Part shown: positions 1 through 64,000 of the stretch, piece by piece
Position numbering within the stretch: position 1 is the first letter of the stretch
Layout of the letters: each line of letters opens with the position of its first letter
Assembly (NCBI RefSeq): GCF_013410345.1
Contig: NZ_JACCFJ010000001.1
Coordinates: forward strand, 1,426,001 to 1,490,000
Source: Saccharopolyspora hordei
GTDB taxonomy: Bacteria; Actinomycetota; Actinomycetes; Mycobacteriales; Pseudonocardiaceae
Direction of reading: 5' to 3'
DNA: 64,000 bases
Position numbers and translations under genes: made by a program
Notes under the pieces: generated by a model
Told to the model about the DNA's origin: nothing
What the model saw: the letters and a program-made list of their open reading frames with translations, nothing else
Databases searched by the model: none

Positions 1-2
1 TC

Positions 3-260
3 GCCGTGGGCGTCGCCGCGTGGCGCCTGGGGGCCGGGCGGGCCCGCAAGGAGGACGACGTCGACCACGCCGCCGGGGTGCTGTGCCTGGCGAAGCCGGG
101 GGACCGCGTCACCGCGGGGCAACCCCTGCTGGAGCTGCACACCGACCGGCCGGACACCGTGGCCGCCGCGCGGGACGCGCTGCGCGACGCGTACCGGATC
201 AGCGACGCCGCCCGGGAGTCGACGCCGCTGGTGCTGGACCGGGTGGCCGCAGGCAGCTGA
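3..260 (+). CDS. deoA: Pyrimidine-nucleoside (thymidine) phosphorylase, C-terminal end (5' cut by window)
   Basis: Only the last 85 or so residues are present; the gene enters from the left edge. The visible part holds the alpha/beta C-terminal domain, with the pattern KPGDRVTAGQPLLELHTD that closes thymidine phosphorylases, followed by a final helix. The enzyme splits thymidine or uridine with phosphate to give the free base and (deoxy)ribose-1-phosphate. In mycobacteria deoA lies directly before add, and here add follows about 1.6 kb downstream, which supports the call. The catalytic and phosphate-binding domains lie outside the window and could not be checked. Confidence 0.85.
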   Translation, partial: AVGVAAWRLGAGRARKEDDVDHAAGVLCLAKPGDRVTAGQPLLELHTDRPDTVAAARDALRDAYRISDAARESTPLVLDRVAAGS

Positions 261-314
261 GCGGGCGGTGCGTCGGGACGCCGCTGCGGTGTCCCGGCGC
301 ACCGGGTGGAAGAA

Positions 315-351
315 GGCCCTGGCCCGTGCAGCGGGTGCACGGGCCAGGGCC
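315..351. terminator. Bidirectional intrinsic terminator
   Basis: A perfect 16-bp inverted repeat (315-330 with 336-351) with a 5-nt loop sits between the convergent deoA and coiled-coil genes. There is no long T run, as is common in actinobacteria. Confidence 0.75.
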
Positions 352-390
352 ACTGCGCTCCGGCGGCGGTTCCGGGGGGAACCGCCGGGA

Positions 391-1584
391 TCAGGCGGTC
401 TCGGCGGCGTAGTCCTCTTCGCCGTCGGTGAGGGCCTTGTCCGTGGTGTCGCGCTTGGCGCTCTTGGAGCGGCCGCGGCGCTGCTGGCGCGGCAGCGTGG
501 TGGGCGGCGGCGGGGTCGACGGCGCGCTGCCACCGAGGATCAGCTCGGCGAAGGTCGCCATGGCCTCGTCGAGCTGACCGGCGTGGCGCCGCTCGCTCTC
601 CTCGTTCGCCTCGCGCACAAGGGCGTTGAGCGTGTCGCGGTCCGGGCGGGCCGACAGCGTGCCCGACAGCTGCGACAGGTTCTTCGACAGCGTGCCGCTG
701 AGGTCGCCGAGACCGGCCTTGACGCCCTCCTCGACCGTGTTGATGCGGTCGGTGAAGCCCTGCTCGACGGTGTCGATGCGGGTGTTGACGTTGTCCTCGA
801 CCTGGTCGAGGCGCGACGACACCTGGTCCAGCCGGCTGGTGAGCTGCTCGAGGCGGTCGGCCAGCTTGTCCAGCCGGTCGGTCGGGTCCACCGCGGGACG
901 CGCCTTGAGCTCCTCCAGCTTGGCGTCCAGCTGGTCGCGGGTGCCGGCCACCGCGTCGGTGAGCGAGTTCTGCGCGCTGCTGGTGGATTCGGTGACCGCG
1001 CGCTGCAGGGCCTCGCGGGTGCCGTCGAGGTGTTCGTGCACGCCCTCGTCGATCTCGGCGAAGCGGCCGCGCAGGCTCGTCTCCAGGGAGTCGATGCGCT
1101 CGCGCACCGGCCCGTGCACCGCGCCGGGCAGCGCCTCCAGCCGACCGTCCTGCTTGTCCAGGTGCAGCCCCAGCTCGTCCAGGCGCTTGTGGATGTGGCC
1201 GAGCTTGTCCTCCAGGCCGTCCATCCGGCCGACCACACCGTCCATCCGGCCGGACACGCCGTCGAGCCGCCCGTCGAGCTGGGCGAACGGCTTGGCCAGC
1301 TTGTCCATCAAGCCGTCGACGGCGCCCTTGAGCTCGCTCAGCGCACCGTCGTGCGCTTCGAGCTTGGCCAGCGCCTCGTCGAGCCGTTCGGCGAGCACGC
1401 TGACCTCGGTGCGGTCCGGCAGCTCGGAGAGGCGTTTCCGCACGGAACCCAGCGACTCCAGCGGGGAGAGCCGGGCGTGGATCTCGTCCAGGGCGTCGAA
1501 GATCTGCTGTTGTTCGCTCTCGCGGATCTCAGCCGCACGCGTGAGCATGTTGCGCATGCGGTCGAACGACATGTTCTCGGTCAC
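391..1584 (-). CDS. Long coiled-coil protein of unknown function
   Basis: 397 residues from a GTG start, with GAAGGA about 10 nt upstream. I do not recognise a catalytic domain. From about residue 5 to 340 it is almost continuous heptad sequence: repeated LDxLxxRLD, DGVxGRMDG and VEDNVNTRIDTVEQ units, few prolines and many charged residues. This suggests a long dimeric or trimeric rod. The C-terminal 55 residues are disordered, with a PPPP stretch and a basic segment (QQRRGRSKSAKR) followed by an acidic end. There is no signal peptide or membrane segment, so a cytoplasmic scaffold is likely. It is convergent with deoA. No function can be assigned. Confidence 0.8.
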   Translation of the reverse strand: MTENMSFDRMRNMLTRAAEIRESEQQQIFDALDEIHARLSPLESLGSVRKRLSELPDRTEVSVLAERLDEALAKLEAHDGALSELKGAVDGLMDKLAKPFAQLDGRLDGVSGRMDGVVGRMDGLEDKLGHIHKRLDELGLHLDKQDGRLEALPGAVHGPVRERIDSLETSLRGRFAEIDEGVHEHLDGTREALQRAVTESTSSAQNSLTDAVAGTRDQLDAKLEELKARPAVDPTDRLDKLADRLEQLTSRLDQVSSRLDQVEDNVNTRIDTVEQGFTDRINTVEEGVKAGLGDLSGTLSKNLSQLSGTLSARPDRDTLNALVREANEESERRHAGQLDEAMATFAELILGGSAPSTPPPPTTLPRQQRRGRSKSAKRDTTDKALTDGEEDYAAETA

Positions 1585-1752
1585 GGCTAGGGGCGTCCTT
1601 CGTCGAGGGGAGGTGAGGACTCACCGAGCCTAGCTACTCACTCACCGCGTTCCTAGCCACCCCCCGATGCACCGGGTGACCGTTCCTCCTCAGTGGAATC
1701 ACGATGGAGCAGTCCTGTTCGGCTGAATGACCCATTCGGAGCACCGCCGATT

Positions 1753-1815
1753 GACCCACTCGAAGTCAGTGGGTCCGATCGGGTGATTTCTGGTGCGGCG
1801 CCCGCCGTCCGCACC
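1753..1815. other. Two hairpins in the gap before add
   Basis: The 321-base gap 1585-1905 holds no gene. It contains an 8-bp inverted repeat (1753-1760 with 1768-1775) and a 7-bp repeat (1792-1798 with 1809-1815). The first could be an operator or part of a structured leader for add. Nothing else stands out. Confidence 0.3.
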
Positions 1816-1905
1816 CGTCGGGCAGCGTGGCCAGTTCTCGCCGCGAGCGGGTTTCCGCTGGTAGCTGTCGGTGATCTGGCCATCGTCGGCCTGTAACGTG
1901 GATGC

Positions 1906-2994
1906 ATGTCGACACCGGTGAACCTGAACACCATCCGGCAGGCCCCCAAGGTGCTGTTGCACGACCACCTCGACGGTGGCCTGCGGCCGCAGACCGTCAT
2001 CGACCTGGCGCGCGCTGCCGGCTACTCCGAACTGCCCCACGACGACGCCGCTGAGCTCGAGCGGTGGTTCGAAGCGGCGGCGGACTCGGGATCGTTGGAG
2101 CGGTACCTGGAGACCTTCGCGCACACCGTGGCGGTGATGCAGACCGAGGAGGCGCTGGCCCGGGTCGCCGCCGAGTGCGTCGAGGACCTGGCCGCCGACG
2201 GGGTGGTGTACGCCGAAGTCCGCTACGCCCCGGAGCTGTTCCAGGAACGCGGGTTGACGCTCGACCAGGTCGTGCAAGCGGTCCAGGACGGGTTCCGGGA
2301 AGGCGAGCGCCGCGTCGCGGCCGCGGGTGGTCGTGTCCGGATCGGCACGTTGTTGTGCGCGATGCGTCAGAACGCGCGGTCGTTGGAGATCGCCGAGCTC
2401 GCGGTCCGCTACCGGGACGCGGACGTCGTCGGTTTCGACATCGCGGGTCCGGAGGCCGGTTTCCCGCCCACCCGCAACCTGGACGCCTTCGAGTACCTGC
2501 GCCAGCAGAACGCGCACTTCACCATCCACGCCGGTGAGGCGTTCGGTCTTCCTTCCATCTGGGAAGCCATCCAGCACTGCGGCGCGGAGCGGCTCGGGCA
2601 CGGGGTCCGCATCGTCGACGACATCAAGGTCGACGAGGACGGGAAGGCGCACCTGGGGCGGTTGGCGTCCTACGTGCGGGACCGCCGCATCCCGCTGGAG
2701 ATGTGCCCGTCGTCGAACCTGCAGACCGGGGCGGCCACGTCGATGGCCGAGCACCCCATCGGCCTGCTGACGAAGCTGCGCTTCCGGGTCACGGTCAACA
2801 CCGACAACCGGCTGATGAGCCACTGCACGATGTCGAGCGAGTTCGCCGCGCTGCACGAGACCTTCGGCTACGGCTGGGAGGACTTCCAGTGGTTCACGGT
2901 GAACGCGATGAAGTCGGCGTTCATCGGTTTCGACGAGCGGCTGGAGCTGATCAACGACGTGATCAAGCCCGGGTACGCGGCCTTGCTGGCCTGA
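1906..2994 (+). CDS. add: Adenosine deaminase
   Basis: Zinc enzyme that hydrolyses adenosine or deoxyadenosine to inosine or deoxyinosine plus ammonia, feeding purine salvage. At 362 residues it has the family's usual length. The metal-binding HxH is at H19/H21 in HDHLDGG. The HAGEAFG segment carries the catalytic E211 with H208. H232 lies in LGHG and the last zinc ligand D300 in VNTDN. The ATG start follows 30 nt of A+T-richer sequence without a strong ribosome site. It lies downstream of deoA as in mycobacteria and ends in a strong hairpin. Its inosine product is the substrate of the purine nucleoside phosphorylase encoded at 36.8 kb. Confidence 0.95.
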
Positions 2995-2996
2995 CC

Positions 2997-3044
2997 GGTC
3001 GTGAGTGCGGGGACCGGCTCCAGCCGGTTCTCGCACTCACGACC
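2997..3044. terminator. Palindromic terminator of a dispersed repeat family (copy 1)
   Basis: A 13-bp perfect arm, GGTCGTGAGTGCG (2997-3009), pairs with 3032-3044, and the stem continues inward through ACCGGCT/AGCCGGT. It starts 3 nt after the add stop. The same GTCGTGAGTGCG arm recurs at 12412-12471. Confidence 0.8.
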
Positions 3045-3165
3045 CCGCGCCGCGCGGCACCGGCGGGCTGCACGTGCAGCGGGAGCCGTGGATACTGCCA
3101 GACTTGAACGTCATTCACGTTGGCTGCGAGGACAGTGGGGCCGGCGCGGAGCTCGGGAGGAAACG

Positions 3166-3930
3166 GTGCCACAGGGCGGGCAACCAACGCTGATCACGTC
3201 GGTGCAGCGCGCGCTGCGGTTGCTGGAGGCGGTCAGCGAGGAGTCGGGCGGCACCACGGCGAAGAACCTGTCCCGGCGGACCGGGATCGCGCTGCCCACC
3301 ACGTACCACCTGCTGCGCACCCTGGTCCACGAGGGCTACCTGGAGAAGCTCGACGACGGCGCCTTCATCCTCGGTGACCAGGTGGCCGAGCTGCACACCG
3401 CGGCGCGGGGCCAGGGCCTGCGCAGCCGGGTCCGCTCGGTGATGGTCGACCTGCGCGACGCCCTGAACGCGGCGGTCTACCTGGCCCACTACCGCGAGGG
3501 CGAGGTGGTGGTCACCGACATCGTCGACAGCCCGCGCACCCCGCGGGTGGACACCTGGGCCGACTTCCGGGAGACCGCGCACGCCACGGCGATCGGCAAG
3601 TGCCTGCTCTCCGGGCTCAGCCGGGACGAACGCCTGGACCACTTCGACCGCTACCCGCCCGCGGACCTCACCCCGCGCACGATCACCCGGATCCACGACC
3701 TGATCGACGGTCCAGACCACCCGGTGGTCACCGACTCCGAGGAGTACTCGCTGGGCACGGCCTGCATGGCCGCGCCGGTCTCGGGTGCCGGAGTGCCGAC
3801 GACGCTGGCGATCTCGTTCCCGGCGCGCAAGCTCACCGCCCACGCGTCCTTCGGGACGCCGCTGCGCACCGCCGCCGACGAGATCGCCCGGACGTTCGCG
3901 GTCGCCGGCGGTCCTCACGCGGCCGAGTGA
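3166..3930 (+). CDS. IclR-family transcriptional regulator
   Basis: 254 residues. I chose the GTG at 3166 because GGAGG lies 5 nt upstream and the predicted protein then begins just before the winged-helix domain. Residues 8-70 form the IclR N-terminal helix-turn-helix (TSVQRALRLLEAV, then RTGIALPTTYHLLRTL). The rest is the effector-binding domain, including the typical AHATAIGKCLLSGL segment. It lies between the add terminator and a sigma factor gene and has no obvious catabolic partner next to it, so its target and ligand are unknown. IclR proteins usually respond to small carbon metabolites. Confidence 0.88.
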   Translation: MPQGGQPTLITSVQRALRLLEAVSEESGGTTAKNLSRRTGIALPTTYHLLRTLVHEGYLEKLDDGAFILGDQVAELHTAARGQGLRSRVRSVMVDLRDALNAAVYLAHYREGEVVVTDIVDSPRTPRVDTWADFRETAHATAIGKCLLSGLSRDERLDHFDRYPPADLTPRTITRIHDLIDGPDHPVVTDSEEYSLGTACMAAPVSGAGVPTTLAISFPARKLTAHASFGTPLRTAADEIARTFAVAGGPHAAE

Positions 3931-4103
3931 ATCTCGCGGGCAAGTGGTCGGTCTACCTAGGACCAATCACTATCTGAAATATTCCACCTTGTCCTATGCC
4001 AGCGCGCTCGCGAACATCGTGATCATCGGGGGGCGTACTCGGTGAGGGGCGTCAGCTCTTCGGCGACGTCCCTCACCAGTGCGAAGAGGGACTGAGGGGA
4101 ACC

Positions 4104-4706
4104 ATGCGCGCGGGCGACGACGGGTCTCTGCTGGAAGCGGTCCGGTCCGGGGCCGCTGACGCGTTCGCCGAACTCTACGCCCGGCACTGCACGGCGGCGC
4201 GCACGATGGCCAAGCAGGTGGCGTCGACTCCGGCCGATGTGGACGACCTGGTGGCCGAGGCGTTCGCCAACGTCCTCGACGTGCTCCGGCGCGGTGGTGG
4301 GCCGGACACCGCGTTCCGCGCCTACCTGCTCACCACGATCCGGAACCTCGCGACCGCGGTGAACAGCCGTGACCGCCGCGTGTACCTGGCCGCCGAGCTG
4401 GACACCTTGCAGGTCGACGAAGCCCTCCCGTTCGTCGACCCGGCGGTGGCGGAGCTGGACCGGGCCATGGTCCGGCAGGCCTTCATGCGGCTGCCGCGGC
4501 GCTGGCGCCACGTGCTCTGGTACGTGGAGGTCGAGAAGCGGACCCCGGCGGAGGTGGGCGAGCGCTTCGGCATCAGCCGCAACAGCGCGGCGGCGCTGGC
4601 CTACCGGGCCCGGAAGGGGCTGCGCGAGGCCTACGAGCAGGTGTGCCGGGGCGAGGCGACCCAGCGTCGCCCGGCCGCCCCCGGCCGCCTCCTCACCGCG
4701 GCCTGA
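4104..4706 (+). CDS. ECF-like RNA polymerase sigma factor (sigma-70 family)
   Basis: 200 residues with a region 2 helix set (about 10-85, including FAELYARH and DDLVAEAFANVLDVL) and a region 4 helix-turn-helix (about 125-180, ERFGISRNSAAALAYRARKGLREAY). There is no region 1, SnoaL domain or zinc-finger tail. The start has GAGGGGA 4 nt upstream. Members of this type are often followed by a zinc-finger anti-sigma gene, but here the next gene is convergent, so no partner anti-sigma factor is visible. The 20-residue tail after region 4 is basic and proline-rich. The 173-base upstream gap is unusually A+T-rich around 3958-3995 and may hold its promoter. Confidence 0.85.
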   Translation: MRAGDDGSLLEAVRSGAADAFAELYARHCTAARTMAKQVASTPADVDDLVAEAFANVLDVLRRGGGPDTAFRAYLLTTIRNLATAVNSRDRRVYLAAELDTLQVDEALPFVDPAVAELDRAMVRQAFMRLPRRWRHVLWYVEVEKRTPAEVGERFGISRNSAAALAYRARKGLREAYEQVCRGEATQRRPAAPGRLLTAA

Positions 4707-4716
4707 CGCCCGGCGG

Positions 4717-5934
4717 TCAGTGGGTGCGCAACCGCGTCTCGAGGGTCTCGACGAGCTTGCGCCACGCCTCGACCTCGGCGTCGAACGGGCCGCTCGGGGG
4801 GAGCCGGTTCGGGCTGGGCTGCAGGACGAACGAGACGAGCCAGCCCAGCGGCTGCGACGGCTGCAGCGCCTGCTCGACGCTGCTGTCGCCCACCCACGCG
4901 GCGGCGTCCATCAACAGCTCCTCGGCCAGGTCCAGCTGCGTCGGGTCCACTTCGGACGGTCCGGCGGCGAGGTCGGCGTCCAGGCCGGTGAGCACGTAGG
5001 TGTTGTCGTCGAGGACCTCGATCTCCAGCTCGCCGGCGGTCGCCTTCTCCCGCACCTCCGGCCAGGTCGACACCCGCTCCAGGTCGGTGCCGGCCACCGC
5101 CTCGTCGTCGGCGAGGAACCGGGCGAGCGCGCGGGTGCTGGGGAACACGTCGATCTTGCCGTCGCTGCCGAGGAAGACCGGGTCGTCACCGAGGTAGCAG
5201 CGCAGCGAGTAGTGCGCGCCGGTGCTGGTGATGATGCAGATCGGGTCGATGCCGACCTCGCCCCAGAAGCCGAGGTCGTCCTCGGTGAGGTCGACCTCGT
5301 CCACGTCGGACTCGTCGGAGGTGTCGTCGTCCGCGAGGGCTTCGGCGAGCTCGGCTTCGGCGGTGGCGACCGCGTCGGCGGGCACCTCCGGGACGGTGAC
5401 CACGGCGTCGATGGCGTCGAGCAGCTCGTCCCAGCGCTCCACGACGACCTTGCACAGCTCGGTCCAGCGGCGCTGCCCGTCCTTGCCGGAGAACGCGAAG
5501 GTGCCCTGGTCGAGCATGGCGAACCCGTCGGCGGAGTCGAGCACCTCGTGCACCGCGTCCAGCTCGCAGACGTCGGCCAGCGAGCGGGCGATCGACACGA
5601 TGTCGGCGAGCTCGCCGACGGTCCAGGTGTCCAGCGGCTCGGCGACCAGCTCCGGCACCCCGACCAGGTCGTACTGGTGGTCCTCGTCCGGGCTCAGGTC
5701 GTCGGCGCCGAGCTGGGTGACCACGTGCCAGGCCGGGTGGTCGTCGAGGTCGTGCTCCTTGGCGGTGCGCACGAACGCGGCCAGGTGCGCGGGGTCGGGG
5801 AACGCGTACAGGTCGTCCTCGTGCCCGAGGAACGCTTCCCATTCCTCGCCGTCCTCGCGCCAGCGTGGCGCCCACAGGGTGACGACGTCGCCCTGCGGCA
5901 GCCCGAGCTCGATGGGGACGATGTCCTGCGCCAT
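4717..5934 (-). CDS. Acidic conserved actinobacterial protein, function unknown
   Basis: 405 residues from the ATG at 5934, where GGAGG lies 7 nt upstream; an in-frame start 18 nt earlier has no ribosome site. It is strongly acidic. Two halves look alike: each has a LWAPRWRED- or LRCYLGDDPVFLG-type strand pair followed by FPSTRALARFL or FPDPAHLAAFV, suggesting an internal duplication, joined by a very acidic linker (about 205-230). There are no membrane segments. Proteins like this are often labelled primosomal protein in actinobacterial genomes, but I see no replication domain and would not trust that name. It is convergent with the sigma factor gene, 10 bases apart. Confidence 0.75.
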   Translation of the reverse strand: MAQDIVPIELGLPQGDVVTLWAPRWREDGEEWEAFLGHEDDLYAFPDPAHLAAFVRTAKEHDLDDHPAWHVVTQLGADDLSPDEDHQYDLVGVPELVAEPLDTWTVGELADIVSIARSLADVCELDAVHEVLDSADGFAMLDQGTFAFSGKDGQRRWTELCKVVVERWDELLDAIDAVVTVPEVPADAVATAEAELAEALADDDTSDESDVDEVDLTEDDLGFWGEVGIDPICIITSTGAHYSLRCYLGDDPVFLGSDGKIDVFPSTRALARFLADDEAVAGTDLERVSTWPEVREKATAGELEIEVLDDNTYVLTGLDADLAAGPSEVDPTQLDLAEELLMDAAAWVGDSSVEQALQPSQPLGWLVSFVLQPSPNRLPPSGPFDAEVEAWRKLVETLETRLRTH

Positions 5935-6182
5935 CTCATTACCTCCGGTCACCGAACCAGACCTCGCGGAAGCCTACGGGGCGCCAGTTCGCAGCGTGTT
6001 CCCCGGCCCAGCTGTCACCGTATCGAGTCCGCTACGCGGAGCGGTCGATGGATCGCACCGTGACCAGCAGTCGCCACGACCGTGTCGAGGGGACGAACCC
6101 GTTGGGCTGATCGGCTCAGCGGTGCACCCGCGCAGGGCGAGGTCACCTTTGGCGGTACCCCTCCGGTGGCGTCCCGTCGATC

Positions 6183-6773
6183 ATGAACCGAATGGATGTC
6201 CCGGAGCTGTGGGCCGAGATCGTGCGTTGGTTGTCCGAACACGCCCCGGTCACCGCAGCGGCCCTGCGGCCGCCCGCGCCACCCCCTGATCTCGCGGAGC
6301 TGGAGGCGGAGTTCGCCGTCGAGCTGCCGGAGGAGCTGCGCGCGTTGTGGACGTGCTGCGGGGGCACCGACCCGGACGTGCTCGCCGACGTCCTGCCTCC
6401 GTTCTACACGCCGTACAGCGCGATCGAGGCCCGCCAGGCGTGGCGCGACCACCGCAAGCGCTGGGCGGCGCAGTGGGAGCGCCCGGCGTGTGACTACTAC
6501 GCGGGGTCGCCGGGGTCGAGCTTCCACCCGGCGTGGATCCCGATCGCCGGGGACGGCTTCGCCGACGAGCTGGTGGTGGACCTGCGGCCGGGGCCGTTGC
6601 ACGGCTGCGTCCTGGAGTGGGAGCAGGAGGCGGCGCAGGTGCTCCGTCCGGAGTGGCGGAGCGTCGCGGCGATGCTGTCCGACGTCCACCGCGCCCTGAC
6701 CGAGGGAGTCCCGGCGGGGCACAGCTACCCGACGGTCACAGAGGACGGCCGCCTCGACTGGCAGATCCGCTGA
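6183..6773 (+). CDS. SMI1/KNR4 family protein
   Basis: 196 residues. The SMI1/KNR4 (SUKH) core is visible: LAELEAEFAVELPEELRALWTCCGG near residues 38-62, then a central region with aromatic residues and PIAGDGFADELVVDL near 118-132. The end has GCVLEWEQEAAQ and a closing helix. Bacterial SUKH proteins often serve as immunity proteins for polymorphic toxins, or as general binding modules. No toxin gene is adjacent, so the role is open. It is a single gene with its own promoter region (5935-6182) and ends before the PadR pair. Confidence 0.85.
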   Translation: MNRMDVPELWAEIVRWLSEHAPVTAAALRPPAPPPDLAELEAEFAVELPEELRALWTCCGGTDPDVLADVLPPFYTPYSAIEARQAWRDHRKRWAAQWERPACDYYAGSPGSSFHPAWIPIAGDGFADELVVDLRPGPLHGCVLEWEQEAAQVLRPEWRSVAAMLSDVHRALTEGVPAGHSYPTVTEDGRLDWQIR

Positions 6774-6888
6774 CGGTTCCCCGCACCGTCCGCTCTCCAC
6801 CTCGAACGGGTGACGCGTGAAGGGCAGCTCTCGCCGGGCCGGTTGGTGAGAGGTGCCCTTCACGCCGTCTCGCGGCACCCCGTTGCGC

Positions 6889-6916
6889 ACACTAGTTGGT
6901 GACACACACTAGTTGG
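6889..6916. promoter_or_regulatory. Direct-repeat operator at the PadR promoter
   Basis: ACACTAGTTGG occurs at 6889-6899 and again at 6906-6916, a 17-bp period, with the second copy ending 15 nt before the PadR start codon. Each copy contains the palindrome ACTAGT. This is a likely PadR autoregulation site. Confidence 0.55.
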
Positions 6917-6931
6917 CGCTACCGTGTCCGC

Positions 6932-7285
6932 ATGGCGGACAGGACGATCTCCGGACGGCAGGCGCAGTGGCTGCGCGGCGTGCTCGACCTCGTGGTGCTG
7001 GCCCTGCTGGCCGAGGACGGCGAGGGCTACGGCTACACGCTGCTGCAGCGGCTCGCCGACGCCGGCCTGCCGGGGATGAAGGCCGGGACGCTGTACCCGC
7101 TGCTCAACCGGCTCGCGGCCGACGGGCTGCTGAGCGCTGAGTGGCGCGCTGGGGAAGGCGGCCCCGGCCGGAAGTTCTTCGCGCTCACCGACGAGGGGCG
7201 CGCGGTGCTCGCCGAGCAGGGGCCGAGGTGGATCGAGTTCGCCACGAACTCGATCTCCGTCGTGGAACGAGGACTGCGATCGTGA
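6932..7285 (+). CDS. PadR-family transcriptional regulator
   Basis: 117 residues from the ATG at 6932; an upstream in-frame codon at 6896 would overlap the putative operator. It is a small winged-helix protein: LRGVLDLVVLALLAEDGEGYGYTLLQRL, the recognition region MKAGTLYPLLNRLAADGLL, then the wing with PGRKFFALTDEGRAVL. The C-terminal helix is short, as in the PadR-s1 subfamily that is coupled to HAAS-domain membrane proteins. The stop codon overlaps the next gene's GTG by 4 nt (GTGA), so the two are translated together. It probably represses its own operon through the repeats just upstream. Confidence 0.9.
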   Translation: MADRTISGRQAQWLRGVLDLVVLALLAEDGEGYGYTLLQRLADAGLPGMKAGTLYPLLNRLAADGLLSAEWRAGEGGPGRKFFALTDEGRAVLAEQGPRWIEFATNSISVVERGLRS

Positions 7286-7899
7286 CGTTGGACGGGAAGC
7301 ACCGCGAGGAGCTGCAGGTCGCGCTGCGCCTGCACGAGATCTCCGGTGAGCGCGTGGGGGAGGTGCTGGCCGAGGTCGAGGCGCACGTGCGGGAGACCGG
7401 GGAGGACCCGGTGGAGGCCTTCGGCCGGCCGCACGAGTGCGCGGCGCGGGTGGCCGAGCAGCTGGACCGCCGCACCGGCACGCGGTCGACACTGGCGGTC
7501 GCGGTCAGCGGGCTGGCCACCGCGGCGCTGGTGGTGTTCGGGTCGGACTTCCTGCTGGACGCGCTGTTCTCCAGCACCGACGTGGTCGCCTACACGCTCG
7601 AGGACACCGTCGCACTGCTGGTCCTGCTGGTGCTGGTGGTGACCGGGACGACGCTGGCGTTCCAGGCCTGCACCGCGCAGTGGGGCAACGCGGCCTTCGG
7701 CGGCGCCGCGATCTGCGTGGTCGCCCTGGGCATCGCGGCGCAGTTCGCGTCCGGCGGGCTCGTCGACGACGTGCCCCCGCTGTACGCACTCCCGCGCTGG
7801 GCCGCGATCGCCCTCGGCAGCGCAGCCCTCGCCGGAGCCGTCACCCTCCTGCTCCGAGCCGTCCGCCGAGGCCGAGTCGTCTACCCGCAGATGAGCTGA
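7282..7899 (+). CDS. HAAS-domain (DUF1700-like) membrane protein
   Basis: 205 residues from the GTG at 7282, which shares GTGA with the PadR stop. Residues 1-60 form the HAAS signalling domain (LRLHEISGERVGEVLAEVEA, ETGEDPVEAFGRP). This is followed by four hydrophobic segments, roughly TLAVAVSGLATAALVVF, ALLVLLVLVVTGTTLAF, AFGGAAICVVALGIAA and AAIALGSAALAGAVTLLL. In known PadR-HAAS pairs the membrane protein is co-regulated and thought to sense envelope or membrane stress. The substrate or signal is not known here. Confidence 0.82.
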   Translation: MTLDGKHREELQVALRLHEISGERVGEVLAEVEAHVRETGEDPVEAFGRPHECAARVAEQLDRRTGTRSTLAVAVSGLATAALVVFGSDFLLDALFSSTDVVAYTLEDTVALLVLLVLVVTGTTLAFQACTAQWGNAAFGGAAICVVALGIAAQFASGGLVDDVPPLYALPRWAAIALGSAALAGAVTLLLRAVRRGRVVYPQMS

Positions 7900-8073
7900 C
7901 CCGGGGCGGCCGGGAGGCCCGGATCACCTGACCTCGGACGACCGGGAGGTCCCGCGAGCTCCCGGTTCCGCGGTCCAGGGCCCTCGCGCTCCCGGCGTCC
8001 GTGGCTCGGGAGTGGTTGCCGGGGCGGAAGCCGGCCGTGGTGACCACGCCACGGTTCGACCGCCGGGGTCGGT

Positions 8074-8090
8074 GCAGCTGCTCCAGCTGC
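8074..8090. terminator. Small hairpin in the 7900-8211 gap
   Basis: GCAGCTG, a 3-nt loop, then CAGCTGC. It lies between the convergent PadR operon and deoC/aldehyde dehydrogenase operon, so it may help termination. No gene is supported in the 312-base gap. Confidence 0.35.
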
Positions 8091-8211
8091 TGCGGGACGG
8101 GCACGGGTTCCGGACACGGCGTCGTCCCGCTGTCCGCCCACGGCCTCGCCCCGTGCCGTTCCCCGCAGCGTCACCTCCGGGCTGGTCGTCACCTCCCGGG
8201 GAGGCTGGCCG

Positions 8212-9096
8212 TCAGGTGCCGATGGGGTGCCAGACGGTCTTGACCTCGGTGAAGGCGCGGAGGCGCTGGATGTCCGGCTCGCGGGTCCAGTCCGGCTCGC
8301 GCTCGCCGCGCACCGGCAGCACCCGCTTCACCGTGTCCGCCGCCGCGCGGGCCAGCTCGGCGCGCAGGTCCTCCGGAGCGCCGGTCGGGTCCAGGGCGTT
8401 GACGTCGGCGTGCGAGGCCAGCCACGGGCCGAGCTCCTCGGCGCGCCCGGTCAGGACGTTGACCACGCCACCGGGCACGTCCGAGGTGGCCAGCACCTCA
8501 GACAGGGTCACCGCGGGCAGCGGGCGCTCCGCGCTGGACACCACCACGCAGGTGTTGCCGGCCGCGAGCACCGGGGCCACCACGCTGACCAGCCCGAGCA
8601 GCGAGGACTGCTGCGGCGCGAGCACAGCGACCACGCCGGTCGGTTCCGGGACGCTGAACGAGAAGTACGGCCCGGCCACCGGGTTCGCCGCGCCGAGCAC
8701 CGTGGCGATCTTGTCCGTCCAGCCCGCGTACCAGACCACGCGGTCGATCGCCGCGCCCACGACGGCGCGGGCCTGCTTGCGGTGCAGGCCTTCGGCGGCG
8801 GCGACCTCGGTGGCGAACTGCTCGCGCCGCCCCTCCATCACCTCGGCGATCCGGAACAGCACCTGGCCGCGGTTGTAGGCCGTCGCCCCGGCCCAGCCGG
8901 GGAACGCCTTGCGGGCCGCGGCGACCGCGTCGCGGACGTCCTTGCGGGAGGCGTGCGCGGCGTTGGCCAGGAACTTCCCCTCCGCGCTGTGCACCGGGTA
9001 GACCCGGCCGGACTCCGAGCGCGGGAACTTCCCGCCGATGTAGAGCTTGTAGGTCTTGGCCACGGCCAGCCGCTCCGGGGTGCGGGTGTCAGACAT
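8212..9096 (-). CDS. Half-length aldehyde dehydrogenase-family protein lacking the catalytic domain
   Basis: 294 residues, against about 480 for a full enzyme. It has the N-terminal NAD-binding part only: YKLYIGGKFPRSESGR, the helix AVAAARKAFPGWAG, GVVAVLAPQQSSLLGL and VLAAGNTCVVVSSAERPL. It stops near where a normal enzyme begins the LELGG and catalytic-cysteine region and ends with IQRLRAFTEVKTVWHP. The active-site Cys and Glu are absent. The ATG overlaps the end of the full-length partner by 8 nt, so the two are translated together. I infer a regulatory or structural subunit, recalling the ALDH16 family, in which a second aldehyde dehydrogenase domain is inactive. It is the last gene of the deoC operon. 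Confidence 0.85.
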   Translation of the reverse strand: MSDTRTPERLAVAKTYKLYIGGKFPRSESGRVYPVHSAEGKFLANAAHASRKDVRDAVAAARKAFPGWAGATAYNRGQVLFRIAEVMEGRREQFATEVAAAEGLHRKQARAVVGAAIDRVVWYAGWTDKIATVLGAANPVAGPYFSFSVPEPTGVVAVLAPQQSSLLGLVSVVAPVLAAGNTCVVVSSAERPLPAVTLSEVLATSDVPGGVVNVLTGRAEELGPWLASHADVNALDPTGAPEDLRAELARAAADTVKRVLPVRGEREPDWTREPDIQRLRAFTEVKTVWHPIGT

Positions 9097-10528
9097 CGAG
9101 GTACGCCTCCAAACCGGACCGGCCGCCCTCCCGGCCGAACCCGGACTCCTGGTAGCCGCCGAACGGGGCGGTCGGGTCGAAGCGGTTGAAGGTGTTGGCC
9201 CACACCACCCCGGCCCGCAGCTGCTGGGCCGCCCACAGGATGCGGGACCCCTTCTCGGTCCAGATCCCGGCCGACAGCCCGTACGGGGTGTTGTTGGCCT
9301 TGGCGATGGCTTCTGCCGGGGTGCGGAAGGTCAGCACCGACAGCACCGGGCCGAAGATCTCCTCCCGCGCGATGCGCATCGACTGGTGCACGCCGGAGAA
9401 CACGGTGGGGGCGAAGAAGAACCCGCGGTCCGGCAGCGGGCACGGGCTGGTCCACCGCTGCGCGCCCTCGGCGTCCCCGCTGTCCGCGAGCTCGGTGATC
9501 TTGGCGAGCTGCTCGGCGGAGTTGATGGCCCCGACGTCGGTGTTCTTGTCCAGCGGGTCGCCGACGCGCAGGGTCCGCACCCGCGCCCGCAGCTTCTCCA
9601 GCAGTTCCTCGGCGATCGACTCCTGCACCAGCAGCCGAGAGCCCGCGCAGCACACGTGGCCCTGGTTGAAGAAGATGCCGTTGACGATGCCCTCGACGGC
9701 CTGGTCCAGCGGCGCGTCGTCGAACACGATGTTGGCGGCCTTGCCACCCAGCTCCAGGGTGAGCTTCTTGCCCGAACCCGCCACGGTGCGCTGGATCTGC
9801 TTGCCCACCTCGGTCGACCCGGTGAACGCGACCTTGTCGATGCCGGGGTGCGCGACCAGCGCGGCACCGACGTCCCCGGCGCCGGGCAGGATGTTGACCA
9901 CGCCCGGCGGCAGCCCGGCCTGCTGGCAGATCTCGGCGAACACCAGGGCGCTGAGCGGCGTGGTCTCGGCGGGCTTGAGCACCACGGTGTTGCCGCAGGC
10001 CAGCGCGGGCGCGATCTTCCAGGCCAGCATGAGCAGCGGGAAGTTCCACGGGATGACCTGCCCGGCGACGCCGAGCGGGCGCGGGTCCGGGCCGTACCCG
10101 GCGTGGGCGAGCTTGTCGGCCCAGCCCGCGTGGTGGAAGAAGTGCGCCGCGGCGGTCGGGATGTCGGCGTCCCGCGACTCCTTGATGGGCTTGCCGTTGT
10201 CCAGCGTCTCCAGCACCGCGAGCTCACGGCCGCGCTCCTGGACCAGCCGGGCGATGCGGAACAGGTACTTGGCCCGCTCGGTGCCGGGCATCGTCGACCA
10301 GGTGTCGTCGAAGGCGCGCCGCGCCGCCCGCACCGCCTTGTCCACATCGGACTCGTCGGCGCTGGCGACCTCGGCGAGCACCTCCTCGGTGGCCGGGTTG
10401 ACGCTCTTGAGCGGTTCCCCGCCGCCGTCGACGAACTCGCCGTCGACGAACATCTGGTAGCTGGGCTTGAGGTTCGCGATGTCCCGCGACTCGGGGGCGG
10501 GCGCGTACTCCCAGGGGCTTTCGATCAT
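9089..10528 (-). CDS. NAD(P)-dependent aldehyde dehydrogenase
   Basis: 479 residues. The ATG at 10528 forms TGATG with the deoC stop; longer in-frame extensions run into deoC. All family landmarks are present: IPWNFPLLMLAWKIAPALACGN, GDVGAALVAHPGIDKVAFTGSTEVGK in pieces, the general base Glu in LELGGKAANIV, and the catalytic cysteine in NQGHVCCAGSR. The C-terminal PFGGYQESGFGREGG is also present. As the partner of deoxyribose-phosphate aldolase, it plausibly oxidises acetaldehyde (to acetate) or glyceraldehyde-3-phosphate made by DeoC. The exact aldehyde is inferred from position only. Confidence 0.92.
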   Translation of the reverse strand: MIESPWEYAPAPESRDIANLKPSYQMFVDGEFVDGGGEPLKSVNPATEEVLAEVASADESDVDKAVRAARRAFDDTWSTMPGTERAKYLFRIARLVQERGRELAVLETLDNGKPIKESRDADIPTAAAHFFHHAGWADKLAHAGYGPDPRPLGVAGQVIPWNFPLLMLAWKIAPALACGNTVVLKPAETTPLSALVFAEICQQAGLPPGVVNILPGAGDVGAALVAHPGIDKVAFTGSTEVGKQIQRTVAGSGKKLTLELGGKAANIVFDDAPLDQAVEGIVNGIFFNQGHVCCAGSRLLVQESIAEELLEKLRARVRTLRVGDPLDKNTDVGAINSAEQLAKITELADSGDAEGAQRWTSPCPLPDRGFFFAPTVFSGVHQSMRIAREEIFGPVLSVLTFRTPAEAIAKANNTPYGLSAGIWTEKGSRILWAAQQLRAGVVWANTFNRFDPTAPFGGYQESGFGREGGRSGLEAYLDV

Positions 10529-11481
10529 CAGTCCACCGCCACGTGGTCGGGGCCGCTGTAGTGGCCGTCGAGCTGGGTGCGCCGCTGCATCAGCAGGTCG
10601 TTGAGCAGGCTGGAGGCGCCGAAGCGGAACAGCTCCGGGGTGAGCCACTCCGGCCCGGCGACCTCGTGCACCGCCACCAGGTAGCGGATCGCGTCCTTGG
10701 TGGTGCGGATCCCGCCGGCCGGCTTGACGCCGCGCAGCTGCCCGGTGGCGTCGCGCCAGTCCCGGACCGCCTGCAGCATCAGGTGCGTCACGGGGAGGGT
10801 CGCGGCCGGCGAGACCTTGCCCGTGGAGGTCTTGATGAAGTCACCGCCGGCCAGCAGCGCGAGCCAGGACGCCCGCCGCACGTTGTCGTAGGTGGCGAGC
10901 TCACCGGTCTCCAGGATCACCTTGAGGTGCGCGCGGCCGCAGGCGGCCTTGACGGCCTGGATCTCCTCGAAGACCTGCGCGTAGCGGCCGGCCAGGAACG
11001 CGCCGCGGTCGATCACCATGTCGATCTCGTGCGCCCCGGCGGCCACCGCGTGCTCGACGTCGGCGAGCTTGACCGGTCGCGCCGCGCGCCCGGACGGGAA
11101 CGCGGTGGCGACGGAGGCGACGCGGATGCCGGTGCCCTGCAGCTCCCGCACCGCGGTGGCGACCAGGTCGGAGTACACGCACACGGCGGCGACCGGCGGG
11201 GTGTCCGGCCGCTCGGGGTCGGGGCGGCGGGCCTTGGCGCACAGGGTGCGGACCTTGCCCTCGGTGTCCGCGCCTTCCAGCGTGGTCAGGTCGACCATCG
11301 AGATCGCGGTGTCGATCGCCCAGCGCTTGGCGTCCTTCTTGATGCTCCGCGTCGCGAGCCCGGCGGCGCGCTGCTCGAGCCCGACCTGGTCGACACCGGG
11401 CAGGCCGTGCAGGAACCGCCGCAGCGACCGGTCGTCCCGGACCGCGTCGGCGAGCTCGGACGGAGTCGGCGACTGTGCCAT
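10528..11481 (-). CDS. deoC: Deoxyribose-phosphate aldolase
   Basis: Cleaves 2-deoxyribose-5-phosphate to acetaldehyde and glyceraldehyde-3-phosphate, the last step of deoxynucleoside breakdown. At 317 residues it is the longer form, like the animal enzyme, rather than the 250-residue E. coli form. The Schiff-base lysine is in DFIKTSTGK and the second lysine in GVKPAGGIRT. EIDMVIDRGAFL supplies the active-site aspartate. It is first in an operon with two aldehyde dehydrogenase genes. Together with deoA (left edge), a phosphopentomutase-like gene (35-36.7 kb) and purine nucleoside phosphorylase, it lets the cell use deoxyribose as a carbon source. Confidence 0.94.
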   Translation of the reverse strand: MAQSPTPSELADAVRDDRSLRRFLHGLPGVDQVGLEQRAAGLATRSIKKDAKRWAIDTAISMVDLTTLEGADTEGKVRTLCAKARRPDPERPDTPPVAAVCVYSDLVATAVRELQGTGIRVASVATAFPSGRAARPVKLADVEHAVAAGAHEIDMVIDRGAFLAGRYAQVFEEIQAVKAACGRAHLKVILETGELATYDNVRRASWLALLAGGDFIKTSTGKVSPAATLPVTHLMLQAVRDWRDATGQLRGVKPAGGIRTTKDAIRYLVAVHEVAGPEWLTPELFRFGASSLLNDLLMQRRTQLDGHYSGPDHVAVD

Positions 11482-11543
11482 GCCCGGAGTCTAAGCGGCG
11501 CACCCCGCCCGGTGCCGGGCTTGGAGTGATCACGCCACCGGGG

Positions 11544-12320
11544 TCACGGCGCGACGGGCGGTTCGGCCGCGTGCGCGTGGTGCAGCAGGTCCACGAAGTC
11601 CGGCGCCACCGGCACGGGCGTGTCGTCGATGCGGTGCACCGCGACGCCCGGGGTCCGGGAGTTCAGCACCACCGCTCCGGCCAGCCCCGGCAGGTCGGCG
11701 GGCCGGACCTCCGCGGTGCGCTGCGGCGCGCCGAGGCGGTCCAGCTGCCTGCGGACGACGCCCATCATGGTCCCGACCAGCATCGGGCCCTCGGGCCACA
11801 CCACGGCTTCGCCGTCCCAGAAGGCGAGGTTGTAGATCGAGGCCTCGCTGAAGCGCCCCTGCCGGTCGACGAAGGCCGCGTCGTCGAAGCCCCGCGCCAC
11901 GGCCTGCCGGGGGTAGTAGGTCTTGACCACGTCGCCGACGTGCTTGAGCTCCGGCAGGACCCGCTCGTGCTCGACCGTCATCAGCGACAGCGGCCCGGCG
12001 GGGCCGGACTTGGGCGGCGAGGTGCGCACCAGGACGTCGAGGGTGTCGCCGTTCTCGTAGACGTTGGCCATGAGCGCGTGGTCGGCGGGCGAGGCGTCGA
12101 CGGCCGCGCGCAGGCAGGAGCGCACCTGCTCGTCGGGCAGCGCCTGGCCGTACATCGCCAGCGAGGCGGTCCGCACCCGCTCCAGGTGCAGGTCGAGGCC
12201 GCGCACCCGGCCGTCCCGCACCTGCATCGCGGTCATGTGCGCGTACGGCCCGAAGGCGAGCGGCGCCAGGTCCTCGACGGTGGCCGGCTTCCCGTTGCGG
12301 TGGACGGCGTAGTGGGTCAC
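11544..12320 (-). CDS. Class IV PLP-dependent aminotransferase-like protein
   Basis: 258 residues of the branched-chain aminotransferase / D-amino acid aminotransferase / aminodeoxychorismate lyase fold. The candidate PLP lysine is in DVVKTYYPRQAVARG. The downstream FSEASIYNLAFWDG segment matches the conserved glutamate-containing strand, and LVGTMMGVVRRQL carries the phosphate-binding turn. Residues 22-60 (LAFGPYAHMTAMQVRDGRVRGLDLHLERV) form the N-terminal domain. The substrate cannot be told from the sequence; actinobacterial relatives are annotated simply as class IV aminotransferases. It is single, 62 nt from deoC, and has no strong ribosome site. Confidence 0.85.
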   Translation of the reverse strand: MTHYAVHRNGKPATVEDLAPLAFGPYAHMTAMQVRDGRVRGLDLHLERVRTASLAMYGQALPDEQVRSCLRAAVDASPADHALMANVYENGDTLDVLVRTSPPKSGPAGPLSLMTVEHERVLPELKHVGDVVKTYYPRQAVARGFDDAAFVDRQGRFSEASIYNLAFWDGEAVVWPEGPMLVGTMMGVVRRQLDRLGAPQRTAEVRPADLPGLAGAVVLNSRTPGVAVHRIDDTPVPVAPDFVDLLHHAHAAEPPVAP

Positions 12321-12411
12321 GAGCGGCTCCCGGTCCTGCGTTCGGCTCCACCAGCCACGCTACGGCGTGACACCAGTGGCAAGGTCAACCGCCAGTGCGC
12401 CGGATCACAGC

Positions 12412-12471
12412 GACGGGGGTCGTGAGTGCGCAGACCGGCTGGAACCGGCTTCCGCACTCACGACCCCCGTC
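12412..12471. terminator. Palindromic terminator of a dispersed repeat family (copy 2)
   Basis: A perfect 19-bp stem (12412-12430 with 12453-12471) with a short inner region. Its GTCGTGAGTGCG arm is the same as at 2997-3009. It terminates the lipoprotein gene on the minus strand. Confidence 0.85.
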
Positions 12472-12483
12472 ACGGACGGCCGG

Positions 12484-13305
12484 TCACTCGGTGCACTGGG
12501 AGTCGGCTTCGACCTGGGCCGGGTTGGGGCGGTACTCGTCGATGTCCTCCACGTCGGGGAAGTACGTCCTGAAGTCCTCCGTCCACTGCGGGCTCTGCAC
12601 GTAGTCCTTGAGCCATTCCTCGATCCGCTCGCACTCCTCCGGGTGGCGCTTCTTCATCGCGATGGCGTACTTGCCGTCGGACCCGAACTTGTCGTCGAGG
12701 ATCCGGTACTTCCCGTCCGCTTCCGCGGCGAGGCCTTCGAGGATGATCCGGTCCGTGATCACCGCCTGCACCTCGTCGGCCGCGGCGAGCCGCTCCGTGC
12801 ACTTCTCGAAGCCCGGCTCGGTCTGGGGCTCACCTCCCATGTCGGCCTCGATCAACTCCGCCGTGGTCGTGCTGCTCGCCGTGCAGACGTCCGAGGCGGA
12901 GATCTGCTTCCGGGAGGTGATGGTCGAGTCGGACCGGACCATGACTCCGGTGTTCGAGAGCAGGTACGGGCCGACCATGTCGAACTCGTCCTTGCGGGTC
13001 TTGGTCATCGAGTAGCTGGCCACCACCACGTTGGCCTGACCGCTGCGCAGTTGGGCCTCCCGGATCGCGGACGTGATCGGCAGGAACCTCACCTTCCTGT
13101 CGAACTCGCGCGACAGCTCGTTCGCGATGTTGACTTCGAACCCCTGCGGGATGCTGGTGTCGCCGCCCCTGAACGAGGCGAGGCCCGGTTGGTCGACCTT
13201 CGTGGCGACGTTGATGAACTCAGCATCGGGGAACAGGTCCGATCGATCACTGCAGCCCGCCAGCAGCAGGAGCACGGACGCCAGTGCGACAGTCCTCGCC
13301 TTCAT
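12484..13305 (-). CDS. Solute-binding lipoprotein (amino-acid ABC transporter type), orphan
   Basis: 273 residues. It has a lipoprotein signal peptide with lipobox LAGC (Cys18), followed by a family 3 periplasmic binding-protein fold: GFEVNIANELSREF, RFLPITSAIREAQLRSGQANVVVASYSMTKTR in pieces, and the second lobe with EVQAVITDRIILEGLA. I chose the ATG at 13305 because GAGG lies 6 nt upstream; another ATG two codons earlier is also possible. Such proteins usually capture glutamate, glutamine or other polar amino acids. No permease or ATPase gene is nearby. The neighbour 11 nt upstream is a small membrane protein, so the pair may sense rather than transport. Confidence 0.85.
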   Translation of the reverse strand: MKARTVALASVLLLLAGCSDRSDLFPDAEFINVATKVDQPGLASFRGGDTSIPQGFEVNIANELSREFDRKVRFLPITSAIREAQLRSGQANVVVASYSMTKTRKDEFDMVGPYLLSNTGVMVRSDSTITSRKQISASDVCTASSTTTAELIEADMGGEPQTEPGFEKCTERLAAADEVQAVITDRIILEGLAAEADGKYRILDDKFGSDGKYAIAMKKRHPEECERIEEWLKDYVQSPQWTEDFRTYFPDVEDIDEYRPNPAQVEADSQCTE

Positions 13306-13316
13306 CTGCATCCTCG

Positions 13317-13943
13317 TCAACTCTGCAACTCCGCTTCGACCACGTTCAGTTGCATCCGGCATCCCTCCGGGGCGTGCATCACGACCGAACCTTCGATCTC
13401 AGCGGTCTCGTGCACGGGCACGGTCCGGCTCTCGCCCGATCTCATGTCTTCTGCGCTGGAACGGCCGACTTCCAGGTCGACCTTCGTCATGGGGTCGGTG
13501 GCGCAGTCCTGGAAGTCGACGCTCTCGGGCGCGTCGACGATCTCGAAGGTGATCTCCAGGTTCGCGCGCGGCTCGTCGGTGGTGATGGTGAACGGGACTT
13601 CCTCCCCGTCGAGCAACCGGGGCTGGTTCTCGGGTGCTCCCGCGAAGACCACCTTCCCGGTCACGTCCACGCTGCCGAACTCGGTGTGGAGGAAGAAGCC
13701 GCCGGCGACCACCCCCACCAGCACCGCTGCGGTGACCAGTGCGCCGGTCATCATGGACCGGCTTCCGGTGGGGGTCCCGACCAGGGCGATGACGCTGACG
13801 GCGAGGCTCAGCACGCCGGCGATCTCCGCGCCTGCGTCGATGTGCAGCAGCCATGCGGTGAACCCGAACAGGCACAGGAAGGCCAGCAGCGCCCAGTAGA
13901 ACCGCGGCGGCAGAGGTGTCTTCGGCGTGGAGACTTTCGGCAC
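13317..13943 (-). CDS. Three-helix membrane protein with extracytoplasmic domain, unknown
   Basis: 208 residues from a GTG with GGGGG 9 nt upstream. Three membrane helices are visible near residues 14-34, 41-60 and 66-84 (FYWALLAFLCLFGFTAWLL, AGVLSLAVSVIALVG, ALVTAAVLVGVVAGGFF). They are followed by about 120 residues that read as a beta-sandwich-like exposed domain with two cysteines (DFQDCATDP, PEGCRMQ). It is co-transcribed with the solute-binding lipoprotein, the gap being 11 nt. No family is recognised. A larger reading frame upstream is an artefact of G+C-rich sequence. Confidence 0.7.
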   Translation of the reverse strand: MPKVSTPKTPLPPRFYWALLAFLCLFGFTAWLLHIDAGAEIAGVLSLAVSVIALVGTPTGSRSMMTGALVTAAVLVGVVAGGFFLHTEFGSVDVTGKVVFAGAPENQPRLLDGEEVPFTITTDEPRANLEITFEIVDAPESVDFQDCATDPMTKVDLEVGRSSAEDMRSGESRTVPVHETAEIEGSVVMHAPEGCRMQLNVVEAELQS

Positions 13944-14211
13944 GGTGTCGAACCCCCATGGTCGCTGTCGTGCGAGACCTGGTCGGCCGTCGTGTTTCGA
14001 AGAGAGACGCCCGGGGCTGGTCGCGGGTTGCGCGGATGCACGAGGAACGACCACGTGGGCCTGCGTGTTCCGTGCGGCGCGATGGTGCTCCGGGCGGAGG
14101 GCCCACAGGGGGAGAACGCCAGGAGACCACTCGTTCGGCCCAGTGCTCCGGAGACGCGAGAAGCCCGTGAGCACGCCGAGACCGGTGCTCACGGGCTCCG
14201 AGGACGGACCG

Positions 14212-15384
14212 CTACCTCCGGGGCCGGCGGGCCGACACCGGGCGGCGGCGGACGACGCGGCGGTCGCCGCGGTGCGGGGTGGTGACCCCGGCCGTCTGCT
14301 GGCGGTCCCACGGCAGCAGACGCTTGGAGCTGCTGCGGTCGGCCAGGCGCAGCGACTCCGCCGAGGTGAGCCACTCCTCCGCCGGCTCGGCGATCTCCAG
14401 CAGCAGCGCCTCGAACTCCGAGCGGGTGGTCTCCAGGATGTGCGGCGCGGCCAGCCAGCGCAGCACCTTCCGGCCGGTGACCGCCATCCGCTGGCGGGGC
14501 GAGGAGACGATCGGCTGGTTGAAGTAGCGGACCAGCACCTCGTCCATCACGTCCCACGCGTTGGCCGCGCCGAACAGGTCCTTCACGTCCTCGGCGTTGA
14601 GGATGCGGAAGCACTCGTCCAGCAGCTGCATGACCTCCACGCGCAGCACGTTCAGGTGGCCGTAGGAGGTGAACTTCAGGTTGTTGCGCAGGTCCAGGCC
14701 GCTGCGCCGGACCACCGCCATGCTGCCGAAGGACGGGTCGTGCGCGCGCTCCCGGATGACGTCGGAGACCCGCTTGTCCCGCCAGAACAGCGCGACCTGG
14801 TTGTTGAACTGGGTGAACAGCCGGTGGAAGTCGGTGTTCGGCCGCGAGTGGCCCGATCCCAGGCCGCGCCCGTAGCCGAGCACCCTCCGGTAGGCGTTGA
14901 GCCGGTCCCGCCTGGTGTAGCGCAGCACGTCCCGGCGGTCGAAGCGGTAGAGCCCGAACGCGCCCTCGCCGTCGAACAACCGGATGGCGCCGCGCTCGAA
15001 CAGCTCCCGGAGCTTCTGCACGACGCGGAACATGCCCATGCGTTCGTGCTGGTACAGGTAGTACACGTCGGCGACGGCGAGCAGGCGCTCGGACGCGATG
15101 GTCTCGTCGTAGTTCTCGATGCCGTGCGGCATGCGGGTCGCGCCCATGTCGCTGGCCGACTCGCCGCCGATGCCGACCAACTGCGCCAGGCCGCCGTCGG
15201 GTGGTCGTGGTCCGCTCTGGTCCTCGGCCTCGACGGCGAAGAGCATGTCGTCGATCTGCTTCAGCAGGGCCTCGCCGACCTGCGGGTTGCTGCCGAGCTC
15301 GTTCGACAGGTTGCCGGCGACCTGCCTGCGCAGCGCGGCGACCCGGTCGAACAGCTCCCGGTACTGCTTTTCGGTGGCCATCAT
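14212..15384 (-). CDS. Unknown operon protein D (basic C-terminal tail)
   Basis: 390 residues, the last gene of a five-gene operon. I recognise no domain. It is mostly helical and soluble. An N-terminal helix (YRELFDRVAALRRQVAGNL) is followed by a segment rich in aromatic and charged residues (VYYLYQHERMGMFRVVQKL, GLYRFDRRDVLRYTRRDRL). A second helical half (LNVLRVEVMQLLDECFRIL, DVMDEVLVRYF) leads to a very basic tail after residue 365 with many arginines. There is no signal peptide or membrane segment. It begins 27 nt after the preceding stop. The basic tail resembles those of two other proteins in this operon and may bind nucleic acid or the acidic protein A. Confidence 0.72.
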   Translation of the reverse strand: MMATEKQYRELFDRVAALRRQVAGNLSNELGSNPQVGEALLKQIDDMLFAVEAEDQSGPRPPDGGLAQLVGIGGESASDMGATRMPHGIENYDETIASERLLAVADVYYLYQHERMGMFRVVQKLRELFERGAIRLFDGEGAFGLYRFDRRDVLRYTRRDRLNAYRRVLGYGRGLGSGHSRPNTDFHRLFTQFNNQVALFWRDKRVSDVIRERAHDPSFGSMAVVRRSGLDLRNNLKFTSYGHLNVLRVEVMQLLDECFRILNAEDVKDLFGAANAWDVMDEVLVRYFNQPIVSSPRQRMAVTGRKVLRWLAAPHILETTRSEFEALLLEIAEPAEEWLTSAESLRLADRSSSKRLLPWDRQQTAGVTTPHRGDRRVVRRRPVSARRPRR

Positions 15385-15411
15385 TCCTCCGTGCGGGGCG
15401 CGGGCGGACCG

Positions 15412-16875
15412 CTATTCCGGCCGCGGTGCGGGCTTGGGCTCGGGACGCGGCTTGCGGGTCCGCTGCTTCGCCGTGGTCCTGGGCGACGCAGCGCCCTGCT
15501 CCGCCGGCGCGGGCGTCGGTGGTGTCGCGGGGGCCGACCCCGGGTCCGGTGGGGGCGCGGGGGCCGACCCCGGGGGTGGCGCGGGAGCCTGGCCGGAGCC
15601 CGGCGGTGGTGCGGGCGTCTGGTCCGGCGGCGGCGTGATCGCCGGCGGACCGGTCGGGTCGTCGAGCTTCGCGCCGTGCCGGATCGGGCGGGCGACGCGC
15701 ACGACCTCCTGCAGGTGGTCGTGCAGCTCGTCGATGGCCCGCTGCACGCGGGAGCTGAAGAACCCGGCAGGCAGCGTGGCCCGGTAGTTGCCGGGCGCGT
15801 CCTCGGTGCTGCCGTCGCCGCGCCGCGGCAGGTTCCCGACCAGCCGCTCCAACCGCACGGCCACCTGCAGGAACGCGCTGTCCACGCCGTCCTTGCCCGC
15901 CGATTCGATGAGCGTGCGGCCCTCGAAGCAGGCGAAGTCGTGCACCCAGCGCAGCAGACCGCCCAGCGACATCGAGCCGCCCTCGGGGTCGGGGATGCGC
16001 AGCACCTCGCGGTCGCCGCGGTGGACGCTCACCGAGCTCAGCGCCGCGACGAGCTCCTCGACCTGCACCGCGGTCGCCGACAGCAGCTGCGACAGCGCCA
16101 CCACGGCCGGCCCGAAGAACGGCGGCTGCCCGGTCTCCGGCTGCGCGAACGGGTCGATGCGGTCCCGCGAGTCCAGCCACCCCCGGTACAGCGAGAGCAC
16201 CCAGTCGACGAGCGTGATGAACGAGGTCTGGATCCGCTCTTCCTCGATGGTGTTGACCAGGCCGCCGACGAGCCCGAACTCGTCGCGCAGCTGCCCGAGG
16301 TGGCCGCGCACCCGGTCGGCGTCCACCGCCGACGACGGGGTGCCGAGCAGCAGCAGGAAGAGCTGGTCGACCCGCGGCACCCGCAGCAGGGCGCTCTCCA
16401 ACTCCTTGCGGATCTCCTCCAGGTCGTGGCGGACCAGGCGGCGGATGCCTTCCCCGTTCTCCGGGTCGGCGCCCGGCCGCAGCGGTCGCAGCGAGTCCAG
16501 GAGCTGGGTGGCGTCCTTGATGGCGCTGCGCGCGCGGGCGGCCAGCGAGGCCTGCCCACCGGTGACCGCACCGAGGTCGGCCTGCACCGCGTACCCGCGC
16601 GGCGTCCACGTCGCCTCGGTGTGCCCCTCGACGCGCGTGAGCTCGAAGCTGCCGGTCAGCGCCGCGGTGAAGCCCTTGGTGTCGCCGTCGCGCCACTTCC
16701 ACCCGAGCACGTCGCTGATGGCCTTGTTGGCCAGCTTGCCGGGGTGCGCCCACCACGGCGGGCACGGTGGGACGTGCCGGTGGACCAGGGGGTAGGCGCT
16801 GTCGATGTCCTGCGCCGGCGGGAGCGCGGCGCCCCTGTCCTCGCCCGTGCTGGGGCGGTCGTCGTTGATGGTCAT
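15412..16875 (-). CDS. Unknown operon protein C with proline-rich, basic tail
   Basis: 487 residues from an ATG that overlaps the upstream stop by 4 nt (ATGA). Residues 1-400 are a soluble, largely helical region of no recognised family. It begins with AYPLVHRHVPPCPPWWAHPGK and contains long helices (VDADRVRGHLGQLRDEFGLV, VALSQLLSATAVQVEELVAAL). After about residue 410 the sequence turns into a disordered tail of PAPPPGS-type repeats and ends in a lysine/arginine/proline segment (TAKQRTRKPRPEPKPAP). The tail repeats appear in the DNA as near-identical G/C-rich units around 15520-15620 and are prone to length change. This is an accessory-type gene. Confidence 0.72.
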   Translation of the reverse strand: MTINDDRPSTGEDRGAALPPAQDIDSAYPLVHRHVPPCPPWWAHPGKLANKAISDVLGWKWRDGDTKGFTAALTGSFELTRVEGHTEATWTPRGYAVQADLGAVTGGQASLAARARSAIKDATQLLDSLRPLRPGADPENGEGIRRLVRHDLEEIRKELESALLRVPRVDQLFLLLLGTPSSAVDADRVRGHLGQLRDEFGLVGGLVNTIEEERIQTSFITLVDWVLSLYRGWLDSRDRIDPFAQPETGQPPFFGPAVVALSQLLSATAVQVEELVAALSSVSVHRGDREVLRIPDPEGGSMSLGGLLRWVHDFACFEGRTLIESAGKDGVDSAFLQVAVRLERLVGNLPRRGDGSTEDAPGNYRATLPAGFFSSRVQRAIDELHDHLQEVVRVARPIRHGAKLDDPTGPPAITPPPDQTPAPPPGSGQAPAPPPGSAPAPPPDPGSAPATPPTPAPAEQGAASPRTTAKQRTRKPRPEPKPAPRPE

Positions 16876-17348
16876 CGCCTGCCCTCGCTGCCTTCCTCGA
16901 TGCCGAACCGCGTCGCGAGTTCAGCGGTCTCACGCCAACACCGCAGCATGGTGTTCTCCGTGCTGCGCAACGATTCCACGCATCCGTCCACACCGGACCG
17001 GACGCTGCGGGCCCACCCGAGCCACTCCGGTCCGCGCCCCTGCACTCCCCGCGCGAGCTCCCCGGCCGCGCGGAGACAGCGGAACTCGTCGTCGAGCCGC
17101 CGCTGGGTGCGCAGCAGCGCGAGCGCCGTGGTGTGCAGGGCGTCCGCGTCCGGGCGCCCGCGCACCGCGCGCAGCGCCCGTTGCAGGTCCGCGGCACCGT
17201 CGGTGGTCACCTCGGCCAGCCGGTCGGACACCGCCGGGCGGTCCCCGCTCGGCCGGTCCTGCACCACGGTCACCTCCAGCGCGCGCCACGCGGCCGCGAG
17301 CTGCCGGACCTTGCGGGCCAGCACCGGGAACTCGTCGCGCAAGGTCAC
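16872..17348 (-). CDS. Unknown operon protein (small helical)
   Basis: 158 residues, flanked by 4-nt ATGA overlaps with both neighbours (16872-16875 and 17345-17348), so it is translated together with them. It is helical and amphipathic: FPVLARKVRQLAAAWRALEVTV, then LRTQRRLDDEFRCLRAAGELA, then VESLRSTENTMLRCWRETAELATRF. There is no signal peptide, no membrane segment and no recognised motif. Its position between the metallopeptidase-like gene and protein C suggests a bridging subunit or chaperone. The strict overlap is the main evidence that it is a real gene. Confidence 0.7.
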   Translation of the reverse strand: MTLRDEFPVLARKVRQLAAAWRALEVTVVQDRPSGDRPAVSDRLAEVTTDGAADLQRALRAVRGRPDADALHTTALALLRTQRRLDDEFRCLRAAGELARGVQGRGPEWLGWARSVRSGVDGCVESLRSTENTMLRCWRETAELATRFGIEEGSEGRR

Positions 17349-18673
17349 CGCGCCCGCCTCCCCAGCTCCTCCACGAAGAAGCGCGCCAGGCGCTTCGGCG
17401 GTGCCATGCGCTGCTCCAGCGCGTGCCGCACCGCCCCGATGAGGAACCGCTCGGGAGCGACGCCGGGCGCGACACCGTCGGCGAGCCGTTCCGCGAGCTC
17501 CTCGACCATCCGCTGTTCCTTGTGCTCGAACCGCAGCACCTGGGCGAGCTTGCGGTCACCCAGCGAGGGGTAGGAGGTGAAGCACATCGCCTGCACCACG
17601 GCGGGCACCGCCTCGTCCGCCGTGGCCAGCAGCGCGGGCGGTGCCCCGATGAGCTTCGGTCGCGGGAACATCGCGTGCCAGGCCCGCTCGTGCTGCTCGG
17701 CCCGGCGGGTGAACCCCATCCGCCGCAGCAGTTCGATGGACAGCTTGCCCCGCACGTACGGCGCCGGGTGCGGGTCGGACGGCTTGAACTTCGCCGCCAG
17801 GCGGGGGTCCCGCGCGATGACGTCGAACAGCGAGCCCACCACCATCGGCCCGCCCAGCAGCAGCCCGGCCAGGTCGGCGAAGGTCTCGCGGTTCCACCGC
17901 ACCCACTGCGACACGATCGCGGGCGGCAGGCCGAGTTCGGTCAGCTGGGCCGCGACCTGCATCGGCACCGCCTTGGCCAGCCCCAGGTCGTTCTGCAGGT
18001 TGTGGCTGACCTCGTGCAGCACGGCGCCGAGGGTCCACGGGTTGACCAGCCGGTGGAACGGCAGCTGGATCAGCGGGAACGGGTTGATCCGGTTGCTCAG
18101 CCGCTGCAGCGGGATGCCGCGGCGGGAGGTCGCCGGCCCGTGGCTGGGTTCCAGGTAGCAGAACGGCGGTGGGGTCGGGATCGAGCGCCACCGCCCGATC
18201 CCGAGGTAGGCGTACTGGTAGCAGTCGAGCGCGATGCGGTCCGCGGCCACCAGCCACGGGGCGAACGCGCTCTGCCGCTGGTTGAACAGCTCCAGGTAGA
18301 AGTCCCACAACCGCTCGGTCTCGCGGACCAAGCGGTACGTCCGGGACTTCGCCCGCAGCACCTCCTGCATCCGCTGCGGGTCCGGTCGCCGGGCAGCGCG
18401 CTCGGTGATCCGGTGCAGCTCGCGGACGGCTCGGTGCAGCGGTTCCCGGAGCGTGGCCATGGTCTCGTTGACCGCGACCAGGTGCGCCCGGCTGGGCCCC
18501 GTGGCGGGATCGCCGAACTCCGACCAGCTGAACGGGCGGAGCGCGCTGAGGTGACGTTCGCTGCTGATGGCCTGGGTACGGGACCAGGTCGCCAGCAAGC
18601 GCGCAGTTCCGCGGTCCACCGGCCGGGTCCGGCGACCCCTCGCCGACCGCAGCTCAACGGCGGCGGCGGGCAC
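17345..18673 (-). CDS. Putative zinc metallopeptidase-like protein (HEVSH motif), unknown operon protein B
   Basis: 442 residues from a GTG with GGAGGAG upstream, overlapping the end of the preceding gene by 20 nt. A gluzincin-like site is visible. HEVSH at residues 220-224 follows a hydrophobic strand (LGAVL). An ETFADLAG segment at 263-270 lies 39 residues on and could supply the third zinc ligand (E263) and a buried aspartate (D267). The N-terminal 200 residues are helical and include AADRIALDCYQYAYLGIG; the C-terminal part is also helical. There is no signal peptide, so the activity would be cytoplasmic. I do not recognise the family. The zinc site is inferred and unproven. Confidence 0.72.
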   Translation of the reverse strand: MPAAAVELRSARGRRTRPVDRGTARLLATWSRTQAISSERHLSALRPFSWSEFGDPATGPSRAHLVAVNETMATLREPLHRAVRELHRITERAARRPDPQRMQEVLRAKSRTYRLVRETERLWDFYLELFNQRQSAFAPWLVAADRIALDCYQYAYLGIGRWRSIPTPPPFCYLEPSHGPATSRRGIPLQRLSNRINPFPLIQLPFHRLVNPWTLGAVLHEVSHNLQNDLGLAKAVPMQVAAQLTELGLPPAIVSQWVRWNRETFADLAGLLLGGPMVVGSLFDVIARDPRLAAKFKPSDPHPAPYVRGKLSIELLRRMGFTRRAEQHERAWHAMFPRPKLIGAPPALLATADEAVPAVVQAMCFTSYPSLGDRKLAQVLRFEHKEQRMVEELAERLADGVAPGVAPERFLIGAVRHALEQRMAPPKRLARFFVEELGRRAR

Positions 18674-19502
18674 GGCCTCTCCTCCGCTTGCCGGCCTTGG
18701 CCCGCCCCTTGGCGCCGCGTGACCTCCGCTTCTGCGCCGTCCGGCGGGCGGCGGGACGACGGTTCTTCGGAGCGGCACCGCGGCGCTTGGTCGGCCGACG
18801 GCGGCGCCCGCGCACGGCGCTGCTGCGGCTCAGGGCGTTGGCGGCGTGCCCGGCCAGCGATCGCGCCACGTGCCTGCCGGTGACGCGCTGCCCCCGCGCG
18901 TAGCGGCGGGCCATGTCCCGCGCCGTGCGGCCGGCGATCTTCGGGACCTGGCGGACGGCGCGGCGGGTCGTCTTGCTGCGCCACAGCTTCTTGCCGATGC
19001 TCTTGACGCCCCGGATGAGCTTGGGCGCCACCTTCTTGGCGATCTTCGGCGCGGCCTTCAGCGCGAGCGGCGCGAGCGCCCCGAGGATGCCCTCGACTTC
19101 GGCCTCGGACTCGGCGGCCTCGGCCTCGAAGGCGAGCTTGGCCATCATCTCCGCGTCGGGGTAGACGCGGTTGACCGGGTTGGAGAAGCCCTCGTACTCG
19201 TCCTCGAACTCCGCTTCCAGCTCGCGGACGAGCTGCTCGAACTCGTCCTCCAGCTCGTCTTCGTCCTCGTACTCGTCTTCGTCTTCGAACTCGTCCTCGA
19301 ACTCGTCTTCGTCCTCGAACTCGTCCTCCAGCTCTTGGAGGATGCCTTCGAGTTCGTCCTCGAGCTCGTCTTCGAACTCGTCCTCCAGTTCGTCTTCGAA
19401 CTCGTCCTCGTCCTCGAACTCGAACTCGTCTTCCAGTTCGTCCTCAAGCTCGCGGGCCAGCTCGTCTTCCAGCTCCCCGTCGACCGCTGGATAGCGACTC
19501 AT
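18654..19502 (-). CDS. Charge-polarised protein: Glu/Asp-repeat N-terminus, Lys/Arg C-terminus (unknown operon protein A)
   Basis: 282 residues, the first gene of the operon, from the ATG at 19502 with AGGAGG 8 nt upstream. Residues 9-105 are nearly all Glu, Asp, Phe and Leu in ELEDEFEDE-type repeats. Residues 108-117 read NPVNRVYPDA, then 120-145 an alanine/glutamate helix ending GALAPLA. From 148 the chain becomes strongly basic (KAAPKIAKKVAPKLIRGVK), with a final tail (231-282) of mostly Arg, Lys and Ala. From memory the NPxxRVYPDA plus GALxPLA arrangement recurs in bacterial proteins with acidic repeats, but no function is known to me. It could self-assemble or bind the basic tails of its neighbours. 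Confidence 0.78.
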   Translation of the reverse strand: MSRYPAVDGELEDELARELEDELEDEFEFEDEDEFEDELEDEFEDELEDELEGILQELEDEFEDEDEFEDEFEDEDEYEDEDELEDEFEQLVRELEAEFEDEYEGFSNPVNRVYPDAEMMAKLAFEAEAAESEAEVEGILGALAPLALKAAPKIAKKVAPKLIRGVKSIGKKLWRSKTTRRAVRQVPKIAGRTARDMARRYARGQRVTGRHVARSLAGHAANALSRSSAVRGRRRRPTKRRGAAPKNRRPAARRTAQKRRSRGAKGRAKAGKRRRGRARRRR

Positions 19503-19791
19503 GGTTCGGTCCTCCTGTCCTGCACCGCGCCGGCGGGGTGGTCGTCCGGTCGTCGGTGAGCGCGTGCGGTCAGTGCAGCGCAAGAGGACGTTCGGGTGGT
19601 AGTCACATCTTCGCGTAGCGCTCTGATGCATTAGACAAGATGCGTGTCACACGAATCGACGATGCGCAGATGAACGATGTCGGATTTGCTGTAGTCGATC
19701 GCGGCGACGCTGCTCCGGCCCGCTGTGGGGGCGCGGGCCACGGTGGAAGTGGCGCGAGTCCGCCTGACGGTTTTCTGGGGAGGCCGGTGGT
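19503..19791. promoter_or_regulatory. Divergent promoter region between the unknown operon and the LuxR-type gene
   Basis: 289 bases without a gene. 19600-19690 is clearly more A+T-rich than its surroundings (for example ATGCATTAGACAAGATG). It probably carries the promoters for both directions. I could not place -10/-35 boxes with confidence. Confidence 0.5.
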
Positions 19792-20229
19792 ATGGCGAAG
19801 GAAGCGGCTACGACTGCGGTCCCGCGCGTCGCCCGGGGGGAGCCCGAACCCACCTGGCAGGGGCCGGATCCGCACGCGGACGAGCTGGTGCAGCACCTCG
19901 TCCGGGCGTTGGTGCGGCGGGTCGGCGAGATCGCGGGCCCGCACCGCGGTGTGCGGAAGCCGCTGCTGGACGTCACCGAGCTCGGCGTGCGTTGCATGCT
20001 CGTGCCGGTCGCGCCGAAGGTCGACGAACTGCTCAGCCCGCGCGAGCGGGAGATCGCGCGGATGGTGGGCCTGGGCTACACCAACCGCGCCATCGCGGCG
20101 GTCCTGGAGATCAGCCTCTACACGGTGTCGGCCCACTTGCGGCGGATCTTCACCAAGCTCGGCGTGGGTTCGCGCGCCGCGATGGTGGCCGCGCTGTCCG
20201 ACAACCCCGACCTCTACTCGGAGGGTTGA
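19792..20229 (+). CDS. LuxR-family helix-turn-helix regulator, no receiver domain
   Basis: 145 residues. The C-terminal 60 residues are a standard LuxR/GerE DNA-binding domain (LSPREREIARMVGLGYTNRA, then SLYTVSAHLRRIFTKLGVGSR). The N-terminal 80 residues are not a response-regulator receiver: no phospho-acceptor aspartate pattern is seen. Instead there is a short helical segment (DELVQHLVRALVRRVGEIAG) and a hydrophobic strand. It is transcribed divergently from the five-gene operon at 14.2-19.5 kb, which makes it the natural candidate to control that operon. This link is inference from position. Confidence 0.85.
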   Translation: MAKEAATTAVPRVARGEPEPTWQGPDPHADELVQHLVRALVRRVGEIAGPHRGVRKPLLDVTELGVRCMLVPVAPKVDELLSPREREIARMVGLGYTNRAIAAVLEISLYTVSAHLRRIFTKLGVGSRAAMVAALSDNPDLYSEG

Positions 20230-20327
20230 AGAACGTCTCGCCGTTCTGGTCGTACTGCGCCGTCCGAGGCCGGTGGTCGCGGCAGAATCGGAGCCGCACA
20301 GGCTCGGGCGGCTGACCGGAGGTTCGG

Positions 20328-20993
20328 GTGATCGCACTGCCGAAGGCCCTGCTGTGGGACCACAACGCCCACTACCACCCGTGGTTGCTGCGCCAGGTGC
20401 CGCCGCGCAGCGCCCGTGCGCTCGACGTCGGGTGCGGGACCGGTGCGTTCGCCCGGCAGCTCGCGGAGCGGGTCGACCACGTCGACGCGGTGGACCTCTC
20501 GGCCGAGATGGTCGAACGCGCCCGCAGCGCGTCGGAGGCGGACGGCGTCCGGTGGCTGTGCGGGGACGTGCTGGACCCCGAGCTCCCGTTGGCGCCCGAG
20601 GGCTACGACGTGGTGACGGCCGTCTCCAGCCTGCACCACATGCCGCTGCGCCCGGCGCTGTGCAGGCTCGCCGAGCTCGTGCGACCGGGCGGGACGCTCG
20701 CCGTCGTCGGCCACTACCGCAAGGAGACGGCCGTGGACTTCACCCTGGACGCGGTGACGCTCCCGGCGAACGCCGTGGTCGGCGCGTACAAGGCGGCGCG
20801 CGGCCGGGCCGGCAAGCCGCACGACGAGGGGATGCCGGTCAAGGACCCGACGAGCACGCTGCGGGAGGTCTGCGCGGCAGCCGCGGAGGTCATGCCCGGA
20901 GCGGTGTTGCAGCGCCGTCTGTTCTGGCGCTTCACCCTGCTGTGGCGCGTTCCCGGAGAGCGGAGAGGAAGCCGCTCCACTGCGACCGGCTGA
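20328..20993 (+). CDS. Class I SAM-dependent methyltransferase
   Basis: 221 residues from GTG. SAM-binding motif I is ALDVGCGTGAFARQLAE, followed by the acidic residue at the end of strand 2 (VDAVDLS) and the YDVVTAVSSLHHMP strand-4 region typical of the Methyltransf_11/25 type. The C-terminal half contains LAELVRPGGTLAVVGHYRKE and a basic tail. It ends inside the DUF397 gene on the opposite strand (62-nt overlap of the two 3' ends). The substrate is unknown; this fold modifies small molecules, lipids or proteins. Confidence 0.88.
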   Translation: MIALPKALLWDHNAHYHPWLLRQVPPRSARALDVGCGTGAFARQLAERVDHVDAVDLSAEMVERARSASEADGVRWLCGDVLDPELPLAPEGYDVVTAVSSLHHMPLRPALCRLAELVRPGGTLAVVGHYRKETAVDFTLDAVTLPANAVVGAYKAARGRAGKPHDEGMPVKDPTSTLREVCAAAAEVMPGAVLQRRLFWRFTLLWRVPGERRGSRSTATG

Positions 20994-21144
20994 AGACGAG
21001 GGTCCCGCCGGCACGGTCCTTGCTGTCGCGCACCCCGACGACGTCGGGGGTGACCGCGACTTCGACGCATGATGAGTTGGTTGCACTGAAGCTGGACTTG
21101 CGCCAACCCGTCAGCTCCACGTCGGTCGAGCGGGCATGTTGCAT
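20932..21144 (-). CDS. DUF397 domain protein
   Basis: 70 residues with the full DUF397 pattern: GWRKSSFSATNSSCVEVAV, then VGVRDSKDRAGGTLVFSRSQWSGFL. DUF397 proteins occur next to XRE-DUF5753 regulators across actinobacteria and are thought to act as their partners, as in the WhiJ/AbaA-like loci of Streptomyces. The matching regulator lies 20 nt upstream on the same strand. Its 3' end overlaps the methyltransferase gene by 62 nt. Confidence 0.92.
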   Translation of the reverse strand: MQHARSTDVELTGWRKSSFSATNSSCVEVAVTPDVVGVRDSKDRAGGTLVFSRSQWSGFLSALRERATAG

Positions 21145-21164
21145 GTCGTCACCTTACGGTGCGG

Positions 21165-22025
21165 CTACAGGCGCTTGTAGGCATCGCGGATCAGCTGCAA
21201 CGAATCCTCCCGACTCAGTGCGCACTTGGTCGCTTCGGCGTGCGCGAGGCTGTACTCGCGGACCGTGATCTGGTCGGAGATCAGCTGCGTGGACGTGACC
21301 GTCTCTTGCCACAAGAGCGTCGGCAGTTGGCCGCTCGGGAACGACATGAGGTGGAAGCTCGATCCGCCCATCGCGTGGTGGCCTGTGGCTTCGAACGGCA
21401 CGATCTGGAGCGACAGCGACTCCGGCATGGTCTCGATCATCCGCTCCAAGTGCATGAGTTGACCCGCGAGAACTCGTGGGCCACCGATCTGTTGGCGGAG
21501 CGCAGCCTCGCTCATGATCGAGACGATGTGGAGCGGGGGATCGTCGGTGAGCCGCTTCTGCCTGGTGAGGCGGGCGGCAACACGTCGATCGACCTCTGCG
21601 AGCCGCACGTTCGGACTTCCGCTCTCGATGATCGCTCGCGCGTAGTCTTCGGTCTGGAGAAGTCCGTTCACCAGGTCGCTGTCGTAGGTGTGGATGGAGT
21701 CGGCACCGTGCTCGAAGCCGAAGAACCGCAGCAGCTCGGTGCTGAAGATCGCGGTGTACTTGTTCCACCAGCCGCGACGCGTCGCCTGCTCCCTGAGGCT
21801 GCGTAGCTCTTCCGCTTCGTCTTCGTGGAAGTCGTAAACCTCGATCAAGACCTCGAGTCGGTCAGCTGACAGGTTCTTCTTGCCGCGCTCGACATCGGAG
21901 AGGTACGCCGCTGCGATGCCGATGCGCTTGGCGGCGGCAGCTCCGCTGAGGCCTGCTTCTTCGCGCTTGTCACGTACTCGCAGGCCGAGTGCCCACGCTG
22001 CAACGGTGGGGGAGACCGGTGCCAT
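21165..22025 (-). CDS. XRE-family helix-turn-helix protein with DUF5753 domain
   Basis: 286 residues. Residues 14-70 are an XRE/Cro helix-turn-helix (LRVRDKREEAGLSGAAAAKR, IAAAYLSDVERGKKNLSADRL). Residues 95-280 are the DUF5753 domain with its typical IHTYDSDLVNGLLQTEDYARAI in pieces, then RRVAARLTRQKRL, and SSFHLMSFPSG near the end. Together with the DUF397 gene just downstream this forms a standard actinobacterial regulatory pair linked in Streptomyces to development and antibiotic control. The direct ligand is unknown. The stretch upstream (22026-22234) is relatively A+T-rich, with a TTTAATTAA segment near 22084-22092, and is shared with the divergent small genes. Confidence 0.92.
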   Translation of the reverse strand: MAPVSPTVAAWALGLRVRDKREEAGLSGAAAAKRIGIAAAYLSDVERGKKNLSADRLEVLIEVYDFHEDEAEELRSLREQATRRGWWNKYTAIFSTELLRFFGFEHGADSIHTYDSDLVNGLLQTEDYARAIIESGSPNVRLAEVDRRVAARLTRQKRLTDDPPLHIVSIMSEAALRQQIGGPRVLAGQLMHLERMIETMPESLSLQIVPFEATGHHAMGGSSFHLMSFPSGQLPTLLWQETVTSTQLISDQITVREYSLAHAEATKCALSREDSLQLIRDAYKRL

Positions 22026-22234
22026 GTTGCTCCTTCCGGGCGTTCTGCAGGCACGAGATCGAACTCGATCGGCGGACGCACCTGTTTAATTAACAAGCCG
22101 TGCCATATGGTCGCGACAGGCAGTGACGATATCAACACCGACGGTCACTGCTCGGCGGTGGTCCTGGTCGTCCCCCTCCCCGACCTCGGGCCTGGGCCAC
22201 CGCCTTCCCCTCCGTCTTTCCGTTGGGAGGCACC

Positions 22235-22471
22235 GTGTCCGACATCTTCCGGCCGCAGGAGTTGATCGCGTACTGGCGTCCCGCCGAGGGGTTCCGGCAC
22301 GGCTTGGAACCCGACCGGCCACCGCATCCGGGGCAGGCGCGGAACACCCTGTGCGGGCTGACCATCACCGTCGGCGCGCCGACGGAGCTCGACTGGCTCG
22401 CCCCGACCTGCTCGGACTGCTGGGACGAAGCGCGGTCCCGGCGCGACGCGGCCGACGGAGGTGCGCGGTGA
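22235..22471 (+). CDS. Small zinc-finger-like protein
   Basis: 78 residues from GTG with GGGAGG 4 nt upstream. It follows the pattern of small actinobacterial zinc-finger proteins near XRE/DUF397 loci: FRHGLEPDRP, then NTLCGLTITVG, then LAPTCSDCWDEA. The single His and the Cys of LCG plus CSDC would give four ligands. The stop overlaps the next start (GTGA). It is transcribed away from the XRE gene. The function is unknown. Confidence 0.75.
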   Translation: MSDIFRPQELIAYWRPAEGFRHGLEPDRPPHPGQARNTLCGLTITVGAPTELDWLAPTCSDCWDEARSRRDAADGGAR

Positions 22472-22848
22472 CGCTGGTCGACCTCGCGCTGGAGCCGAAC
22501 ACCTACCTCGCGCTCTTCCTCGTGTCCTCAGCGGTGCTCGGCGTCCTGGTGGTGCCGATCCGCGGCGGCAACGGCCAGCACGCGGGCGCGGGCCCGGGCA
22601 CGGTCATGGTCTGGCAGCTCCGCGACGCCATCACCGCCGAACGCGCCTCGTCCGCGATCCCCGGTGGGATCGCACGTCCCCGTTCCACGGGAGTCGCGGA
22701 CCAGGACGCGCGGCGGGAGCCGCCGGCGGAGGAGTACGTGGGTCGCCACCGCCTCGCGTGGGACGTCGACGAGCACTCGCCGTGTCCCGTCGACCTCCGC
22801 CTGGGACCGGGTTTCCCCTGGTCCGTCCGCGCCGAACCGGGTCGGTGA
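22468..22848 (+). CDS. Small protein with one N-terminal hydrophobic segment
   Basis: 126 residues from the GTG at 22468, overlapping the previous stop by 4 nt. Residues 10-30 (NTYLALFLVSSAVLGVLVVP) are a membrane anchor or signal-like helix, followed by a soluble, charged and proline-containing tail. No family is recognised. The translation overlap with the zinc-finger-like gene is the main support. It converges with the frameshifted WD-repeat gene, 8 bases apart. Confidence 0.6.
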   Translation: MTLVDLALEPNTYLALFLVSSAVLGVLVVPIRGGNGQHAGAGPGTVMVWQLRDAITAERASSAIPGGIARPRSTGVADQDARREPPAEEYVGRHRLAWDVDEHSPCPVDLRLGPGFPWSVRAEPGR

Positions 22849-22856
22849 GCGGGAGT

Positions 22857-23759
22857 TCACCGGCAGGGCGGGGTGTCGTCCACGCCGAGGCGCTCCAACA
22901 GCGCCTTCTCCTGCGGCGTGTACTCCCGGTCCGAGATCCGGCACAGGTCGTCGAACCACACCTGCGGGTCGTACGGGACCAGCTCCCGGTGGAGCGGACG
23001 GTCGTCGAGGACGAAGCCGTCCTCCTCGATCGACTGCGGCTGCCAGTTGTTGTGCAGGTCCAAGGACGTCACCTGGACGCGCTCGCGCCACTGCCAGACG
23101 TACAGCTCCGATTCCCCCCTGGCGAACAGGTAGTCGCCCATCATCCCGATGGGGTCCTGGTCGACCGCGGTGAGCGGTGGCAGTGGCTCCATCGTGGTCA
23201 AGTCGAAGAGGGAGATCGCGGTGTCGTCCATGTCGGCCACCGCGGCCACTCTGCCGTCCGGGGACACCACGGGCGGTTCCAGCGTGCGGATCTCGAAGCG
23301 GTGCACGCGCTTCCTGGCCCGGAGGTCCCAGACCTCGACTCCGTCGTGGTTCACCAGGACCTGGTCGTGGCCCGGTCGCAGGACGACCTCCGGGCCGAAG
23401 ACGACGTGCACCCCCGGATCGACCAGCGGTAGCGGCGGTGCTGTCTGCACGCCCGTCCACGGGTCCCACGACGACAGCAGCCCGCGGTGGCTGATGAGCA
23501 GGGTTCCGTCCGGCGCGGACGTCACGGACGCCTCTCCCACGGTGCGGCCCTCGTCAGCCTCCCATCCAGGAGCGGGCAACCGGGCCTCGTGCTCCAGCAC
23601 CAGTCCCGCGGTGCGGTAGATCCGCAGGTCGTAGCCGTCCACGACGATGACGTGCTCACCGGTCGCGTCGAAGGCCAGGGCGTGCGGGTAGTTCGGGCAG
23701 GGAACGTGCTGCAGGATCCTGCCCTGGGCGTCGATCAGCGCGATCTGCGCCCGTGGTCC
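22857..23759 (-). pseudogene. Detached C-terminal WD40-repeat part of the trypsin-nSTAND gene (out of frame)
   Basis: An open reading frame of about 300 codons that is clearly protein-coding (AQIALIDAQGRILQHVPCPN, LAFDATGEHVIVVDGYDLRI, SVTSAPDGTLLISHRG, VVSPDGRVAAVADMDD) but has no credible start of its own. The WD-like blades continue directly from the end of the upstream gene, whose frame hits a stop at 23735. The two frames overlap by 25 nt, so a single-base loss between 23735 and 23762 would explain the break. It ends with a conserved-looking acidic helix and two cysteines. I treat it as the lost C-terminus of the gene starting at 26728. Confidence 0.8.
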
Positions 23760-26728
23760 TCAGGCGTGCCGCTCGGACCGTGCACGTACGTGGCCCAGAG
23801 CTGACCACCCGGTGCCCGGGCGGTCGTCGTGCTGTTCACCTGCCTGCGCGGGCTCAGCGGAGGGCTGGTCGGGACCGTCCGCAGCTGCACCGCGTCGTTG
23901 CGCAGGAAGATGACGTCGAGCGGGCCACCGGCGTCCCGGACGAGCGTGTGCGGGTCACCGCTGATGGTGTCCACGGTGGGGACGGTGCTGTCGGTGCTGA
24001 GCCAGGTCCCGGTGCGCCACCGCATGACCGCAGACCCGAACAGCAGGTACTGCCCGCTCGCGTCGACCGAGAAGCTGCACTCCTCGTAGTTGCTGTACGG
24101 CTCGACCAGCACGGCGGGGTCGGTCGAGTACGGCCCGCTCACCTCCCCGGAGAACAGGTCGTGGATCGTGAGCGCACCACCGGCGCAGACGGCGGCCTTG
24201 GTCCCACCGTCCACCAGGCCGAACGAACTGATCACGGCTCCCGGAGACCTGCGCAGCTCGGCACCTGACGCGAGATCGCGCACCACGGCGACGTGCTCGG
24301 TGTACCCGTCCGGTGCCTCCACCTCCTCCGTCGTCACCAGTGAGCGGCCGTCCGGTCCCGGGTAGGACTCGTCGAACGTCGGGTCGGACCACGGGTGCTG
24401 GACGGGCGGGGCGGTCGGGTCGTCGAGGTCCCAGAGCACGATCGCGGCGTTCTCGCCGTCCATGGCCATGAGGAACCTGCCGTTGGCGCTGAACCGCAGC
24501 TCCCACGCGCCGATCCGTGGATCCGAGATGACGGGTTCCTCCGGGTGGTCGAGGTCCCACACTCGCACGCCGTGCTCGTCGTCCTCGGTCGCCAGCATCG
24601 TCCCGTCCTGCCGCAGGGCGACGAGGGTGTCGACGTTCGTCGGGATCTCCGCGTGCCGGGGCGCGGGCCCGAACAGGCCCCACCACACGGTCACGTCCCG
24701 GTCGGCGCTCCGCGGTTTCACGGCCACGACCTGGCCGTCGGAGCTGGCGACCATCTCGTCGACGTCCACCAGCGACGGGTGCGAAGCGAGTCGATCGACC
24801 CCGCTCCAGTACAGCCGCTGCTGGAACAACGCGCCCCACGCCTGTGCGCTGTCGGGGTCCTCGCGCCACGCGGCCAGCGCCAGCTGCAGGGCCTGTGACG
24901 GGTTGTTCTCGCCGGCCCGGTCGGCTTCCTGCACGAGCCGCCCGGCGTTGATCTGCCGGAGCCGGCCGTCCAGTTCCAGGTTGTTGGTGAGGACGACGCC
25001 GGTGAGCACTGCCGAGACCAGGGCGAGGACGCTGACGACGGCGGTGGTGGTGCGCCAGCGGCGTTGGGTGCGGCGGTGGGTTCGTTCGGCGGTGTGGATG
25101 TAGTCGCGGAGGGACTCGGGGACGTCGCTGTTGCGGCGGGCCACCCAGGTGGTGGCTTCGGCGAGCAGGGGGCCGGTGAGCTGGGCGCCGGAGTTCTTGA
25201 GGTCGTGGAGCTTGGCTTGCCAGGCGAGGAAGTCGGCGTCGTCGTCGAGCCAGCTGCGCAGGGTGGGCCAGTGGTCGATGAGTGCTTGGTGGGGGAGTTC
25301 GACACGGCCGTCGTGGACGACGACCAGGCGTTGCCCGGCGAACTCCGAGGCGAGTTCCCGCAGTTCGGGTTCCAGGTCCGCCCACAGCACGCTGCGTCGG
25401 ACGTGCCCGGTGTCGCCGTCGGGGCGGGTCAGGCTGGTGAGGAGTCTCCGGGCTCTGCGGAGCCCTTCGGTGCCCAGACCGTCGAGGACGTCGTCGGCGC
25501 GGTGGGCGAGCGCGCCGGTGACCCGGCCGAGCTCCTGGTAGGCCTCGTGGGTCAGCCAGACGCCGTGCCGGTTCTGCCAGAGCTGGTCGAGCACCGTCGA
25601 CAGCAGCGCCAGTTGACCGGGCGGGCAGTCGTGCACGATCGCCTCGGGCAACCCGGCCTCGAACGCCAGGCCGGCGCGCTCGGCCGGGACCTCGATCGCC
25701 TGCCGCAGCTGCTCCGGGCGCATCGGCTTGAGCAGCCACACCGCCTGCCCGAGCTGCTGCGCGGTGTCCGGGGTGACCAGCTCGTCCAGCGACCGCGACC
25801 GGAGCGTGAGCACCACTCGCAACGGGTGCTCCGCGATGTGCTGGACGATCCGTTCGAGCTTCGCGCGCGCGGCCGTGCGGTCGGCGACCACCTCTTCCTC
25901 GAACTGGTCGAGGAACAGCACCCCGCGGGTGGGCAGCGACTCGTCCTCGCCCGGCTCCACGACCTCGGTCCCGGCCTGCCGGAGACGGGGGATGAGACCC
26001 GCCCGCACCAGCGAGGACTTCCCACTGCCCGACGGCCCCGAGATGGCGACCATCCGCTGCCGTTCCAGCACCTCCAGCAGTTCGGCGACCTCGGCGTCAC
26101 GGCCGTGGAAGCGGTCCGCGTCGGACTCCCGGAACGTCTCCAGCCCGCGGTACGGGTTGTGGTCGGAGTCCACCCACTCGCGCAACACCGCGATCGGCAG
26201 CAGGTGCGCGGTCGCCTCGTTGCTGCCCGACCTGGTGACGACCATGCCGACGACGCCGCCCAGCTCCCTGTCCCACACGGGGGCGCCGCTGAACCCCTGC
26301 ACGATCTGCTCGTGGTGGGCGTCGACCGACATCTGCACCCGGTTCCCGCCCTGCGTCCCCGCGAGCACGCCGCTCACCCACACACCCTCCGGGTGCGCGG
26401 GCGTGCACCCGAGCACCCGGAACCGGTGGTCGAGGAGCGACCGTTCGAGCCGCACCGGGGCCGGGCGGGTGCCGGCGGGCGGGTCGAGCAGGCGCAGCAC
26501 CGCGATGTCCTGGTCGGTGTCGAGCGAGTCGACCTCCACCGCACTGGAGCTGCCGTCCACCAGCGGGAACTCCGCGGTGACGCCGTCGAACCCCTCCACG
26601 ACGTGCGCGCACGTGGCCACGCGATCACCGGGCAGCACGAAACCCGTGCCCAGCAGCGACCCGCCCGCGACCAAGCGCACCAGCGAGGCCGCCAGCGGCT
26701 CGGCCGCGGTGAGGTCGGACGCCGTCAC
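23735..26728 (-). CDS. Trypsin-like protease - nSTAND NTPase - WD40 protein, frameshifted near its end
   Basis: 997 residues in this frame, and about 1,290 if the frameshift is repaired. Residues 10-190 are a trypsin-like domain with an intact triad: H42 in TCAHVV, D74 in DQDIAVL, S147 in GFSGAPVWD. Then NPYRGLETF and the nSTAND NTPase: Walker A GPSGSGKS at 231-238, Walker B LFLDQFEE at 271-278. A membrane-spanning helix lies near 561-582 (TTAVVSVLALVSAVLTGVVL), then WD-type beta blades. The GTG start has GGGAGG 6 nt upstream and lies 2 nt after the previous stop. Such proteins are predicted sensors/effectors of biological-conflict systems that cleave targets on activation. Confidence 0.88.
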   Translation of the reverse strand: MTASDLTAAEPLAASLVRLVAGGSLLGTGFVLPGDRVATCAHVVEGFDGVTAEFPLVDGSSSAVEVDSLDTDQDIAVLRLLDPPAGTRPAPVRLERSLLDHRFRVLGCTPAHPEGVWVSGVLAGTQGGNRVQMSVDAHHEQIVQGFSGAPVWDRELGGVVGMVVTRSGSNEATAHLLPIAVLREWVDSDHNPYRGLETFRESDADRFHGRDAEVAELLEVLERQRMVAISGPSGSGKSSLVRAGLIPRLRQAGTEVVEPGEDESLPTRGVLFLDQFEEEVVADRTAARAKLERIVQHIAEHPLRVVLTLRSRSLDELVTPDTAQQLGQAVWLLKPMRPEQLRQAIEVPAERAGLAFEAGLPEAIVHDCPPGQLALLSTVLDQLWQNRHGVWLTHEAYQELGRVTGALAHRADDVLDGLGTEGLRRARRLLTSLTRPDGDTGHVRRSVLWADLEPELRELASEFAGQRLVVVHDGRVELPHQALIDHWPTLRSWLDDDADFLAWQAKLHDLKNSGAQLTGPLLAEATTWVARRNSDVPESLRDYIHTAERTHRRTQRRWRTTTAVVSVLALVSAVLTGVVLTNNLELDGRLRQINAGRLVQEADRAGENNPSQALQLALAAWREDPDSAQAWGALFQQRLYWSGVDRLASHPSLVDVDEMVASSDGQVVAVKPRSADRDVTVWWGLFGPAPRHAEIPTNVDTLVALRQDGTMLATEDDEHGVRVWDLDHPEEPVISDPRIGAWELRFSANGRFLMAMDGENAAIVLWDLDDPTAPPVQHPWSDPTFDESYPGPDGRSLVTTEEVEAPDGYTEHVAVVRDLASGAELRRSPGAVISSFGLVDGGTKAAVCAGGALTIHDLFSGEVSGPYSTDPAVLVEPYSNYEECSFSVDASGQYLLFGSAVMRWRTGTWLSTDSTVPTVDTISGDPHTLVRDAGGPLDVIFLRNDAVQLRTVPTSPPLSPRRQVNSTTTARAPGGQLWATYVHGPSGTPEDHGRRSR

Positions 26729-26729
26729 G

Positions 26730-27251
26730 TCACCCCTCCCGCCTGGCACGGACGCTCGGTGCTCGCACCGGCCGCCTGCCCACCACCCCGGCCAGCGCCT
26801 CGTCCCACACCGGGGCGCCGCTGAAGCCGGGGTCGACGTGCCAGAGGCCGGGGTCGACCGCCATCGGGACGAGACCGGCACCCTGCGCGCCGAGCAGCCG
26901 ACCGGTCACCCGGACACCGTCGGGCACGTCGTGCGGGAAGCCGACGGTGCGGAAGCGGTGGTCGGCGACGTCACCCGAGATGCGCGCGGGAGCGGGCAGC
27001 GCCCCCGGTGGCGGCTCGGCCAGGCGCAGCAGGGCGACGTCCAGCGCCTCGTCCTGCTCCAGCACCTCGACGGCGTGCCCGCGGGTGCCCAGCAGCGGGG
27101 AGTCCGCGACCAGGTCCGCGGCGCCGTCGACGACGTGGGCGCAGGGGGCGACCACGTCCGGGGCGACCCGGAACCCCGCCCCCAGGACGCGCTCGCCAGC
27201 GCGCACCCGGACGAGGGCGGGGCCGAGCGGACCGACCGCCGGACCGGTCAT
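26730..27251 (-). CDS. Short trypsin-like protease domain protein, C-terminally truncated
   Basis: 173 residues; the ATG at 27251 forms TGATG with the stop of the Trypco1 gene. The protease domain resembles that of the next gene: H in APCAHVVDG, D in ALDVALLRL and S in DPGFSGAPVWD. But after AGVVG the chain ends in RRPVRAPSVRARREG instead of the last two strands seen in the neighbour (GVVGMVVTRSGS and on). The fold may therefore be incomplete or completed in trans. It is encoded between Trypco1 and the large STAND gene with 1-2 nt spacing on either side. Confidence 0.8.
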   Translation of the reverse strand: MTGPAVGPLGPALVRVRAGERVLGAGFRVAPDVVAPCAHVVDGAADLVADSPLLGTRGHAVEVLEQDEALDVALLRLAEPPPGALPAPARISGDVADHRFRTVGFPHDVPDGVRVTGRLLGAQGAGLVPMAVDPGLWHVDPGFSGAPVWDEALAGVVGRRPVRAPSVRARREG

Positions 27252-27568
27252 CAGGACTTGTCGACGCCGGTCCACTCGATGGTGACGTTGAAGTTCGCCT
27301 CGCCCGCGGACTTGGCCACCGCCAGGCTCGCCTCACCGGTCACCTTGATGCCGAACTGCACGTTCACCTTCGCCGGCGGCTGCTCCATCGCGCGCAGCTC
27401 GCCGAGCACCGCTTCGGCGGCGGACCGGATGTTGCCCATCGCCTTCTGCACGGTCTCCGACGCCTGCACCACGCGGCTGCCGCTGCCGACCGGGATCGAC
27501 CCCGCGCCGTCAGCGGACTCGACGACCAGCTCGCCGCCGTCCTCCAGTGGCATCCGCACCAACGTCAT
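27251..27568 (-). CDS. Trypsin-co-occurring domain 1 protein (Trypco1 / CU044_2847 family)
   Basis: 105 residues from the ATG at 27568 with GGGGG 7 nt upstream. It shows the compact Trypco1 pattern: LVRMPLEDGGELVVESA, a helix (ETVQKAMGNIRSAAEAVLGEL), then the beta strands KVNVQFGIKVTGEASLAVAK and NFNVTIEW. This family was named because it sits next to trypsin-like proteases in predicted NTP-dependent conflict systems (Kaur, Burroughs, Iyer and Aravind). Here it is the first gene of such a cassette, followed by two protease-containing genes in the same operon. It is thought to act as an adaptor or substrate of the protease. Confidence 0.85.
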   Translation of the reverse strand: MTLVRMPLEDGGELVVESADGAGSIPVGSGSRVVQASETVQKAMGNIRSAAEAVLGELRAMEQPPAKVNVQFGIKVTGEASLAVAKSAGEANFNVTIEWTGVDKS

Positions 27569-27765
27569 CGCACGACCCCCAGTCCGTCCGCAGTCGTGAT
27601 CGAAGTTACCCGGAGATCGACACCACCGGGAGAGGTTTCCGCAACTCCCGGTAAGGCCCTCATTCGGGTGACGCACGGCCGGGTCTCGGGTCCTCCGGTG
27701 CGGGGTAGCCCGGGAGCGGCATGCACACGGGGAAACGCGCGTCTTCCACCCGGAGGTGGTCCGTC

Positions 27766-28899
<1,134 letters not shown>

Positions 28900-28905
28900 A
28901 CCGCG

Positions 28906-28938
28906 CGTGAGCGCTGCCCGGGCCGAGCAGCGCTCACG
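28906..28938. terminator. Terminator hairpin between convergent genes
   Basis: CGTGAGCGCTGC (28906-28917) pairs perfectly with 28927-28938 across a 9-nt loop. It probably serves both the dehydrogenase and the monooxygenase gene. Its GTGAGNG outer arm recalls the repeat at 2997 and 12412. Confidence 0.75.
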
Positions 28939-28944
28939 GCTCCG

Positions 28945-30507
28945 TCAGCGGTCGAGGACCGTGCGCAGGGCCTTCTCCAGGTCCGCGGGGGAACCCGCGC
29001 CGCGGCTGCGCCAGGCGATGAAGCGGTCCGGGCGCACCAGCACCGCGCCGTCGGAGGTGACGCCGTACTTGCCGGTCCAGTCGCCGGTGAGCTCCCGGCC
29101 CAGCAGGTGCGCCCGCAGGCGGACCCCGAGCTCGGTGGCCAGCCGCTCAGCGGCGCTCGCCCACGACTCGGACTCGGTGAGCAGCACGAACTCGCGGCCG
29201 AACAGGTCGATGGTGGACAGCTCGCCGTCCGGGCCGGTCAGCCGGACGTGCGGGGCGCGCGAGCCGGGGCGCCCGGTCGGTGCGGTCGGGTCCTCCAGCA
29301 GCTCGCCCGCGTCACCGGGCTCGGCGACGACCGCGCCGTTGTGCCGGTAGCCGAACAGCAGCAGACCCGGGTCCTCGATCGGCGGGGTGTCGTCGGGCCG
29401 CCGCAAGTGCGGCATGGACCGCGCGATGGCGTTCTTGTACTGGTTCTCCGCGATGAGCTCGCCCACCGGGCGCCGCTCGGCGTCGTGGCTGTCCAGCAGG
29501 CCCGGTCCGGCTTCGCCGCGGAGCACCGCGGCGAGCTTCCACGCGAGGTAGAAGCCGTCCAGCAGCGCCAGGTTGCCGCCCAGGCCGCCCTGCGGGGGCA
29601 TGGTGTGCGCGGCGTCGCCGACCAGGTGGACGCGCCCCAGCGAGAACCGGTCCGCGACGTGCATGCCGGCCGTCGTGGTGTCGGCCTCGAGGACCTCGAC
29701 CTCCACCTCCGGGGTGCCGATGACCAGGCGGACCTGCTCCAGCGCGCGCTCTTCGGGGAAGTCGGCGAGCGTCTCCCGCTCCGGGTCGTAGCCGACCCCG
29801 ACCACGAACTGGTCCGGGTGGTCGGTGCTGACCAGGAACCCCATGCCGCCGGAGAGCCGCGGGTTCTGCAGGTTGTAGAGGACCTGGCGGTCGCCCACGA
29901 CGGGCGCCAGGTCGGCGCGGACCACCCAGAGCACCGCGTGCCACAGGCTGCCGCGACCGTGGGTGCCGATCCCCAACCGCTCGCGGACCGGGCTGCGGTG
30001 CCCGTCCGCGGCCACCAGGTAGTCGGCGTGCACCACGTGGGTGCCGGTGGTGTCGGAGAGGACCGCGCGCACCCCGGACTCGTCCTGCTCGAACGACTCC
30101 AGCGTCGTGGCGAAGCGGATCTCGGCCCCCAGCTCGCGGGCGCGGTCGACGAGCAGGCGCTCGGCGCTGGCCTGGCTGGCGTCCGCCGAGCGGGCGGGCG
30201 TCAGGTGGTCGAGCGGGAGGAACGTGTCCTGCATGATCTCGCGGAACACCGGGCCGCTCGCGCTCTCCGCGATGCGCAGGCAGAAGCCCCGGTCCCGTGG
30301 TGAGGCGTCGACCATGGCGTCGGCCAGGCCGACGTAGCCCAGCGCTTCCATCACGTCGTGCTGCTGGCCGCGGGCCTTCGGGTGCGTCGACGTGCTCGGG
30401 TGGCGCTCGACCACCAGCGAGGGCGTGCCGTGCAGGCCGAGGAACGCAGCGGTGGACAGGCCGGCCAGCCCGGCGCCGACGACCAGGACGGGAGTGTGTT
30501 CGGACAT
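28945..30507 (-). CDS. FAD-dependent aromatic monooxygenase (PheA/TfdB-type)
   Basis: 520 residues from the ATG at 30507 (GGGGG 7 nt upstream). It begins with a dinucleotide-binding motif (VLVVGAGLAGLSTAAFLGLHG) followed by an RGQQHD-like segment. The middle has the second FAD motif GDAAHTMPPQGGLGGN. The C-terminal thioredoxin-like domain ends at FIAWRSRG. The family hydroxylates phenols, polyketide aromatics or antibiotics such as rifampicin-type naphthols. The divergent TetR gene and the palindromes between them suggest induction by its aromatic substrate. The substrate cannot be told from the sequence. Confidence 0.9.
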   Translation of the reverse strand: MSEHTPVLVVGAGLAGLSTAAFLGLHGTPSLVVERHPSTSTHPKARGQQHDVMEALGYVGLADAMVDASPRDRGFCLRIAESASGPVFREIMQDTFLPLDHLTPARSADASQASAERLLVDRARELGAEIRFATTLESFEQDESGVRAVLSDTTGTHVVHADYLVAADGHRSPVRERLGIGTHGRGSLWHAVLWVVRADLAPVVGDRQVLYNLQNPRLSGGMGFLVSTDHPDQFVVGVGYDPERETLADFPEERALEQVRLVIGTPEVEVEVLEADTTTAGMHVADRFSLGRVHLVGDAAHTMPPQGGLGGNLALLDGFYLAWKLAAVLRGEAGPGLLDSHDAERRPVGELIAENQYKNAIARSMPHLRRPDDTPPIEDPGLLLFGYRHNGAVVAEPGDAGELLEDPTAPTGRPGSRAPHVRLTGPDGELSTIDLFGREFVLLTESESWASAAERLATELGVRLRAHLLGRELTGDWTGKYGVTSDGAVLVRPDRFIAWRSRGAGSPADLEKALRTVLDR

Positions 30508-30522
30508 CGCGGTGCCCCCTTC

Positions 30523-30572
30523 GAACAGCGTTCGTTCAACGAACACTGTTCTACGCGCGAACGGTGTTCGCG
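30523..30572. promoter_or_regulatory. Twin palindromic operators between monooxygenase and TetR genes
   Basis: 30523-30551 is an almost perfect 29-bp palindrome (GAACAGCGTTCGTT, centre C, AACGAACACTGTTC). 30556-30572 is a perfect one (CGCGAAC-GGT-GTTCGCG). Both are built from GAAC/GTTC and fill the 107-bp divergent gap, as expected for TetR binding that controls both genes. Confidence 0.75.
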
Positions 30573-30614
30573 TCAAGTACGGTGTGCGTGGCAGCAGCGA
30601 AGCGGAGGAGAGCG

Positions 30615-31310
30615 ATGTCGGTGCCCGTCCCGCCCTGGCAGCAGCGCGCAGCGCGCCAGCGCTCGGTGAAGCAGCCGTTGAGCCTCGAGCTGATCGTGCG
30701 CACCGCGCTCGAGCTGCTCGACGCCGAGGGCCTGGACGCGGTCAGCATGCGCAAGGTCGCGCAACGCCTGGGCACCGGCGCCGCGTCGCTCTACGCCCAC
30801 GTGCGGAACAAGGACGAGCTGCACGAGCTCGTGCTCGACCTGGTGATCGGCGAGATCGCCCTGCCCGAACCCGACCCGGAGAAGTGGCAGGACCAGCTCA
30901 AGGAGCTCGTCCGGCAGCAGGTCGCGGTGCTCAGCGCGCACCCCGGCATCGCCCAGGTCGTCATGCGCACCCCCGCGCCCACCGGTCCGAACGCGCTGCG
31001 GGTCAGCGAGGCGATGCTGGCGATCCTGCGGTCGGCCGGGATGCCGGACCGCGTGGTCGCCTTCGCCGTGGACGTCCTCGCCCTCTACGGCACGGCGGTG
31101 GCCCTGGAGCGCACCGCCGACTTCGGGCTCAGCGACGACGAGCGGCGCGAGCGGCTCGCCCAGGTCGAGCAGTACTTCGGCGCGCTGCCGCCCGAGCGCT
31201 TCCCCACGATCACGGCCCTGCTGCCTGCTCTGGTGTCCGGCAGCGACGACGAGCGGTTCGAGTTCGGCCTCGACCTCCTCGTGCGGGGGCTCGCCGCCCA
31301 CGCGCCCTGA
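30615..31310 (+). CDS. TetR-family repressor with TetR_C-type ligand domain
   Basis: 231 residues from the ATG at 30615 with GGAGGAG upstream. The helix-turn-helix is at about 22-65 (LIVRTALELLDAEGLDAVSM, RVAQRL-like helix, GTGAASLYAHVRNKDELHELV). The ligand domain matches the tetracycline-repressor C-terminal type (GLSDDERRERLAQVEQYFGALP). The divergent gene is an aromatic monooxygenase, and two palindromes lie in between. It most likely represses both itself and the monooxygenase until a substrate binds. Confidence 0.9.
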   Translation: MSVPVPPWQQRAARQRSVKQPLSLELIVRTALELLDAEGLDAVSMRKVAQRLGTGAASLYAHVRNKDELHELVLDLVIGEIALPEPDPEKWQDQLKELVRQQVAVLSAHPGIAQVVMRTPAPTGPNALRVSEAMLAILRSAGMPDRVVAFAVDVLALYGTAVALERTADFGLSDDERRERLAQVEQYFGALPPERFPTITALLPALVSGSDDERFEFGLDLLVRGLAAHAP

Positions 31311-31427
31311 CCGCCCGCGCGCGCCGGGTGACCGGCGGATGACCGTGCGCAGGGGCGCTGCGACCGATGACACGTTGTCGAGCAGCAGTGCCGTGGGCGC
31401 TGGGGTCGGCCGTTACTGTTGTCGGTC

Positions 31428-32051
31428 ATGGACGTTCGGGTCGTGGACCACCCACTGGCGAAGGCAAGGCTGTCCACCATGCGCGACGCGCGCACCAACA
31501 GTGCTGCGTTCCGCGCCGCCTTGCAGGAGCTCACCCTGATGCTCATCTACGAGGCCACCCGGGACGCCGAGGTCGCGGTGGAGCCGATCCACACCCCGGT
31601 GGCGCGCACCGACGGCTACCGGCTGGCCAACCCGCCGCTGCTGGTGCCGGTGCTGCGGGCGGGCCTCGGCATGGCCGACCAGGCGCACCGGTTGATCCCG
31701 GAGGCGCAGATGGGCTTCGTGGGCCTGGCGCGCGACGAGACCACGCTGCAGCCCACCCCGTACCTGGAGTCGCTGCCCGCCGACCTGTCCGGCCGCCCGG
31801 TGTTCGTGCTCGACCCGATGCTGGCCACCGGCGGTTCGATGGCGCACACGATCCGGATCCTGGCCGAGCGCGGCGCCAGCGACGTCACCGCGATCTGCAC
31901 GCTGGCGGCGCCGGAGGGCCTGCGGCGGCTGGAGGAGTCGGACCTGCCGGTGCGTGTGGTGACCGCGAGCGTCGACGAGCGGCTCAACGACTCCGGCTAC
32001 ATCGTCCCGGGCCTCGGCGACGCGGGCGACCGCGAGTACGGCGCGGTCTGA
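31428..32051 (+). CDS. upp: Uracil phosphoribosyltransferase
   Basis: 207 residues. It converts uracil and PRPP to UMP. The PRPP-binding signature is [20 protein letters not shown]-terminal elements [13 protein letters not shown] and [11 protein letters not shown] are typical, and GDREYGAV at the end is the uracil-binding tail. I use the ATG at 31428 since the only codon upstream is a TTG. It takes uracil released by the pyrimidine phosphorylase at the left edge. In Mycobacterium upp is next to pmmB and deoD, and here those genes lie 3-5 kb downstream. Confidence 0.95.
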
Positions 32052-32055
32052 GCGG

Positions 32056-32646
32056 TCAGCGCCGCCAGCCGGCCATCCCGTTCTCCAGCGCCCGGTGGTA
32101 GCGGTCGCTGGTCGCCTCGCCCGCGGGCGCGGACCCGAGCAGCTCCAGCGAGACCAGGCCGTGCACCAGGGCCCACGCGGCGAAGACGATCTCGTCCGGA
32201 TCGGTCTCCACCAGCACGCCCCGCTCGATGCCGCGCGCGATGGTGTCCTGCAGCGGTCGCAGGCTGCGCAGCGCGGCGGCCAGGGCGTCCTCGTCCGGGG
32301 TGAAGTCGGGCACCGCCCGGCCGAACATGATCGAGTAGAAGTGCGGGTTGGCCAGCGCGCTCTCGCGGTAGGCCAGGCCGAGCTCGTGCAGGTCGGCCAT
32401 CGGGTCGTCGGTGCGGGGCACCTGCTCCATCCGGTCGCCGAGCCGCCGGAAGCCCTCCACGTACAGCTCGCGGACCAGCCCCGGTTTGCCGCCGAACAGC
32501 GAGTACACCGCGGTGGTGGAGGTGTCGACGTCCGAGGCCAGCCGCCGCAGGCTCAGCCCCTCGGGGCCGTGCGCGGACAGCAGCTCGCCCGCTCGGTCCA
32601 GCAGCCGGACGCGCAGTGCGTCGTCGTGCGCTCGCGGTCTCGCCAT
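32056..32646 (-). CDS. TetR-family regulator
   Basis: 196 residues with an N-terminal helix-turn-helix (LLDRAGELLSAHGPEGLSLRR, DVDTSTTAVYSLFGGKPGLV) and a WHG-type C-terminal domain (LALAYRESAL-like helix with NPHFYSIMFGRAVPDF, then ALVHGLVSLELLG). It lies convergent to upp with 4 nt between the stops. No obvious target operon is adjacent; the divergent neighbour is the toxin-antitoxin pair, which has its own operator. Ligand unknown. Confidence 0.88.
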   Translation of the reverse strand: MARPRAHDDALRVRLLDRAGELLSAHGPEGLSLRRLASDVDTSTTAVYSLFGGKPGLVRELYVEGFRRLGDRMEQVPRTDDPMADLHELGLAYRESALANPHFYSIMFGRAVPDFTPDEDALAAALRSLRPLQDTIARGIERGVLVETDPDEIVFAAWALVHGLVSLELLGSAPAGEATSDRYHRALENGMAGWRR

Positions 32647-32736
32647 GGAGTCGTCCGTCCTCGTCGTGCGCCGGGGAACCGCCCGGAGCGCTCGGCCGCG
32701 GCGGTCCCACCGGCCGAAACTATCTCCTTCACCGTC

Positions 32737-32755
32737 TGGTATCAGCGCGATACCA
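32737..32755. promoter_or_regulatory. Palindromic operator of the toxin-antitoxin pair
   Basis: TGGTATC-AGCGC-GATACCA, a 7-bp perfect inverted repeat ending 8 nt before the antitoxin ATG. It is the likely autoregulatory site of the ribbon-helix-helix protein and probably overlaps the promoter. Confidence 0.65.
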
Positions 32756-32763
32756 TCTTCCCC

Positions 32764-32970
32764 ATGGCCATGACGTTGCGCCTCACCGAGGAAGAGGACC
32801 AGCGGCTCGCCGAGCTGGCGGCGGCCGAAGGGCGGTCCAAGCAGGAGGTCGTGCGCAGCGCGCTGGCTGACCGCTGGGCCCGGCAGCAGAAGGAGCAGCA
32901 GCTGGACGAGGTGGTCCAGCGGGTGCTGCCGCGCTACCGGGGCTTGCTCGACAGGCTCGGCAGCGCATGA
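32764..32970 (+). CDS. Ribbon-helix-helix (CopG-like) antitoxin
   Basis: 68 residues (ATG at 32764, or 32770). The ribbon strand MTLRLTEEEDQRL is followed by the helix-turn-helix LAELAAAEGRSKQEVVRSAL, which is the classic RHH_1 pattern. A charged helical tail (WARQQKEQQLDEVVQRVL) would wrap the toxin. It is immediately upstream of the Doc-like gene (15 nt). The palindrome at 32737-32755 is its presumed operator. Small RHH proteins of this kind bind their own promoter as part of type II toxin-antitoxin pairs. Confidence 0.82.
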   Translation: MAMTLRLTEEEDQRLAELAAAEGRSKQEVVRSALADRWARQQKEQQLDEVVQRVLPRYRGLLDRLGSA

Positions 32971-32985
32971 TCGACCATTGACCGC

Positions 32986-33366
32986 GTGACCGTCTACCTC
33001 GACACGTCGGACCTGCTCCTGCTCGCCACGGCCGTGACCGACGGCGACCTGAGGGTCCGGGACGGCGGCCTGCTCGACGCGGCCGCGTACCGGCCGCACG
33101 CCGAGGTGTTCGGTGTGCCGGCCTACGAGACGCTGTGGATGAAGTCCGCCGCGCTGCTGGACTCGATCGTCCGCACCCGCCCGCTGGTGGAGGGCAACTG
33201 GCGCCTGGGGTGGGTGGCCGCGGTGGCGATGTGCGACCTCAACGGCTGGTGGGTGGAAGCCGCCGACGACGACGCGCTGGACCTCGTCCGCGAGGTCGGC
33301 CGCGACCACCGCGAGCTCACCGAGGTCGCCGAGCACCTGGAGTCCTGGGCCAAGCCCAAGGGCTGA
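32986..33366 (+). CDS. Doc/Fic-like toxin with an altered active-site motif
   Basis: 126 residues from GTG. The fold follows Doc (death-on-curing) proteins: YLDTSDLLLLATAV, a mid region HAEVFGVPAYETLWMKSAALLDSIVR in pieces, then RTRPLVEGNWRLGWVAAVAM, and a closing helix region (ALDLVREVGRDHRELTEVAE). In active Fic/Doc the key loop reads HxFxDGN(G/K)R. Here it reads RPLVEGNWRLG, so the catalytic histidine position is arginine, while the acidic residue, GN and the second arginine are kept. It could be inactive as a kinase or AMP-transferase, or use another chemistry. It is paired with the antitoxin 15 nt upstream. Confidence 0.78.
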   Translation: MTVYLDTSDLLLLATAVTDGDLRVRDGGLLDAAAYRPHAEVFGVPAYETLWMKSAALLDSIVRTRPLVEGNWRLGWVAAVAMCDLNGWWVEAADDDALDLVREVGRDHRELTEVAEHLESWAKPKG

Positions 33367-33433
33367 TCGGCGGCCCTGGAGAAGAACGGCGGTGGCCCGA
33401 CCTGACGATCGAGCCACCGCGGGGTCAGGGTGC

Positions 33434-33766
33434 TCAGCCGACGGATCCGCGCAACTTGCGCATCGCGATCGGCGCGCCCGCCAGGTCTTCCTCGTTGCAC
33501 AGCAACTTCAGGTCGTAGTAGGGGGCACCTTCGCGGTCGTCGTAGTCCAGGTGGACCGCGATGACGTCGACGGGTTCGCCGAGCCACTCCTGGGCCTCGC
33601 GGAGCCACTGCGCAGAACGTTCCAGAGCAGCCGGCAGGTCGTTGTCGCGGAACTCGACCGGCCGGTAGGGAACGCCCTGGACCTCATCGTCTTCACCAGG
33701 GGGCTTGGGGAGATCCACGGAGACGCCGGAGTCGTCGAGTTCGAGTCGGATCGATTCCTCACTCAC
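33434..33766 (-). CDS. Small conserved acidic protein, unknown
   Basis: 110 residues from the GTG at 33766. No family is recognised. It is acidic, with VDLPKPPGEDDEVQGVPYRP then a helix (DNDLPAALERSAQWLREAQEWL) and strands (VDVIAVHLDYDD, APYYDLKLLCNEE). There is no signal peptide or membrane segment. It is convergent with the Doc-like gene. Longer upstream in-frame sequence is compositionally odd and is not part of the gene. Confidence 0.6.
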   Translation of the reverse strand: MSEESIRLELDDSGVSVDLPKPPGEDDEVQGVPYRPVEFRDNDLPAALERSAQWLREAQEWLGEPVDVIAVHLDYDDREGAPYYDLKLLCNEEDLAGAPIAMRKLRGSVG

Positions 33767-34039
33767 TGTCGCAGCGTAACCCCTCCAGCCGGGGCAGTGC
33801 TGCCGGAGTCCTGGACGGATGCGGTCCGGCGGGGCCGCACCGTCACTCAGCGCGAGGGGGAGGGCGCCCCGAACATCGCACGTTGATGAGGGAAGGCGGG
33901 CTTTGCCCAGGGCGCCCCGTGTCGCCAAGGGGCGCGCCCCGACGACACGATCAGGTTACTCCGGACCCTCGGATCAAGATCAACTGGGGTTCTTCCGCTC
34001 CGCAGAAGCGGACCGACACCTTTTCTCGCGCCGCAGGTG

Positions 34040-34062
34040 CGGAGGCGCCGTCGGCGCCTCCG
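34040..34062. terminator. Hairpin in the 33767-34147 gap
   Basis: A perfect 10-bp stem (CGGAGGCGCC, loop GTC, GGCGCCTCCG). It lies in a 381-base gap between two divergent small genes that otherwise shows no gene. It could be a structured leader or terminator. Confidence 0.5.
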
Positions 34063-34147
34063 ACGAGGGGCGATGGCGACCCGTGCTGGGGATGTCCGGG
34101 GCGGTCGCGTGGTTGCGTCCTGGCCGCCGGTCGGCAGGATCGGGTGC

Positions 34148-34492
34148 GTGCACCGCACCGATGACGAGGGGATCTTCGAGGAGTTCCTGCGCAGGCTCGG
34201 CGACGAGGACGTGCGGACCTCGGCCGACGGCGCGGTCGAGCTGCGCTCGTGGGAGGACGTCGAGCTCGACGTCCCGCTCCGGCTCCGGGTGACCCCGCGG
34301 TCGCTGGGCGAGCACCTGCGCGCGCTGGAGCACGCCGGCGCGTCGGCCTTCCCGGAAGCGCAGCCCGTCGTCGGCGCGCTCCAGCTCTTCCTGGTGCACC
34401 TCGACGAAGCGATCAGGACCCGACGGCCGGGCCACACCGACCTCGTCCCGGACACGACGGGAGTCCGCTCGGCCCCACCGCACGACGCGTGA
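34148..34492 (+). CDS. Small unknown protein
   Basis: 114 residues from GTG. It reads VHRTDDEGIFEEFLRRLGDE, then ELRSWEDVELDVPLRLRVTP, then LGEHLRALEHAG and VVGALQLFLVHLDEAIRTR. It is soluble, mixed alpha/beta, with no recognised motif. Codon use matches its surroundings and the strand has the usual third-position G/C bias, so it is probably real. It lies convergent to the flavodoxin gene. Confidence 0.55.
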   Translation: MHRTDDEGIFEEFLRRLGDEDVRTSADGAVELRSWEDVELDVPLRLRVTPRSLGEHLRALEHAGASAFPEAQPVVGALQLFLVHLDEAIRTRRPGHTDLVPDTTGVRSAPPHDA

Positions 34493-34514
34493 GGCGGGGC
34501 GCACCGGTGGCTGC

Positions 34515-34967
34515 TCAGTCCATGAGTCCTGCCGCGACGGTCGCGCCCAGCTCCCAGCAGGCCTGGAGGTCCTCCTTGCTGGGCTCGCCGATGGAGATGA
34601 CGTGGTCGGTCGCCTTCTTCCAGCCCAGACCGGTGGTGATCGACTCCACGCCCCGGACCGCGCCCGCCGTGTCGCCGCCGCCGTGGACGTACAGCCCGTA
34701 CGGGCGACCGCGGGTCGAGTCCAGGCAGGGGTAGTAGGCGTTGTCGAAGAACACCTTGAGCGCGCCGCTCATCATCCCCAGGTTCGCGGGCGTGCCGAGG
34801 ACGTAGCCGTCCGCGGCCAGCGCGTCCGACGGCGTCGCCTCCAGCGCGGCGCGGCGGACGACCTCGACGCCCTCGATCTCGTCGGTCGTCGCCCCGGCGA
34901 CGACGGCCTCGAACATGGCCTGCAGGTTCGGCGACGGCGTGTGGTGGACGATCAACAACCTAGGCAC
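34515..34967 (-). CDS. Flavodoxin-like protein (NAD(P)H-dependent FMN reductase family)
   Basis: 150 residues from a GTG. The flavodoxin signature is LLIVHHTPSPNLQAMFEAVV, with the phosphate loop in TPSPN. The later segments ADGYVLGTPANLGMMSGALK and GRPYGLYVHGGGDT give the flavin-binding loops. The family uses FMN for electron transfer or quinone/azo reduction. It lies next to the phosphosugar mutase in the same orientation, but the 92-nt gap makes an operon uncertain. The start is weakly supported by a ribosome site. Confidence 0.85.
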   Translation of the reverse strand: MPRLLIVHHTPSPNLQAMFEAVVAGATTDEIEGVEVVRRAALEATPSDALAADGYVLGTPANLGMMSGALKVFFDNAYYPCLDSTRGRPYGLYVHGGGDTAGAVRGVESITTGLGWKKATDHVISIGEPSKEDLQACWELGATVAAGLMD

Positions 34968-35059
34968 GCTGCGAGCGTGCACGCTGCCGCCGCCGTGGGC
35001 AACCACCAGACGTCCGCCCCGGACCGGAGTCACACCCGCCGCGCCGCGCCCGGTGTGCC

Positions 35060-36703
35060 TCAGGCGCCGCCGACGAGGTCGGAGACCGCCTGCTCCAGGG
35101 CGGCGAGGCGTTCCGCGGCGCGGGCCTTCGCGGCGGGCAGGTCGTCGACCTGTTCGACCACCTGCAGGTAGCACTTGAGCTTCGGCTCGGTGCCGGACGG
35201 CCGGACCACCACCCGCAGGCCACCGTCCCCGGTGATCACCAGGGCGTCGGTGTCCGGCAGCAGGTCCCGCACGTCCACCTCGGTCCCGGCCAGCCGCGTC
35301 GGGGGCTGCGCGCGCAGCCGCTGCATGGTCCGCGGGATCACGCTCAGGTCCGACACCCGCACCGAGACCTGCCCGGTCCGGTGCAGACCGTGCTCGCTGG
35401 ACAGCTCGTCCAGCAGTCCGCTCAGGCTGCGGCCCGACGCCTTCAGCGTGGCCGCCAGGTCGGCGGCCAGCACCGCGGCGGAGATGCCGTCCTTGTCCCG
35501 CACGAACTCCGGGTCCACGCAGTGCCCGAGCGCTTCCTCGTAGGCGTAGACGAGCCCGGTGCCCGCACCGTCCCCGGCGCGCACCAGCCACTTGAACCCG
35601 GTGAGCGTCTCGTCGTAGCGGACGCCGAACTCCGCGGCGATCGAGCGCAGCATCGTCGCGGACACGATGGTCGTGGCCACCAGCGGGTCCGGCACCGCCG
35701 AACGGTCCAGTGTGGACAAGATGTGCCAGGCCAGCAGCACGCCGGTCTCGTCACCGCGCAGCATCCGCCAAGTGCCGTCCACCGGCACGCCCAGCGCGCA
35801 CCGGTCGGCGTCCGGGTCCAGCGCCACCGCCAGGTCCGCCCCGACCTCGGCCGCCAGCGCCAGCAGCGCGTCGGTGCTCCCCGGCTCCTCCGGGTTCGGG
35901 AACCCGACGGTGGGGAAGTCCGGGTCCGGTTCGGCCTGCGAGGCCACCAGGTGCACGTCGAACCCCGCGCGGTGCAGCGCCTCCCGCAGCGGACGCGCGC
36001 CGACACCGTGCATCGCGGTCGCCGCGATCCGCAGCCCGCGGGCGCTGCCGCGCGGCAGGGTCGCCACCCGCGCCAGGTAGTCCTCCAGCGCCGACTCGTG
36101 CACCGCCCAGTCCTCGGAGCGGGGCACCTCGTTGGCCGGCGGGGTCGCGGCCACCGCTGCCTCGATCTCGCTGTCGGTGGGGGTCACCAGGTGCGTGCCG
36201 CCCCGCAGGTACAGCTTGTAGCCGTTGTCCTGCGGCGGGTTGTGCGAGGCGGTGATCTGCACGCCCGCGACCGCGTCCAGCGCGCGCACGGCGTGCGCGA
36301 GCACCGGCGTCGGCAGCGGCTCGGGCAGCACGCGCACGTCGAACCCGGCCGCGGCCAGCACCCCGGCGGTGTCCGCGGCGAAGTCCGCCGACCCGTGCCG
36401 TGCGTCCCGGCCGACCACGACGACCCCGCCGCCGTGGCCGCGCCCGACGAGCCAGTCCGCGACCCCGGCGGTGGTGCGCACGACCACCGCGCGGTTCATG
36501 CCGTTCGCCCCGGCGCGGACCTGGGCCCGCAGGCCCGCGGTGCCGAACCGCGGCATCCCGGACATCCGGTCCGCCAGCTCCGGGGAGTCGGCGTCGACCA
36601 GCTCCTGCAGCTCGGCCTGCGTGCGCGGGTCGACGTCCTCGGCGATCCACCGCAGTGCCGCGGCACGCACGTCAGTGCCGGACCTCATCACCGATTCGCT
36701 CAC
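35060..36703 (-). CDS. pmmB: Phosphosugar mutase (phosphopentomutase/phosphoglucomutase-like)
   Basis: 547 residues from a GTG with GGAGG 4 nt upstream. The phosphoserine loop is TASHNPP near residue 150, the magnesium site DPDADRC near 295, and the C-terminal phosphate-binding RPSGTEPKLKCYL. The domain order matches the alpha-D-phosphohexomutase superfamily, PGM2/PMM type. In mycobacteria the homologue (pmmB) sits next to deoD. In context it probably moves phosphate on (deoxy)ribose (1-P to 5-P) so that DeoC can act, though mannose or glucose phosphate is possible. The gene symbol is by synteny and not proven by specificity. Confidence 0.88.
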   Translation of the reverse strand: MSESVMRSGTDVRAAALRWIAEDVDPRTQAELQELVDADSPELADRMSGMPRFGTAGLRAQVRAGANGMNRAVVVRTTAGVADWLVGRGHGGGVVVVGRDARHGSADFAADTAGVLAAAGFDVRVLPEPLPTPVLAHAVRALDAVAGVQITASHNPPQDNGYKLYLRGGTHLVTPTDSEIEAAVAATPPANEVPRSEDWAVHESALEDYLARVATLPRGSARGLRIAATAMHGVGARPLREALHRAGFDVHLVASQAEPDPDFPTVGFPNPEEPGSTDALLALAAEVGADLAVALDPDADRCALGVPVDGTWRMLRGDETGVLLAWHILSTLDRSAVPDPLVATTIVSATMLRSIAAEFGVRYDETLTGFKWLVRAGDGAGTGLVYAYEEALGHCVDPEFVRDKDGISAAVLAADLAATLKASGRSLSGLLDELSSEHGLHRTGQVSVRVSDLSVIPRTMQRLRAQPPTRLAGTEVDVRDLLPDTDALVITGDGGLRVVVRPSGTEPKLKCYLQVVEQVDDLPAAKARAAERLAALEQAVSDLVGGA

Positions 36704-36786
36704 GGTGCCTCCGATGCGCAACACCCGGGGGAGCGCCGTCCCAGCGCCCCCAGTGATCGTGACAGCGCCGCCGTGCGGCTCTCCGC

Positions 36787-37596
36787 TCAGGAGGCCTCGA
36801 TGACGGAGCGCAGGAGCTTGCCCATGCGGGTCGCCGAGGCGCGGCCGGCCTCCAGGACCTCCTCGTGGTTCAGCGGCTGGCCGCTCAGGCCCGCCGCCAG
36901 GTTCGTCACCAGGGACAGCCCGAAGACCTCGACGCCCTCGGCGCGGGCCGCGATCGCCTCCAGCACCGTGGACATGCCCACCAGGTCGACGCCGAGGGTG
37001 CGCAGCATCCGGATCTCGGCCGGGGTCTCGAAGTGCGGGCCGGGCAGACCCGCGTAGACGCCTTCCTCCAGCGTCGGGTCGATCTCGCGGGCGAGCTCGC
37101 GCAGCCGCGGCGAGTACAGGTCGGTGAGGTCCACGAAGTTCGCGCCGACCAGCGGCGACCGCGCGGTCAGGTTGATGTGGTCGCTGATCAGCACCGGCTG
37201 GCCGACCTGCATGCCCTCGCGCAGGCCGCCGGCCGCGTTGGTGAGCACCACCGTGCGGCACCCGGCCGCGGCCGCGGTGCGCACGCCGTGCGCCACCCGC
37301 TCGACGCCCATGCCCTCGTAGAAGTGCGTGCGGCCGAGCATGACGAGCACCCGCTTGTCGCCCACCGGCACGGACCGGATCTTGCCGCTGTGCCCGACCG
37401 CACCCGGCGCGACGAAGCCCGGCAGGTCGGCCATGCCGAGCTCGCTGGCGGGCTCGCCGATCTCGTCGGCGGCGGGCTGCCAGCCGGATCCGAGCACGAC
37501 CGCCAGGTCGTGGCGGTCGGCGCCGGTGGCCTCGGCGAGCGCGGCCGCAGCGGCCGCGGGGGTGGTGGACGGGTCGGAAGCAGTACTAGACGTCAC
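36787..37596 (-). CDS. deoD: Purine nucleoside phosphorylase (trimeric type)
   Basis: 269 residues, the usual length of the low-molecular-mass trimeric phosphorylases. Motifs: VVLGSGW (phosphate loop), [30 protein letters not shown], then [14 protein letters not shown] and SLVTNLAAG where purine specificity is set. It releases hypoxanthine or guanine and (deoxy)ribose-1-phosphate from inosine and guanosine. It is 83 nt upstream of the phosphosugar mutase in the same direction, likely one operon. It takes inosine made by the add product. Confidence 0.93.
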
Positions 37597-37676
37597 GGCC
37601 GCGCAGCTTAGACGGTCCGCGGCGACCTCGTCGGAACCGCGGCGCGGATGGCGGGACTTCGCCGCGCGCAGGCCGG

Positions 37677-39383
37677 TCAGGAGCTGGTGTCCAGGCTCGG
37701 CGCGACCTGGACCAGCAGCCTCATGTTCGTGCGGGCGTGGTCGACCGGCCCGGTGACCCGGACGACCCACAGGTCGTCGCCGCGCTGGACCAGCTGCGCC
37801 GCCGTGGAGCGCTGCTCCGGCTGGCCGACCACGCCGACCACCGGGTTCAGCGTCGTCGTGTAGACCAGCCGCAGGCCGTCGCCGGTGTCGGTCCGCGACT
37901 CCAGCTGGACCTGGTTCCCCGCGCCCACGACCGTCGGCAGCGCGGCCACGTAGTCGTCGAGGTCGCGGCCCGAGCCGAAGTAGCGGCCGTAGCGCTGCAC
38001 GGCGATCTCGGTGCGGCCGTCCGGGGACACGTACGACACCACGAGGCTGTTGGCGACGTCGGTGCGCTCGCTGTGGAACCGCTGCCACCCCTCGCCGACG
38101 GGCGCCAGGACGGTGAACCGCCCGCCCCGGGGCGCGGCCGTGTGCTTGGCGTCGTCGGCGGTCTCGGCCATGCGCAGGTTCCCGCCCTGCGCGCTCGGGG
38201 ATGTCGCGCTCGGCGGCGTCCCCCGCGGCGGCAGCACGGCCTCCCCGGCGAGGACCCGGGTGGCGGTGAACCCGCCGAGGCACGCGGCGGCGAACAGCAC
38301 GACGGCAGCCACCGCCAGCGCGGCCACGGCCCACGGCGAGCGGCGCCGCGGCGGCGGGTCCTTCAGCTCGAACGGCAGCGCGCCCGGGTCCCGCGCCAGC
38401 GGTGCGGCGGACGGGACGTCGAGCGTGGGCGACTTCGGCTGCGGCGTCGACGGGGCCGGCGGGACGAGCGTGCGGACCCGCACCGTCGGGGCCTCCGGGT
38501 CGATGAGCATCGCGAACGGGCGCGCTCCCGGCTCCGGCAGCAGGCGCTGGACGCGGCGGCGCACCTCGGTCAGCGGCATCCGCTGCGTCGGGTCCTTGAC
38601 CATGAGCGCGGTGATGATCTCGCCGATCGGGCCGGTGCGGGTCGGCCGCGGCACGGGACCGCGCACCACCTCCGTCACGGTCGCCAGCGGGTCGTCGCCG
38701 ACGTCGTAGGGCGCGCGGCCCTCGGCCGCGGCGAACAGCGTCGCGCCCAGGCCCCACAGGTCGGCGCTCGCGTGGACCCCTTCGCCCGCCGCGACCTCGG
38801 GCGCGATGAAGGCCGGGGTGCCGAGCAGGATGCCGGTGCGGGTGATGGTGTGCTCGGCGATGTTGCGCGAGATGCCGAAGTCGCTGACCTTGATGCGGCC
38901 GTCGTCGCCGATGAGCACGTTGCCCGGCTTGACGTCGCGGTGCACGATGCCCGCCTGGTGCGCGGCCTCCAGACCGGCGGCGACGCCGTCGGCGATCACC
39001 GCGAGCTGCTGGTCGTCGAGCGGCCCGTGCTCACCGAGGATCGCCGCCAGGCTCTGCGAGGGCACCAGCTCCATGACGACGAACGGCTCGCCGTCCTCGC
39101 GGGCGACGTCGTAGAGCGTCACGACGTTGGGGTGCGAGAGCACCGCGATGGCCCGCGCCTCACGGAGCGCCCGTTCGCGCAGCTCAGCGGCCTCCTCGTC
39201 GGGCATCCCCGGGGGGAGCTTGACCTCCTTGACCGCCACCGGGCGGCGCAGCAGCTCATCGGTGCCGGCCCACACGGTGCCCATCGCACCTCCGCCGAGC
39301 TCGCGCTCCAGGCGGTACCGGTCGCCGATCAGCCGGCCGGCGCCGGCGAGGTCGTCGTTGTCGTTCGCGGGCACGCTCCGCAT
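37677..39383 (-). CDS. Membrane-anchored Ser/Thr protein kinase
   Basis: 568 residues (ATG at 39383; a GTG three codons later is also possible). Kinase domain about 15-280: glycine loop [14 protein letters not shown] lysine in PVAVKEV, catalytic loop [10 protein letters not shown] near 148, DFGIS, then [10 protein letters not shown] cytoplasmic linker with TP-rich sequence leads to a membrane helix near 346-366 ([19 protein letters not shown]). The 200 residues outside the cell contain no PASTA repeats. They form an unknown beta-rich sensor domain ([30 protein letters not shown]). It is separate from deoD by 80 bases. It may phosphorylate envelope or transcription targets. Confidence 0.93.
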
Positions 39384-39640
39384 TCTCCACGGCGGCGGCG
39401 CGCGCGAGGCCGAACGGGGCGATCGTTGCGCACCTGAGATGACCAGCGGTCCGCCGTCACGAACAGCGCCAATCGGGCGAATCGGCGTTACGGATCGTGA
39501 GTAATCCCACGTCGCAGGGGGTGCGGGAACCTCGGTCGACACCTCGAACGTCTTTTCGTCGCAACGGGAAAACCGGTAGCGGTCCGTGATCGCCGGGAAG
39601 ATCGCGGATTCGCTCGAACTGGTGTCTTTCGGATAAGTTG

Positions 39641-39669
39641 GGCATCGATCGGACCTCGTCGGCATCGAT
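39641..39669. promoter_or_regulatory. Direct repeats in the kinase / mrp intergenic region
   Basis: In the 441-base gene-free gap 39384-39824, GGCATCGAT occurs at 39641-39649 and 39661-39669, exactly 20 bp apart (two helical turns). Just upstream is GGATAAGTT. This could be a regulator site for the mrp operon or the kinase. No gene is supported in the gap. Confidence 0.35.
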
Positions 39670-39824
39670 GGCCCGAGCCTTCTCAACGTCGATGTTCGCA
39701 GGGCCGCGCACCAGGTGCGGCGCGCGCACCACGGTGCGTCCGCGAAGACGGTGGCGAACAATCCCGGTGGTCGGGGTGTCGGCGGGTCGGCTGACCACGA
39801 CCAATCGGCGTCGAGGAGGTGCCC

Positions 39825-42200
39825 TTGCTCGCGTTCGTCGTCGTGCACCTGCTGGTCGCCCTGGCACTCCCGTTCCTCGCCCGGCGCAGCACTCGAGCCG
39901 CGTTCTTCACCGCGGCGGTCCCCCCGGCCGCAGCGCTGCTCTGGGTGCTCGCGCACGCGGGACCGGTGCTGTCCGGGCAGACCGTCAGCGAGACGGTCGA
40001 GTGGGCGCCGCTGATAGGGCTGGAGTTGGCCTTCCGGTTGGACGCGCTGGCGCTGCTGATGACCATCCTGGTCTCGGGCCTGGGCGCCGTGGTGCTGGTC
40101 TACTCCGACGCCTACTTCTCCCGCGGCGGCGGTGACGCGCGGCGGTCCGCCCCGCTGCTGCTGGCGTTCGCCGGCGCGATGCTCGGGCTCGTCCTCGCCG
40201 ATGACCTGATCACCGTCTACGTCTTCTGGGAGCTGACCACGGTCTGCTCCTTCCTGCTGGTCGGGCAGGCCGGGGTCAGCCGCGAGTCACGCCGGTCGGC
40301 GCTGCAGGCGCTGATGATCACCAGCATGGGCGGGCTGGTGATGCTGCTCGGCTTCGTGGTGCTGGGCGAGTCCGCGGGCACCTACCGGATCTCCGAGCTC
40401 ATCGAGCACCCGCCGACCGGCGGGACGACCGGGCTCGCCGCCGTGCTGATCCTGGTCGGGGCGTTCACCAAGTCCGCGCAGGTGCCGTTCCACAACTGGC
40501 TGCCCGCGGCCATGGTCGCGCCGACCCCGATCAGCGCCTACCTGCACGCCGCGTCGATGGTGAAAGCGGGCGTGTTCCTGGTCGCCCGGCTCGCCCCGGT
40601 GTTCCCGAACCTGCCCGAGTGGTGGCTGCCCACCATCGTGTTCGGCCTGGTCACCATGCTGGTCGGCGGCTGGCGCGCGCTGCACGAGCACGACCTGAAG
40701 AAGCTGCTGGCCTACGGCACCGTCAGCCAGCTCGGCTTCCTCATGGTGCTGTTCGGCGCCGGCACCCACACCGGCGCGATGGCCGGGGCCGCGATGCTGC
40801 TCGCGCACGGCATGTTCAAGGCGACCCTGTTCCTGGTCGTCGGCATCGTCGACCACCAGGCCGGCACCCGCGACATCCGCGAGCTGTCCGGACTGGGCCG
40901 CTCGATGCCGTGGCTGGCGGGCGTCGCCGTGCTCGGCGTGGCCTCGATGGCCGGGCTGCCGCCGATGCTGGGCTTCATCGGCAAGGAGGCCGCGTTCAGC
41001 GCCTTCCTCACCGGTGCGCGGCCGGACCTGCTGGTGGACGCGGTGCTGGTGCTCGGCTCGATGCTCACCGTCGCCTACAGCCTGCGGATGCTGTGGGGCG
41101 CGTTCGCGGACAAGCCCGAGCTGCCGCAGACCACGGTCAAGCCCGCCACCGCGGGCGCGCTGGTCCCGACCGCGCTGCCCGCCCTGGCGGGCGTCGTGCT
41201 CGGCGTCGGCTACCCGGTGGCCGACGTGCTGGCCAGCTCCTACGCCGAGTTCTTCACCCCGGTGGTGCCGTACCACCTGGCGCTGTGGCACGGCTTCACC
41301 CTGCCGCTGCTGCTGTCCGCGGTCGCCGTCGCCGGCGGTGTCGCGCTGCACCTCGGCCGGGTCCGGCTGACCGCGGCGCGCGACCGGCTGCCGCGACCGC
41401 TCGACGCCCAGCGCGGCTACGAGCTGATCATGGCGCAGCTGGAGCGGGTGGCGGTCGGCGTCACCGGTCGCCTGCAGGTCGGTTCGCTGCCCACCTACCT
41501 GGGCATCATCCTGCTGACGCTGCTGGTCGTCCCGGGCTCGGCGCTGCTGCTGCGGCTGACGGTGCCGGACGACCTGCGCGGTTACGACAACCTCCTGCAG
41601 GTCCCGCTGGCCATCGTGGTGGTCGTCGCGGCGGCCGCGGTGCTGCGCGCGCGCCGCCGGTTGACCGCCGTGCTGCTGGTCGGCCTGGTCGGCTACGGCA
41701 TCGGTGGGCTGTTCATCGTCGACGGCGCCCCCGACCTGGCGCTGGCGCAGTTCCTGGTGGAGACGCTGACGCTGGTGGCGTTCGTGTTCGTGCTGCGGCG
41801 GCTGCCGGCGCGCTTCACCCAGTCCGGCACCGCGAAGGTGTGGCAGGCGCCCAAGGCGGTCATCGCCGGGGCCGCCGGGATCCTGGTCGCGGTGGCCGCG
41901 GTGATCTTCAGCGGCGCGCGCCAGAACCCGCCGGAGTCGAGCGCGGCCTTCATCGCCAACGCCGAGCAGGGCGCGGGCGCGACCAACGTGGTCAACGCGA
42001 TCATCGTCGACTTCCGCGCCTTCGACACCGTCGGCGAGATCTCGGTGCTCGCCATCGCCGCCACCGGGATGGCCAGCCTGATCCTGGCCTCCCGCCACGA
42101 GCGCCGGAAGCGCAGCACCCGGGTGCCGTCCATCACCGTCAAGACGACGACCGGCCTCGTCGAGCAACCGGTCAAGCAGCACGAGGAGGTGCGCGAATGA
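39825..42200 (+). CDS. mrpA: Mrp antiporter subunit A
   Basis: About 791 residues. I prefer the TTG at 39825 because GAGGAGG ends 5 nt upstream; a GTG at 39819 lies inside that site. It is a large membrane protein with many helices. It includes the proton-pumping antiporter core (VFWELTTVCSFLLVG, HNWLPAAM, SAYLHAASMVKAGVFLVARL in pieces, KKLLAYGTVSQLGFL) and a C-terminal MrpB-like extension. Mrp is a hetero-oligomeric Na+(Li+,K+)/H+ antiporter evolutionarily related to complex I. It starts a seven-gene operon. Confidence 0.92.
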   Translation: MLAFVVVHLLVALALPFLARRSTRAAFFTAAVPPAAALLWVLAHAGPVLSGQTVSETVEWAPLIGLELAFRLDALALLMTILVSGLGAVVLVYSDAYFSRGGGDARRSAPLLLAFAGAMLGLVLADDLITVYVFWELTTVCSFLLVGQAGVSRESRRSALQALMITSMGGLVMLLGFVVLGESAGTYRISELIEHPPTGGTTGLAAVLILVGAFTKSAQVPFHNWLPAAMVAPTPISAYLHAASMVKAGVFLVARLAPVFPNLPEWWLPTIVFGLVTMLVGGWRALHEHDLKKLLAYGTVSQLGFLMVLFGAGTHTGAMAGAAMLLAHGMFKATLFLVVGIVDHQAGTRDIRELSGLGRSMPWLAGVAVLGVASMAGLPPMLGFIGKEAAFSAFLTGARPDLLVDAVLVLGSMLTVAYSLRMLWGAFADKPELPQTTVKPATAGALVPTALPALAGVVLGVGYPVADVLASSYAEFFTPVVPYHLALWHGFTLPLLLSAVAVAGGVALHLGRVRLTAARDRLPRPLDAQRGYELIMAQLERVAVGVTGRLQVGSLPTYLGIILLTLLVVPGSALLLRLTVPDDLRGYDNLLQVPLAIVVVVAAAAVLRARRRLTAVLLVGLVGYGIGGLFIVDGAPDLALAQFLVETLTLVAFVFVLRRLPARFTQSGTAKVWQAPKAVIAGAAGILVAVAAVIFSGARQNPPESSAAFIANAEQGAGATNVVNAIIVDFRAFDTVGEISVLAIAATGMASLILASRHERRKRSTRVPSITVKTTTGLVEQPVKQHEEVRE

Positions 42201-42739
42201 CGACGACACCGACGCGTCCGTCCTGGACGACGTGGGACGCACCGACCGAACGGTGGTTGCTGTCAGGCTTCTGCCGCGACGGCAAGCAGCGCACCGTGCT
42301 GCTGGAACTGGCGGCCCGCGTCGTCTTCCCGACCGTCCTCGTGCTGTCCATCTACCTGCTGTTCGCCGGGCACGACCGGGCCGGCGGCGGGTTCAGCGGC
42401 GGGCTGGTCGCCGGGCAGGCGTTCGTGCTGCGCTACCTCGCCGGTGGCCGGATGGACGACAGCTCGATCGTCTCGCTGCGGCCGCCGGTGCTCATCGGCC
42501 TGGGGCTGGTCATCGCCACCACCTCGGCGTTCCTGCCGCTGCTGTTCGGCGGGGAGCTGCTGGAGACGGCGATCCACAAGGTCACCGTGCCGCTGCTCGG
42601 CCAGGTCAAGCTCGTCAGCAGCATCGTGCTGGACACCGGCGTCTACGTGCTGATCGTGGGCGTGGTCCTGGACCTGCTGCGCACCTTGGGCTCGGGCATC
42701 GAAGCCGACGTCCAGGCGGCGGAGCGGGGGCAGGCATGA
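42197..42739 (+). CDS. mrpB: Mrp antiporter subunit B
   Basis: 180 residues starting at ATG that overlaps the mrpA stop (ATGA). It has the MnhB signature region RVVFPTVLVLSIYLLFAGHD and GGGFSGGLVAGQAFVLRYLAGG, with four to five membrane helices. It forms part of the small-subunit membrane arm of the antiporter. The N-terminal 40 residues (PTRPSWTTWDAPTERWLLSG) are a soluble extension. Confidence 0.92.
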   Translation: MTTTPTRPSWTTWDAPTERWLLSGFCRDGKQRTVLLELAARVVFPTVLVLSIYLLFAGHDRAGGGFSGGLVAGQAFVLRYLAGGRMDDSSIVSLRPPVLIGLGLVIATTSAFLPLLFGGELLETAIHKVTVPLLGQVKLVSSIVLDTGVYVLIVGVVLDLLRTLGSGIEADVQAAERGQA

Positions 42740-43155
42740 CGATCAACCTGACCATGGCCCTGGTGCTCGCGGTGCTGTACTCGGTCGGCTTCTACCTGCT
42801 GATGCAGCGTTCCCTGGTGCGCATCCTGCTGGGCATCGTGGTCCTCGGGCACGGCTCGAACCTGCTGCTGCAGACCGCCGGGGGGCCGCCGGCCGGGGCC
42901 GCGATGATCGGCATCACCGACCCGGCGCACATGGCCGACCCGCTGCCGCAGGCGATGGCGCTCACCGCCATCGTGATCACCTTCGCCCTGACCACCTTCC
43001 TGCTGGCGCTGGCGTACCGCTCGTGGTCGCTGCTCGGCCACGACGAGGTCCGCGACGACCTGGAGGACCGGCGCATCCGCCGGCTGGAGCGCCGGCTGGC
43101 CGAGTCCGAGGAGGACACCGCCGAGGAGGAGCTGGAGAAGGAGGCCACCCAGTGA
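42736..43155 (+). CDS. mrpC: Mrp antiporter subunit C
   Basis: 139 residues, ATGA overlap with mrpB. It is NuoK/MnhC-like: three helices with YSVGFYLLMQRSLVRILLGI, LGHGSNLLL, then ADPLPQAMALTAIVITFA containing the conserved acidic D/PLPQALVLTAIVI-type motif. A long charged C-terminal tail (LERRLAESEEDTAEEELEKE) is cytoplasmic. It helps form the proton channel. Confidence 0.93.
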   Translation: MTINLTMALVLAVLYSVGFYLLMQRSLVRILLGIVVLGHGSNLLLQTAGGPPAGAAMIGITDPAHMADPLPQAMALTAIVITFALTTFLLALAYRSWSLLGHDEVRDDLEDRRIRRLERRLAESEEDTAEEELEKEATQ

Positions 43156-44684
43156 CCGTTCTCGTGGCCCTCCCCGTGCTGCTCCCCCTGCTGGCGGCCG
43201 GGCTGTCGCTGGCGCTGGGGCGCTTCGCGGACTTCCAGCGCGTGCTCGGGCTGGTGGTGCTCGGCGCGATCATCGTGGACGCGGGGGTGCTGCTCCACGT
43301 CGCCGACACCGTCGGCCCGGTGGTGCTGCAGATGGGCGCCTGGCCGGCGCCGTTCGGCATCACGCTGGTCGGCGACCGGCTCTCGGCGCTGCTGCTGGTG
43401 ATCTCCTCGGTGGTGACCTTCGCGGTGCTGATCTACTCGATCGGCCAGCGCATCACCGACTACGGCCGGGAGCGCTCCAGCACCACGTTCCACCCGATGT
43501 ACCTGATGCTGTGCGCGGGCGTCTCGCTGGCCTACCTCACCGGCGACCTGTTCAACCTGTTCGTCGCCTTCGAGATCATGCTCAGCTCGTCGTACGTGCT
43601 GATCACCCGGCGCACCACCTCCACCCGCATCCGCGCGGGCATGACCTACACGATCGTCAGCCTGTCGTCCTCGCTGCTGTTCATCACGGTGATCGCGCTG
43701 GTCTACGCCTCGACCGGCACGGTGAACCTGGCCGACCTGGGCGCGAAGGTGCAGCAGCTGCCGGACGGCCTGCAGGTCGCGCTGTCCCTGCTGGTGGTGA
43801 TCGTCTTCGGCGTGAAGGCGGCGATGGTGCCGCTGCACTTCTGGCTGCCGGACAGCTACCCGACCGCGCCCGCGCCGGTCACCGCGGTGTTCGCCGGGCT
43901 GCTCACCAAGGTCGGCATCTACGCGATGATCCGCACCCAGACGCTGGTGTTCAGCCACTCCGAGAGCTGGAACCTGATGCTGGGCATCGCGCTGGTCACC
44001 ATGCTCGTCGGCGCGCTCGGCGCGCTGGCCCAGAACGACCTCAACCGGCTGCTGTCGTTCCTGCTGGTCAGCCACATCGGCTACATGCTGTTCGGGCTGG
44101 GGGTCTACGACGTGGTCGGCCTGACCGGCGTGATCCTCTACGTGGTGCACCACATCACCGTGCAGGCGGCGCTGTTCCTGGTCAGCGGGTTGATCACGCG
44201 GCACACCGGCACGGTGGCGCTGACCCGGATGGGCGGGCTGGCCAAGGCCGCGCCGCTGATCGCGGTGCTGTTCGCGCTGCCCGCGCTGGCGCTGTCGGGG
44301 GTGCCGCCGTTCTCCGGCTTCGTCGCCAAGCTGGCGCTGCTGCAGGCCGGTGCCGGCGCCGGGACGTGGACGGCCTACGCGGTGACCGGCGGCCTGGTGC
44401 TGACCAGCCTGCTCACCCTGTACGCGATGGCGCGGGTGTGGACGCGCGCGTTCTGGGGCCAGGTCAAGGCGCCCGAGCAGGACCCCGACCCGACCGACGA
44501 GCTGGTGGTCGGCACCGGCACCTCGAACCGCCCGATGGTGATGGCCAGCGGCGTGCTGGTGGCGGCGAGCGTCGTGATCGCGGTGGTGGCCGGGCCGCTG
44601 GCCGAGGTCAGCGGGCGGGCCGCGGCCGACCTCATGCACGGCGACACCTACCGGAGCGCGGTGCTGGGGGGTGCTGCGGAATGA
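43152..44684 (+). CDS. mrpD: Mrp antiporter subunit D
   Basis: 510 residues from GTG overlapping the mrpC stop (GTGA). It is the second large proton-pumping subunit, homologous to NuoM/N. Conserved elements: LFNLFVAFEIMLSSSYVL, VKAAMVPLHFWLPDSYPTAP, LLTKVGIYAMIRTQTL, NDLNRLLSFLLVSHIGYMLFG, VLYVVHH-like VILYVVHHITVQAALFLVSG. About 14 helices are evident. It is the partner of MrpA in pumping. Confidence 0.94.
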   Translation: MTVLVALPVLLPLLAAGLSLALGRFADFQRVLGLVVLGAIIVDAGVLLHVADTVGPVVLQMGAWPAPFGITLVGDRLSALLLVISSVVTFAVLIYSIGQRITDYGRERSSTTFHPMYLMLCAGVSLAYLTGDLFNLFVAFEIMLSSSYVLITRRTTSTRIRAGMTYTIVSLSSSLLFITVIALVYASTGTVNLADLGAKVQQLPDGLQVALSLLVVIVFGVKAAMVPLHFWLPDSYPTAPAPVTAVFAGLLTKVGIYAMIRTQTLVFSHSESWNLMLGIALVTMLVGALGALAQNDLNRLLSFLLVSHIGYMLFGLGVYDVVGLTGVILYVVHHITVQAALFLVSGLITRHTGTVALTRMGGLAKAAPLIAVLFALPALALSGVPPFSGFVAKLALLQAGAGAGTWTAYAVTGGLVLTSLLTLYAMARVWTRAFWGQVKAPEQDPDPTDELVVGTGTSNRPMVMASGVLVAASVVIAVVAGPLAEVSGRAAADLMHGDTYRSAVLGGAAE

Positions 44685-45235
44685 CCGAGCGGATCGCCCG
44701 TCGCGGCCGGCTGCTGCGGCGGTTGCCGATGGTGGTCTGGCTGACCCTGGTCTGGGTGATGCTGTGGGGCACCTTCGACCTGGGCACGCTGTTCTTCGGC
44801 CTGGTCGTGGCGGTGCTGGTGACGGCGCTGTTCCCGAACCCCGCCATCCGCACCGGCATCGTGGTGCGCCCGCTGGGTCTGCTGCGGCTGGTCGGGTACC
44901 TGGCCTACGACCTGGTGGTCTCCACGGTCCGGGTGTCCTGGCAGGCGGTGACCCGCGGGCCGGGCACGCCCGCCGGGATCGTGGCGGTGACCCTGCGGAC
45001 GGACTCCGACCACATCACCGCGATCCTGGCCAACGGGATCTCGTTGGCGCCGGGCAAGTTCGTGCTGCAGATCGACCGGTCCAACCGGATCGTGTACACC
45101 TACGTGCTCGGCATGAGCCCCGAGGACGCCGAGGCCATGCGGGAGGACGTGCTCGCCCTGGAGCGCCGGGTGGTGCGCGCGGTCGGCTCGGACACCGAGC
45201 TGGCCCTGGTCGACGGACGGGAGGGACGAGCATGA
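44681..45235 (+). CDS. mrpE: Mrp antiporter subunit E
   Basis: 184 residues, ATGA overlap. It has two N-terminal membrane helices (MVVWLTLVWVMLWG, LFFGLVVAVLVTALF), then the MnhE soluble domain: LLRLVGYLAYDLVVSTVRVSW, ITAILANGISLAPGKFVLQIDR and IVYTYVLGMS. MrpE is needed for assembly and activity of the complex. Spacing and order match other seven-gene mrp operons. Confidence 0.93.
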   Translation: MTERIARRGRLLRRLPMVVWLTLVWVMLWGTFDLGTLFFGLVVAVLVTALFPNPAIRTGIVVRPLGLLRLVGYLAYDLVVSTVRVSWQAVTRGPGTPAGIVAVTLRTDSDHITAILANGISLAPGKFVLQIDRSNRIVYTYVLGMSPEDAEAMREDVLALERRVVRAVGSDTELALVDGREGRA

Positions 45236-45498
45236 CCTGGGTCTTCATGGTGACCTTCGGGCTGCTCTGCGTGGCCGGGTTGCTGGTGCTGGTGCGGTTG
45301 ATCCTCGGCCGCAGCACGATGGACCGGATCGTGGCGCTCGACGTGTTCGTCACGATCGTCATCGCGGCGACGTGCGTCAGCATGGGCTGGCTGCAGGACG
45401 GCTCGAACATCGCGCTGCTGACCGCCTTCGCGCTGCTGGCCTTCATCGGGACCATCAGCGCGGCCCGGCTGGTCGAGAGGAAGGAGCCGTACCGATGA
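45232..45498 (+). CDS. mrpF: Mrp antiporter subunit F
   Basis: 88 residues, ATGA overlap on both sides. Three helices with VRLILGRSTMDRIVALDVFVT, the MnhF signature. It is the smallest antiporter subunit and lies between E and G as expected. Confidence 0.93.
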   Translation: MTWVFMVTFGLLCVAGLLVLVRLILGRSTMDRIVALDVFVTIVIAATCVSMGWLQDGSNIALLTAFALLAFIGTISAARLVERKEPYR

Positions 45499-45842
45499 GC
45501 CTGCTGGACGTCTTCTCCGCGGTGTGCCTCATCGTGGGCGCGCTGTCCTGCCTGCTCGGTGCCATCGGCCTGCTGAGCTTCCCGGACGTGCTGGGCCGCC
45601 TGCAGGCCGCCACCAAGCCGCAGACGCTGGGGCTGCTCCTCATCCTGGTCGGGACCGCGGTGCAGCTGGACTTCGTCTACGCCACCGGGCTGGTCCTGGT
45701 GGGGCTGTTCCAGATGCTCACCTCGCCGGTGATGGCGCAGCTGGTGGGCCGGGCGGCGTACCGCGGGGACAGCATCCGCCGGGACGTGCTGGTGGTGGAC
45801 GAGCTCGGCGAGCGGATCGAGCGGGAACGCCGGGTCCGCTGA
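45495..45842 (+). CDS. mrpG: Mrp antiporter subunit G
   Basis: 115 residues, ATGA overlap with mrpF. Three helices and the MnhG motif GAIGLLSFPDVLGRLQAATKPQTLG, then LVLVGLFQMLTSPVMAQLVGRAAYRG. It completes the seven-subunit complex mrpABCDEFG. All seven genes are linked by 4-nt stop/start overlaps from 39825 to 45842, a single translational unit. Confidence 0.93.
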   Translation: MSLLDVFSAVCLIVGALSCLLGAIGLLSFPDVLGRLQAATKPQTLGLLLILVGTAVQLDFVYATGLVLVGLFQMLTSPVMAQLVGRAAYRGDSIRRDVLVVDELGERIERERRVR

Positions 45843-45966
45843 TCCGATCCGGCACATCTCGACTGCGACTGGTCACAGACCGCGGCGACTATGATCAAAT
45901 AGTCCTGTACGGGTGACCACGAAAGTGTCGGTAGTCCGACGCGGCGCAGAAGGATGTGGAGCCATC

Positions 45967-46251
45967 ATGTGGCGGACCGGCCGCGTGCTCGCGGGCCTCG
46001 CGATGGTGCTCAGCGTGGTGCTGGCGCCTCCGGCACTGGCGGCCGAGGAGCCCGCCGCACCGCCGAGCACGCTCGTGGTGGCGCAGGAGGCGCCGCCCGC
46101 CCCGCCCGCCGAGCCGGCCCCGGGCGAGGGCATGAGCCCGGACCAGCGCATGGCGATCGGCGTCACCGGACTGGTGCTGATCGGCGCGGTGCTGCTGTCG
46201 CGCCGGCTCCGCAAGAAGCCCGTCCTGTTCGTGGAGTGGAAGAAGTCGTGA
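45967..46251 (+). CDS. Small exported membrane-anchored protein
   Basis: 94 residues from the ATG at 45967. It has a signal-like N-terminus (VLAGLAMVLSVVLAPPALA), a proline/alanine-rich linker, then a second hydrophobic helix (MAIGVTGLVLIGAVLLS) ending in RRLRKK and a short tail WKKS. It probably has an exported linker and a cytoplasmic tail. No family is known. It is in the same direction as mrpG, 124 nt downstream, with its own start signals, so it need not be part of the antiporter operon. Confidence 0.6.
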   Translation: MWRTGRVLAGLAMVLSVVLAPPALAAEEPAAPPSTLVVAQEAPPAPPAEPAPGEGMSPDQRMAIGVTGLVLIGAVLLSRRLRKKPVLFVEWKKS

Positions 46252-46394
46252 GGTCGGTGCGGTAAACCTGGCGGTGACCCGTTCTTCACGAAATGCTTTC
46301 GCTGTCAATTTGCGCCATGGACTAGACCTGACGGCGAACCTGTGGGATTTTCACAACTGACTACGCGCGTGAGCGCCCGTCCTGCGAGGCGCCA

Positions 46395-46490
46395 GCAGTC
46401 CTTGACGTGCGGAGATCGGGGTGAACGCCCCCCCACGGACGTGGGCCGGCACCGGGAAGCCCCCCGACCGGTGCCGGCCCACACCCTTCT
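46395..46490 (+). ncRNA. Candidate 6C small RNA
   Basis: This lies in the 485-base gene-free gap 46252-46736. A perfect 15-bp hairpin (46441-46455 with 46468-46482) carries a 12-nt loop with six C in a row. Just upstream a run of seven C (46428-46434) follows GGGGTGAACG, consistent with a second C-rich loop. Two C-rich loops, each with six or more C, are the hallmark of the actinobacterial 6C RNA (B11 in Mycobacterium), which pairs with G-rich ribosome sites of target mRNAs. The boundaries, strand and first stem are estimates. Confidence 0.5.
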
Positions 46491-46736
46491 CGACGATCCT
46501 TGCGCTCCGGTGCGTGACCGCGCGTGCTCCAAATGGTTGAAAATGGAACGAATGTGCGCGGACGGCTGACCGTTCCCCATTCCTGACGTGAGTTCCCGAG
46601 CGCCCGGAGCCGTCTCCGGGGCGCTTCGGTCGCGCTGAACCACGACCACCCGTTCGGCGCAGCGGGCGTACCGGTGGGCTCGCCGTCCCGCGTCGGCGCC
46701 GCGCCGGAGATCGCGGTGGTGCAGGATGGGCGGCAA

Positions 46737-48059
46737 ATGAGTACCTCGTCCGCTCCGCACCGCGTTCACGACCCGTCCGCCACCGCGCGCGCCCGCTGCC
46801 GCGCCGCCGTGCAGCGCCACGAACGCGAGCTGGTCGAGCTCTCCCACAGCATCCACGCCGAACCCGAACTGGCCTTCGCCGAGCACCGCAGCGCGGCCAA
46901 GGTCGCGGACCTGCTCGCCCGCCACGGCTTCGCGGTCCGCACCCCGGCGGCCGACCTGGACACCGCGCTGGTCGCCGAGTCCGGCAGCGGCGAGCTGGTG
47001 GTGGGGGTCTGCGCCGAGTACGACGCGCTGCCCGAGGTCGGGCACGCCTGCGGGCACAACGTCATCGCCGCGGCCGGGGTCGGCGCCGCGCTGGCGCTCG
47101 CCGAGGTCGCCGACGACCTGGGCATCACGGTCCGGCTCATCGGCACCCCGGCCGAGGAGACCGGCGGCGGCAAGGTGCTGATGCTCGAGCGCGGCGTCTT
47201 CGACGACGTGGCGATGGCGATGATGGTGCACCCCGGGCCGGAGGAGGTGTGCCGACCGACCTCGCTGGCCATCACCGACCTGGAGGTGCGCTACACCGGC
47301 CGCGCCGCGCACGCCGCCTCGGCCCCGGAGCTGGGCGTCAACGCCGCCGACGCGCTGACCGTCGCGCAGGTGGCCATCGGCCTGCTGCGCCAGCACCTCG
47401 AGCCGCAGCAGATGGTGCACGGTATCGTGACCGCAGGTGGCGCGGCGCCCAACATCGTCCCCGCGCACACCGCGGCGGTCTACAACCTGCGCGCTGCCGA
47501 GGCGCGCTCCCTCCAGCGCCTGGAGAACCGCATCCGGGCCTGCTTCGAGGCGGGCGCGACGGCGACCGGGTGCACGCACGAGGTCGTGCAGGTCTCCCCG
47601 GTCTACGCGGAGCTGGACCCCGACGGCTGGTTGTCGGAGGCCTACCGCCGCGCGATCACCGAGCTCGGGCGAGAACCGCTCGATCGAGGTGCCGAGCAGG
47701 ACCGGGTCATCGGCAGCACCGACATGGGCTCCGTGACGCAGTTCCTGCCCGCGATCCATCCGATGATCGCGATCGACTGCGGTGGTGCGGTCAACCACCA
47801 GGCGGAGTTCGCCGCGGCCTGCGCTGCCCCGACCGCCGACCGGGCGGTGCTCGACGGGGCGGTGGCGATGGCCTGGACCGCGGTGGCCGCCGCTGCGGAC
47901 GGCGCGCAGCGCGATCGCCTGCTGGCGTCCGTGCGCGAGCGCTGCGCCCGCAGTTCGTCGGAAGAGTTCCGCACGCCGGGCAACGGCGCGCGCAGCGGTC
48001 CCGCTGCGCCCCGAGACCCGGGTGCGGGTGCCCAGCAGGGCGCCGAGGACGTGGCGTGA
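46737..48059 (+). CDS. amiB1: M20-family amidohydrolase (AmiB1-like)
   Basis: 440 residues. M20 peptidase/amidohydrolase fold with metal residues in EYDALPEVGHACGHNVIAAA in pieces, the acidic pair in GTPAEETGGGK, and later MVHPGPEE and the C-terminal SPVYAELD and GSTDMGSV segments. Family members remove acyl or aminoacyl groups from N-acyl-amino acids, p-aminobenzoyl-glutamate or indole-acetyl amino acids. It pairs with a second M20 gene downstream, as amiB1-amiA1 do in Mycobacterium next to deoD. The symbol rests on synteny. The last 40 residues are poorly conserved and disordered. Confidence 0.85.
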   Translation: MSTSSAPHRVHDPSATARARCRAAVQRHERELVELSHSIHAEPELAFAEHRSAAKVADLLARHGFAVRTPAADLDTALVAESGSGELVVGVCAEYDALPEVGHACGHNVIAAAGVGAALALAEVADDLGITVRLIGTPAEETGGGKVLMLERGVFDDVAMAMMVHPGPEEVCRPTSLAITDLEVRYTGRAAHAASAPELGVNAADALTVAQVAIGLLRQHLEPQQMVHGIVTAGGAAPNIVPAHTAAVYNLRAAEARSLQRLENRIRACFEAGATATGCTHEVVQVSPVYAELDPDGWLSEAYRRAITELGREPLDRGAEQDRVIGSTDMGSVTQFLPAIHPMIAIDCGGAVNHQAEFAAACAAPTADRAVLDGAVAMAWTAVAAAADGAQRDRLLASVRERCARSSSEEFRTPGNGARSGPAAPRDPGAGAQQGAEDVA

Positions 48060-48130
48060 GCGGTGCTCCCGGGCCCCGCCCGCGCCGCGCGACGGGTCCG
48101 GGCACCCCCGCAAGACACTGGAGGAGTGGC

Positions 48131-49516
48131 GTGACCGTCTTGGATTCTCGTGGCCAGGAACCGCGCCGGCCGTCGAACGGCGGTTCGGTGGTGGAGGAAG
48201 CGGAACGGCACGCGGCGGAGCGCTCCGCCGCGCGCGGTGCGCTCCTCGCGACGGGTGCTGACGGGCCGTCCACGCCGATCAGCAGCACCATGTCCAGCGT
48301 GGACACCAGTGTCGGGGTGGTGGCGGACCTGGGTGCCGGTCGCGGGCCGTCCTGGCTGGACTCCTGGTTGGCGGAGAACGCCCAGCGGGTGGTGGCCTGG
48401 CGGCGGCACATCCACGCCTACCCCGAGCTCTCCCGTGCCGAGCACGAGACCACGGCGTTCCTGGCCGAACGCCTCACCCGAGCTGGCCTGAAGCCGCAGG
48501 TCCTGCCGGTGGGCACCGGGCTGGTCTGCGACATCGGCGAGGAGCGCCCCGGCGGGCGCACCGTGGCGCTGCGCGCGGACATCGACGCGCTGCCGCTGAC
48601 CGAGGACACCGGCCTGCCGTACTCCTCCACTGTGGACGGGGTCGCGCACGCCTGCGGCCACGACGCGCACACCACGGTCGCGCTGGGCGCGGCGCTGGCG
48701 CTGGCCTCCGCGCCGGAGCTGCCCGGGCGGGTGCGGATGATCTTCCAGCCCGCCGAGGAGGTGATGCCCGGCGGCGCCCTGGACGTGCTGGCCTCCGGCG
48801 CGCTCGACGGGGTGGACCGGATCTTCGGGCTGCACTGCGACCCCCGGCTGCCGGTCGGCACGCTCGGCACCCGCGTCGGCGCCATCACCTCGGCCAGCGA
48901 CCTGCTGGAGCTCCGGCTGTCCTCGCCCGGCGGGCACACCTCGCGCCCGCACCTGACCGCGGACCTGGTGCACGCGCTGGGCACCGTGATCACCGGCCTG
49001 CCGACGCTGCTGTCGCGCCGCGTCGACCCGCGCACCGGAACGGTCCTGACCTGGGGCGCGGTGCACGCGGGGGAGGCGCCGAACGCCATCCCGCAGGACG
49101 GGGTGCTCACCGGCACCCTGCGCACCGGCGACCGCGACACCTGGGCGAAGCTGGAGCCGCTGGTGCACGAGCTGGTGCACAGCCTGCTCTCGCCGCTCGG
49201 GGTCGGCTTCGACCTCCAGCACCGCCGCGGCGTGCCGCCGGTGGTCAACGACGAGGAGAGCACCGAGCTGTTCCGGGCCGGCATCGAGGCCGGGCTCGGC
49301 GCCGAGGCCCTCGCCAGCACCCCGCAGTCCTCGGGCGGTGAGGACTTCGGCTGGTACCTGGAGCACGTGCCGGGCTCGTTCGCGCGGCTGGGCGTGCACT
49401 CCGGCCGGGGCCGGACCAAGGACCTGCACCAGCCGACGTTCGCGCTCGACGAGCGGGCCCTGCTGGTGGGCGTCCGCGCCATGGTCAACACGGCGCTGCT
49501 CAGCCTGCAGCACTAG
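48131..49516 (+). CDS. amiA1: M20-family amidohydrolase (AmiA1-like)
   Basis: 461 residues from GTG with GGAGG upstream; a shorter start at an internal ATG near residue 53 is possible because the first 75 residues are disordered. Metal-ligand segments: RADIDALPLTEDTGLPYSS, the HACGHDAHTT motif, IFQPAEEVMPGG, and SSGGEDFGWYLEHVPG near the end. It is typical of the hippurate hydrolase / aminoacylase group. It follows amiB1 by 71 nt and may share transcription. Its last codons fall in a tandem duplication. Confidence 0.87.
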   Translation: MTVLDSRGQEPRRPSNGGSVVEEAERHAAERSAARGALLATGADGPSTPISSTMSSVDTSVGVVADLGAGRGPSWLDSWLAENAQRVVAWRRHIHAYPELSRAEHETTAFLAERLTRAGLKPQVLPVGTGLVCDIGEERPGGRTVALRADIDALPLTEDTGLPYSSTVDGVAHACGHDAHTTVALGAALALASAPELPGRVRMIFQPAEEVMPGGALDVLASGALDGVDRIFGLHCDPRLPVGTLGTRVGAITSASDLLELRLSSPGGHTSRPHLTADLVHALGTVITGLPTLLSRRVDPRTGTVLTWGAVHAGEAPNAIPQDGVLTGTLRTGDRDTWAKLEPLVHELVHSLLSPLGVGFDLQHRRGVPPVVNDEESTELFRAGIEAGLGAEALASTPQSSGGEDFGWYLEHVPGSFARLGVHSGRGRTKDLHQPTFALDERALLVGVRAMVNTALLSLQH

Positions 49517-49547
49517 CACCCGATCCCTGCAGCACCAGCACCCGATC
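49504..49547. repeat. 22-bp tandem duplication across the amiA1 stop codon
   Basis: 49504-49525 and 49526-49547 differ at one base (T/C). The first copy holds the amiA1 stop TAG; in the second the same position reads CAG. It looks like a recent duplication. Confidence 0.85.
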
Positions 49548-49604
49548 GAGGTGCATCCACCCGCTGGCTGCATCTGAGCGCGGGGTCGGCTCCTCTACAA
49601 GGGC

Positions 49605-50264
49605 ATGAGGACGAACTTCCCCTGCCCCGCACGACGATCCCCGCGCCCGGTGGCGGAGTGGCCGCCGTCGGCCAAGCACGGCGCGATGACCTCCTCCGAC
49701 GCGGAACGGCTGCTCGGAGCGGACGAGCTCGCGGAGGGACTGGACCGCGGTGACTGGGCGCGGCCCTGGCACGGCGTGGTGGTCCCGGCCGCCCGCGCGC
49801 ACGACCCGCTGACCCGCGCGGCCGCCGCGCTGCTGCGCGCCGGACCGCACGCGGTGCTGTCCGGCCCGACGGCGGTGGCGCTGCACGGGTGCGGCCCGGT
49901 GGACGAGGTCGTGCACGTGACCGTCCCCTACGACCGCGAGCTGCGCTCGCAGCCGGGCCTGGCGGTGCACCAGGGCTGGGTGCGGGAGTGCGACGTCGTC
50001 GAGCTGGACGGGCTGCGCACCCAGGCGCTGGACCTCGCCATCGCGGAACTGCTGTGCACCGGCGACCAGCGGACGGCCCTGGACTGCCTGGAGCGGGCCC
50101 TCGGGCAGCTCGGCGAGCGCGCGGAGCACTTCCGCGCCGTGGTCGCCGAGCGGGTCGCCCGCCGCCGGGACCGCCGCGGCACCCGGCGGGCGAGCTCGCT
50201 CATCGACCTGGCCTGGGCGAAGCCGAGCGCCGAGCTGGCCGTGGGGACCGGTGGTGCGCGATGA
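49605..50264 (+). CDS. AbiEi-type antitoxin-like protein missing the C-terminal nuclease-like domain
   Basis: 219 residues (start at 49605 or an ATG at 49686). The middle part matches actinobacterial AbiEi/DUF559-type proteins: WARPWHGVVVPAARAHDPLT, HAVLSGPTAVALHGCGPV, VVHVTVPYDRELRSQPGL in pieces, and LAIAELLCTGDQRTALDCLE. In this family a DUF559 nuclease-like domain normally follows, but here the sequence becomes arginine-rich and stops soon after, so it looks cut short. It ends 2 bases before the sugar kinase on the opposite strand. Its role is doubtful. Confidence 0.5.
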   Translation: MRTNFPCPARRSPRPVAEWPPSAKHGAMTSSDAERLLGADELAEGLDRGDWARPWHGVVVPAARAHDPLTRAAAALLRAGPHAVLSGPTAVALHGCGPVDEVVHVTVPYDRELRSQPGLAVHQGWVRECDVVELDGLRTQALDLAIAELLCTGDQRTALDCLERALGQLGERAEHFRAVVAERVARRRDRRGTRRASSLIDLAWAKPSAELAVGTGGAR

Positions 50265-50266
50265 GT

Positions 50267-51742
50267 TCAGCGCGAGCGCTGGTACCAGCCGGCGGCCTGG
50301 GCCGCCTCGCGGGCGGCGAGGAACCGCGCGTAGGCGTCGTCGTAGGTGGCCCGGTTGGCGTCCACGGGGTGCAGCGGCTCCTCCGTGCCGACCAGCTCAC
50401 GGGCCACCTCGGTGGTGCTGCGGCCGGTCAGCAGGGCCTGCGCGGTCACGGCCGCGCCGCGGGCCCCGGCCTGCTCGTCGGTGGTGCGCACGACCGGCAG
50501 ACCGGTCACGTCGGCGATCACCTGGCGCCACAGCCGGTTCGCCGACCCGCCGCCGGTGAGCCGGAGCTCGGTGGGCTGCGCGGTGCTGGCCCGCAGGCAG
50601 TCCCGGATCGTCATGGCCAGCCCTTCCAGGACGGCCCGCGCGATCTCGGCCGGTCCGTGCTCCAGGCTCAGGCCGTGCAGGCTGCCGCGCGCGGACGGGT
50701 CGTAGAACGGCGCGCGTTCCCCGGCGAGCGAGAGGTAGGGCAGCACCAACAGGCCCCCGCTGCCGGGTTCGGCCTGTTCGGCGAGGTCGGTGAGGTCCTC
50801 CGGGTTCGGCAGCCCGAGCACCCGGCACGCCCACTCCACGACCTCGGTGCCGGAGAGGGTGGCGCTGGCGAGCATCCAGCGGCCCGGCTCCGGGGTGCGC
50901 AACGACATGCCGACGGGGGTCCGTTCGAGCCGTGGGCTGTCGCTGATCACCTCGGTGCAGATCGTGGTGCCGAGGATGGTGCAGGCCTGGCCGGGCTCGG
51001 TGACGCCGGCGCCGATGGCCGTGGAGACCACGTCGTAGGCCCCGAGCACCACGGGGGTGCCGGCGGGGACGCCGAGCCGTGCCGCGGCGGTCTCGCGGAG
51101 CGGGGCGATCCGCTGCTGGCCGTCCACCACCTCGGGCAGCAGGCGCCGCGCCCAGTCCAGCCCGAGCTCGGTGAGCACGGTGGGCGAGTACTCCCCGGTC
51201 CGGGCGTCGAGGAACGGGTTGGAGGCCTCGGAGACGTCCCAGGCCAGGCGGCCGGTGAGGCAGTGGAACAGCCAGCCGCCGCAGGTCAGCACCGTGGCGG
51301 ACCGGGCGGTCCGCTCGGGCTCGTGCTCGGCGAGCCAGCGCAGCTGCGCGTGCGGCAGACCGCCGAAGCCGACCGACCCGTTGACCTGGAACAGCTCGGC
51401 GAGGACGCCCGAGGCGGCCCAGTCGGCGGCGATCGCGGACGCGCGGGCGTCGTTCCAGAGCAGTGCGGGGCCCGTGGGCCGACCGTCGTCGTCGACGAGC
51501 CAGCACCCGTCGCCCTGCGCGGTGAGCGCGAGCGCGGCCACCTCGGACCCCGTCTCGGCGGTGAGCTCGGCGACGGTGTCGGCGACGGCGTCCCAGACCT
51601 CGTGCATGTCCTGCTCGGCCCAGCCGGGTCGGGGATGCTCGACCCGGGTCGGGCGACGGGCGACCGCGAGCTCGGTGCCGTCCGCTGCGTAGGCGACGCT
51701 CTTCACCACCGAGGTGCCGGCGTCGATGCCGATGGTGATCAC
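50267..51742 (-). CDS. FGGY-family carbohydrate kinase 1
   Basis: 491 residues from a GTG with GGAGGG 7 nt upstream. N-terminal ATP-binding strand TIGIDAGTSVVKSVAY, then ALALTAQGDGCWLVDDDGRP in pieces. The sugar-binding region has NDARASAIAADW. The C-terminal FGGY signature region is LRLTGGGSANRLWRQVIADV and DEQAGARGAAVTAQ. It is similar in layout to xylulose and erythritol kinases; the sugar is not identifiable. It is divergent from a HAD-kinase pair and probably under the same DeoR repressor. Confidence 0.88.
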   Translation of the reverse strand: MITIGIDAGTSVVKSVAYAADGTELAVARRPTRVEHPRPGWAEQDMHEVWDAVADTVAELTAETGSEVAALALTAQGDGCWLVDDDGRPTGPALLWNDARASAIAADWAASGVLAELFQVNGSVGFGGLPHAQLRWLAEHEPERTARSATVLTCGGWLFHCLTGRLAWDVSEASNPFLDARTGEYSPTVLTELGLDWARRLLPEVVDGQQRIAPLRETAAARLGVPAGTPVVLGAYDVVSTAIGAGVTEPGQACTILGTTICTEVISDSPRLERTPVGMSLRTPEPGRWMLASATLSGTEVVEWACRVLGLPNPEDLTDLAEQAEPGSGGLLVLPYLSLAGERAPFYDPSARGSLHGLSLEHGPAEIARAVLEGLAMTIRDCLRASTAQPTELRLTGGGSANRLWRQVIADVTGLPVVRTTDEQAGARGAAVTAQALLTGRSTTEVARELVGTEEPLHPVDANRATYDDAYARFLAAREAAQAAGWYQRSR

Positions 51743-51815
51743 GGGCGTTCCCTCCAGATCGCGCCTACCGGGTCGGCCGGTTCGCGACCCGCCGACATCA
51801 CAGCATCGAGTGTTA

Positions 51816-51840
51816 GAAATTTCAAGATAGGTGTTATCTT
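51816..51840. promoter_or_regulatory. A+T-rich operator region between the two kinase transcripts
   Basis: GAAATTTC (51816-51823) is followed by AAGATA-GGTGT-TATCTT (51824-51840). It lies in the 155-bp divergent gap and is much more A+T-rich than its surroundings. It is a likely DeoR-family repressor site that controls both directions. Confidence 0.5.
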
Positions 51841-51897
51841 CGGGTCGGGATGTGACACCACGCTCCCGGGAGCGCACCACCACGGGAAGGACGCGAC

Positions 51898-52611
51898 GTG
51901 CCGCCTCACGCCACCACCGAGCCCGGCTCGGGCCGCATCGACCTCGTGCTGCTCGACGTCGGCGGCCCGGTCTACGACGACCGCGCCTACCGCGACGCGC
52001 TGCTGCGCGCCGTGCGCGAACTCGCCGCCGAGGACGGTCGCGAAGTCGACGAAGCCGAGTTCCAGCAGGTCTACGACGAACGCCGCCAGGCCCAGGGCGG
52101 GTCGCTGCGGACCGCGGTCGCCGAGCGGTTCCTCACCGCGCAGGACCGGCAGCGGCTCTCCGAGCGGGCCGAGCGGTACTGGGAGTACCCGCCGTCGGCG
52201 CTGCACGACGACGTGCTGCCCACGCTCCGCCGGCTCGCCGGCCGCTACACGATCGCGATCGTGGCGAACCAGCGCGCGGTGGTGGTGGACGCCCTGCGCC
52301 GCGACGGGGTGGCCGACTTCGTCGACGTCTGGGCGATCTCGGAGGTCGTCGGCGCGGAGAAGCCGGACCCGCGGATCTTCCAGCACGCGCTGCGCGAAGC
52401 CGGTGTCGACGCCGCGCACGCGGTGCACGTCGGCAACCGGCTGGACACCGACGTGCGCGGTGCCCACCGGGTCGGCCTGCGGGCGGTGTGGGTGACGCGC
52501 GGGGAGGCCCCGCCGAACCCCACGCCCGAGCAGCTCGCCGAGCCGGACGTCGCGGTGGCGTCGATGGCCGAACTGCCGGAGGCGCTGGAGAAGCTGCAGG
52601 CCGCCCGATGA
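51898..52611 (+). CDS. HAD-superfamily protein with non-canonical motif I
   Basis: 237 residues from GTG. The fold is HAD type: motif I LVLLDVGGPVYDD, a helical cap, motif II region IAIVANQRAV, motif III lysine in GAEKPDPRIF, and motif IV VGNRLDTDVRGAHRVGL. Motif I is DxGGP where phosphatases normally have DxDx(T/V), so the second (general acid) aspartate is replaced by glycine. This points to a changed chemistry or a substrate-binding role. It is co-transcribed with kinase 2 (28 nt) and divergent from kinase 1. Confidence 0.85.
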   Translation: MPPHATTEPGSGRIDLVLLDVGGPVYDDRAYRDALLRAVRELAAEDGREVDEAEFQQVYDERRQAQGGSLRTAVAERFLTAQDRQRLSERAERYWEYPPSALHDDVLPTLRRLAGRYTIAIVANQRAVVVDALRRDGVADFVDVWAISEVVGAEKPDPRIFQHALREAGVDAAHAVHVGNRLDTDVRGAHRVGLRAVWVTRGEAPPNPTPEQLAEPDVAVASMAELPEALEKLQAAR

Positions 52612-52639
52612 GCGGCACACGCCCCGGGGAGGAGTGCTG

Positions 52640-54082
52640 ATGGGAGAGCTCGTCGCGGGGGTCGACGTCGCGACCGCGAACGTGCGGGTGCAGGTCCACG
52701 ACCGGGCCGGAGCGCTGGTGGCGTCGGCCTCCCGGCCGCTGCCACGGCCGGTGCGCTCCTCGGGCGGCCGTTCCGAGCAGGACGCGAGCACCTGGTGGCC
52801 CGCGGTCCGGGACTGCCTGGCCGAGTGCACGGCCGCCCTGGGTGCGCGCCGCGCCGAGGTCGTCGCGCTGGCGGTCTCGGCGACATCGGGCACCGTGGTG
52901 CCGGTCGACGGCCGCGGTGCCCCGGTCGGTCCGGCGCTGATGTACGACGACCGGCGCGCCGAGGCCGAAGCCCGCACCGCGGTGCAGGCCGGAGCGCCCC
53001 GCTGGGAGCGGACCGGCACCACCCCGTCGGCCGGGTCGGGCCTGGCCCGGATCGGCTGGCTGGCGCACCACCTGCCGGAGGGGACCGAGCAGGTCTGCCA
53101 CACCCCGGACCTCATCGCCCGCAAGCTGGTCGGGCGGCCGGTCGCGACCGACACCAGCCACGCGCTCAAGAGCGGCTACGACGCGGTGGCCGGGGAGTGG
53201 GCGACCGAGGTCTTCGACGCGCTCGGCGTGCCGGCCCGGCTGCTCCCCGAGGTGGTGCGTCCCACGGAGGTGCTCGGCGAGGTCGACGCGACGGCCGCGG
53301 CGGAGACCGGCCTCCCGGTGGGCTGCGAGGTCCGGGCCGGGATGACCGACGGGTGCGCGGGCCAGCTGGCGTGCGGGGCCGTCGACGTCGGCCAGTTCGT
53401 CACCGTGCTGGGCACGACGCTGGTCCTCAAGGGCGTGTCCGAGCAGCTCGTGCACGACCCGACCGGGGCGGTCTACAGCCACCTGCACCCGGCCGGCGTG
53501 TGGCTGCCCGGCGGCGCGGCCAACGTCGGCGGCTCCGCGCTGTCCGATGTGGACACCGCTGAGCTGGCGGAGCTGGACCGCGCGGCCACCGAGCGCGGCC
53601 CGGCGAGCGTGGTGCACTACCCGCTGCGCGGCGAGGGGGAGCGGTTCCCGTTCCTGGCCGAGCGGGCCACCCGGTTCCTCCTCGGCACGCCGCAGGACCG
53701 GGTGGACGAGTACCGCTCCCGCCTCGAGGGCGTGGCCTTCTGCGAGCGGCTCGCGCTGGAACGCCTGGCCGAGCTGGGCGCCCCGGCCACCGGGCCGGTG
53801 CGCACTGCGGGCGGCGGCGCGCGCAGCCTCGCCTGGTGCCGGATCAGGGCGTCGATCCTGGACCGCCCGGTGGTGCGCGTGGACGGCGCGGGCACGGCCC
53901 TCGGCGCCGCGCTGCTGGCGGCGAGCGGGTCGGTCCACCCGGACCTCAGCGCGGCGGCCACCGCGATGGTGCCCGAGGGGCAGCTCGTCGAGCCGGAGCG
54001 GGCGGAGGTGGCCCAGCTGGACGCCGGCTACCAGCGCTTCCTCGGTGAACTGCGCACGCGGGGGTGGCTCGCGGCAGCCTGA
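52640..54082 (+). CDS. FGGY-family carbohydrate kinase 2
   Basis: 480 residues from the ATG at 52640 (GGAGG at a good distance; a GTG at 52634 is closer to it). ATP-binding strand LVAGVDVATANVRVQVHD, then ALAVSATSGTVVPVDGRG in pieces, LMYDDRRAEAEART, GMTDGCAGQLACGAV, VTVLGTTLVLKGV and the C-terminal VRTAGGGARSLAWCRIRASI in pieces. It is distinct from kinase 1 and carries DDRR where many sugar kinases have a sugar-binding D/R pair. It is in an operon with the HAD gene. Both kinases probably act on related sugars or polyols. Confidence 0.85.
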   Translation: MGELVAGVDVATANVRVQVHDRAGALVASASRPLPRPVRSSGGRSEQDASTWWPAVRDCLAECTAALGARRAEVVALAVSATSGTVVPVDGRGAPVGPALMYDDRRAEAEARTAVQAGAPRWERTGTTPSAGSGLARIGWLAHHLPEGTEQVCHTPDLIARKLVGRPVATDTSHALKSGYDAVAGEWATEVFDALGVPARLLPEVVRPTEVLGEVDATAAAETGLPVGCEVRAGMTDGCAGQLACGAVDVGQFVTVLGTTLVLKGVSEQLVHDPTGAVYSHLHPAGVWLPGGAANVGGSALSDVDTAELAELDRAATERGPASVVHYPLRGEGERFPFLAERATRFLLGTPQDRVDEYRSRLEGVAFCERLALERLAELGAPATGPVRTAGGGARSLAWCRIRASILDRPVVRVDGAGTALGAALLAASGSVHPDLSAAATAMVPEGQLVEPERAEVAQLDAGYQRFLGELRTRGWLAAA

Positions 54083-54093
54083 CCCGCGCGGGC

Positions 54094-54882
54094 TCAGCGC
54101 TCGGCGACCTCCAGCGCCACCCCTGCCGACCGCAGCTCCTCCAGCCGCGCGGCCGGGGTGCCGGCGTCCACCACGACCAGGTCGAACTCGGTCAGCGGGG
54201 CCAGTTCGTGCACCGCGCGCCGGTCGAACTTGGAGTGGTCCAGCAGCAGCACCCGCTTGCCCGTCGTGTCCATCAGGGCCCGCTTGACCTGGATCGTCTC
54301 CTGCGAGCGGTGCAAGCAGTGCCCGCCGACGACGGCGGTGGTGGACATGAACAGCACGTCCGAGCGCAGCGTGCGGGCCATGGTCGCGGTGTGCAGGCCG
54401 AGGAACGCGTCGTAGGACGGCTGGTAGTCGCCGCCGAGGCCGATCAGGTGCAGCCCGGGTTCCCCGCTGAGCAGGTTGATCACGGACAGGAAGTTCGTCA
54501 CGACGGTCAGCGGGGCCAGTGCCGGCAACCGCTCGGCCACCGCCAGCGCGCTGGTGCTGTCGTCCAGGGCGACGACCTGGCCGGGGGAGACCAGGCGCGC
54601 GGCGTGCTCGGCGATCCGCGCCTTCTCCTCGGCGGCGTCGGCGATCCGGGCCCGCACCGAGGTCTCCAGCAGCGCCGTCGGGGTCGAGGTCGCCCCGCCC
54701 CGGACCTTGCGCAGCCAGCCCTGCTCCTCCAGCACGTCCAGGTCGCGGTGGATCGTCATGCCGCTGACGCCGTGCTTGGTGGCGAGCTCCTCGATGCGCA
54801 CGAACCCGCTGGCCAGCACCTCCGACCGGATCTGCTCGCGCCGCTCCTGCTGGCTGACCGGTGTGCCGCCTGCCTCGGCCAC
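54094..54882 (-). CDS. DeoR-family repressor
   Basis: 262 residues from a GTG with GAGGGG 6 nt upstream. N-terminal helix-turn-helix: QQERREQIRSEVLASGFVR, TKHGVSGMTIHRDLDVLEEQ and RKVRGGA. The C-terminal DeoR sensor domain has ALDDSTSALAVAERLP, TNFLSVINLLSG, DVLFMSTTAVVGGHC in pieces, and LLLDHSKFDRRAV. Such repressors bind phosphorylated sugar intermediates. It is convergent with kinase 2, and likely controls both kinase transcripts through the A+T-rich site at 51.8 kb. Confidence 0.9.
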   Translation of the reverse strand: MAEAGGTPVSQQERREQIRSEVLASGFVRIEELATKHGVSGMTIHRDLDVLEEQGWLRKVRGGATSTPTALLETSVRARIADAAEEKARIAEHAARLVSPGQVVALDDSTSALAVAERLPALAPLTVVTNFLSVINLLSGEPGLHLIGLGGDYQPSYDAFLGLHTATMARTLRSDVLFMSTTAVVGGHCLHRSQETIQVKRALMDTTGKRVLLLDHSKFDRRAVHELAPLTEFDLVVVDAGTPAARLEELRSAGVALEVAER

Positions 54883-54938
54883 GCCGAACCCCTCACCTCG
54901 AAACCCACCGCCCCGGCTGCCCGGGCGCGGACGATGAC

Positions 54939-54965
54939 GTGTGCAATCCCCCGTGATTGTCACAC
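54939..54965. promoter_or_regulatory. Inverted repeat upstream of the DeoR gene
   Basis: GTGTGCAAT (54939-54947) faces ATTGTCACAC (54956-54965), an inverted repeat with one base inserted. It lies in the gap between the DeoR gene and the cyclotransferase gene and is a plausible autoregulation site. Confidence 0.45.
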
Positions 54966-54984
54966 GCGAGGCGTGATGTTCGGG

Positions 54985-55455
54985 TCAGATGTCACGCGGG
55001 GAGCCGGGCCCGACGTTGTGGCAGGGACGTTTCCGCAGCTTCTCGACGTAGTCCGCAGGGGCTCCGGCGGCTTCCGCGGCGTCCGCCATCACACCGAGGT
55101 AGCGGGCGGACGGCAGGCCGCCCTCGTAGGCGTCGAGCACGTACAACCAGGCGAGCACCGGCCCGTCCAGCGTCTGCACCCGAAGCCGGAGCTTCTTGTG
55201 CATGCCCAGCTCGGCGCCCTCCCAGTTGTCGAGCTGCTTCTCGTCCTCCGGGCTCACGTCGTAGAGCACCACGAAGACCTGCTCACCGGGGTGTTCGACG
55301 ATGGTGGCGAGAGCGCCTTCCCAGCCGTAGTCCTCGCCGCCGAAGGTCAACCGCCAGTCCATCAGCCAGCCCGTTCCGGCCATCGGCGAATGCGGGGCTC
55401 GCTTCAACATCTGGGCTGGATCCATGTTGGACCCGTACGCGGCGTACAGAGGCAC
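54985..55455 (-). CDS. Gamma-glutamylcyclotransferase (GGCT/AIG2-like) family protein
   Basis: 156 residues from GTG. It starts with the family hallmark LYAAYGSNMDPAQM and continues with GWLMDWRLTFGGEDYGWEGALA in pieces. The general acid glutamate is expected near LDNWEGAELG. It ends with YVEKLRKRPCHNVGPGS. The family rearranges gamma-glutamyl compounds to 5-oxoproline, but many bacterial members have other amide substrates. A homologue lies next to lpdA in other actinobacteria. Confidence 0.85.
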   Translation of the reverse strand: MPLYAAYGSNMDPAQMLKRAPHSPMAGTGWLMDWRLTFGGEDYGWEGALATIVEHPGEQVFVVLYDVSPEDEKQLDNWEGAELGMHKKLRLRVQTLDGPVLAWLYVLDAYEGGLPSARYLGVMADAAEAAGAPADYVEKLRKRPCHNVGPGSPRDI

Positions 55456-55719
55456 GCCCCACAGGGTAGCGATCGACTGCCCGTTCGGCGGACCGGACCG
55501 CGTCACGAATGTGGGTACTCGCGATCGACCTGGACAGCCGGGGGGTGTGCGCTGGTCTTCCGCTGATCGCGGAGAGCAGCCGCCGTGACGCTCGGTCGTG
55601 TCCGTCCTGTGGGGTGGGCCACGGTGGTCATTTCGGGCGACACCACCCGGATTGACCGGACTACGCGCAGCGTACGGTGGGTCTGGCGCCCACACGGCAG
55701 GCATCGGGAGGAACACGAA

Positions 55720-57123
55720 GTGACCCGCATCGTGATCATGGGAGGCGGCCCGGCTGGCTACGAGGCAGCGCTGGTCGCCGCGTCGAACGGGGCGGACGTC
55801 ACGCTGGTCGAGCCGGAAGGCCTCGGTGGGGCTTGCGTGCTCTACGACTGCGTGCCGTCGAAGACCTTCATCGCTTCCGCGGGTGCGCGCTCGGCGTACC
55901 GCGACGCCCGTGAGCTCGGCATCCGCGTCAAGGCCGAGGACTCCGACGTCGACGTGGCGGTCGTGCACGGCCGGGTCAAGGGCCTGGCGCTGGCGCAGTC
56001 CGCCGACATCCGCTCCCGGGTCCGCCGCGAAGGCGTCAAGATCCTGCCCGGTCGCGCGCGCTTCACCAACCCCGCCAAGGGCATGGCGGTGCACCAGGTC
56101 GGCGTCGACCTCGCCGACGGCGGGTACGAGGAGCTGACCGCCGACGTCGTGCTCATCGCCACCGGCGCCACCCCGCGCGTCCTCAAGGGCGCCGAGCCGG
56201 ACGGCGAGCGCATCCTCAACTGGCGGCAGCTCTACGACCTGCCCGAGCTGCCCGAGCACCTCGCGGTGATCGGTTCCGGCGTCACCGGTGTGGAGTTCGC
56301 CTCCGCCTACACCGAGATGGGCGTCAAGGTCACCATGATCTCCAGCCGCGACCGCGTGCTGCCGCACGAGGACGCGGACGCGGCGGCCGTGCTGGAGGAG
56401 GTGTTCGCCGAGCGCGGCACCGAGGTCGTCAAGCACGCCCGCGCCGAGAAGGTGGAGCGCACCGACTCCGGCGTGCTGATCCACCTGGCCGACGGGCGGC
56501 AGGTGGAGGCCAGCCACGCGCTGATGACCGTGGGCTCGGTGCCCAACACCAGCGACATCGGGCTGGAGCGGATCGGCATCGAGACCGACCGGAACGGCTA
56601 CATCCCGGTCGACCGGGTGTCGCGGACCTCCGTGCCCGGCGTCTACGCGGCCGGTGACTGCACCGGTGTGCTGCTGCTGGCCTCGGTGGCGGGCATGCAG
56701 GGCCGGATCGCCATGTGGCACGCCCTCGGCGAGGGCGTCACCCCGATCAAGCTCAAGACGGTCGCCGCGAACGTCTTCACCCACCCGGAGATCGCCACCG
56801 TCGGCATCAGCCAGCAGGCCATCGACAGCGGTGAGGTGCCGGCGCGGACGGTGATGATGCCGCTGGCCACCAACCCGCGCGCCAAGATGGAGGGCCTGCG
56901 CCGCGGTTTCCTCAAGGTCTTCTGCCGGCCGCAGACCGGCGTGGTGGTGGGCGGCGTCGTGGTGGCGCCGAACGCCAGCGAGCTGATCCTGCCGATCGCG
57001 CTCGCGGTGCAGAACCAGGTGACCGTGGACAACCTGGCCAACACGTTCTCGGTGTACCCGTCGCTGTCGGGCTCGGTCACCGAGGCGGGCCGGCTGCTGA
57101 TGCGGCACGACGACCTGGACTGA
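55720..57123 (+). CDS. lpdA: NAD(P)H quinone reductase / flavoprotein disulfide reductase LpdA
   Basis: 467 residues from a GTG at 55720 with GGGAGG upstream. Rossmann FAD site IVIMGGGPAGYEAALVA; second dinucleotide site LAVIGSGVTGVEFASAY. The redox pair C39-x4-C44 in GGACVLYDCVPSKT is complete here. The C-terminal active-site His-Glu of lipoamide dehydrogenases is missing: the segment reads VYPSLSGSVTE. LpdA of Mycobacterium lacks that His too and reduces quinones. So it is a quinone or small-molecule reductase rather than an E3 subunit. Its place beside amiA1/deoD matches mycobacterial synteny. Confidence 0.9.
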   Translation: MTRIVIMGGGPAGYEAALVAASNGADVTLVEPEGLGGACVLYDCVPSKTFIASAGARSAYRDARELGIRVKAEDSDVDVAVVHGRVKGLALAQSADIRSRVRREGVKILPGRARFTNPAKGMAVHQVGVDLADGGYEELTADVVLIATGATPRVLKGAEPDGERILNWRQLYDLPELPEHLAVIGSGVTGVEFASAYTEMGVKVTMISSRDRVLPHEDADAAAVLEEVFAERGTEVVKHARAEKVERTDSGVLIHLADGRQVEASHALMTVGSVPNTSDIGLERIGIETDRNGYIPVDRVSRTSVPGVYAAGDCTGVLLLASVAGMQGRIAMWHALGEGVTPIKLKTVAANVFTHPEIATVGISQQAIDSGEVPARTVMMPLATNPRAKMEGLRRGFLKVFCRPQTGVVVGGVVVAPNASELILPIALAVQNQVTVDNLANTFSVYPSLSGSVTEAGRLLMRHDDLD

Positions 57124-57176
57124 CCGGCCGTCTTCCGGAGCCGGTCCGCGGGTACCCGGGTGGCAGGAGGGTGGCC

Positions 57177-57566
57177 ATGACCGAACTCCCCGTGCTGATC
57201 TACGACGGTGACTGCGGCTTCTGCACGCGCAGCGTGCGCTGGGCCGAGCGCTTGCCGGTGCGGATGCGCGTGCTGCCGTGGCAGGAGGCCGACCTCGCCG
57301 CCTACCGGACGACGCGGGACCGGGCGCAGCACGAGGTGCTGTGGGTGGCCCCGTCCGGGCGGGTCTTCGGCGGTGCCGCCGCGGTGGCCGAGCTGCTCAA
57401 GAGCTGCCGCGGGCCGTGGCCGGCGGCCGGTCTGCTGATGTCCGCGCCGGTGCTGCGGACGCTGGCCGACTGGGTCTACCGGGCCGTCGCCGCGAACCGC
57501 TCCCGGCTGCCCGGCGGGACCCCGGCGTGCCAGCTCCCGGAGCACGAACGCCCGGGCCGTTCCTGA
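57177..57566 (+). CDS. DCC-family (DUF393) thiol-disulfide protein
   Basis: 129 residues from ATG with GGAGG upstream. It begins LPVLIYDGDCGFCTRSVRWAE, with the DCC motif YDGDCGFC and a CxxC-like GDCGFC pair expected to have redox activity. A later region has VLWVAPSGRVFGGAAAVAEL. The family is predicted to be thioredoxin-like. It lies 53 nt downstream of lpdA in the same direction, so a redox partnership is possible. Confidence 0.88.
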   Translation: MTELPVLIYDGDCGFCTRSVRWAERLPVRMRVLPWQEADLAAYRTTRDRAQHEVLWVAPSGRVFGGAAAVAELLKSCRGPWPAAGLLMSAPVLRTLADWVYRAVAANRSRLPGGTPACQLPEHERPGRS

Positions 57567-57818
57567 GCCGCACGATCTCGGCCGAAAGTACGAGACCGGC
57601 GGTGCCAGTCCCGGCCGATCGGTTGACTCCACCTGACACATCGGCTGATCCACGATCACTCGCCGCGCCATAACGTGGTTGTCGTCGGGGGTTGCAGCAG
57701 GCCGGTTCCCCCGTTCCAGGGGATCGACGGGGTGAACCGGCCCCTCAGCGATGACGGTGCGTCCAGGCGCAGAGCGAGCGTCCGGCGTGCTGTTGCCAAT
57801 GCGGGTGGAGACACGAAG

Positions 57819-58856
57819 GTGGCCGAGATGTACGGCAAGGCGTTCGCGCCGGAGTTCCAGGGACGGCTCCGGAACCTGTCGGTGAACACCGAGTACGAGA
57901 CCGTGCTCGCCAAGGCGCAGGAGGAAGAGGCCCGCGCGGAGGCGGAGCAGGACGCTCTCGCGCTCGCCCAGGCCAGGCTGGTGGTGGCCGAGGCCTGCCG
58001 GCGGTTGGGCCGGATCGCCGAGGCTGACGCCGCGTGGCGCGCCAGCTACCGGGCGGCCCGGGAGGCGGAGGACCTGGGTGCGATGGCGTGGGCGTTGTGG
58101 AACGGGGGGACCCTGGCGCGGCAGCGCGGGCAGATGACCGCCGCGCTGCGCTGGCTCGGGCTCGCGAAGGACGTGGCGACCCAGGCCCGGGACGTGGTGG
58201 CGTTGGGGTACTCGGTCGCCGGCATCGCCGAGACGCTGCGGATCCGCGGCGACTACGCCGAAGCCCGCGACCTCCACGAGAAGCTGCTCGCCGAAGCGCG
58301 CCGGCGCGGGGAGACCCGGCACACGGTGTGGGCGCTCGAAGGCCTGGCCCAGCTCGACCGGAACGCCGGTGACCTGGACGCGGCGTGGGAGCGCTTCGCC
58401 GAGGCCGCCCAGATCGCCGAGAACGGGGGTGACGAGCGGGGTCTGGCGTGGGCGCTGCGCGGCTTGGCGGACGTGCTGTCGCTGCGCGGCGAGCACGACG
58501 AGGCGTTGCGCCTGTTGTCGCGGGGCGAGCAGATCTGCCGGCGGATGGACCTGTCCAGCGCACTGGCCTACAACCGGAAGATGCGCGGCAACGTGCTGTT
58601 CCGCGCCTGCTGGTACGGCGAGGCCGCTCGCACGTACCAGGAGGCGGTGACGATGTTCCGTGCCATGAACGAACCGCGCGGTGCGGCGCTGGCCGAACTG
58701 GGGTTGCTCAAGAGCCGCGACAAGCTCGGCCGTCCGCGACCAGCCACCGAGCGCGACCTGCGTGCTCTTCTGGACACGTTGGACGCCCGGGAGCACCGGC
58801 ACACCCGGAAGATGGTGCAGGACGCGCTCGACGAACTCATGGAACTGGCCGCGTGA
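57819..58856 (+). CDS. Tetratricopeptide-repeat protein
   Basis: 345 residues from a GTG chosen for its GGAG 8 nt upstream; an ATG three codons later fits too, and upstream in-frame sequence looks non-coding. It is all helical, with TPR units such as AQARLVVAEACRRLGRIAEA, VALGYSVAGIAETLRIRGDY, TVWALEGLAQLDRNAGDLDA and GLAWALRGLADVLSLRGEHD. TPR arrays act as scaffolds. No fused catalytic or DNA-binding domain is seen, so its partner is unknown. It stands alone between the DCC gene and the RCC1 gene. Confidence 0.82.
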   Translation: MAEMYGKAFAPEFQGRLRNLSVNTEYETVLAKAQEEEARAEAEQDALALAQARLVVAEACRRLGRIAEADAAWRASYRAAREAEDLGAMAWALWNGGTLARQRGQMTAALRWLGLAKDVATQARDVVALGYSVAGIAETLRIRGDYAEARDLHEKLLAEARRRGETRHTVWALEGLAQLDRNAGDLDAAWERFAEAAQIAENGGDERGLAWALRGLADVLSLRGEHDEALRLLSRGEQICRRMDLSSALAYNRKMRGNVLFRACWYGEAARTYQEAVTMFRAMNEPRGAALAELGLLKSRDKLGRPRPATERDLRALLDTLDAREHRHTRKMVQDALDELMELAA

Positions 58857-59214
58857 GGCGACGACCGCGCACCCGGTGACCACGGTGCCGCGGCGCGGGA
58901 GTCTCACCGATGCTCGGTCGGTGCCGGCGGGGTGTTCCAGCCTCTCCTCCGTGCGAGGGGCTCGGTGCGGCAGGTTCGGTTCGCCTTCCAGCACGCGCTG
59001 TCGGCTCCACAATGGACTGCGCTGGTCCGGGGGCGCTGGGTGGTGGATGGCGTGATCGGCCCGTGCAGCGGCGTCGTCCTCTCCGTCGTGGGAGAACGCG
59101 GCCTCCACGGTCGTGTCGTGGCCCGCTGAGGACCGAGGACTCCGCGGCTGAGCGCAGTCCGACGTAGGGTGGCCTCTCATGTCCGAGGGCACGTGCCGAG
59201 CTCGAGGAGGCGGG
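58857..59214. other. Gene-free stretch between the TPR and RCC1 genes
   Basis: 358 bases. Frames here are open by chance but show no conserved domain or ribosome site. I see no clear hairpin or repeat. Confidence 0.5.
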
Positions 59215-60093
59215 ATGGTCGTCGGCTCGGCGACCCTGGCGGCCGGGAGGCGGCATTCGGTAGCACTCCGCCGGGACGGGACCGTTGTCGCCGTGGGCGC
59301 CACCGCAGCCGGTGAGTGCCGTGTCGAGCAGTGGGACGACGTCGTCGCGGTGGCGGCCGGCAACGTCCACACCGCGCGGAACACGGGCAGGTCGCACACG
59401 GTGGGGCTCCGGTCGGACGGCACGGTGCTGGCAACGGGGTGGAACGGCGATGGACAGTGCGATGTGACCGGGTGGCGAGGCATCACAGCGGTGGCCGCGG
59501 GATGGCGCCGCACGCTCGGGCTGCTCGCCGACGGTCGGGTGCTCGCCGTGGGCCGGGGGGCCGAAGGGCAGTGCGACGTGCGGTCCTGGCGCGAGGTCGT
59601 CGGCCTCGCGTGCGGTGACTGGCACTCGGTCGGCCTCCGGGCCGACGGTTCCGCCCTGGCCGTGGGGAACGACCGACGAGGCCAGTGTGCCGTGGCAGGG
59701 TGGCGTGACCTGGTCGCCGTGGCGGCCGGGTACCTGCACACCGTCGGCCTCCGGGCCGACGGACGGGCGGTGGCGACGGGCGACCGGTCGACCGGGGCGT
59801 GCGAGGTCGGTGAGTGGCGCGACGTGGTGGCGATCAGTGCGGGCAGCTACCACACCGTCGGCGTCACGGTGTCCGGGCAGGTCCTCGCGGTGGGAGACAA
59901 CAGCTGCGGACAGTGCGAGGTCGCCGGGTGGCGCGACATCGTCGCCGTGGCGGCCGGTTCCACGCACACCCTCGGCCTGCGCTCCGACGGCACTGTCGTC
60001 GCCACCGGGAACGACGCCGACGGGCAGTGCGGAGTCGGTTCCTGGTCCGGAGTCCGGCTACCACGGCCCCCGGGCCGCACCGGTGCGGACTGA
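59215..60093 (+). CDS. RCC1-repeat beta-propeller protein
   Basis: 292 residues from an ATG with GAGGAGG 4 nt upstream. It consists of about seven repeats of 37-40 residues of the form AVAAGxxHTxGLRxDGxVxAxGxNxxGQC, ending in VGSWSGVRLPRPPG. These form a seven-bladed propeller as in RCC1 and related bacterial proteins. In eukaryotes RCC1 is a nucleotide-exchange factor; bacterial versions mostly have unknown binding roles. A block near residues 45-62 (AVAAGNVHTARNTGRSHTVG) looks like a partial extra repeat. There is no signal peptide. The repeats are similar at DNA level, so the number may vary among strains. Confidence 0.85.
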   Translation: MVVGSATLAAGRRHSVALRRDGTVVAVGATAAGECRVEQWDDVVAVAAGNVHTARNTGRSHTVGLRSDGTVLATGWNGDGQCDVTGWRGITAVAAGWRRTLGLLADGRVLAVGRGAEGQCDVRSWREVVGLACGDWHSVGLRADGSALAVGNDRRGQCAVAGWRDLVAVAAGYLHTVGLRADGRAVATGDRSTGACEVGEWRDVVAISAGSYHTVGVTVSGQVLAVGDNSCGQCEVAGWRDIVAVAAGSTHTLGLRSDGTVVATGNDADGQCGVGSWSGVRLPRPPGRTGAD

Positions 60094-60234
60094 ACCAGCC
60101 GTCGCGTGATCTCGTCCGGGTACCGGCCGCCGGACGGCCTCGCCGACCGGCACAGGCCGTTCCGCTGCCGGCCGCGGCGCCTCGCGAGACCGGGGAGCGG
60201 GCGTCACCGCTGCTCACGTCTCGGTGGGGCGCGG

Positions 60235-60921
60235 TCAGTCGGTGAGCGTCGCGGCTGCTGCGCGGAGTCCGGCACCGCCGTCGTGCGTGATCGGTTCGCC
60301 GTGACCGAAGCAGACGACGTCGGTGTCCAGTGCGGCCAGGCGGCGGAACGACTCGACCGTCCTCGCCCGGTCCCGGTTGAAGGTGCCCAGCACGACCTCG
60401 CCGACGTGGGCGATGGTGTCCCCGGCGAACAGGGTCCTGCTCCGTGACACGTGAACAGCGGTGCTCCCGTCGGTGTGGCCGGGGGTGGAGAGCACGCGGG
60501 CACCGCCGCCGAAGTCGAGCACGTCGCCCTCGGCGATCTCCTGGTCGACCGGGCACGGCGGGTGCGGCGGCACCTGCGGGACGACCCTGTCGAACAGCGG
60601 GCGTTCCCAGTCCTGCAGCACCGGTTCCGGGCGGGGCCGTTCACCCTGGATGACCGCCACGTCCCCGGCGTGCGCCAGCACCGGTGCGCCGGTGGCCGCG
60701 CGGAGCTCGGCGGCGGCTCCCACGTGGTCCTCGTGCCCGTGGGTGAGGACGATCCGCTCCAGCTCGGCGCCGAGCTCGACCAGCAGTGCGGTGATGGCAG
60801 GACCGGAGCCGGCGATGCCGGTGTCGACCAGGGTCGCGGAGCGCCCGTCCAACCACAGGCAGGCCTGGCCGAACTCGGGGCGCAGGAGGTACAGGCCCGG
60901 TACGACGAGGTCGACGTCCAC
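60235..60921 (-). CDS. MBL-fold metal-dependent hydrolase
   Basis: 228 residues from GTG. Metallo-beta-lactamase fold: metal motif THGHEDHVGAA (HxHxDH), second His in LSTPGHTDGSTAVHV, the aspartate in LFAGDTIAHVGEV, and the last His in VCFGHGEPIT. Substrates may be thioesters, lactones or phosphate esters, not identifiable here. It is transcribed leftwards and ends convergent to the RCC1 gene. Confidence 0.9.
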   Translation of the reverse strand: MDVDLVVPGLYLLRPEFGQACLWLDGRSATLVDTGIAGSGPAITALLVELGAELERIVLTHGHEDHVGAAAELRAATGAPVLAHAGDVAVIQGERPRPEPVLQDWERPLFDRVVPQVPPHPPCPVDQEIAEGDVLDFGGGARVLSTPGHTDGSTAVHVSRSRTLFAGDTIAHVGEVVLGTFNRDRARTVESFRRLAALDTDVVCFGHGEPITHDGGAGLRAAAATLTD

Positions 60922-61027
60922 ACCCGCACGGTAGGCGCGGACCGGCCCACGCGCTGCCGGATCCGCTGTGGGCAGAGCCGAGGCCGACCAGGCGGAAATG
61001 GGCGCGACGCGCCGTCGTCCGGTGCGT

Positions 61028-61033
61028 TAGCCT
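61028..61033 (+). promoter_or_regulatory. Putative -10 box of a leaderless transcript
   Basis: TAGCCT at 61028-61033 lies 6 nt upstream of the minicistron GTG at 61040, the spacing expected when transcription starts at the start codon. A -35 box is not obvious. Confidence 0.5.
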
Positions 61034-61039
61034 GGCCGC

Positions 61040-61066
61040 GTGGTGCAGAAGCAGCTCTACCTCTGA
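61040..61066 (+). CDS. Eight-codon leaderless minicistron (candidate leader peptide)
   Basis: It encodes VVQKQLYL and a stop (TGA at 61064-61066), and would be read directly from the predicted transcription start at 61040. It lies 250 nt before the glycosyltransferase. Its length and lysine/leucine/tyrosine content recall the short leader peptides that stall ribosomes in the presence of macrolides. The idea that it senses an antibiotic is inference. It could also be chance. Confidence 0.4.
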   Translation: MVQKQLYL

Positions 61067-61142
61067 TCGCGCTCTCGTCCGCGGCCCTGCGGTGACGTCG
61101 TCCCGCCCCGGCCGCGTGGCGTGACGCGCCCGCACCGGTCCG

Positions 61143-61168
61143 GCGCGGTGGTGCACCGCACGCCGCGC
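61143..61168. other. Hairpin in the glycosyltransferase leader region
   Basis: GCGCGG (61143-61148) pairs with CCGCGC (61163-61168), or GCGGTG (61145-61150) with CACCGC (61154-61159): two mutually exclusive stems. A perfect 16-nt palindrome follows at 61275-61290. These would fit alternative folding of the leader between the minicistron and the glycosyltransferase gene. Confidence 0.4.
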
Positions 61169-61317
61169 ACTGGTCCCGCATCCCCTCCGCACGCTGCGAG
61201 CTGGTCTCCTGCCGTCGTGCCCGGGGTTGGAGCGGACCCGGTCGCTCGGGCGAAGCCGACACCGTTGACCAGTTCCTCGCCGCGGCGAGGGCTTCGCTGA
61301 TCAGGAGCACAGAGCAC

Positions 61318-62499
61318 ATGACCAACGCTGCGCAGAACGCGCACCGCACCCGGCCCGCGCACATCGGCTTCTTCACCATCCCGGCGCACGGGCACGTCAA
61401 CCCGACCCTCGGCTTGATCACCGAGCTGGTGAGCCGGGGGCACCGCGTCAGCTACGCGGTCACCGACGCGCTCGTCGCCCCGGTGGTCGAGGCCGGGGCG
61501 ACCCCGGTCCGCTACACCTCGCTGCTGCCGGGGTCACCGACCGCGGCCCGGCAGGAGTGGCCGAACGACGAGGTCGAGGCGCGGTTGATGTTCCTCGAGG
61601 AGACCAAGTTCGTCGTGCCGCAGCTCGAGGCGGCGTTCGCGGCGGACCTGCCCGATCTCGTCATCTACGACCTCCCCGACTTCCTCGTCCTCGCCGAGAA
61701 GTGGGGAGTGCCGGCGCTGCAGCTGTGCCCGACCCACGTCTACACCGAGGACCTGGAATCCGTCCTGGACATGACGCCGACCCCGGAGAAGCGGGCGGTG
61801 GAGCGGGCCTACGACGAGTACTTCGCCGAGCAGGGCCTGGCCCTGACCCACGAGGTCCTCGTGCACCCGCGTCGCTGCATCGTGACCATCCCGCGGAGCT
61901 TCCAGTACTTCGGGGACACGGCCTCGGACGTCTACACGTTCGTCGGCCCGATGCTCACCGAGCGGGCGTCCCAAGGGGACTGGCAGGCGCCGGACGACCG
62001 ACCGGTGCTGGTGATCTCGTTGGGCTCGGCGTACAACGACCGCCTGGACTTCTTCCAGAGGTGCCTGCGGGCGTTCGCCGACCTCGACTGGCACGTGGTG
62101 ATGTCCGTCGGGCGGTCGGTCGACCCGGCCGAGCTGGGCGAGGTCCCGGCGAACTTCGAGGTGCACCAGTGGATCCCGCAGCTGCGGGTGCTGTCCCAGG
62201 CGAGCGCGTTCATCACGCACGCCGGCATGGGCGGCACGATGGAGGGCCTGCACCACGGCGTCCCGCTGATCGCGGTGCCGCAGGCCGCCGACCAGTTCAT
62301 GAACGCGGCCCGCATCGAGGAGCTCGGTCTGGGCGTGCGGCTGGACTCCCAGACCGCCACACCGGAGCAGCTGCGCGCCGCGCTGGAGGAGGTCTCCGCC
62401 GACGAGGAGATCCGGGCCCGGGTGGTGGACATGCAGCGGGAGATCCAGCAAGCCGGTGGCGTGCGCCGGGCGGTCGAGATCGTCGAAGCCATGCTGTAG
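61318..62499 (+). CDS. Macrolide-type glycosyltransferase (MGT family, GT1)
   Basis: 393 residues. GT-B fold of the family that includes OleD and Mgt of Streptomyces, which inactivate macrolides by UDP-glucose transfer. N-terminal acceptor site HIGFFTIPAHGHVNPTLGL; donor-binding region VLVISLGSAYNDR and the signature WIPQLRVLSQASAFITHAGMGGTMEGLHHGVPLIAVPQAADQ in pieces. ATG at 61318; the Shine-Dalgarno (AGGAG) is about 10 nt upstream. No macrolide biosynthesis genes are in the window, so it is more likely a resistance or xenobiotic glycosylation enzyme. Its leader may control it. Confidence 0.92.
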   Translation: MTNAAQNAHRTRPAHIGFFTIPAHGHVNPTLGLITELVSRGHRVSYAVTDALVAPVVEAGATPVRYTSLLPGSPTAARQEWPNDEVEARLMFLEETKFVVPQLEAAFAADLPDLVIYDLPDFLVLAEKWGVPALQLCPTHVYTEDLESVLDMTPTPEKRAVERAYDEYFAEQGLALTHEVLVHPRRCIVTIPRSFQYFGDTASDVYTFVGPMLTERASQGDWQAPDDRPVLVISLGSAYNDRLDFFQRCLRAFADLDWHVVMSVGRSVDPAELGEVPANFEVHQWIPQLRVLSQASAFITHAGMGGTMEGLHHGVPLIAVPQAADQFMNAARIEELGLGVRLDSQTATPEQLRAALEEVSADEEIRARVVDMQREIQQAGGVRRAVEIVEAML

Positions 62500-62510
62500 C
62501 AGGACCGGGC

Positions 62511-62540
62511 GCCACCCGCCGGTCCCGCCCGGCGGGTGGC
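62511..62540. terminator. Terminator after the glycosyltransferase gene
   Basis: A 12-bp perfect stem (GCCACCCGCCGG with CCGGCGGGTGGC) and a 6-nt loop, 12 nt past the stop. Confidence 0.7.
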
Positions 62541-62602
62541 CCGGCGCGGCTTCGAGGTGGCGGTGCCGGGTGGCCTGACGAACGGCGAGGTCAGGGCGAC
62601 GT

Positions 62603-62622
62603 GGCACGTCGATCGACGTGCC
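62603..62622. promoter_or_regulatory. Perfect 20-bp palindrome
   Basis: GGCACGTCGA/TCGACGTGCC with no spacer, in the 528-base gap 62500-63027 upstream of the aldo/keto reductase. It looks like a regulator binding site. Confidence 0.45.
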
Positions 62623-62779
62623 GCGGCACCGGTGCGCCCATCACGGCCGACGCCCGCAGCGACGTCCTCGCCACCACCTGAGCCGACCGAGCTCGCTCCT
62701 GGTGCGCGGCGGCTGACCGTGGCCTCCCGCGCACCGGCCGTGATACCTGTGGAGCGGCGCGCGGAAGCGAGGTGGCGCG

Positions 62780-63031
62780 ATGATTGCGCTGATCACCGGT
62801 CTGCGGACCGGCGGCGTCCGACTCCCCGCTCGGCGGGAGCAGGCGCACGCGGCGGGTCCGGCCGTGGCGTGGCGCGGAGACGGCCGCGCTGGTGGTGGTC
62901 CCGCGGCGGTGCGGGACACCGTGGGGCGCCGGGGAGCGCGGTGCGGTCACACCGCCGGTCCGGTGCGGACACCGGGGCTGCGGGCGGTCGCAGCCGGCCG
63001 CGCGATCGGTGTGCGGTGGGAGTCGGTGTGA
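62780..63031 (+). CDS. Doubtful small reading frame before the aldo/keto reductase
   Basis: 83 codons from an ATG with GAGG 6-7 nt upstream, ending in a GTGA overlap with the next start. The product is Arg/Gly/Ala-rich without a fold I recognise (MIALITGLRTGGVRLPARRE). The overlap argues for a gene and the composition argues against. It is the only gene candidate in the 62500-63027 gap. Confidence 0.2.
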   Translation: MIALITGLRTGGVRLPARREQAHAAGPAVAWRGDGRAGGGPAAVRDTVGRRGARCGHTAGPVRTPGLRAVAAGRAIGVRWESV

Positions 63032-64000
63032 AGCTCGGTGGCTCGGACGTCGTGGTCTCCCCGCTCGGGTTCGGGGGTGCGGTGATCGGGAACCTCTACC
63101 GGGAGGTCGACGAGGAGACCGCGCTCGGCGCGGTGGACGCGGCATGGGACGCGGGGATCCGGTACTTCGACACCGCACCGCACTACGGGCTCGGACTGGC
63201 CGAGCGCCGCCTCGGCGCGGCCCTCGCCGGTCGGCCGCGGGACGAGTTCGTGGTCTCGACGAAGGTCGGCAGGCTGCTGGTGCCGAGCCCGGGAACCGCG
63301 GGCGCGCCTGACGCAGCGGGGTTCGCCGTGCCGGCGGACCACCAGCGGGTGTGGGACTTCAGCGCCGACGGGGTGCACCGGTCGCTGGAGGCGAGCCTGC
63401 GTCGGCTCGGCCTCGACCGCGTGGACCTGGTGTTGATCCACGACCCGGATGAGCACTGGTCGCAGGCGCTCGGCGAGGCGTACCCGGCCCTGCACGAGCT
63501 GCGCGCGCAAGGCGTGGTCGGCGCGATCGGTGTCGGCATGAACCAGTGGCAGGTGCTGGAGCGCTTCGCCGCCGAGACCGATGTGGACGCGGTGATGCTC
63601 GCCGGGCGCTACACGCTGCTCGACCAGTCCGCGGCGGCCACCATGCTGCCGACGTGCGTGCGCCGGACCGTGTCGGTGCTGGCCGCCGGGGTGTTCAACG
63701 GCGGTGTCCTAGCCACCGACGAGCTCGGCCCGGAGGCGATGTTCGACTACGCGCCCGCGGCGCCGGAGCTGCGGGCGCGGGTCGCCCGGATCGCCGAGGT
63801 GGTGCACCGGCACGGGGCGCGCGTGCCGCAGGTGGCGATGGCCTTCGCCGCGGCACACCCGGCCGTGGCCAGCGTCGTCGTGGGGGCCCGGTCCGCCGAG
63901 GAGGTCCGGCGCAACGCCGACCTCGTCGAGCGACCGGTGCCCGCGGCGGTCTGGGAAGAACTGGTCGCGACCGGTCTGCTCCCGTCCGACGTGCCACTCC
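63028..64000 (+). CDS. Aldo/keto reductase (L-fucose / D-threo-aldose 1-dehydrogenase type), 3' end cut
   Basis: At least 324 residues; the gene runs off the right edge. From GTG: VKLGGSDVVVSPLGFGGA, then IRYFDTAPHYGLGLAERRLG with the catalytic Asp and Tyr, the Lys in STKVGRLL and the His in VLIHDPDEHW. The C-terminal NADP-binding part has VASVVVGARSAEEVRRNADL. The start and the insertion after the Lys resemble D-threo-aldose or L-fucose dehydrogenases. It oxidises or reduces sugars; the exact sugar is not known. Confidence 0.88.
   Translation, partial: MKLGGSDVVVSPLGFGGAVIGNLYREVDEETALGAVDAAWDAGIRYFDTAPHYGLGLAERRLGAALAGRPRDEFVVSTKVGRLLVPSPGTAGAPDAAGFAVPADHQRVWDFSADGVHRSLEASLRRLGLDRVDLVLIHDPDEHWSQALGEAYPALHELRAQGVVGAIGVGMNQWQVLERFAAETDVDAVMLAGRYTLLDQSAAATMLPTCVRRTVSVLAAGVFNGGVLATDELGPEAMFDYAPAAPELRARVARIAEVVHRHGARVPQVAMAFAAAHPAVASVVVGARSAEEVRRNADLVERPVPAAVWEELVATGLLPSDVPL

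Follow-up and report, generated by a model that had tools for sequence, protein, structure and literature searches.

The hallmark of the M48 metallopeptidases (HtpX/Ste24 type) is a succession of HExxH, ExxxD and HPx4R motifs in this order. According to the available text of a study in eLife (2020; PMC7159879), the VMAP- and FtsH-ternary conflict systems couple a metallopeptidase with the processing of a precursor peptide, and a zincin-like peptidase gene stands beside a fast-diverging, sometimes acidic substrate, as it may in the locus analyzed here. The extracellular contractile injection systems, as far as set out in the available part of their description (Nat Commun, 2021; PMC8213781), share environmental occurrence and effector-like enzymes with the sister module presented below. 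Furthermore, the translocation of a T6SS effector into target cells has been reported to require a glycine zipper (PMC10240207, partial text).

The window, that is, the whole 64-kb stretch of DNA that was analyzed, contained five closely packed minus-strand genes running from 18654–19502 through 14212–15384, all verified as ORFs, and a divergent regulatory gene:

18654..19502, minus strand, P5, extremely charge-polarised protein of 282 aa, with an acidic N-terminal half, an Ala/Lys-rich middle and an Arg/Lys tail
17345..18673, minus strand, P4, metallopeptidase-like protein of 442 aa
16872..17348, minus strand, P3, small protein of 158 aa
15412..16875, minus strand, P2, 487 aa, with a proline-rich tail ending basic
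14212..15384, minus strand, P1, about 389 aa, best conserved of the five proteins
19503..19791, no strand, divergent promoter region in which GTCACAC boxes are conserved
19645-19667, within the divergent promoter region, conserved box stretch TGTCACACGAATCGACGATGCGC
19792..20229, plus strand, P6, divergent LuxR-type HTH protein of 145 aa without receiver domain

The start of P4 (18673) overlapped the end of P5 (18654) by 20 nt, the P4/P3 and P3/P2 overlaps were 4 nt each, and a gap of 27 nt separated P2 from P1 when the annotated P1 start (15384) was used. The initial annotation of five linked genes was thereby confirmed in coordinates, overlaps and gap. P1 more probably begins at the second ATG, 15381, since this start is the one conserved in the alignment.

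P1 was found in 30 of the 390 genomes of the window's family, with 71–79% identity between genera. The gene order LuxR, P5, P4, P2, P1 was common to all 27 intact loci (own included), with P3 present in 24 and not found in three, and three loci in the family were decayed relics. Ratios of dN/dS were 0.15–0.32 for each of the five genes when compared with the two nearest relatives. Because the order was kept in every intact locus under such ratios, the operon is not a chance arrangement, and the five genes are a real conserved unit, borne by a minority of the family's genomes. The joint action predicted from the linkage is strongly supported by this order and by the occurrence of P1; the genes co-occurred in other genomes, and no separate well-known functions emerged for them. 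None of P1–P5 had a credible match in Pfam, NCBIfam or PHROG, in keeping with the initial annotation, which recognised no family among them, and yet the unit stays intact across genera and on a betaproteobacterial plasmid. Profiles of P1, P2 and P4 found nothing credible in the PDB. The P1 profile also matched 40 residues of a type III antifreeze protein (E 0.0016), which was judged to be chance.

The plasmid, from Paraburkholderia, carried all five operon genes in the conserved order, followed by M20 peptidase and amidohydrolase genes; M20 genes also came next after the operon in 4 of the 27 loci. P1 matched its Paraburkholderia version at 66% over 364 aa and P2 at 38% over 369 aa, the latter having additional N- and C-terminal stretches in Paraburkholderia, and the plasmid-borne P5 and P3 matched the closest members of their families at 39% identity over 152 aa and 33% over 124 aa, respectively. 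Corallococcus held a partial version, whose P1 matched the closest P1 family member at 34% over 278 aa and residues 66–373 of the window's P1 at 32%. A 664-aa Corallococcus protein lying between P4 and P1 could not be equated with P2, the profile comparison being at noise level. A phylum-wide search with P1 returned the own genome and three marginal partial matches, discarded as chance, and a search of 61 genomes from the genus to which Variovorax sp. J22R133 belongs did not find P1. A P4 profile search of 396 genomes of the phylum, in which at most four candidates were scored per genome, likewise returned the own genome only, and distant P4 queries found no relative in viral contigs and phage records.

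P6 was present in all 27 intact loci and matched the GerE/LuxR-type HTH only (Pfam, E 1.4e-15), in line with the earlier description of a divergent LuxR-type gene lacking a receiver. In Paraburkholderia and Corallococcus, the LuxR-type gene was at the 3′ end and convergent. GTCACAC occurred in 25 of the 27 loci and the extended pattern TGTCACAC.AATCGACGATG.GC in 13; with up to two mismatches allowed, the 23-bp pattern was found once in the 5.78-Mb genome (reversed control, 0). P6 may switch the operon through these boxes.

The zinc-like HEVSH site seen initially in P4 proved to be the first of three motifs kept in 120 homologues, apart from a single histidine:

18002..18016, minus strand, P4 residues 220–224, HEVSH, zinc/catalytic motif; H220, E221 and H224 in 120/120 homologues
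17873..17887, minus strand, P4 residues 263–267, ETFAD; E263 and D267 in 120/120, probable third ligand
17750..17770, minus strand, P4 residues 302–308, HPAPYVR, HP-x4-R; H302 in 119/120, P303 and R308 in 120/120

This conservation supports an intact zinc-peptidase motif, and P4 is predicted to be a zinc metallopeptidase, probably cytosolic. The order of the motifs is that of M48, and the M48 protein of the same genome has HELSH, EYQAD and HPPMADR, but the motif spacings are shorter in P4. P4 matched no Pfam family at E ≤ 1, M48 (PF01435) included, and the two places where PF01435 matched in the own genome were both elsewhere. Compared with the genome's own M48 protein, used as one sequence, P4 gave probabilities of 0.2–0.9%, with best alignments of 9–20 columns.

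P4 was homologous to the distant PEP family (hhalign probability 99.2%, E 6.5e-20, 351 columns), which belongs to a sister module of sigma-54 type. P4 relatives occurred in at least eight named phyla; one scan gave 282, and 80 loci found with the P4-family query were examined as named loci (L029–L108). The sister order was acidic proteins, P4 relative, a ~700-aa protein, an aminotransferase-like protein, cargo, in some cases M20, amidohydrolase and a sigma-54 activator, the last being encoded convergently, on the other strand beyond the 3′ end, in 50 of 51. An acidic-family protein was called in at least 69 of the 80 loci and its gene immediately preceded that of the peptidase in at least 59, counts that are lower bounds because contigs were cut and genes came from a simple home-made caller, some of whose calls are spurious. 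P1 was not found in 15 of the 16 genomes behind sister loci, the single match being Corallococcus.

The cargo was effector-like. Among 102 cargo slots, 12 proteins were put to Pfam and 11 matched, with PG_binding_1, Amidase_2, DUF2272, OmpA, VanY, Peptidase_C1 and Trypsin_2, and with GIY-YIG and HNH just under their cut-offs. As scored with our own regular expressions for motif and domain signatures, an N-terminal xFExxPF-like motif was borne by 37 of 78 cargo proteins without the acidic domain, compared with 33 of 393 neighbours. Of the 24 that do have an acidic-type domain, 4 also showed a peptidoglycan-binding signature.

Like the sister module, the window operon encodes an acidic protein immediately before the peptidase and has a dedicated regulator gene, and its Paraburkholderia copy shares M20 and amidohydrolase. 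The regulator is a divergent LuxR-type protein in the window in contrast to a convergent sigma-54 activator, and where the sister module encodes the ~700-aa and aminotransferase-like proteins, the window operon has P1–P3. In the sequence inspected around 28 window-type loci, no ORF had a peptidoglycan-binding signature, unlike the sister cargo. Comparison by hhalign of P1, P2 and P3 with the ~700-aa, aminotransferase-like, amidohydrolase and other sister proteins stayed at noise level; the best alignment of P1 with the ~700-aa protein fell on a pattern alike by eye, and homology is not claimed because its probability was 0.2%. The P4 tree set the window group on a separate supported branch from the sister relatives. 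Since P4 relatives mostly lie in a multi-phylum module with variable cargo, the window operon is a branch of a large system, which is apparently undescribed, literature searches having found no publication on the sister module. Through P4, the operon is thus linked to loci of at least eight phyla whose genes look like equipment for attack or lysis, with no delivery machinery recognised.

The first product had been described as acidic at one end and basic at the other, and P5 indeed had a net charge of -67 over residues 1–137 and +52 over the remainder. The two basic tails noted elsewhere in the operon are those of P1 (net +12 from residue 346 onward) and P2 (net +6 over the last 24 residues). 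One part of P5 aligned with the distant acidic proteins:

19041..19166, minus strand, P5 residues 113–154, stretch with the pattern ...AESEAEVEGILGAL...

Comparison by hhalign of six P5 sequences with 100 distant acidic proteins gave a probability of 89% over 41 columns, suggesting that P5 is related to the acidic glycine-zipper (ACID family) proteins, at a homology of 41 columns that is weaker than that of P4. GxxxGxxxG occurred in 86 of these 100 proteins, and this glycine zipper was missing from P5 itself. A G-x-W-x-R motif ended 86 of the 100 (by regular expression); the window's P5 had an Arg/Lys tail instead. No classical transmembrane helix was seen in P5 or the acidic family (0/100 reach KD 1.6). 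A match of P5 to LeoBC in PADLOC (E 0.072) was rejected, as it falls in the acidic low-complexity part.

We propose, tentatively and somewhat short of even confidence, that the operon is one module in which P4 acts on or controls P5, P1–P3 assist, P6 is the switch and the envelope is the target. P5 would be synthesised as a pro-protein that neutralises itself, its cationic, amphipathic half masked by the acidic half, and P4 would cleave or otherwise control it, a cut between or within the halves ending the masking. P1, P2 and P3 would be dedicated partners that assemble, hold or protect P5. The freed part may then act at or across the bacterial envelope, in antagonism or programmed lysis, a target suggested because the sister relatives are accompanied by peptidoglycan hydrolases, nucleases and proteases. 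P4 most likely matures P5 with P1–P3 as helpers, and, by analogy with the sister module, the end use is probably antagonism or lysis of the envelope. If the substrate relation between P4 and P5 is true, many hypothetical proteins of environmental bacteria would become interpretable and testable.

The conserved order, the catalytic residues in 120 sequences, the acidic-peptidase adjacency, the sister cargo, the xFExxPF-like motif and the glycine zipper were counted for the proposal. Counted against it were the lack in P5 of a glycine zipper and a transmembrane helix, the operon's lack of any gene for transport or secretion, the lack of sister similarity in P1–P3, the shortness (41 columns) of the P5 alignment with the acidic family, and the negative result for peptidoglycan-binding cargo around the 28 window-type loci. 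No cleavage site was identified in P5, an observation that also speaks against the proposal. As for the injection accessory suggested initially, its classical form found no support, the phage-sheath gene PF04984 having 0 matches in the own genome (control positive in 3 of 14 genomes); an antagonistic role is still conceivable because the wider superfamily carries effector-like hydrolases and nucleases.

The best-surviving alternative, though unlikely, is a structural or storage assembly free of toxicity, in which polyampholyte P5 would self-associate or condense into a cytosolic or surface body that P1–P4 trim and build. The strong opposite charges within a single chain, the lack of a clear membrane helix in P5 and the high conservation of P1, as expected of an assembly scaffold, all agree with such a body, for which the wall hydrolases, nucleases and proteases of the sister module would however be superfluous, and with which the patchy, partly decayed occurrence of the locus in its family fits poorly.

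Rather improbable is intracellular conflict or defence, with P4 a protease effector released on infection and P5 its regulated target. Four distant P4 relatives (25–33% identity) were found in the window's family, of which two (L020, L021) adjoin CHAT-like or STAND-type genes, and a Bradyrhizobium relative (L028) adjoins CHAT and phospholipase genes, recalling the CHAT/STAND caspase-like clusters. The patchy distribution and plasmid copies also suit this reading, as does a Trypco1/trypsin/nSTAND1 conflict cluster 3.5–7.3 kb beyond P6 in the window, parts of which lie near the operon in the same-genus relatives L013 and L148. However, these two were the only ones among the stretches fetched for 26 relatives, the CHAT-linked P4 relatives were long branches outside the window group in the tree, and the five genes include no CHAT/STAND gene and no sensor NTPase. 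PADLOC gave no credible match for P1–P5 (P6 matched by its HTH only), so that the defence accessory considered at the outset is left unsupported by it, even though CHAT genes adjoin distant P4 relatives.

More doubtful still is peptide processing or signalling, in which P4 would free a conserved peptide from P5 or the ACID proteins, to be sensed by P6 or neighbours. The G-x-W-x-R end of the distant acidic proteins and the M20 and amidohydrolase genes after some copies would fit, and a metallopeptidase with a small diverging precursor is already on record in the available text of PMC7159879. Against that text, P5 is far larger than the "small" precursor and its C-terminus has no FxSxx or RxD peptide, and the five genes include no AP-ATPase or vWA/MoxR; moreover, P5 lacks the C-terminal motif, none of the five encodes a transporter, and the putative precursors are not short peptides but mostly proteins of 200–300 aa that contain a conserved domain. 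A niche metabolic operon, an enzyme complex of uncharacterised proteins scaffolded by the acidic/basic protein, is highly improbable, since P1–P3 matched no enzyme family and the sister cargo is mainly degradative, despite the M20 peptidase, Amidohydro_2, class I/II aminotransferase and DUF4438 genes that accompany module versions.

To return to maturation by P4, a broader and rather speculative extension, to which we give little weight, is that acidic/glycine-zipper proteins matured by P4-type peptidases might form a new, contraction-independent system by which N-terminally tagged wall hydrolases, nucleases and proteases enter or cross bacterial envelopes, in at least eight named phyla and the window's own. 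The window would then be a LuxR-controlled branch without such cargo, with P5 as the effector. A second acidic paralogue at loci L017 and L018 has the glycine zipper.

The window is part of a complete 5.78-Mb chromosome, and the five linked minus-strand genes and divergent LuxR-type gene reported in the initial annotation were confirmed as follows.

19792-20229, plus strand, P6, LuxR-type (GerE) HTH protein
18654-19502, minus strand, P5, charge-polarised protein
17345-18673, minus strand, P4, metallopeptidase-like protein
16872-17348, minus strand, P3
15412-16875, minus strand, P2
14212-15384, minus strand, P1, conserved start at the second ATG

Overlaps of 20, 4, and 4 nt join P5/P4, P4/P3, and P3/P2, and a gap of 27 nt, or 30 nt with P1 starting at the conserved second ATG, separates P2 from P1. 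Pfam identified a GerE HTH in P6, the remaining matches being sub-cut-off and on the same stretch. The charge polarity described for P5 was also found, with a net charge of -67 over residues 1-137 and +52 over the remainder. Long opposite-strand ORFs (e.g., 13927-17442) are ordinary antisense ORFs of high-GC DNA.

The five genes form a real unit. A P1 match was present in 30 of 390 Pseudonocardiaceae genomes, and all 30 loci were fetched, with the window itself representing its own genome. By tblastn, the LuxR-type gene, P5, P4, P2, and P1 followed one order in all 27 intact loci, as expected if the genes act together, while P3 was detected in 24 and not in L017-L019; this co-occurrence applies to loci retrieved with P1 or P4 as the query. 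An M20 peptidase gene and a second acidic protein were found in four of the 27 (L017-L019 and L160). The other three loci were relics: L161 and L162 retained only pieces of P1, split over two frames in L161, and L163 short pieces of P1, P2, and the LuxR-type gene. Searching with P4 gave 12 positives among 150 family genomes, eight of which (own genome included) carried this operon at 57-100% identity and four distant relatives in different gene surroundings. Comparison of the window with the two relatives closest to it gave dN/dS values of 0.15-0.32 for all five genes. For the acidic stretch of P5 the values were 0.10 and 0.20, indicating that this low-complexity frame truly encodes a protein. 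In the divergent promoter region, GTCACAC was kept in 25 of 27 loci and a longer form of the window's promoter box in 13; the genome has a single copy of the 23-bp box itself.

Its presence in Paraburkholderia and, as a partial version, in Corallococcus shows that the unit has moved from one phylum to another. A plasmid of Paraburkholderia sp. PGU19 carried P5, P4, P3, P2, and P1 in the window's order, followed by an M20 peptidase, an amidohydrolase and, at the end, a convergent LuxR-type gene; its P1 shared 66% identity with the window's P1 over 364 aa, and 72% with the L017 protein. The Corallococcus carmarthensis locus comprised acidic protein(s), P4, a 664-aa protein, P1, a DUF4438 protein, and a convergent LuxR-type gene, with 41% identity to the closest window-type P4 and 34% for P1. 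Relatives of this P1 occurred in 13 of 76 genomes of the same family, and three further loci examined there had an identical order, except that the acidic protein was not called in one (L182), for which the gene caller may be at fault. C. carmarthensis additionally has a sister module of the sigma-54 type (L059). The DUF4438 gene is the last of the myxobacterial operon version (L168:6250-7230; homologues in L182-L184), and no mention of DUF4438 was found in the open-licence papers searched.

P4 probably works like an M48-type zinc peptidase, judging from its motifs. The zinc-like HEVSH site noted initially lies within a set of residues (H220, E221, H224, E263, D267, G275, P303, and R308) invariant in 120 aligned peptidases, and H302 was kept in 119. 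The order HExxH-ExxxD-HPx4R is shared with the genome's own M48 protein; however, P4 had no Pfam M48 match, and a profile comparison with the M48 protein showed no similarity, so P4 is a probable M48-like peptidase rather than a demonstrated M48 member. The window P4 family aligned with distant peptidases in hhalign at 99.2% (E 6.5e-20, 351 columns). A tree of 67 peptidases separated three types, each set apart by a branch: the window type with 28 rows, Paraburkholderia among them, the sigma-54 type with 31, and the myxobacterial type with 4. Three long CHAT-linked rows lay beyond these types; several branches are long, which leaves the deep joins unsure.

The operon belongs to a large system that is apparently undescribed, no account of it or of the sister module having been found in the open-licence papers searched. 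A scan of named genomes, prompted by distant relatives of P4 on plasmids of rhizobia and Paraburkholderia, yielded 282 stretches encoding a relative, of which 80 were kept. Record titles named Pseudomonadota, Nitrospira, Chloroflexi, Chloracidobacterium, Methylomirabilis, Planctomycetia, Verrucomicrobia, and Myxococcota, which we take to be eight phyla, several of these groups being represented only by metagenome bins. L023, from the window's family, is also sister-type. With a simple gene caller, and with many loci cut by contig ends, the 80 loci contained the peptidase (80), a ~700-aa protein (77), acidic proteins (69), an aminotransferase-like protein (68), a sigma-54 activator (51), an amidohydrolase (44), and an M20 peptidase (11). 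In 59 loci the peptidase gene was immediately preceded by the acidic gene, and the activator gene was downstream on the opposite strand in 50 of 51. Parts vary by locus and phylum, a Verrucomicrobia locus for example having no acidic call. Pfam confirmed Aminotran_1_2, Amidohydro_2, and Sigma54_activat in one example of each. In L023 (12411-14977), a sigma-54 factor gene (Sigma54_CBD, Sigma54_DBD) adjoins the activator gene and is linked to the sister module; sigma-54 is unusual in actinobacteria.

The stretch from the aminotransferase-like gene to the amidohydrolase is occupied by variable cargo genes. Among 102 cargo slots in 55 loci, 24 had an acidic-type domain. Approximate counts from custom regular expressions gave a peptidoglycan-binding signature in 25 of the other 78 cargo proteins versus 0 of 393 neighbouring proteins, and an xFExxPF-like motif within the first 35 residues in 37 of 78 versus 33 of 393. 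When 12 of the 102 were sampled in Pfam, 11 were matched and one was not; matches included PG_binding_1, alone or with Amidase_2, DUF2272 or OmpA, as well as VanY, Peptidase_C1, and Trypsin_2, with GIY-YIG and HNH slightly below cut-offs.

In hhalign, the P5 family reached 89% probability against the distant acidic proteins, over an alignment of 41 columns, and the second acidic paralogue 92% over 57 columns; P1, P2, and P3 matched nothing. The distant proteins differ from P5 in having GxxxGxxxG and a C-terminal G-x-W-x-R motif, each in 86 of 100. Stretches that are cationic and amphipathic follow the acidic half of P5, with a hydrophobic moment of up to 0.83. Kyte-Doolittle scans of window P1-P4 and six P5 sequences gave no prominent N-terminal or membrane helix, apart from one moderately hydrophobic P4 stretch (1.85). 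Because an intact peptidase adjoins a self-neutralised protein, and the superfamily travels with wall hydrolases and nucleases, the best explanation is that P4 would mature P5, with an envelope as the probable site of action. We hold this with modest confidence; cleavage, the target, and what P1-P3 contribute are inferred. Evidence to the contrary is that the surroundings of 28 window-type loci showed no peptidoglycan-binding cargo, that no secretion gene is among the five, and that P5 has no classical membrane helix.

Of the examples offered initially, an injection accessory in its classical form and a defence accessory gained no support from searches for known systems: no contractile sheath gene was found in the genome, and PADLOC matched P1-P5 to no known defence system beyond one weak low-complexity match. 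Metallopeptidase/precursor pairs of conflict systems have been published (PMC7159879), and their likeness to P4/P5 is one of analogy only. Nearby in the window (23735-27568, minus strand) lies a conflict-type cluster of the trypsin-co-occurring kind known from the literature.

27251-27568, minus strand, Trypco1 gene
26730-27251, minus strand, Trypsin_2 gene
23735-26728, minus strand, gene for a Trypsin_2 and nSTAND1 protein

Parts of this cluster were near the operon in two of 26 relatives' stretches (L013 and L148), both from the window's own genus. Distant P4 relatives in L020, L021, and L028 adjoin CHAT or CHAT-like and STAND-type genes, and L028 (Bradyrhizobium quebecense plasmid) also has patatin-like, phospholipase D-like, and S8 peptidase genes. 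On the plus strand of the window, seven tightly linked genes (39825-45842) presumably resemble an Mrp-type cation/proton antiporter operon.
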